Source: a virus. From it: 21,511 bases of DNA. Positions 1 to 21,511 of the stretch are shown here, piece by piece. Every line of letters begins with the position of its first letter. The first letter of the stretch is position 1. The notes beneath the pieces were generated by a model. The model made no database searches. It was not told the origin of the DNA and saw only the letters and a list, made by a program, of their open reading frames with translations. The stretch lies in the IMG/VR virus record IMGVR_UViG_3300008267_011546, positions 1-21,511 of that record; one strand, given 5' to 3'. The position numbers and the translations under genes are program-made.

Positions 1-1
1 C

Positions 2-19
2 AAAGATATTTCACTGTGA
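2..19 (+). CDS. 3' end of an upstream gene (partial)
   Basis: The frame starting at base 2 reads KDISL and stops at TGA 17-19. That stop overlaps the GTG start of the next gene by four bases (GTGA), the tight coupling seen throughout this window. In T4-like phages the gene directly before gp62 is gp44, the large clamp-loader subunit, so this may be its last residues. That identity is inferred only from gene order, because five codons carry no family signal. Confidence 0.35.
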   Translation, partial: KDISL

Positions 20-447
20 GTAAACAGAAAGAAATAAAAGATTTATGGGGGTGGTTAAATGAAATCACCCTCTATAAATCACCAATTGAAAATATTTCGC
101 AAGAATCGTGGGATTCTTGGAACTCTTACATGATCAACAGATACGTATCGATGGATATACGCTACATTGAACTTGTAAACTATATCCAAACTATACCATA
201 CGATAACAAACAGCAAATATATTTAATTTATAGAGAGATGATCCCAAAACAAAAAACGTTTTTCAAGTATTTAAAGACAAGCAAGCGTAGAAAAAACCTT
301 CAAGCAATAGATTATGTAGCTAAACATTTTGAATGTAGCTTAGGTGAAGCAGAAGAATATATGGACATTTTACGTGAACATGGTGTGCGAGGAATTCTTT
401 ACAAAATGGGGGTTGATGATAAAGAAGTAGATAAACTATTAAAATAA
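16..447 (+). CDS. 62: Clamp-loader small subunit, T4 gp62-like
   Basis: Probable small subunit of the phage sliding-clamp loader, which with gp44 uses ATP to load the gp45 clamp onto primed DNA for the replicative polymerase. The 143 residues follow the layout I know from gp62-type proteins of T4-like cyanophages: a short N-terminal helix, the signature WNSYMINRYVSM at residues 35-46, IPKQKTFFKYLK at 76-87, and a C-terminal helical part (about 96-143) with the pattern hFExSxxEAxEYMDIL. T4 gp62 is longer (187 residues), while cyanophage forms are near this size. The start is GTG at 16, overlapping the preceding stop as GTGA. The next gene begins in the TAATG junction. Gene order and motif order support the call; overall identity to T4 is expected to be low. 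Confidence 0.72.
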   Translation: MSKQKEIKDLWGWLNEITLYKSPIENISQESWDSWNSYMINRYVSMDIRYIELVNYIQTIPYDNKQQIYLIYREMIPKQKTFFKYLKTSKRRKNLQAIDYVAKHFECSLGEAEEYMDILREHGVRGILYKMGVDDKEVDKLLK

Positions 448-674
448 TGAAAAGAGAAATTAAGGTTACAGACTCAATTGTTGATTCAATTATTGATCAA
501 TTTGTTTCAAGAGCTATAATGGGGAAGGAAAAATACGGGTGTGGATTAGACCGCACAGATCTTAACCTCCTTGATTATATAAACCACGCTTTAGAAGAAC
601 ATATGGATGCGATTCTATATTTACAAAAAGCTAAAAAAATCCTTGAAGAAGAATATAAAAAGACAGAAAAGTAA
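447..674 (+). CDS. Small MazG-like (all-alpha NTP pyrophosphatase-like) protein
   Basis: This 75-residue, all-helical protein resembles a small phage family often annotated as MazG-like or dATP/dGTP diphosphohydrolase-like. Visible marks are GKEKYGCGLDRTDL at residues 27-40 and HALEEHMDAILYLQKA at 47-62. The EExxD pattern recalls the metal-binding helix of MazG-type enzymes, which hydrolyse nucleoside triphosphates to monophosphates. It covers only about one such helical hairpin, so it would have to act as an oligomer, or it may have lost activity. It overlaps the clamp-loader gene by one base (TAATG), placing it with replication and nucleotide metabolism genes. Family membership is moderately supported; the reaction is inferred. 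Confidence 0.5.
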   Translation: MKREIKVTDSIVDSIIDQFVSRAIMGKEKYGCGLDRTDLNLLDYINHALEEHMDAILYLQKAKKILEEEYKKTEK

Positions 675-675
675 C

Positions 676-685
676 ATATTTATAA
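676..685 (+). promoter_or_regulatory. ATATTTATAA upstream motif, copy 1
   Basis: ATATTTATAA lies directly after a stop codon and 12 bases before the ATG at 698. The same 10-mer or a close variant precedes five other genes here (1417, 17256, 18597, 18828, 19360). I infer a phage promoter element, possibly late; free-standing homing endonuclease genes are often transcribed late in T4-like phages. Confidence 0.4.
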
Positions 686-697
686 GAAACATTAAAT

Positions 698-1417
698 ATG
701 GTGCTGATTTACTTTTTAACTAAAAACAATATCCCTTTTTATGTAGGAAAAACTACTTTGCATTTTTGTAAAAAACGAGAATATAAACATAAAGAAAAGT
801 ATGGTTTTAACATTCAAATGGAAATCCTAGAGGAAGTAGAATATCAAGATTGGAAATTTTGGGAATGTTATTGGATAGAACAATTTAAACAGTGGGGATT
901 TAACTTAAAAAATAAAAATAGTGGTGGTGGAGGTTGTATAAAAATGCCTGAAATCTCTAAAAAATTAATAGGGGATAAAAATAGAAAACCAAAACCATTC
1001 AATTTTAAAGGAACTAAAGGCATTAAATATTCTGAAGAAATTAAACAAAAAATGAGAAAACCAAAACCAGAAGGGTTTGGAGAAAAAATTTCATCTAATA
1101 TTGAACGGAGTAAAAAAATATCTCAAAGTGCTTTAGGTAATACACGAAAAAAAGGAACAACAGAATCTCAACAAGCTAAACTTAACAAAAGTAAAGCTGC
1201 TTTAGGTAAGAAAAAATCATTATCCCATAAACAAAATATGTCTTCTTCAATACTACAAATAGATTTAAATGGTAATCTTGTAAAAAAATGGGATCAAGTT
1301 CAACAACTTCTTCAAAGTAAAATCATTAGCACTGGGACATTATACAAATGTCTTAAAGGCACAAAACAAAATGCTAATGGTTTTATATGGAAATATGAAG
1401 AGACAAAAGGACTCTAA
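698..1417 (+). CDS. GIY-YIG homing endonuclease with NUMOD-type DNA-binding region
   Basis: Free-standing homing endonuclease of the Seg type, a selfish nuclease that cuts phage genomes lacking it and spreads by repair. The N-terminal catalytic domain (about 1-75) has a diverged YFL/YVG pair at 5-7 and 15-17 (IYFLT, FYVGK), Arg27 and the metal-binding Glu61 in YWIEQF. Residues about 85-170 are lysine-rich with repeated KIS/LG and KGTxxS units typical of NUMOD3. Residues 184-234 (ILQIDLNGNLVKKWDQ to GFIWKYEE) match a NUMOD1/IENR1 helix-turn-helix. All catalytic positions appear present, so it is probably active. It sits between two phage genes with its own upstream motif, interrupts nothing visible, and is unusually A-rich. 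Confidence 0.85.
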   Translation: MVLIYFLTKNNIPFYVGKTTLHFCKKREYKHKEKYGFNIQMEILEEVEYQDWKFWECYWIEQFKQWGFNLKNKNSGGGGCIKMPEISKKLIGDKNRKPKPFNFKGTKGIKYSEEIKQKMRKPKPEGFGEKISSNIERSKKISQSALGNTRKKGTTESQQAKLNKSKAALGKKKSLSHKQNMSSSILQIDLNGNLVKKWDQVQQLLQSKIISTGTLYKCLKGTKQNANGFIWKYEETKGL

Positions 1418-1426
1418 TATTTATAA
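1417..1426 (+). promoter_or_regulatory. ATATTTATAA upstream motif, copy 2
   Basis: An exact copy of ATATTTATAA overlaps the last base of the endonuclease stop codon and lies 13 bases before the ATG at 1440. It is identical to the copies at 676 and 17256. The following gene is a candidate virion protein, which suits a late promoter role, but this is inferred from recurrence only. Confidence 0.45.
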
Positions 1427-1439
1427 TAAAATATAAAAA

Positions 1440-1814
1440 ATGGAGAATAAAATTTTTAGTGTACTTGATAAATTAATAAAAAGATTCTCACAAAAAGGAA
1501 ACATAACCCCAGAAGAACTTAAAGAATTAAAAGACTATTTAAAAGAAACAGGTGTTGTTGATTCAGATGAAGATGCAGATAGTTGGATAAGAAATTATAT
1601 CAATAAAAAATACTCCGGAGTTAAAATTTTAAAACCAGGAGAAACAACCAACCCACAAACTATGAATGAAGAAATCCTCCGCATGCAATTACTTTCAGGT
1701 ATAATCACTGAAAGCGAATACAAAGCAAAATTAGAAGAAGCTGAAGAGGAAAAACTAACCTATAATGACTTTGTTCGAATGGTTAGAGACGATATGGGCT
1801 GGAGCAGCACCTGA
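1440..1814 (+). CDS. Candidate virion protein, N-terminal part (frameshifted)
   Basis: I cannot name the family. The 124-residue product is acidic and helical. Residues 75-100 carry a module, MNEEILRMQLLSGIITESEY and onward, that recurs at the N-terminus of the gene at 3241; modules like it are common in uncultured Caudoviricetes proteins. The reading frame appears to break near 1796-1800. Up to FVRMVRDDMG (residues 111-120) it reads well, then ends in WSST and a stop, while the +1 frame continues with GAAPDEYPSDEQIKNRA. Removing one G from the GGG at 1796-1798 would join the two into one protein of about 480 residues. A real frameshift, a sequencing indel and programmed +1 shifting are all possible. 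Met75 (base 1662) could be an alternative start. Confidence 0.6.
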   Translation: MENKIFSVLDKLIKRFSQKGNITPEELKELKDYLKETGVVDSDEDADSWIRNYINKKYSGVKILKPGETTNPQTMNEEILRMQLLSGIITESEYKAKLEEAEEEKLTYNDFVRMVRDDMGWSST

Positions 1815-2892
1815 TGAATATCCAAGTGATGAACAAATAAAAAATAGAGCCAAAGCATACTATGATGAGTATCTTCAAGGTGCTAGTATAGATGATTTAT
1901 TTGAAATCAAATCAAAAGAAACATTAAACGAAAACTTCGTTGGCATCCCTGCTATCAACAATATTTTTGACCGTGAAAAAACCGACTATGAACTTGCATT
2001 CGAGCACTTTACTAAAGGTACTTTATTAAAAGAAAATATTGCTCCTATATATAATATAGTAACTTGGGATGAAGAAAAAGAAGTAGGAACATATCAAGAA
2101 GGGGTTGGTTTTAAACCTAATGAAAACGGTATAAAGATGGGACTTAAAGCCCAAACCGACATACCAGAGGAAACTAAAAAAGAACCAATTGATTTTAGAC
2201 AAGCAGCTAAAGAAGCAGAAAGACTTAGAAAAAATCTTGCAAATCGTAAAGAAATAACAGATGTGCTAGAATCTCTTTTTGAGGGTAAAGGTAAAGTAGA
2301 TAATAAAAAAGAAATATCTACACTATCAACCAAACTTAAAACTTTAGGTTATGGCGCTTTAGCAGGCCTTATATCTGCTGCTCTTCCATTAGCTTTAGTT
2401 AAAGCATCTGGTGGTAATATATCTCTTGACACTATTTTAGCTGCATCTACAGCAGCAGCCGCTAGTGGAGGAGGACTTGCAAGATTCTTAACCTACATAT
2501 CAGACAAAGCATCAGAACCATCCTCTACCAATACAGAATCACTCAACGAAAACTTCGTTGGTATGGGAATGGTTGGAAATATTTTCGATCGTGAAAAAAC
2601 AGATTATGAACTTGCATTTGAACATTTTGCTAAAGGTACTTCATTGAATGAAGCAGAAGTTGAAGATGAAGATATAGCAACCTTTTTAAATAACAATAAA
2701 GAAAAATTACCTAAAGAAATTAAAGGAAAATTTAAAGGAGAAAGGGGAATTGCAACTACAGATATACAAACCCAATATAGAACCTATTTAGTAACAGCAT
2801 CTTTTTCAAAAAATACCCTTAAAGGGAATAACATAAAAGAAGCAACAATAGAAGGAAAAACTATTTATTACACTATTGAAGACTACGGATAA
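1765..2892 (+). CDS. Candidate virion/internal protein with two repeat modules and hydrophobic helices
   Basis: Family not recognised. The product is 375 residues if started at the ATG at 1765, but that start lies inside the preceding gene and is probably artificial; the natural product likely continues from 1440 through a frameshift near 1796-1800. Two 37-residue modules (residues 54-90 and 260-296) match at 29 of 37 positions, sharing LNENFVG and NIFDREKTDYELAFEHF and ending LKE or LNE. Between them lies an alanine/glycine-rich stretch with two candidate membrane helices (about 194-212 and 224-245) around a short linker. The regions at 100-190 and 300-375 are charged. Small phage genes follow closely. 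The LxE endings resemble T4 prohead protease sites, so an internal or membrane-interacting virion protein is plausible but unproven. Confidence 0.6.
   Translation: MTLFEWLETIWAGAAPDEYPSDEQIKNRAKAYYDEYLQGASIDDLFEIKSKETLNENFVGIPAINNIFDREKTDYELAFEHFTKGTLLKENIAPIYNIVTWDEEKEVGTYQEGVGFKPNENGIKMGLKAQTDIPEETKKEPIDFRQAAKEAERLRKNLANRKEITDVLESLFEGKGKVDNKKEISTLSTKLKTLGYGALAGLISAALPLALVKASGGNISLDTILAASTAAAASGGGLARFLTYISDKASEPSSTNTESLNENFVGMGMVGNIFDREKTDYELAFEHFAKGTSLNEAEVEDEDIATFLNNNKEKLPKEIKGKFKGERGIATTDIQTQYRTYLVTASFSKNTLKGNNIKEATIEGKTIYYTIEDYG
1924..2034 (+). repeat. Intragenic module repeat, copy 1 (LNENFVG...FDREKTDYELAFEHF)
   Basis: The first copy of a 37-codon module, with its partner at 2542-2652. 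The proteins agree at 29 of 37 positions, and all five IPAIN/MGMVG positions in the middle differ. Many third-codon differences between the copies point to an old duplication or independent acquisition rather than a recent tandem copy. Confidence 0.85.
2542..2652 (+). repeat. Intragenic module repeat, copy 2
   Basis: The second copy of the module at 1924-2034. It ends in SLNEAE, where LNE followed by Ala matches the T4 gp21 prohead protease preference (hydrophobic-x-Glu, then a small residue). The first copy ends LLKEN. Whether either site is cut cannot be judged from sequence. Confidence 0.85.
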
Positions 2893-2896
2893 AATT

Positions 2897-3133
2897 ATGA
2901 ACCCACAAGACACAATCAAACTAAACGTCCCATTGTTTATTCGCCTCTTAGAATTTGCTAGAGAGGATGCTCAAGGAGATTTAGATTTACATGATATAGC
3001 TGGAAAATCAATTTCATTATCTGAAACCGGCAAAACTTTAACAATGGCTAACTATGATATGATTGTTGGGGGTACACAAGAAGAACTAGACGAAATTCGT
3101 TTATGGCAAGTTAAAGCAGGTATTATAAAATAA
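2897..3133 (+). CDS. Conserved small phage protein, function unknown
   Basis: I choose the ATG at 2897 over a TTG at 2876, because it gives MNPQDTIKLNVPLFIRLLEF, an N-terminus I recognise from small proteins of uncultured T4-like phages, and starts just after the preceding stop. The 78 residues are mainly helical with two recurring pieces, LFIRLLEFAREDAQGDLDLH (residues 14-33) and LTMANYDMIVG near 48-58. There is no signal peptide, membrane segment or catalytic motif. The next gene starts one base after its stop. No function can be assigned; neighbours suggest a late or structural block. Confidence 0.65.
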   Translation: MNPQDTIKLNVPLFIRLLEFAREDAQGDLDLHDIAGKSISLSETGKTLTMANYDMIVGGTQEELDEIRLWQVKAGIIK

Positions 3134-3134
3134 G

Positions 3135-3248
3135 ATGGCAAAGGCAAGAAAAGAAGGTAAACCAAAACGCAATAGAACAAATCTAGCAAAACACCTTAAT
3201 AGAATTGCTCGCAATCAACAATTGCTAAAACAATACGAAAATGGATAA
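3135..3248 (+). CDS. Very small basic protein, unknown
   Basis: A 37-residue frame starts at ATG 3135, one base after the previous stop, and ends by overlapping the next start by eight bases. The product is strongly basic (about 12 Lys/Arg, one Glu visible near each end), beginning MAKARKEGKPKRNR and followed by an amphipathic helix NLAKHLNRIARNQQLLKQY. It could bind nucleic acid or a scaffold. The gapless fit between neighbours is the main evidence that it is real. Confidence 0.55.
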   Translation: MAKARKEGKPKRNRTNLAKHLNRIARNQQLLKQYENG

Positions 3249-3588
3249 AGAAACACTTAGAATGCAAATGTTAGCTGGTATCATCACTGAAAGTGAATAT
3301 GCAGTTAAATTAAATGAAGAAACAGAGCAATCCTTTCAAGATTTTTTTGAAAAATTAGAAGCTAAATTAGAAAAATTTACTGGAGAGGATATGGAAATTG
3401 TGTCTGATGAAAAGAATGAAACTGTTGAAATAGACATTATTCGTAAAAAAAATAGTGTTATGAAAGCTATCGAAACTTGCTTAAAAGAAAACCCCACATA
3501 CATAATAGACCCAAAAAGTAAATTTACATTTCCCGATGGATCTATTTCATTTGAAATCAAAAAAAATCCGATAAATACAAATTCTTAA
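3241..3588 (+). CDS. Protein with N-terminal LRMQMLAGIITESEY module, unknown function
   Basis: A 115-residue acidic protein of unknown function. Residues 5-25 (LRMQMLAGIITESEY, ending KLNEE) nearly duplicate residues 80-101 of the product at 1440, showing a shared N-terminal module followed by unrelated sequence. The rest is predicted helix (about 28-45) followed by an alpha/beta region (51-110) with alternating strand-like segments such as ETVEIDII and SISFEI. The module ends in LNE, similar to prohead-protease sites, so the module may target proteins to the capsid; this is inference. It is the last gene before a strong terminator and overlaps the small basic gene by eight bases. Confidence 0.6.
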   Translation: MDKETLRMQMLAGIITESEYAVKLNEETEQSFQDFFEKLEAKLEKFTGEDMEIVSDEKNETVEIDIIRKKNSVMKAIETCLKENPTYIIDPKSKFTFPDGSISFEIKKNPINTNS

Positions 3589-3591
3589 CTT

Positions 3592-3620
3592 AAAAGGCTT
3601 GCAATTTGCAAGCTTTTTTT
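3592..3620 (+). terminator. Rho-independent terminator
   Basis: The hairpin GCTTGC (3597-3602), loop AATTT, GCAAGC (3608-3613) is followed by seven T (3614-3620), and flanking A/T pairs (AAAAG before, TTTTT after) lengthen the stem. It starts four bases after the stop codon of the preceding gene and closes the first gene block. Confidence 0.88.
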
Positions 3621-3627
3621 GTATCTT
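3599..3627 (+). promoter_or_regulatory. Sigma70-like promoter candidate overlapping the terminator
   Basis: TTGCAA (3599-3604), 17 bases, TATCTT (3622-3627), seven bases before the likely nuclease ATG. Spacing equals that of the candidates at 5237, 15723, 18098 and 19305. The -35 half lies inside the terminator hairpin, so part of the match may be chance. Confidence 0.35.
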
Positions 3628-3633
3628 AAAGTT

Positions 3634-4578
3634 ATGGCCAAAAAGAAAGTTATACCTAAAATTGTACAAGATATCCGTAACAAAATTAAACGTGATATAG
3701 ATTGGGCAAGTGAAAAATCAATTTCATACTCTCAACTCTTAATGTACAATGAATGCCCTAAAAAATATTCTCTACAATATATTGAAGGATTCAAACAATT
3801 TACCTCCACTATCCATACAGTTTTTGGAACCGCATTACACGAGGTAATCCAACATTACCTAACAGCAATGTACGAACAAAGTGGAGCAGCAGCAGATAAA
3901 ATCAACACATCTGAAATGTTTGAAAATGCACTTCGAGAAGAATACGCTAAACAATACAAAGCAAACAACAAACAACATTTTTCTACCCCCGAGGAACTTA
4001 GAGAATTTTATGAGGATGGAGTAGAAATCATTCGTGATTTTGCAAAAAACAGAGGTAAACATTTCTCCAAACGTGGATGGCATTTAGTAGGATGTGAGGT
4101 TCCAATTGTACTATCACCAAACCCAAAATACCCAAACATAGTATATCAAGGTTACCTAGATATAGTAATGTATCATGAGCCAACAAACAGAATTAAAATT
4201 ATAGATTTAAAGACATCCACAAGTGGATGGACAGATAAGCAGAAAAAAGACGAAAACAAACAATATCAACTTATAATCTATAAAAAGTTTTTCTCCGAGC
4301 ATTTTAATTTCCCCGAAGAAAACATTGATGTAGAATTCTTTATTGTAAAACGAAAGTTATATGAAAGTGAAGATTATGTTATTAGAAGAATTCAAACATT
4401 CAAACCGGCAGCAGGTAAAATTAAACTTAAAAGAGCAACAGAATCATTAAACAATTTTATAAACGAGGTGTTTGATCAAAATGGATTTAAAAAAGTAGAT
4501 CACAAACCTAAATTAAATAACAATTGTAAATATTGCCCTTTCCACAAAACTCATTTATGTTCCGCGACTTTTACCTAA
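3634..4578 (+). CDS. PD-(D/E)XK nuclease, RecB/Cas4-like with Fe-S cysteines
   Basis: Probable exonuclease of the RecB/AddB/Cas4 branch, likely acting in phage recombination or DNA processing. Starting at ATG 3634 (a TTG at 3619 adds only five residues) gives 314 residues. The core reads in family order: FGTALHEVIQ with His69, GYLDIV with Asp176, IIDLKTS with Asp191 and Lys193, and QYQLIIYKKF with Gln212 (motif QxxxY). Cys41 in YNECPKKYSLQY, plus Cys298, Cys301 and Cys309 near the C-terminus, match the four-cysteine 4Fe-4S arrangement of AddB, Dna2 and Cas4. No helicase domain is fused and no cas genes are nearby, so a CRISPR role is unlikely. It follows a terminator and precedes a homing endonuclease. 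Confidence 0.85.
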   Translation: MAKKKVIPKIVQDIRNKIKRDIDWASEKSISYSQLLMYNECPKKYSLQYIEGFKQFTSTIHTVFGTALHEVIQHYLTAMYEQSGAAADKINTSEMFENALREEYAKQYKANNKQHFSTPEELREFYEDGVEIIRDFAKNRGKHFSKRGWHLVGCEVPIVLSPNPKYPNIVYQGYLDIVMYHEPTNRIKIIDLKTSTSGWTDKQKKDENKQYQLIIYKKFFSEHFNFPEENIDVEFFIVKRKLYESEDYVIRRIQTFKPAAGKIKLKRATESLNNFINEVFDQNGFKKVDHKPKLNNNCKYCPFHKTHLCSATFT

Positions 4579-4596
4579 TACTCATATATGTATAAT
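4569..4596 (+). promoter_or_regulatory. Promoter candidate before second GIY-YIG gene
   Basis: TTTTAC (4569-4574), 16 bases, TATAAT (4591-4596), placing transcription start about 15 bases before the ATG at 4620. The -10 box is exact; the -35 box is weak. It lies between the nuclease stop and the endonuclease gene. Confidence 0.35.
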
Positions 4597-4619
4597 ACGG
4601 ATATACGAATTTATAACAT

Positions 4620-5057
4620 ATGGAAAAAGGCACAAAAACATACGTATATGGGTTAATAGATGAAAAAAACAATATATTCTATGTGGGGAAATCTTCCCGC
4701 CCAAAATCCCGATTTTATGATCATGTAAGTCATCTAGGGAAATACAATATAAAAATGAAAATATTGGATATATTCTATGATGCGGAAACGTATTGGATAG
4801 AAAAATTCTTATCCGAAGGTCACCCAATAAAAAATAAAGAAATTATATCAACTTTGGAACAATGGGAAATCGGAGAAATATTTAAAGTATCTAAACGTGT
4901 TCCGGCTAAAGTAGAATACAATGGAAAAGTATATTCTTCTTTAAATGTATTGATTAACAGTAAAGATATTCCTTTAAGTGAACACCAAATTAAACAAATT
5001 GTAAAAAACCCAAATTATAAACTAGCAAAACAATACCCAATAAATATAATATCATGA
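4620..5057 (+). CDS. GIY-YIG homing endonuclease (second copy type)
   Basis: A 145-residue free-standing homing endonuclease. VYGLID (9-14) and FYVGK (20-24) form the GIY/YIG pair, Arg31 follows in PKSRFYDH, and Glu61 lies in YWIEKF, so the catalytic set is intact. It shares FYVGK, NI(K/Q)M(K/E)IL and YWIE(K/Q)F with the endonuclease at 698, but has a different, shorter C-terminus. There, VEYNGKVYSSLNVLINS (98-114) resembles an IENR/NUMOD-type DNA-binding unit found after GIY-YIG or HNH domains. It has its own -10-like box and overlaps the following RHH-like gene by four bases (ATGA). Confidence 0.8.
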   Translation: MEKGTKTYVYGLIDEKNNIFYVGKSSRPKSRFYDHVSHLGKYNIKMKILDIFYDAETYWIEKFLSEGHPIKNKEIISTLEQWEIGEIFKVSKRVPAKVEYNGKVYSSLNVLINSKDIPLSEHQIKQIVKNPNYKLAKQYPINIIS

Positions 5058-5254
5058 GTACAGACAAAAACCAAACATTAACAAGTGTCAAAATAGACAA
5101 AGACTTGTTTGAACAATTTAGAGTAGAGTGTATTAAAAGAAAATTTAGCTTCCAAAAATTAAGCGAGCGAGCAATCCATTTGTATTTAACAGATGAGGAA
5201 TTTAGAAAAAAAGTTCACAACCATAGTGATCTATCCTTGGATTCCGAAGATTAA
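5054..5254 (+). CDS. Ribbon-helix-helix-like DNA-binding protein
   Basis: A 66-residue protein whose residues 10-48 have the ribbon-helix-helix pattern: a short strand TSVKIDKDLFEQF, a helix, a turn KRKFSFQKL, then a second helix LSERAIHLYLTD. RHH proteins bind DNA as dimers through the paired strands and often act as repressors. The start overlaps the endonuclease stop as ATGA. It ends 28 bases before the glycan operon, whose promoter-like boxes overlap its 3' end, so it could control that operon or the endonuclease; this is inferred from position only. Confidence 0.5.
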   Translation: MSTDKNQTLTSVKIDKDLFEQFRVECIKRKFSFQKLSERAIHLYLTDEEFRKKVHNHSDLSLDSED

Positions 5255-5265
5255 ATAGTTATATT
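5237..5265 (+). promoter_or_regulatory. Sigma70-like promoter candidate for the glycan operon
   Basis: TTGGAT (5237-5242), exactly 17 bases, TATATT (5260-5265), followed by an expected start about 10 bases before the ATG at 5283. Box spacing and the TATATT sequence match the candidates at 15723 and 18098. No other good promoter is seen for the next 10 kb of coupled genes. Confidence 0.45.
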
Positions 5266-5282
5266 ATACCAAAATAGTTTTT

Positions 5283-5756
5283 ATGAAAGAAAAATTCGGT
5301 TATCTACCAAAAAACGAGCGTAAAAAAATCCTTCTAATATGTGATGATATTAGAGTACACTCGGGAGTAGCAACAGTTGCTCGCGAACTAGTTTTAAACA
5401 CAGCCCAACATTTCAATTGGGTAAATTTAGGGGGAGCCATTCAGCACCCAGAGCAAGGTAAACGCTTTGATCTATCAGAGGATACAAACAAAAATTCGGG
5501 CCTAACGGATTCATCCGTTATTTTATATCCAGTAAATGGATACGGTGATGCAAATATAATTAGACAAATGTTGCAACTGGAAAAACCAGATGCAATTATG
5601 TTAATTACAGATCCTAGGTATTTTGAGTGGTTATTTGCCATTGAAAACGAGATTAGAAAAACATGTCCTATCATTTATTTGAACATCTGGGATGATTTAC
5701 CAACACCATTGTATAATAGAATATGTTCCACACGGGCTAAACGAAAATATTTTTAA
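5283..5756 (+). pseudogene. GT4-type glycosyltransferase, N-terminal part (disrupted)
   Basis: N-terminal Rossmann half of a GT-B glycosyltransferase, first gene of the glycan operon. ILLICDDIRVHSGVATVARE (16-35) is the usual acceptor-side glycine loop, and IMLITDPRYFEWLF and IIYLNIWDDLPTPLYN follow as in intact relatives. After about base 5722 the frame reads RICSTRAKRKYF and stops, while the neighbouring frame continues as IIEYVPHGLNENIF. From memory of this family, about 30-50 residues are normally present between WDD-x-P and YVPHG, so the gene appears to lack roughly 100-150 bases in addition to being out of frame. Real deletion and assembly loss are both possible. The C-terminal half is the next entry. 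Confidence 0.65.
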
Positions 5757-6609
5757 GCCACTACCGGAATCCGAATTAGTGGAGGCTAAAAAGAATATGT
5801 TTGGGGGAGAAGAGAAAGACTTTGTGCTGTTCTTTAATTCAAGAAACATTCGTAGAAAACAAATCCCAGACACTATGCTTGCGTTTCGTTACTTTTTAGA
5901 TCGTTTGCCAAAAGAAAAAGCAGATAAATGTGCTTTTGTACTTCATACAGATATAATAAGTGAGCATGGAACCGATTTGGAAGCAGTCCGTAAATTGTTC
6001 TTTAAGGACTATCCAAGTGCAATTTATTTTTCAACCAACAAACTTGATCCATCCCAATTGAATACATTGTATAATATAGCGGATGCTCAAATTTTATTGA
6101 CATCAAACGAAGGATGGGGTCTTTCACTTACAGAGGCAATGCTAGCGGGAACTCCAATTATTGCAAACGTAACAGGTGGAATGCAGGATCAAATGGGCTT
6201 TCTAGATGAAGAAGGAAAATGGTTTGTACCGTCTCCACAAGTGCCTTCAAACCACACTGGCCACTATAGAAAACATGGTGCATGGGCTTTACCAGTTTTC
6301 CCAACAAATCGCTCAATTCAAGGTTCACCCGTTACTCCTTATATTTGGGATGATAGATGCAATGCTGAAGATGCAGCTGATTGTATTAAGTCAATTTATG
6401 GTGTAAGTAGAGAAAAACGTAAAGAACTTGGTTTAAAAGGTAGAGAATTTGCTTTGAATGAAGGTGGTTTTACTGGTAAGAGAATGGGAGAAAGAGCAAT
6501 TAACGCGATAGATAAATTATTTTCAACGTGGATTCCTCGAGAAAAATATGAGTTCATCAACGTTAATGAGGTTAAAGAAGATGAATTAAGTCACGAATTA
6601 TTATACTAA
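5692..6609 (+). pseudogene. GT4-type glycosyltransferase, C-terminal part (disrupted)
   Basis: Donor-binding half of the gene started at 5283. Homologous sequence begins near 5713 (IIEYVPHGLNENIFKPL); the ATG at 5692 lies in the other fragment and is probably not a real start. FVLFFNSRNIRRKQIP opens the second Rossmann domain, and SNEGWGLSLTEAMLAGTPII is the classic GT4 EX7E region that binds the nucleotide-sugar phosphates. The C-terminus is complete and ends three bases before the next gene. With the N-terminal half missing, this fragment alone should not transfer sugar. Its sequence is otherwise undecayed, suggesting the break is recent or not real. Confidence 0.65.
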
Positions 6610-6612
6610 GAT

Positions 6613-6867
6613 ATGAGAGAGCACTTTGCCCACCAATTTAAAGAAAATAAAATAGTTACACAAGAATCACTTGAAAAAGTAACCCTTAGAATGTATACTT
6701 CGGGAAGAGAAATTAAACCTGGTGAAATTATATTGTTTGCATTTACAAAGGATGATAAAAATAATGCTGAACTTATATGTTTACACGAGGAAGAACTCGA
6801 ACAATATGAATATGTACAATCACCAACTGAATTTATACCTGAAATTAAATTAAAACAAGTTATATGA
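6613..6867 (+). CDS. Small protein in glycan operon, unknown
   Basis: An 84-residue acidic protein of unknown family. It starts three bases after the glycosyltransferase stop and overlaps the next gene by four bases (ATGA), so it belongs to the operon. The central part has a beta pattern: KVTLRMYTSG, KPGEIILFAFTKDDKNN and AELICLHEEELEQYE. The GREIKPGEIILF segment hints at a small barrel. No signal peptide, membrane helix or catalytic motif is seen. Confidence 0.55.
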   Translation: MREHFAHQFKENKIVTQESLEKVTLRMYTSGREIKPGEIILFAFTKDDKNNAELICLHEEELEQYEYVQSPTEFIPEIKLKQVI

Positions 6868-8159
6868 GTAAACCAACATTTGTAATTTCGTGCCCAATAG
6901 ATACTTATTCTGGTTATGGTGCTCGCTCTCGCGATGTAGTTAAAGCCCTAATTGAATTAGATAAATATGATGTTAAAGTATTGCCTCAACGATGGGGAAA
7001 TACACCAATGGGATTCATCAATGATAATCCGGAATGGAATTTTCTATCAAACCATATTTTACAATCCCCACAATTGCCCACTCAACCTGAAATTTGGTGT
7101 CAAATTACTGTACCAAATGAATTCCAACCAATAGGAAAATACAATATTGGGATTACAGCTGGGATTGAAAGTACAATTGCTCCGGCTGAATGGGTTGAGG
7201 GTTGTCAACGAATGGATTTGATTTTAGGTTCTTCAAAACACACAATTGACATTCTACGTAATTCAAAATTTGAAAAACGTGACCAACAAACAAACCAACC
7301 AATGGGTATAGTTGAATGGACTCGCGATGGTGAGGTATTATTTGAGGGAGCTAATACAGAAATATACAAACCAGTAAAATCTAATTTTAATCTACCGAAT
7401 ATAAAAGAGGATTTTGCTTATCTGTTTGTAGGGCATTGGATTGGAAATACTCCAATTGGTGAGGATAGAAAAAATATTACCTTGCTAATTAAAGCATTTT
7501 ACGAGACATTTAAAAATAAGAGTAAGAAACCAGCATTGATTTTGAAAACAACACAAGTTGGAGCCTCTTATATGGATAGAAATGAGCTTGTAAAACGAAT
7601 TAAAGCAATTGCCTCAACCGTAAACTCTAAAAACCTACCTAACATATATTTACTTCATGGTGAATTTACAGATGAGGAAATGAACTCAATCTATAACCAT
7701 TCAAAAGTAAAAGCTATGGTTAGCTTGACTAAGGGAGAAGGATTCGGACGTCCATTACTTGAATTTTCTTTGAGCAATAAACCAATTATTACAACAAACT
7801 GGAGTGGACATATAGATTACCTTAACCCTGAATTTACTACCCTTCTTCCCGGTCAACTAACAAATATTCACCCTGCGGCAGCAAATGGTATGCTAATCCA
7901 AGAGGCACAATGGTTTTCAGTAGATCATGGTCATGTTGGACATTATCTAAAAGATGTGTTTGAAAACTATAAAAACTATACAGATAATGCTAAACGTCAA
8001 GGATTCTATAGTAGATCAAAATTCTCATTTGATGCAATGAAGGAACAATTGGATACTATTTTAACACAAAAATTACCTGAGTTTCCAAAACGTGTAGAGT
8101 TGAAATTACCTCAACTTAATCGTATAGAGCTCCCAAAACTTAAAAAAGTAGAAGCATGA
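6864..8159 (+). CDS. GT4-family glycosyltransferase (GT-B)
   Basis: Complete 431-residue glycosyltransferase. The N-terminal domain begins PTFVISCPIDTYSGYGARS (4-22), a glycine loop as in other GT-B enzymes. EGANTEIYKPV (161-171) leads into the second domain, FAYLFVGHWIG (184-194). GEGFGRPLLEF (291-301), followed by SNKPIITTNWSGHIDYL, carries the EX7-type donor-binding motif. The substrate cannot be read from sequence. The last 30 residues repeat short Pro/Leu/Lys units (PKRVELKLPQL, RIELPKLKK), an unusual tail that may bind a partner. It starts in an ATGA overlap and ends in another. It is intact, unlike the GT4 gene at 5283. Confidence 0.82.
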   Translation: MSKPTFVISCPIDTYSGYGARSRDVVKALIELDKYDVKVLPQRWGNTPMGFINDNPEWNFLSNHILQSPQLPTQPEIWCQITVPNEFQPIGKYNIGITAGIESTIAPAEWVEGCQRMDLILGSSKHTIDILRNSKFEKRDQQTNQPMGIVEWTRDGEVLFEGANTEIYKPVKSNFNLPNIKEDFAYLFVGHWIGNTPIGEDRKNITLLIKAFYETFKNKSKKPALILKTTQVGASYMDRNELVKRIKAIASTVNSKNLPNIYLLHGEFTDEEMNSIYNHSKVKAMVSLTKGEGFGRPLLEFSLSNKPIITTNWSGHIDYLNPEFTTLLPGQLTNIHPAAANGMLIQEAQWFSVDHGHVGHYLKDVFENYKNYTDNAKRQGFYSRSKFSFDAMKEQLDTILTQKLPEFPKRVELKLPQLNRIELPKLKKVEA

Positions 8160-8608
8160 CATCAACAGAAGAAATCATAATGTGTCCTAAATCAGGAGGG
8201 GATCTATGCTACAAAACCCAAATCAACCCAGAATTAGCAACTTACCTAAGTTTGTCTTGTGGGTTTTGGTCTAATAGTTTAATGAAGGAGGGAGAGGAAT
8301 TCTATGAACAACAGGTAGAAACTTTACCTGAGTTGTATAAAGATTTAGCTTGGACTGATCCTGAAACCGGTTTGATATGGCTTCCAAACACAATCAATCA
8401 CCCTGAACTTGGAATGGTATTTGCGTATGGCCCTAATGCTTCTAGTTGGGGTTGGGGAGCTGTTAAAGCAATTGAGATACCTGAGGGTGAAAGAAAAGAA
8501 CTAGCCGGTAAAATCCAAACCCACAAAATGGATATGTCAAATATGAAAGTTTTCGAAGAGCGTGACTATATTGAAGCTCTTTCTTATATTGGAGTATTAC
8601 CTGAGTAA
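8156..8608 (+). CDS. Conserved phage protein with degenerate zinc ribbon
   Basis: A 150-residue protein resembling a phage family I know only as hypothetical, marked by LMKEGEEFYEQQ (42-53), LPNTINHPELGMVFA and the ending YIEALSYIGVLPE. Relatives usually open with a CPxC...CxxCG zinc ribbon. Here the knuckles read CPKS (Cys10) and LSLSCG (Cys35), with Cys18 in DLCY, so two expected cysteines appear to be lost and zinc binding is doubtful. Met9 (base 8180) is an alternative start closer to family length, but the ATG at 8156 forms the ATGA overlap. Such genes also occur outside glycan clusters, so a direct glycan role is not implied. Confidence 0.6.
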   Translation: MTSTEEIIMCPKSGGDLCYKTQINPELATYLSLSCGFWSNSLMKEGEEFYEQQVETLPELYKDLAWTDPETGLIWLPNTINHPELGMVFAYGPNASSWGWGAVKAIEIPEGERKELAGKIQTHKMDMSNMKVFEERDYIEALSYIGVLPE

Positions 8609-8611
8609 AAT

Positions 8612-9232
8612 ATGAAAATAAGTTATGCAATTACAGTATGTCGAGAATTTGTAGAAATTCAGCGTTTAGTGCACTTTTTGCTTCAACACAAACGCCCACA
8701 AGACAATATTGTAATTTTATATGATGAAGCAAATGGTGATTCCGAAGTAGAAACATTTCTACGAGCCCACTCCATCAATGGAGAATTTGCTTGGTATAAA
8801 GCAAAATTCAATCGACACTTTGCAGACTGGAAGAATAAACTCTCCAGTCTGTGCAGTGGAGATTATATTTTCCAAATTGATGCTGATGAAATTCCTAACC
8901 AAACATTGATTGAATTACTCCCTCAAGTTATTGAAAATAATGATTTTGACATTTGTTTGGTACCAAGAGTAAACACAGTTGAAGGTATAACCCAAGAGCA
9001 CATTCAAAAATGGGGATGGAACGTAAATGAAAAAGGTTGGATAAATTGGCCTGATAGACAATGGAGGTTATACAGAAATTCACCCGAAATCAAATGGGAA
9101 AATAAAGTGCATGAGCGTTTAGTTGGATTTAAAACTTATACAAGTCTACCAGAGGTAGAAGAAATGGCTTTATATCATCCTAAAACAATTGAAAAACAAG
9201 AAAAACAAAATAAATTTTACAATGAAATATGA
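8612..9232 (+). CDS. GT2-like glycosyltransferase (GT-A)
   Basis: A 206-residue family-2-type glycosyltransferase. The N-terminal strand ISYAITVCREFVEIQRLV and the second strand NIVILYDEANGD are typical of GT-A enzymes. GDYIFQIDADEIP (83-95) carries the metal-binding DxD as DADE. WRLYRNSPEIKWENKVHERL (152-171) is the conserved C-terminal acceptor-side block of this subgroup, which includes LPS core and phage GT2 proteins. It is short but ends naturally, without a membrane anchor, so it is probably soluble. Donor and acceptor are unknown. Confidence 0.8.
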   Translation: MKISYAITVCREFVEIQRLVHFLLQHKRPQDNIVILYDEANGDSEVETFLRAHSINGEFAWYKAKFNRHFADWKNKLSSLCSGDYIFQIDADEIPNQTLIELLPQVIENNDFDICLVPRVNTVEGITQEHIQKWGWNVNEKGWINWPDRQWRLYRNSPEIKWENKVHERLVGFKTYTSLPEVEEMALYHPKTIEKQEKQNKFYNEI

Positions 9233-9402
9233 GCAATGAAGTTTATACTGATCTAGAAAATCAGATTATTAAAGAGAAACATGAAACTTTAAGAATGGAG
9301 GTTATAGAAATGCTTGTTAAAAAGTATCCAAATGATACTGATTTAGGCCAAGCTGTTAGAGAATTTACTAATATAAAAAAGGAAAATGAAAAATGTTTAT
9401 GA
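9229..9402 (+). CDS. Small acidic helical protein, unknown
   Basis: A 57-residue frame starting in the ATGA overlap with the GT2 gene and overlapping the next gene by 17 bases. MSNEVYTDLENQIIKEKHET opens a long amphipathic helix, then EMLVKKYPNDTDLGQAVREF. No family is recognised. The fit between two coupled genes, with no gap on either side, supports translation; the 17-base overlap is the longest in the operon. Confidence 0.5.
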   Translation: MSNEVYTDLENQIIKEKHETLRMEVIEMLVKKYPNDTDLGQAVREFTNIKKENEKCL

Positions 9403-10036
9403 TATAACAAACGAATTTGAAAAACGTTTAGCAGAATACACAGGAGCTCCTTATGTTGTTACTGTTGATAATCAATCAAATGGTCTATTTTTAGCTTTAT
9501 ATTACGAACACTACGTAAATAAAAGCATTACCTCAGAACATATTACTATCCCTTCAAGAACCTACCCTTCTGTTCCCTGTGAAATTATACACGCGGGTTT
9601 AAAAGTTAACTTTAGAAAAGTTAAAGGAAAAATATTAAAAGGAGCATACCAACTTGAAGGAAGTAATGTATGGGATTCTGCTTTATCTTTTACATCAGAC
9701 ATGTATAAACCTGGGGCTCATATGTGTATTTCATTCACTGGTCCATATAAACATTTTAAGTTATCTAAAGGTGGAGCTATTTTAACAGATAGCCATGAAG
9801 CTTATCTTTGGTTTAAAAGAGCAAGATATAGTGGTAGACGTGAATGTTCTTATCATGATGATAATTTTGATATGCTAGGGTGGAATTTTTATATGATGCC
9901 AGAATTAGCTGCTCGTGGATTGCTTTTAATGAACCAATTCTACCATGGCGAAACTCCAAAACAAAACCCCGATTTGGAAATGCCCTACCCAGATTTATCT
10001 AAATTTGAAATTTATACTAAAGGAAATAAAGAATGA
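9386..10036 (+). CDS. Short DegT/DnrJ/EryC1-type sugar aminotransferase
   Basis: PLP-dependent aminotransferase-like protein of the DegT/DnrJ/EryC1/StrS fold, which typically converts nucleotide-linked keto-sugars to amino-sugars. FEKRLAEYTGAPYVVTVDNQ (11-30) and ITIPSRTYPSVPCEIIHAG (53-71) are family hallmarks. Asp97 in VWDSAL corresponds to the PLP-nitrogen aspartate, and Lys122 in ISFTGPYKHF to the Schiff-base lysine, followed by KGGAILT. At 216 residues it is much shorter than the usual 360-400: the C-terminal small domain is nearly absent after residue 190. It may be a minimal phage form, or inactive. The frame is clean and coupled to WbqC by ATGA. Confidence 0.78.
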   Translation: MKNVYDITNEFEKRLAEYTGAPYVVTVDNQSNGLFLALYYEHYVNKSITSEHITIPSRTYPSVPCEIIHAGLKVNFRKVKGKILKGAYQLEGSNVWDSALSFTSDMYKPGAHMCISFTGPYKHFKLSKGGAILTDSHEAYLWFKRARYSGRRECSYHDDNFDMLGWNFYMMPELAARGLLLMNQFYHGETPKQNPDLEMPYPDLSKFEIYTKGNKE

Positions 10037-10734
10037 AGTTAGCTATAATGCAGCCATACTTTATGCCTTATATTGGTTATTTTCAATTAATAAATTCTGT
10101 AGATCAATTCATTATATATGATAATATCCAATATACTAAAAAAGGATGGATAAATAGGAATCGTATTTTAGTAAATGGAAAAGATCAACTTATTACTTTG
10201 TCTATTAAAAAAGACTCTGACTATTTAAATGTAGTAGAGAGAGAATTATCTGAATCGTGGGATAAAGATAAGAATAAAATGATTAATATAATCAAATCCT
10301 CTTATAGTAAATCCCCCCATTTCCAAGAAGTATCCGAGTTGCTATCTAAATGCCTTAACAACCCAGAAAAAAATCTATTTAAATTCATATATGACAGTAT
10401 TGTTTTAATAAATGATTATTTAGATATTAAAACACCTATTGTAATTTCTTCTTCTATAAATGCAGATCATACTTTGAAATCTCAAGATAAAGTCTTATCT
10501 TTATGTAAAGCACAAAATGCTAGCGTTTATATAAATTCTATAGGAGGAGTAGAATTGTATGACAAAACAACTTTTAAACAAAATGGAATTGAACTTAACT
10601 TTATTAAATCATATCCAATCAAATACAAACAATTTAATAATGAATTTGTTTCTTGGCTCTCAATTATAGATGTTATGATGTTCAACTCAAAAGAACAAAT
10701 ACAAGAATATTTAAATAAATACACTTTAGTATGA
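10033..10734 (+). CDS. wbqC: WbqC family protein
   Basis: A 233-residue WbqC-like protein (family typical of O-antigen and other surface polysaccharide clusters). The N-terminus is diagnostic: MKLAIMQPYFMPYIGYFQLI (1-20), then FIIYDNIQYTKKGWINRNRI (26-45). The length is normal for the family and the C-terminus is complete. The reaction is not firmly established; members are linked with modification of amino-sugars, so the adjoining aminotransferase and the acetyltransferase-methyltransferase fusion make a decorated amino-sugar a reasonable guess. It overlaps both neighbours by ATGA. Confidence 0.88.
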   Translation: MKLAIMQPYFMPYIGYFQLINSVDQFIIYDNIQYTKKGWINRNRILVNGKDQLITLSIKKDSDYLNVVERELSESWDKDKNKMINIIKSSYSKSPHFQEVSELLSKCLNNPEKNLFKFIYDSIVLINDYLDIKTPIVISSSINADHTLKSQDKVLSLCKAQNASVYINSIGGVELYDKTTFKQNGIELNFIKSYPIKYKQFNNEFVSWLSIIDVMMFNSKEQIQEYLNKYTLV

Positions 10735-11690
10735 AATGGAAAAAATTAGGACATATTTTTGATCCAACAGTATGGGTTGATGGAATTGATAGACCATGGA
10801 TGAAAACTCATTCACAATGTACTCATACTTTGGTTTTAGATGATGTTGTTAGAGTGTATTTTTCTTGTAGACCTGAAAATGATGAAAATGGATTTGCAAA
10901 ATCATACACGACATTTTTAGATCTAGACAAGAATGATCTAACTAAAATAATTAGAGTCTCAGATAAACCTATAATGTCTTTAGGTGAATTAGGAACATTT
11001 GATGAATTTGCTGTTTATCCTTCTAGCAATATAAAAGTAGATAATAAAATCCTATTCTACTATGCTGGGTGGACTCGCTGCCAATCAGTACCATTTAATA
11101 CCTCTATTGGTTTAGCAATAAGTGAAGATAATGGAGAAACATTTAAGCGAATAGGACCTGGCCCTATATTAGCAGCAGATATTCTTGAGCCGTTTGTCTT
11201 AAGTGGACCTAAAATTAGAAAATTTGGCCATACATGGTATTTATTTTATCTCGCAGGAACTAAATGGATTAACTACAATGGGAAACCCGAAATAGTATAC
11301 AAAAATAGGATGGCTATTTCTAAAGATGGAATTAAATGGGCTCGATTAAACAAAAATATTATCCCTGATGTATTAGATGAAAATGAATGCCAAGCAGGAC
11401 CTGATGTATTCTATAAAGACGAAATGTACCATATGTACTTTGTTTACAGAGAAGGTTTAGATTTTAGAACTGTACCTGGTAGAGGATATAAAATAGGATA
11501 CGCTACATCAACTGATTTAATTAATTGGGATCGTAAAGATGAAGAAGCAGGTATAGTATACTCGGAATCAGGTTGGGATAGTACAATGCATCATTATCCT
11601 CATGTGTTTGAAGTTAATGGGCAGCATTACATGACTTTTAATGGAAATGATTTTGGTAAATATGGTTTTGGATTAGCAATATTAGAATAA
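10731..11690 (+). CDS. GH43/GH130-like five-bladed beta-propeller protein
   Basis: A 319-residue protein of the glycosidase/phosphorylase beta-propeller superfamily. Five strand blocks repeat at near-regular intervals: VRVYFSCR (40-47), ILFYYAGW (107-114), WYLFYLAGTKW (169-179), MYHMYFVYRE (232-241) and HYMTFNGN (299-306). Acidic residues in DEFAVYPS (91-98), LEPFVLSGP (152-160) and CQAGPDVF (220-227) could line the central pocket. No signal peptide is seen, so it acts in the cytoplasm or on the particle. Propellers of this type in polysaccharide clusters may trim or transfer sugars. Exact family and substrate are uncertain. It starts by ATGA overlap and ends in a TAATG junction. Confidence 0.72.
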   Translation: MKWKKLGHIFDPTVWVDGIDRPWMKTHSQCTHTLVLDDVVRVYFSCRPENDENGFAKSYTTFLDLDKNDLTKIIRVSDKPIMSLGELGTFDEFAVYPSSNIKVDNKILFYYAGWTRCQSVPFNTSIGLAISEDNGETFKRIGPGPILAADILEPFVLSGPKIRKFGHTWYLFYLAGTKWINYNGKPEIVYKNRMAISKDGIKWARLNKNIIPDVLDENECQAGPDVFYKDEMYHMYFVYREGLDFRTVPGRGYKIGYATSTDLINWDRKDEEAGIVYSESGWDSTMHHYPHVFEVNGQHYMTFNGNDFGKYGFGLAILE

Positions 11691-12832
11691 TGGTTACAAC
11701 ATTAGAAGATATACAACAACATTTAAATAAATGTTCTCCAACATTTATTCCTTCATTAGATAGTTATGTTGATATAAACGAATACTCAAAAAAAATATAT
11801 GACAGTGCTGTAACGTTTAGTAAATTTAATCAAGATAATCTTATTGGACTAGTAGCGGCATATGATAACCCTACAGAAAAATTTGGGTGGATTACTAATG
11901 TTAGTGTTGATCCTGATTATTCTAAACAGGGGATTGCCTCCGAGTTATTAAATAGATGTTACAAATACTTTGAAAATAAAGGATACTTTAGTATATTTTT
12001 AGAAGTATTTTTAGATAATAAAAAAGCTATTAATTTATACACTAAACATGGATTTACTAAACATGAAATAAAAAAAAATAAAATGGTACTCAAACAAGAA
12101 ATTAACAGAAACTACAACCAAGAATTAAAAGACACCTCAGACCATAAGTATGCTTATAACTTTGATTTTGATGTGATGCATCACTATATGATAGAATCAT
12201 TTAAACACCATTTTGTTCAAGGAAATTGCCTTGAATTAGGGAGTTTTAAAGGTGATTTTACAAAACGTCTTATTCCTTATTTTGATAATATTACATGTGT
12301 GGAAGCATCTGATGAAGCTATTGAAATATCTAAACAAACTTTAGGCAATTGGGTTACTTATTATAATTCAACATTTGAAACTGTAAATTTACCTGAAAAA
12401 TATGACAATATTATCTTGACACATGTTTTAGAACATATTGATGATCCTGTAGAGTTACTTTCTAAAATTAAAAATGAATGGTTATCTGAAAATGGTAGAT
12501 TATTTTTAGTATGCCCCAATGCAAATGCCCCTTCAAGACAAATAGCAGTTAAAATGGGACTTATCACCCACAACTCAGCTATTACTCCTGCTGAAGCAAA
12601 GCATGGTCATAGAATCACTTATACTTTAGATACTCTAGAAAGAGATGCTAGAGGTGGGGGATTAAATGTTATCCACCGCTCTGGTATATTCTTTAAAGCA
12701 TTAGCTAATTTCCAGTGGGATCAGTTACTTAACACTGATATCATTAGTGAAGAATATTTAGATGGGTGTTTTCAATTAGGACAACAATACCCTGATCTAT
12801 GTTCAAGTATTATGTTGATTTGTAAAAAATGA
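11690..12832 (+). CDS. GNAT acetyltransferase fused to SAM methyltransferase
   Basis: A 380-residue two-domain protein. Residues about 1-138 are a GNAT N-acyltransferase: WITNVSVDPDYSKQGIASEL (67-86) contains the acetyl-CoA loop QxxGxA (Q80-A83), and NLYTKHGFTKHE closes the fold. Residues about 150-380 are a class I methyltransferase: CLELGSFKGDFT (180-191) is motif I, CVEAS (203-207) the acidic loop, and LTHVLEHIDDP (243-253) the post-II motif. The linker has no obvious stop remnant, so it is one gene. In a glycan cluster it could acylate an amino-sugar and O- or N-methylate the same product. The acceptor is unknown. Confidence 0.82.
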   Translation: MVTTLEDIQQHLNKCSPTFIPSLDSYVDINEYSKKIYDSAVTFSKFNQDNLIGLVAAYDNPTEKFGWITNVSVDPDYSKQGIASELLNRCYKYFENKGYFSIFLEVFLDNKKAINLYTKHGFTKHEIKKNKMVLKQEINRNYNQELKDTSDHKYAYNFDFDVMHHYMIESFKHHFVQGNCLELGSFKGDFTKRLIPYFDNITCVEASDEAIEISKQTLGNWVTYYNSTFETVNLPEKYDNIILTHVLEHIDDPVELLSKIKNEWLSENGRLFLVCPNANAPSRQIAVKMGLITHNSAITPAEAKHGHRITYTLDTLERDARGGGLNVIHRSGIFFKALANFQWDQLLNTDIISEEYLDGCFQLGQQYPDLCSSIMLICKK

Positions 12833-13737
12833 GAAATTTTGAAATAAATTTTATTGTTCATTCACCATCACCGATATATACCAATTATATTGGTGGATCT
12901 ATGGTTTGTCATAGTTTAGCTAATAATTTAGCTGAACTGGGGGAAAACTCATATATTTTAGCAGATTCTACCCATCCTAATTATAAAAGTACCCCTATTC
13001 CTTGGGGGACCCCCTTGTCATATGATAAAGAAAATACTATAGTAATATGCAGTGCGGGAGCGGATCATGTTTTTTCTTCTGATTCCTTTAAAAACATACA
13101 ATCAGTACCTAATTATGTAAGGTGGTTAATAGGAGATCAACAATACCATTATGATAAAGGTAACAAATTTTATAAATATTGTGATCATTTTATTCCATTT
13201 TCTTCACAAAAGGTAGATGGGGAATTTTTATCATTTGATGTTGACTTTACCTTATTTAAAAACCATAACACCCCCAGAAAAGGGAGTTGTTTTTTTTCTA
13301 AAGGACATAAAATTTTTACTACATATCATCCTCAAGATGCTATTGATTTATCCATAATGTATGATATGTTACCTGAAGACCGGGTAAAGTTTCTTGTTGA
13401 GATTTTTAACAAGGTGGAGAATTTTTATTTATATACTCATAGATCTTTTATTGCAGTATTGGCAGCACTATGTGGATGTAATGTTATTGTTTTTCCATAT
13501 ACCTGGGAAGGAGAGGAGATCCCATTAGAAAAGTTTGATAAAAAAGCATGGAAAGAATCTTTACCTACTTTTAAATATGGAATATCTTGTGGAATTGATG
13601 ATATTGAATGGTCATTAAAAACCATACATTTAGTTAAAAACAACATCATAGATGTACAATCCAAAGGAATTACAGATATAAAATCTTTCATAGATGATTG
13701 TTATTCCTGGTTAGAAGAAAAATATGATTTAAAATGA
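12829..13737 (+). CDS. Putative GT-B-like glycosyltransferase
   Basis: A 302-residue protein resembling diverged sugar transferases. IGGSMVCHSLANNLAELG (22-39) resembles the N-terminal acceptor loop of GT-B enzymes; TIVICSAGADHVF and VRWLIGDQQYHYD are further strand-loop elements. The second half has KIFTTYHPQDA and YTHRSFIAVLAALCGCNVIV, where TH-S and the following helix sit where the donor-binding region is expected, but I see no clean EX7E motif. Several short Gly/Asp loops are present, with no membrane segment. Position between methyltransferase and another glycosyltransferase supports the role; the family call is moderate. Confidence 0.55.
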   Translation: MRNFEINFIVHSPSPIYTNYIGGSMVCHSLANNLAELGENSYILADSTHPNYKSTPIPWGTPLSYDKENTIVICSAGADHVFSSDSFKNIQSVPNYVRWLIGDQQYHYDKGNKFYKYCDHFIPFSSQKVDGEFLSFDVDFTLFKNHNTPRKGSCFFSKGHKIFTTYHPQDAIDLSIMYDMLPEDRVKFLVEIFNKVENFYLYTHRSFIAVLAALCGCNVIVFPYTWEGEEIPLEKFDKKAWKESLPTFKYGISCGIDDIEWSLKTIHLVKNNIIDVQSKGITDIKSFIDDCYSWLEEKYDLK

Positions 13738-14420
13738 AACTTAACATATATTACCGCCACTCATCTACTAATAATATAGGAAGACAAAGACCCTATTGGT
13801 TCAGCTATGAAAATTGTTTTAAAAACCTACTTAAAACTATAGAAGGCTATAATAATATTAAGTTAACTTTAGCTTTAGATGGAGATATAAATCAAGATTT
13901 TACTAAAAATTACCAAGATAAGTTTACTTTATTTTCTACTAATTACCAATCAAGTTTACTTTCGTATAGAGCTCTTTTAGACCATATTAAAGAACAATCT
14001 ATGGAATCTAATGAGTTAATTTATTTTTTAGAAAATGATTATTTGCATGTTGATGGTTGGGTGGAAAAAATAATTGAACTGTATTCTACATTTTCTAATA
14101 TAGATTATGTTTCATTGTATGATCATAATGATAAGTATTTTTTACCAATGTATGATGATTTAGTATCTAAAGTAATAGCAGCATTTTCTCATCATTGGAG
14201 AACAACTCCTAGTACTTGTGGAAGTTTTATAATCACTAGAAAAGTATTTGATCAAGACTATGATATTTGGTCAACAACTGTTGGAGACCATAATACTTTT
14301 TTATATCTTAATGAAAATAGAAGTAGATTTGTACTTACCCCAATTCCTGGTCTATCAACTCACTGTATGGAAGGATTAATGAGCCCATGTATTGATTGGG
14401 AAAAAATAAACCAAATATAA
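13734..14420 (+). CDS. GT-A-like glycosyltransferase
   Basis: A 228-residue protein with GT-A features. MKLNIYYRHSSTNNIGRQRP begins the first strand, and KLTLALDGD (43-51) resembles the second. YFLENDYLHVDGWVEKI (97-113) holds the DxD-equivalent as ENDY, followed by the usual helix. SHHWRTTPSTCGSFIITRKV matches a conserved downstream block, and LSTHCMEGLMSPCIDWE ends the protein. Such proteins occur in phage and bacterial surface glycan clusters. Donor and acceptor are unknown. It starts by ATGA overlap and ends six bases before the next gene, the only small gap in this part of the operon. Confidence 0.65.
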   Translation: MKLNIYYRHSSTNNIGRQRPYWFSYENCFKNLLKTIEGYNNIKLTLALDGDINQDFTKNYQDKFTLFSTNYQSSLLSYRALLDHIKEQSMESNELIYFLENDYLHVDGWVEKIIELYSTFSNIDYVSLYDHNDKYFLPMYDDLVSKVIAAFSHHWRTTPSTCGSFIITRKVFDQDYDIWSTTVGDHNTFLYLNENRSRFVLTPIPGLSTHCMEGLMSPCIDWEKINQI

Positions 14421-14426
14421 ATAATA

Positions 14427-15050
14427 ATGAATAAACTAGAAATTATCGTAAACCACCTTTACCAATGGCCCTCAGATATAAATGAACATATCCCTACCTT
14501 AATTAAATATGGCTCAGAATGCAACCATATCACAGAAATGGGAGTTAGATGGATAACTTCGACATGGGCATTTTTAGGATCAGCCCCAGAAAAACTTATT
14601 AGCTATGACATGGAATACCCATCATTATGGGGAAAAGATAGCCAACATATGTCAGCAGACGCAGTATCTCGAGGATACAATACTTTAGAAGAAGTATATG
14701 AAGTTGCTCAAGAGTTTAATATTGGATATGAATTTATAAAAGCTAATGTTCTTGATGTAGAAATTGAACAAACAGACTTATTATTTTTAGATACCTGGCA
14801 TTCATATAAACAACTTAAAGCTGAGCTTTCTCTTCACTCCTCAAAAACCAATAAATACATTATATTTCATGATACCACATCATATGCTACTTATGATGAA
14901 ACCAACTACGAAATCCTAGGCCCAGAATGGAAAGCCGAAGGAATAGGAATATGGAGAGCCATAGAAGAATTCCTTAATACTCACCCAGAATGGGAACTAA
15001 TTGAGCGATTCCACAACAACAATGGATTAACTATTATAGGAAAAGTATGA
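14427..15050 (+). CDS. Class I methyltransferase-like / cephalosporin hydroxylase-like protein
   Basis: A 207-residue Rossmann-fold protein. ITEMGVRWITSTWAFL (35-50) is in the position of a SAM-binding motif I but is atypical; YDMEYP (60-65) follows as the acidic loop, and LLFLDTWHSYKQLKAEL (118-134) with YIIFHDTTS (144-152) match the pattern seen in Methyltransf_24 and cephalosporin-hydroxylase-like enzymes, where Asp and His bind metal. It probably methylates a sugar hydroxyl, but the loose glycine motif leaves the cofactor uncertain. It overlaps the next gene by ATGA. Confidence 0.62.
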   Translation: MNKLEIIVNHLYQWPSDINEHIPTLIKYGSECNHITEMGVRWITSTWAFLGSAPEKLISYDMEYPSLWGKDSQHMSADAVSRGYNTLEEVYEVAQEFNIGYEFIKANVLDVEIEQTDLLFLDTWHSYKQLKAELSLHSSKTNKYIIFHDTTSYATYDETNYEILGPEWKAEGIGIWRAIEEFLNTHPEWELIERFHNNNGLTIIGKV

Positions 15051-15256
15051 TATCTGTAATCATCCCAACATATAAATCACCGGATGCTTTAGATTTATGT
15101 TTACGTTCTGCAATTGAAGGACAACAAAACAAAAACCAAATTATAGTTGTAGTTGATGGTTTTTACGATATAAACAAAGAAGTACTTGAAAAATGGTCTG
15201 AACATATTGATGTTTTAAATTTAGAGGAAAACCTCGCTTTTGGGATACAACATTAG
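15047..15256 (+). pseudogene. GT2 glycosyltransferase, N-terminal part (disrupted)
   Basis: First third of a family-2 glycosyltransferase. ISVIIPTYKSPDALDLCL (2-19) is the classic GT2 opening and IIVVVDGFYD (32-41) the second strand. After LEENLAFG the frame ends IQH and a stop, while the neighbouring frame continues as WDTTLEDDWQEGAVISP from base 15241. Relatives normally have a stretch here containing the DDN/DxD metal-binding motif. That stretch is missing, so neither fragment can be a working enzyme. The break resembles that in the GT gene at 5283. Confidence 0.62.
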
Positions 15257-15717
15257 AGGATGATTGGCAAGAAGGAGCAGTAATATCACCTAACCAAATT
15301 GAGCCTTATCCTTCAATGTTTAGACAATTTATTATAGAGGATCTTGGAACGGACCCAAAAACATTTGACCTAGAGCAATTTTGGTTATTTGATTACCACT
15401 ATGCCTCTGGTGGTAAAGTGGAGGAATGCGGCTCTACATTACCTATCTTTATGTCCAAAATAGATTATTTGAAAGTTGGAGGGTGGGATGAAAATTATGA
15501 TTTAGGAATGGTAGCGGATTGGGATTTCTTTTTAAAATGTCAATTAAGTGGACTTAAAATGATTCGAACATGGAATTGCCATTTTTACCATTTTGCCTCG
15601 GTATCCACTAATGGAGAAAAAAGACAACAAGCAGAGCAAAACGGACATATGTATGCCAAATATAAATGGGGGACTCATATCAAGCACAATCCTTTAACAA
15701 ATTTAAAATTTTTATAG
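15238..15717 (+). pseudogene. GT2 glycosyltransferase, C-terminal part (disrupted)
   Basis: C-terminal part of the gene started at 15047, in another frame. FWDTTLEDDW (from 15238) leads to SPNQIEPYPSMFRQF and then FMSKIDYLKVGGWDENYDLG, the GT2 GGWDE-type acceptor block with a probable catalytic acid, and VADWDFFLKCQLSG, a typical ED-like helix. The first ATG in this frame is at 15316, but homology clearly begins before it. The sequence is undecayed up to its stop. It is the last gene of the glycan operon. Confidence 0.62.
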
Positions 15718-15722
15718 AAGAC

Positions 15723-15751
15723 TTGTCTCTTAAAAAAATCTTTTGTATATT
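15723..15751 (+). promoter_or_regulatory. Sigma70-like promoter candidate
   Basis: TTGTCT (15723-15728), exactly 17 bases, TATATT (15746-15751), with an expected start about 11 bases before the ATG at 15769. It lies between the glycan operon and a new gene block. It shares TTTTGTAT(A/C)TT and a GTTATG start context with the nuclease promoter region (3617-3636), and a similar form with the region before 18145. Confidence 0.5.
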
Positions 15752-15768
15752 GATAAAAATTAAAAGTT

Positions 15769-15927
15769 ATGAAAGTTTATATTTATTATAGCAAATTTGA
15801 TTCTAAAAAAGAACCACAAGGAAAAGTTAAGGCAAGTAACCTACAAGAAGCTATTCATTTAATATCCCAAATCAAGCAATTAGATCAAAACGAATTTCTT
15901 CAAATATTTGAAATCAAAGAAATTTAA
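15769..15927 (+). CDS. Small protein, unknown
   Basis: A 52-residue frame beginning MKVYIYYSKFDSKKEPQGKV and ending FLQIFEIKEI. It is the first gene after the 15723 promoter candidate and ends three bases before the next ATG. The beta-strand start (KVYIYYS), the helix SNLQEAIHLISQI and the final strand suggest a tiny alpha/beta fold of the type seen in phage inhibitors and adaptor proteins. No family is recognised. Confidence 0.55.
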   Translation: MKVYIYYSKFDSKKEPQGKVKASNLQEAIHLISQIKQLDQNEFLQIFEIKEI

Positions 15928-15930
15928 ACT

Positions 15931-16314
15931 ATGATTATGGATGTGCATATTAATAATCTAGAAACCTTTGCAGGAAAAGGAGTAAATGTCACTGAAAATA
16001 AAAAATCAGTTGCTAAAAGAGATAAAAAATTCTTTGTATCAATGGTTGATACTCTTTCCAAATTAGATGAGCGTTCAAACGCTCTAATGGATCTTGGGAT
16101 TGATCTTATAAGATATGAAGACCCATACTTTCAGCTAATAGAAAACCTAATTTTAAGAACTTACGGCCCTTTAAAAGGGGGAATTATTTTATGGTGGTGT
16201 GGAGAAAGAAAATTGTTAGATGTTAAAATGTACAACATGGTGGATGAAAATGGAAATGGTACCGTTATCTCAAATGTAAATCAATTATATAATTACCTAA
16301 ATAAATTAAAATAA
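15931..16314 (+). CDS. Phage protein, unknown
   Basis: A 127-residue protein; starts at 15931 or 15937 (Met3, MDVHINN) are equally possible. The N-terminal 30 residues are charged, then helices KFFVSMVDTLSKLDER and LMDLGIDLIRYEDPYFQLIE, and a C-terminal region ILWWCGERKLLDVKMYNMVD with a final asparagine-rich helix. WWCGERK and the conserved look of the central helix suggest a real family, but I cannot assign it. It is followed within six bases by a DksA-like zinc finger, so both may share regulation. Confidence 0.6.
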   Translation: MIMDVHINNLETFAGKGVNVTENKKSVAKRDKKFFVSMVDTLSKLDERSNALMDLGIDLIRYEDPYFQLIENLILRTYGPLKGGIILWWCGERKLLDVKMYNMVDENGNGTVISNVNQLYNYLNKLK

Positions 16315-16319
16315 AAGTT

Positions 16320-16598
16320 ATGAAGTGTATTCACTGTCAAGAGGAGATTAATCCCCTACGTTTAAAAGCATTGCCGGGAACTAAAACATGTGTAGATTGT
16401 TCTACAACAGGAGCCAAAAAAGGTATTATTGTTACATTAGGAGAAAAAGATCACACGTGTAATGAGGTTATGTTTTTAGAAGATGACCAATATGAAAAAT
16501 ATTTAAAGTCCCAAAAGAAAGCAAGATTTGATAAAATAGAGGAACACGATGAAGAACCCCCTAAACTTAATCTTAACAATTTAGACGAAGAGGAATAA
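16320..16598 (+). CDS. DksA/TraR-type zinc finger protein
   Basis: A 92-residue protein with a C4 zinc finger at its N-terminus: Cys3, Cys6, Cys24 and Cys27 give CxxC-x17-CxxC, the exact spacing of DksA/TraR fingers, with RLKALPGTKTCVDC as the typical second half. The long coiled-coil that carries DksA into the RNA polymerase secondary channel is absent, so effects on polymerase are uncertain. A further Cys47 lies in KDHTCNEV. The tail (55-92) is rich in Asp/Glu and Lys. It overlaps the next gene by one base (TAATG). TraR-like small proteins are known on phages and plasmids. Confidence 0.72.
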   Translation: MKCIHCQEEINPLRLKALPGTKTCVDCSTTGAKKGIIVTLGEKDHTCNEVMFLEDDQYEKYLKSQKKARFDKIEEHDEEPPKLNLNNLDEEE

Positions 16599-17248
16599 TG
16601 CCTAAAAGAAGAGATTTTACCAAAACAGAAATTTTAAATGCTATGGCTAAGACCAAATCGGTTAAAGCAGCAGCAAGGTATCTAAACTGTTCATACCAGC
16701 ATTTAAAACCTTGGATGAAATTTTACAAAGACGAGGAAACCGGTTTAACTCTATTTGAGCTACACAAAAACCAAAGTGGAAAAGGCATTCCAAAATTTAT
16801 TAAAGAATCTAACTTTAAAAGAAAAGAACCAGCCATTTTAGATATTGTAGAGGGAAGAGTAGATGCATCGCATTGGAGCCCTGAAAAACTAAAATATAGA
16901 ATGGTTGAAGCAGGTTTAATAGAGGAGTGTTGTGGTAACTGTAATTTTAGAGAAAGACGTGTAACAGATTATAAAATGCCTCTTATATTGCATTTTAAAG
17001 ATGGAAACACAAAACACTATGGGTTAAACAATGTTCAACTACTTTGCTATAACTGTTATTTTTTATTTTATGGTCAAGTATTTACTGAAAAGGAAATACA
17101 AAAACTTGAGGGGCACGGTTCAGTTACTATGAAAATAGAGGAGGAAAAATTGAAACTAGATGATTATCAAATGAAAATGTTACGCGAGTTGGGACTACAC
17201 AATGATGATGACAGTGATGATCCTTATTCGCTAGTATCTTATAAATAA
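16598..17248 (+). CDS. HTH plus degenerate HNH/treble-clef protein
   Basis: A 216-residue putative DNA-binding protein. Residues 8-40 (TKTEILNAMAKTKSVKAAAR, then YLNCSYQHLKPWM) form a helix-turn-helix. Residues 111-155 have a treble-clef pattern: CCGNC (111-115), LILHFKDGN (129-137), LNNVQLLCYNCYFLF (143-157). It matches HNH spacing, but the second His of the usual HH pair is Phe133 and the final His is Tyr154, so nuclease activity is doubtful. I have seen similar proteins in uncultured T4-like phages annotated as HNH endonucleases. A role as a phage regulator is an inference. The acidic C-terminus (DDDSDDPY) is notable. Confidence 0.65.
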   Translation: MPKRRDFTKTEILNAMAKTKSVKAAARYLNCSYQHLKPWMKFYKDEETGLTLFELHKNQSGKGIPKFIKESNFKRKEPAILDIVEGRVDASHWSPEKLKYRMVEAGLIEECCGNCNFRERRVTDYKMPLILHFKDGNTKHYGLNNVQLLCYNCYFLFYGQVFTEKEIQKLEGHGSVTMKIEEEKLKLDDYQMKMLRELGLHNDDDSDDPYSLVSYK

Positions 17249-17265
17249 TCCTTTAATATTTATAA
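17239..17265. repeat. Inverted repeat TTATAAATA / TATTTATAA with upstream motif copy 3
   Basis: A perfect 9-base inverted repeat (17239-17247 and 17257-17265) with a 9-base spacer, spanning the stop of the HTH/HNH gene. The right arm is part of ATATTTATAA (17256-17265), four bases before the ATG at 17270. The left arm contains TATAAATA, the T4 late -10 box, but inside coding sequence. The arms are pure A/T, so a stable hairpin is unlikely; a two-sided protein or sigma site is possible. Confidence 0.4.
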
Positions 17266-17269
17266 GTGA

Positions 17270-17425
17270 ATGAAAAGCAAAAAACATAACAAGATTGTCA
17301 AAGATTACGATAAGCAAAAATCCAAACATTTGGAGCGCTTGGCAGATCAAATCTTGAAGAATGATGAAAAGTTACAACAATTGAAGGGGAAAGAAATTGA
17401 CCCCGGGTTTTTAAAACTATTTTAG
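17270..17425 (+). CDS. Small basic helical protein, unknown
   Basis: A 51-residue frame between motif copy 3 and the next gene (one-base gap). KSKKHNKIVKDYDKQKSKHL and LADQILKNDEKLQQL form long charged helices, ending KEIDPGFLKLF. The end resembles a short linear tail that could dock into a partner. No family is recognised. Tight spacing and the shared upstream motif support it as a real gene. Confidence 0.55.
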   Translation: MKSKKHNKIVKDYDKQKSKHLERLADQILKNDEKLQQLKGKEIDPGFLKLF

Positions 17426-17426
17426 T

Positions 17427-17750
17427 ATGACAAAGATGGAAGAATTTTCAGTTAACAACAGTGAGGAATTCGAAAAAATGGTCGAAAAAGGAGACATTCG
17501 AATTGCCAAAGCTCTTGTAGGAACTATCCTCTCTAACCTTAAAGGGAGAAAACGCCATATCCCAGCACTTTCAGTTTTTCTGGAGGAAGAGGAGTTGGTG
17601 TTGGATGTAACTGTAGATAGACAAGATTTTATATATGTTTTAGAAACTAATTTACCAAAATTTGAAGTACACGAATTGTATGAAGAATGTGCTGAAATAG
17701 TTAAGGCTATAAAGTATCTGAAAGAAACAGAAGATAAGAAGAAAAAATAA
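17427..17750 (+). CDS. Phage protein, unknown
   Basis: A 107-residue acidic protein of unknown family. Helix EFEKMVEKGDIRIAKALVGT (14-33) is followed by GRKRHIPALSVFLEEEELVL, a strand VDVTV-like region and a long C-terminal helix ELYEECAEIVKAIKYLKETE. The clear alpha/beta order suggests a folded domain. It shares an exact stop-start junction with the beta-rich protein that follows, so it may be cotranscribed with virion genes. Confidence 0.58.
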   Translation: MTKMEEFSVNNSEEFEKMVEKGDIRIAKALVGTILSNLKGRKRHIPALSVFLEEEELVLDVTVDRQDFIYVLETNLPKFEVHELYEECAEIVKAIKYLKETEDKKKK

Positions 17751-18089
17751 ATGGCATCCTACACTTACCAACAATTATATGGAACTGGCTCTGTTGGAGA
17801 AAATCTAGCAGGCACAAAGACATTCACCTTTACAAACCCATCAGCATCCTCTTACTTTACAATGGAGACAGTAAGAAATAATCAAGGGTTTTATGATTCA
17901 ACATCCCCCACTAATTTTATAGGAACATATAGTGTTTCTGAATCTATGAATCTAGTTACATCTTCTTATATTGCTTCAATAGTAGTACAACCAGGTGTAT
18001 CTTCATTTACATTTGCTCCTTCATCTGCTATAACAGGAACTACATATTATTTAAGGGGAACAGGAATGTATTCTCTAGTGATTGTTTAA
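17751..18089 (+). CDS. Small beta-rich candidate virion protein
   Basis: A 112-residue protein starting directly after the previous stop, with composition unlike its neighbours: rich in Ser, Thr, Tyr and Gly, poor in Lys and Glu. MASYTYQQLYGTGSVGE, FTFTNPSASSYFTMETVRN, YIASIVVQPGVSSFTFAP and YYLRGTGMYSLVIV read as about eight strands with turns, as in small head-decoration or fibre proteins. I recall similar MxxYTYQQLYG proteins in uncultured phages, without a firm function. The neutral, low-cysteine composition suits a particle exposed outside cells. Confidence 0.62.
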   Translation: MASYTYQQLYGTGSVGENLAGTKTFTFTNPSASSYFTMETVRNNQGFYDSTSPTNFIGTYSVSESMNLVTSSYIASIVVQPGVSSFTFAPSSAITGTTYYLRGTGMYSLVIV

Positions 18090-18106
18090 AGAAGGAATAG
18101 TCTTCT
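18090..18106 (+). terminator. Weak hairpin after the candidate virion gene
   Basis: AGAAG (18090-18094) and CTTCT (18102-18106) pair around a seven-base loop, followed by AAAATTTTCTTT rather than a clean T run. It overlaps the -35 box of the next promoter candidate. It could be a weak terminator but is not convincing. Confidence 0.22.
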
Positions 18107-18126
18107 AAAATTTTCTTTCGTATATT
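18098..18126 (+). promoter_or_regulatory. Sigma70-like promoter candidate
   Basis: TAGTCT (18098-18103), 17 bases, TATATT (18121-18126), with a start expected about 12 bases before the ATG at 18145. The -10 and the TTTCGTATATT context resemble the candidate at 15723; the -35 is weaker. Confidence 0.4.
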
Positions 18127-18144
18127 CAAGCAAATAAAAAGGTT

Positions 18145-18597
18145 ATGTTATTTGAACTACATTTAGAATTTAAAGACGGCAGCATAAAAACAACGATTGT
18201 TACCGCAGAAGAAACTAAAATATACCCACAACGCGATAATATTGTACATTCAGGCTGTAAGCGCTTTAAATACAAAGTAGATAAACACAACGTACTTCCA
18301 AAAACAATAGTTCGCTTTACAAACAAAACTATGATATACCCAGCAGGTATAGAATGTCATCCTCAAACAACATTAGAGGATATAGAGGAAATTCTTACAG
18401 AACAGCAAGTAGCTGAAATCAAAGCAGAGTTACCTCCACCACCACAATTAAAATCATGGAAATTTGAATCCGCTAGTGGAGGAGGAACATACACCGTTAA
18501 GGAAACTAAAAATGGATTTTTGCGTTGTGATTGTCCGGGAGTATGGAGAGCCAAAGATAGAAAATGCAAGCACATCAAAGAAGTAGAAAACCAATAA
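18145..18597 (+). CDS. SWIM zinc finger protein
   Basis: A 150-residue protein ending in a SWIM zinc finger. Cys128, Cys130, Cys141 and His143 in LRCDCPGVW and KCKHIKEV give CxC-x10-CxH, the pattern used for nucleic acid or protein binding. The N-terminal 65 residues form a strand-rich domain (LFELHLEFKDGS, KTTIVTAEETKIY, KTIVRFTNKTMIY); a proline stretch PPPPQLKSW (97-105) joins it to the finger. Similar small SWIM proteins occur in T4-like phages without known function. No catalytic residues are evident. It has its own promoter candidate. Confidence 0.72.
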   Translation: MLFELHLEFKDGSIKTTIVTAEETKIYPQRDNIVHSGCKRFKYKVDKHNVLPKTIVRFTNKTMIYPAGIECHPQTTLEDIEEILTEQQVAEIKAELPPPPQLKSWKFESASGGGTYTVKETKNGFLRCDCPGVWRAKDRKCKHIKEVENQ

Positions 18598-18606
18598 TAT
18601 GTATAA
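18597..18606 (+). promoter_or_regulatory. ATATGTATAA upstream motif, copy 4
   Basis: One base differs from ATATTTATAA. It overlaps the last base of the SWIM stop codon and ends six bases before the ATG at 18613. The overlapping TATAAATA (18602-18609) equals the T4 late box, but lies too close to the start codon for normal T4-like geometry. Confidence 0.35.
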
Positions 18607-18612
18607 ATAAAG

Positions 18613-18828
18613 ATGAACCTAAATACATTACGTAAACTTGTTAAAGAGGAATTATCAAAAGTTTTAAATCAAGGTACATTCCATAATGGAGAAAAAGTAT
18701 TATATAATGATAATGTATATTTAGTTAAATCAGATGGAGGTAATATTGGAGTTGAGATTGTGGGGGATGATGGGAAAACTATTTTAGTAAGACGAAATTT
18801 TGTAACTCGAATAGAAGAAGAAAATTAA
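18613..18828 (+). CDS. Small protein with LRKLVKEEL module and SH3-like barrel
   Basis: A 71-residue protein. MNLNTLRKLVKEELSKVL (1-18) is nearly the same as the N-terminus of the next gene (MNLDALRKIIKEELIKKM), while the bodies differ, again a shared N-terminal module. Residues 25-67 (GEKVLYNDNVYLVKSDG, then NIGVEIVGDDGKTILVRRN) have the strand pattern of a KOW/SH3-like barrel. The KEEL turn is acidic and could be a targeting or cleavage segment. Function unknown. Confidence 0.6.
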   Translation: MNLNTLRKLVKEELSKVLNQGTFHNGEKVLYNDNVYLVKSDGGNIGVEIVGDDGKTILVRRNFVTRIEEEN

Positions 18829-18837
18829 TATTTACAA
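18828..18837 (+). promoter_or_regulatory. ATATTTACAA upstream motif, copy 5
   Basis: Nine of ten bases match ATATTTATAA. It overlaps the last base of the preceding stop codon, as at 1417 and 18597, and lies 16 bases before the ATG at 18854. Confidence 0.35.
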
Positions 18838-18853
18838 ATAAAATAAAAACAAA

Positions 18854-19192
18854 ATGAATTTAGATGCACTACGTAAAATTATCAAAGAAGAATTGATTAA
18901 AAAAATGAATGGAGCAGACCCGAATAAGCCACGATATAATATAGGTGGGTTGGAAGATAATTCTATCAATGGGACTATAAAACTCCTTAACGATTCCCCA
19001 GAACTAGTCCAAGATATGGAAGTTCAAAAAGCTTTAAAGATGGTATTAAGACAACTTGATTTAAAGACTCTTCAAAACCTAAACAGGGCTATCAAAAATC
19101 AAACAGGAAAAGTTTCCCCACCCACTAAAAGTGATACAGAAGATACTGCAAAAATGGCAGACATAGAAAAATATGGCTCTAGAGGGCTTTAA
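18854..19192 (+). CDS. Protein with LRKIIKEEL module, unknown
   Basis: A 112-residue protein sharing its first 18 residues with the previous gene (12 of 18 identical). After a short linker (NGADPNKPRYNIGG), the body is helical: NGTIKLLNDSPELVQDMEVQ and MVLRQLDLKTLQNLNRAIKN, then a Ser/Thr/Lys-rich disordered tail ending SRGL. No family is recognised. It is the last gene before a terminator, next to candidate virion genes; a small virion or core protein is a guess. Confidence 0.58.
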   Translation: MNLDALRKIIKEELIKKMNGADPNKPRYNIGGLEDNSINGTIKLLNDSPELVQDMEVQKALKMVLRQLDLKTLQNLNRAIKNQTGKVSPPTKSDTEDTAKMADIEKYGSRGL

Positions 19193-19216
19193 AAAACATA
19201 ACATAACAAAATATAG

Positions 19217-19242
19217 AAAACTGCTCTCGGGCAGTTTTTTTT
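19217..19242 (+). terminator. Rho-independent terminator
   Basis: AAAACTGC (19217-19224), loop TCTCGG, GCAGTTTT (19231-19238), then TTTT to 19242. The eight-pair stem and T run make a good intrinsic terminator 24 bases after the previous stop. It separates the phage small-gene block from the secreted-protein block. Confidence 0.85.
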
Positions 19243-19256
19243 ATCCTTGGAAATTT

Positions 19257-19298
19257 CATTAGACCCGCCTACGGGAAAACCATTAGACTTGCATACGG
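19257..19298 (+). repeat. Two-copy direct repeat upstream of the protease promoter
   Basis: CATTAGACCCGCCTACGG (19257-19274) and CATTAGACTTGCATACGG (19281-19298) agree at 15 of 18 bases with a 24-base period. They lie in noncoding DNA just upstream of a -35 box at 19305. Such spacing suits binding by a dimeric regulator on one DNA face, which is inferred; it could also be a leftover duplication. Confidence 0.6.
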
Positions 19299-19304
19299 TA
19301 TATA

Positions 19305-19333
19305 TTGTAGATCACCCACTTGCACGATATAAA
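19305..19333 (+). promoter_or_regulatory. Sigma70-like promoter candidate for the protease
   Basis: TTGTAG (19305-19310), 17 bases, TATAAA (19328-19333), predicting a 5' leader of about 60 bases before the ATG at 19400. It lies between the direct repeat and motif copy 6, and is not in the Bacteroidota TTTG/TAnnTTTG form. Confidence 0.4.
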
Positions 19334-19359
19334 ATTAGGGGGTTAATGGTTGGTTTATT

Positions 19360-19369
19360 TTATTTATAA
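19360..19369 (+). promoter_or_regulatory. TTATTTATAA upstream motif, copy 6
   Basis: Nine of ten bases match ATATTTATAA, 30 bases before the protease ATG. Its presence links the secreted protease to the phage transcription programme and argues against a phage-host boundary in the gap. Confidence 0.35.
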
Positions 19370-19399
19370 GCGAATAAATTATAAACCAAAAAATAAAAA

Positions 19400-21358
19400 A
19401 TGAAAAGTTTAATTTTAATTAGTTTTGTTACAATAGCATCAATTGCTGGGTTTTCTCAAAAAAGTGTTATGTGGGCAACAGTCGAAAATGTAGAGGTTTT
19501 AAATAACCTAAATGTAAAATTTAAAAAAGCATTCCCTTCATCTCGTCAAAAATCTCTCCAAAATGTTTATGAATTTACTTGCGATTGTAACGAAGCAGAT
19601 TTATACACATCTTTACATAGAATTTCTGGGATTGCAGGGATTGAATATGGCCCAAAATACCAAACACTTTCCACTCCAAATGATTATTCAATTTATGGTT
19701 CTGATTATGCTCTTGGTTTAATCAATGCCCCACAAGCATGGTCTATTACAACAGGTGACCCAAGCATTACCATAGCAATTTCAGATGCAAACTATTATAT
19801 TTACCATGAAGAATTAGCTGGAAAATTAGAATATATTTCACCTGATAATTTTAGTGCTGATTATACACACGGAACAGCAGTAGCAATTGTAGCAGCAGGA
19901 AATACAAATAATGGTACTGGAAAAAGCTCAATTGGATACAATTCACATTTGCAATTGAGAGTTATGGATTATAATGAAATATTAAATGCAACATATTCCG
20001 GAGCAAAAATCATAAATGTTAGCTGGGCTTCAGGATGTCACAACAGCTATTACGCACAACAAGTAATTGATGAAGCATATAATAATGGTTCAGTAATTGT
20101 TGCAGCAGCAGGAAATGGTGGAACATGTGGTGGAGCAAGCAATTTAGTTTACCCAGCTTCACTGAACCATGTAATTTCAGTTACCTCTGTTGGCCCAAAC
20201 AAAAACCATGAAAGAACAATTGGAAATCCTTCCACTACACATCAACATAACTCATTAGTTGATCTATCAGCTCCAGGATATGATATGTTGCTATCTCCAT
20301 CACCTGGACAATACATTACAAGTAGTGGATCATCATTTGCTGCTCCTACAGTATCTGGAACAATTGCTCTTATGCTCTCAGTTAACAAATGTTTAACACC
20401 TGATCAAATTGAATATATTTTAAAATCAACTGCAGATTCAACAATGTATCAATCAAACCAAAATTATACAGGTTTACTTGGAGCAGGAATAATAGATGCT
20501 TATAAAGCAGTTGAAATGGCAAAACGATTCAACACATTTCAAGCAGAATTAAAAACAAACGTTAGCTGTGATTTATCTAAAAGACAAGCAAATATAGTAA
20601 ATATTAACGGTCAACTTCCATTAACATTTAAATGGTCAAATGATTTAACAACGGATAAAATAGAAATTGATACTACCAATTTTTACAGCGTTGAAGTAAC
20701 AGATAATGCGGGTTGTAAATTTTATGCTGGAAGGGAAATTGAAATCTATAATGAAATGAATGTTCAATCTGATATCAACCATATTACATGTTTTGGTTTA
20801 GATAACGGATCTATAAATGTACAAACCACAGGTGGGGATTCTACATACACTTACTATTGGTCAACAGGAGATATGCAAAATAACCTTACAAATCTAAAAC
20901 CAGGACAATATGTTTTGAACGTAATGGATAATGCAGGGTGTGTTAAAACAGAAACATACACAATTTTCCAACCAGAATTACTAGTTACAAGTTTAAACTA
21001 CACTCAACCAACACAAGCAACATTTGGCTCAATTGATCTAAACGTTATTGGTGGAGCTCAACCATACACATATAATTGGAATCATGGTGAAACAAGTGAA
21101 GATTTAAACAATGTAGTTGCTGATTTCTATGAAGTGCTAGTAACAGATGCAAACGGATGTATGTCTTCTGAAAATGTAATTTTAAACAACGCTCCAATTC
21201 AAACAGCAGGAATTATAGATTTGATGGAAAATACAAATGCTAACAATTCAATAGTATTGGATTTAAATGGAAAACAAGTTAATATAGATCAAGCAACCAC
21301 AGGATACTATTTGATAGTAGAAAATGGAAAAGTAACACGTAAAATATATAAAAACTAA
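19400..21358 (+). CDS. Secreted subtilisin-like (S8) protease with SprB-like repeats and T9SS-like C-terminus
   Basis: A 652-residue secreted serine protease. Residues 1-20 are a Sec signal peptide (hydrophobic core, GFSQ end as in Bacteroidota). A prodomain-like region follows to about 95. The S8 domain (about 105-375) has Asp129 (IAISDANY), His157 (YTHGTAVA), Asn239 (AAAGNGG) and Ser312 (SGSSFAAPTVSG), so the catalytic set is intact. Residues about 385-600 hold three Ig-like units; the middle one (ITCFGLDNGSINVQTTGG to GQYVLNVMDNAGC) is a SprB-type repeat. The last 40 residues (LDLNGKQV, GYYLIVENGKVTRKIYKN) resemble a type A T9SS sorting signal, though shorter than usual. It is preceded by its own terminator, repeat and promoter candidates. 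Host surface proteins or a competing phage could be substrates; this is speculation. Confidence 0.85.
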   Translation: MKSLILISFVTIASIAGFSQKSVMWATVENVEVLNNLNVKFKKAFPSSRQKSLQNVYEFTCDCNEADLYTSLHRISGIAGIEYGPKYQTLSTPNDYSIYGSDYALGLINAPQAWSITTGDPSITIAISDANYYIYHEELAGKLEYISPDNFSADYTHGTAVAIVAAGNTNNGTGKSSIGYNSHLQLRVMDYNEILNATYSGAKIINVSWASGCHNSYYAQQVIDEAYNNGSVIVAAAGNGGTCGGASNLVYPASLNHVISVTSVGPNKNHERTIGNPSTTHQHNSLVDLSAPGYDMLLSPSPGQYITSSGSSFAAPTVSGTIALMLSVNKCLTPDQIEYILKSTADSTMYQSNQNYTGLLGAGIIDAYKAVEMAKRFNTFQAELKTNVSCDLSKRQANIVNINGQLPLTFKWSNDLTTDKIEIDTTNFYSVEVTDNAGCKFYAGREIEIYNEMNVQSDINHITCFGLDNGSINVQTTGGDSTYTYYWSTGDMQNNLTNLKPGQYVLNVMDNAGCVKTETYTIFQPELLVTSLNYTQPTQATFGSIDLNVIGGAQPYTYNWNHGETSEDLNNVVADFYEVLVTDANGCMSSENVILNNAPIQTAGIIDLMENTNANNSIVLDLNGKQVNIDQATTGYYLIVENGKVTRKIYKN

Positions 21359-21389
21359 TAATAAATTAACCCTTAAAAACAAAAACAAA

Positions 21390-21511
21390 ATGAAAACAAT
21401 TATCACAACAATCGCAACAGTAATTTTAACATTAACAGCAACAGCTCAAAAAGTTTATCCACTTACAGGAACAGTTAGTATGCTTCAACCAACTTGTAAT
21501 GGATATTCAAA
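21390..21511 (+). CDS. Secreted protein, N-terminus only (cut by window end)
   Basis: The frame from ATG 21390 stays open to the window edge (40 codons). MKTIITTIATVILTLTATAQ is a clear Sec signal peptide with an ATAQ cleavage end, followed by KVYPLTGTVSMLQPTCNGYS. The A-rich leader (AAAAACAAAAACAAA) resembles that of the protease gene. It starts 31 bases after the protease stop, so the two are probably cotranscribed. The mature function cannot be seen. Confidence 0.65.
   Translation, partial: MKTIITTIATVILTLTATAQKVYPLTGTVSMLQPTCNGYS

Follow-up and report, generated by a model that had tools for sequence, protein, structure and literature searches.

A complete gene for an S8 subtilase lies towards the end of the window analysed here, an entire IMG/VR record of 21,511 bases, and on balance we favour the reading that a T4-like phage sends this protease, which would be host-derived, out via Sec and the host type IX secretion system (T9SS) by means of a shortened C-terminal domain (CTD). 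The concept of phage-encoded T9SS cargo is known; what is new is a widespread family of phage proteases together with a phage-specific minimal signal that is missed by current models. The gene and its product are laid out as follows:

19400 to 21358, + strand: complete S8 subtilase gene, an uninterrupted ORF of 652 aa
19400 to 19459, + strand: putative Sec signal peptide, about residues 1-20, MKSLILISFVTIASIAGFSQ; a hydrophobic leader is present in all relatives
19460 to 19699, + strand: probable inhibitory propeptide, about residues 21-100; AlphaFold2 pLDDT 77-90 at residues 21-80
19703 to 20524, + strand: catalytic domain, aligned with solved subtilases
19784 to 19786, + strand: Asp129 of the catalytic domain
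19868 to 19870, + strand: His157 of the catalytic domain
20114 to 20116, + strand: Asn239 of the catalytic domain
20333 to 20335, + strand: Ser312 of the catalytic domain
20552 to 21199, + strand: SprB-repeat region, two stretches (Pfam SprB; best E 1.4e-15 when this part is searched)
21242 to 21355, + strand: putative shortened T9SS type A-like CTD, last 38 aa, NNSIVLDLNGKQVNIDQATTGYYLIVENGKVTRKIYKN; conserved in phage relatives, with support from hhalign and three predicted strands
21390 to 21511, + strand: second signal-peptide gene, MKTIITTIATVILTLTATAQKVYPLTG..., assigned from sequence

By its sequence the gene encodes an intact S8 protease, and proteolysis is predicted. The Pfam model Peptidase_S8 covers residues 124-349 of the window protein (E 1.6e-26) and scores 93.7 bits against a curated cut-off of 21.8. 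The four residues on which a preliminary description of this DNA had based an intact subtilase (Asp129, His157, Asn239 and Ser312) were correct: they are invariant in 16 of 16 aligned relatives and align with the D, H, N and S motifs of the solved protease AK.1, and the Asp-His-Ser triad and the oxyanion Asn are all present. The AlphaFold2 model of the whole protein is modest overall (pLDDT 51). Its comparison with pro-subtilisins gave a Foldseek E of 2.9e-13, with unprocessed pro-subtilisin E (3whi) as top match, which suggests the propeptide listed above. The signal peptide and the SprB-like repeat of the earlier description also stood, since MKSLILISFVTIASIAGFSQ reads by eye as a Sec signal and the repeat is recognised in the window subtilase by Pfam at E 2.6e-12; bacterial homologues have such repeats, whereas the main phage clade is without them. 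The same holds for the second signal-peptide gene downstream, whose ORF starts at 21390 and is cut off by the contig end.

The subtilase gene is almost certainly phage-borne, in agreement with the preliminary description: 30 viral contigs carry it, most of them with gp23. A scan of IMG/VR yielded 32 loci, 30 of which were counted as family members (a few being short fragments), with exclusion of L032, which holds a different subtilase (31%), and of L033, which matched to the repeats only. The family contains near-duplicate contigs and represents about 15 distinct proteins, and the identity of these IMG/VR relatives to the window is mostly 50-56% over the protease part, with a typical value of about 54%. 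The T4 major capsid protein gp23 was found above its cut-off in 27 of the 30 related records; the 21.5-kb window itself has none. In L002 the gene order is terminase, portal, prohead protease, scaffold, gp23 and, directly 3', the subtilase, where gp23 was identified by model score and the preceding four were named by eye. Moreover, dN/dS in the main phage clade is about 0.1 (0.08-0.15 in most pairs), and it is 0.06-0.14 for the catalytic part in most phage pairs; the low values in the main clade imply that the gene is maintained by selection. Among the INPHARED phage records there was no full-length relative, only remote S8 proteases. In L003 a 146-aa ORF that resembles a gp23 fragment (15371-15811) lies about 4 kb from the protease gene, and these pieces are the only gp23 matches on that contig.

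The position directly after gp23, together with a weak match to a Hoc-like PHROG (E 8.8e-4), might be taken to indicate that the protease is a component of the head or of the capsid surface. We consider this extremely improbable, because a Sec signal would remove the protease from the cytoplasm, where heads assemble, and the Hoc-like match falls on the SprB repeats that are absent from the main phage clade.

The window has a phage context of its own, in the following segment:

6864 to 18828, + strand: phage genes in the same order as on two viral contigs, L124 (102 kb, with gp23) and L125 (63 kb)

This segment is largely collinear with both contigs, many genes showing 75-94% identity, and the collinearity ends after 18828. 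No subtilase was found in the examined stretches of L124 and L125, and there was no second contig that spans the junction 18828-19400. A few kb further on, other large proteins with signal peptides are encoded in L125, L126 and L128. The L125 and L128 proteins have a short tail of the KYVNLMGQEV type, and the C-terminus of the one in L126 is cut by the locus end. Exported proteins at these three loci imply a variable region in this phage group that encodes such proteins, and the window version of it holds the protease.

The region before the gene has three elements:

19217 to 19242, + strand: terminator-like hairpin, inverted repeat I2, assigned from sequence
19335 to 19343, + strand: leader element TTAGGGGGT, common to phage relatives, 64-87 nt before the start codon
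19350 to 19389, + strand: 9-bp leader stem TTGGTTTAT / ATAAACCAA, before the start codon

The element TTAGGGGGT sits 65 nt before the start of the window subtilase. Exact copies number 17 in 1.46 Mb of viral loci, almost all of them preceding the subtilase gene, and none occurs in 152 kb around bacterial homologues; as the element was chosen after the leaders had been seen, this rarity should be taken as a pointer, short of a clean test. At the position of the window stem, most phage relatives have one with a different sequence. The tag, TTAGGGGGT and the leader stem are features that the window has in common with the phage clade. The tree groups 15 phage copies in one clade (100/99) and places the window protease on a long branch beside bacterial sequences, but monophyly of all phage copies was not rejected (AU p 0.104). 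The window copy may be an early branch that retained the SprB repeats; alternatively, the protease part may have recombined with bacterial versions in phages. Bacterial homologues were found, as any match at E<=1e-50, in 54 of 249 Flavobacteriales genomes, and those of similar layout with full CTDs occur in a minority of Flavobacteriales genomes.

The branching of the protease part beside bacterial sequences, the bacterial-type SprB repeats, the location of the gene at the contig end and the stop of collinearity after 18828 would also be expected if the contig end were chimeric, with flavobacterial chromosome misjoined to phage DNA from about 19243. However, the 38-aa tag, TTAGGGGGT and the leader stem are common to the phage copies and not to the bacterial homologues, monophyly of the phage copies is compatible with the AU result, and related contigs carry other exported proteins downstream. 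A misjoin is therefore very unlikely in our view, since the phage tag and the leader element, both recognised at the level of sequence, speak against it.

Some of the flanking signals proposed earlier did not hold. The hairpin that had been taken as the gene's own terminator precedes the subtilase and hence ends the upstream gene. The repeat was confirmed, as two 18-nt copies at 19257 and 19281. A phage motif resembling ATATTTATAA is not above chance. More specifically, the T4-type late promoter TATAAATA was rejected as a candidate: 9 sites were counted versus 5.5 expected, 9 of 100 shuffles were as high, the 19361 copy has the minus orientation, and the 150-base leaders of the relatives contain no late-promoter motif. 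The leaders of L002, L009/L010, L012, L013, L021 and others have TTAGGGG-type elements common to all, and just before the start a stem of 7-9 bp whose sequence varies (TCTATTGGT/ACCAATAGA, TCTATTGTT/AACAATAGA, TTGGTTTAT/ATAAACCAA); these elements and the stem rank near the top among 131 ORF leaders.

The phage tail is most plausibly a shortened CTD of type A. Phage copies with the end present, except L025 and L027, have about 38 conserved C-terminal residues, in which D7, G10, G21, Y23, I35 and K37 are invariant and the motifs B (G), D (GxY) and E (basic) are closely spaced at the extreme C-terminus. The tag is preceded by SprB repeats in the window or by a Gly/Asn-rich linker in the main clade, and since it follows such differing upstream parts it behaves as a module. 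Its profile matches one further phage protein, an unrelated one of 229 aa, at the very C-terminus (L009/L010, E 1.6e-9). A comparison with 28 ordinary type A CTDs, drawn from two flavobacterial genomes, aligned the tag, in register, to the last third of these domains (hhalign probability 84), and the score of 27.9 beat 200 of 200 column shuffles, the best of which reached 18.8. For the last 60 residues AlphaFold2 predicted strands at 25-28, 43-49 and 52-59, with a pLDDT of about 91 over the last 30. A profile search of the PDB with the tag returned two sequences at E<=10, one being the T9SS cargo HBP35, matched in its CTD at E 1.1, which is not significant alone; Foldseek gave no significant match for the 60-aa C-terminus, HBP35 ranking fourth with E 2.7. 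The T9SS targeting signal of HBP35 has been localised to its last 22 residues (PMC11285876), and motif B is also required in RgpB (PMC11969387).

The T9SS-type C-terminus of the preliminary description was borne out only in part, as a shortened CTD and not as a match to the standard models: the proposed HMM check returned neither TIGR04183 nor PF18962 at the window C-terminus, also when thresholds were relaxed. The description had listed such an outcome as one part of a refutation, but as a test this was too narrow, because the tag appears to be a short CTD. A weak TIGR04183 match (E 0.018) was discarded as a C-terminal signal, as it falls in the repeat region, away from the end. L025 and L027 have a YPNP-type domain at the same place (PF18962 25-28 bits, cut-off 27), and the bacterial homologues end in full, longer CTDs. 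In 150 Flavobacteriales genomes, a sample that leaves absence unproven, no comparable tag was found (best E 9.8e-4). With this shortened CTD the protein would indeed seem to be built for the T9SS of Bacteroidota, as had been supposed, and export of the window protease by this route is likely. The further statement that phages rarely carry such proteins is true for the literature found and fails for this phage group, in which T9SS-like tails, full or shortened, occur on several unrelated proteins.

On the preferred reading, a phage of Flavobacteriales-type bacteria would carry an S8 protease of host origin that is exported by Sec and then by the host type IX system, with the CTD of about 38 aa as signal. 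The host T9SS may cleave or anchor the exported protease, the zymogen would be activated after export, and the infected cell probably displays or releases the protease at its surface. There it could trim surface proteins (adhesins, receptors) of the infected cell, so that rival phages as well as progeny would adsorb less to infected cells and debris; a role in freeing nutrients or matrix has less in its favour. For the phage protease our best guess is action at the surface (receptor shaving, superinfection exclusion or virion release), surface shaving as such being a tentative assignment. Mutants of Flavobacterium johnsoniae in gldD and gldG, which are linked to motility and the T9SS, are more resistant to phages (PMC5682007). 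This indicates that T9SS-linked surface products matter for adsorption, and a protease acting there could limit superinfection and progeny loss.

The same mutant phenotype (PMC5682007), the presence of the tag on unrelated phage proteins and its being shorter than host tags would also suit a decoy, in which the short CTD binds PorV, competes with host cargo and dampens the T9SS, protease activity being secondary. Fewer of the surface adhesins that other phages use would then be the outcome. We judge both the decoy and this outcome decidedly unlikely, as the catalytic part is, by dN/dS, under strong purifying selection, which would be needless for a mere decoy. It is likewise unlikely that the protease, once exported, breaks down extracellular protein or matrix and thereby feeds the infected cell or helps virions to get out. 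The bacterial homologues resemble secreted degradative subtilases with SprB repeats, and other phage T9SS cargo is carbohydrate-active (PMC7468147); the gene, however, lies with head genes in most records and looks more like a gene of the infection cycle.

For a broader version of the preferred reading we would put the chances slightly below even: Flavobacteriales phages may have evolved their own minimal T9SS tag on unrelated surface effectors, including the protease family beside the capsid gene, by which infected cells rebuild their surface via host secretion. If true, phages routinely use a host-specific outer-membrane secretion route to change the surface of the infected cell, phage effectors missed by standard T9SS models can be found, and a natural T9SS signal of very small size, 38 aa, becomes available for studying the needs of PorV and PorU.

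Phage-encoded T9SS cargo has already been reported for Cryophage (Nat Commun 2020, PMC7468147). As far as the accessible part of that report goes, the likeness lies in secreted enzymes with T9SS type A sorting domains, whereas the cargo there, an endoglucanase and proteins of the GH39 and PA14 kinds, is detected with the standard domain, and neither a subtilase nor a shortened tag is mentioned. In crAss-like phages, T9SS sorting-domain proteins have been described beside head genes (Viruses 2019, PMC6949934); those are BACON-domain proteins, whereas here a protease occurs in T4-like phages. The closest counterpart of the tag is formed by the short CTDs of Prevotella intermedia, which are 40-55 aa long, with motifs B, D and E close together and one sheet of three strands (Open Biol 2025, PMC11969387). 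They support cleavage and glycan linkage, and according to the authors no species other than P. intermedia has been reported to have long as well as short CTDs (PMC11969387). The spacing of B (G), D (GxY) and E (basic) and the predicted three-stranded sheet are alike; the cargo there is that of an oral anaerobe with cleavage and glycan attachment shown, whereas the phage tags are about 38 aa and known from sequence and model. The T9SS subtilases of Flavobacteriales (e.g. in two Fluviicola-like genomes) likewise have a signal peptide, an S8 domain and often SprB repeats, but their type A CTD is the full YPNP form, about 75 aa long, where the phage copies are mostly shortened. The S8 proteases of the Bacillus and Moorella phages SP-15, vB_BcoS-136 and MTATph1 are also phage-borne, but have Gram-positive hosts and 26-30% identity over the catalytic part only, with no full-length match.

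Several further observations concern the exported proteins of these phages. The 229-aa protein of L009/L010 (9863-10552) is an SprB-type secreted protein encoded between gp23 and the protease gene, and its gene has the same leader stem as the latter. In L025 (4254-11437; the contig has 176 kb) and on the L027 contig, clusters of T9SS-type cargo adjoin the protease gene and hold proteins with type B (TIGR04131) and type A (PF18962) CTDs. The Gly/Asn-rich linker GNNGHGNDEDGVDDSNPGQG of the main-clade phage subtilases (e.g. residues 391-446 in L013) is strongly conserved, often with a dN/dS below 0.1, which is unusual for a plain linker, and it might bind calcium. A second phage family, of large secreted proteins, ends in KYVNLMGQEV...G.VIEVYDDG..RK.IR, with a motif spacing that matches the protease tag; parts of it match uncultured phage genomes of 634-636 kb. 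Its members are:

L003, 11824 to 13578, - strand: second secreted family
L012, 7950 to 9971: second secreted family
L013, 11588 to 14239: second secreted family
L015, 11657 to 13648: second secreted family
L128, 13546 to 15639: second secreted family

Scans of the window gave no Rfam match and no tRNA. Between 5283 and 15717 it encodes glycosyltransferases, a DegT-type aminotransferase, WbqC-like and GH130-like proteins and an acetyltransferase-methyltransferase fusion, and this run of sugar-related genes suggests glycan modification by the phage.
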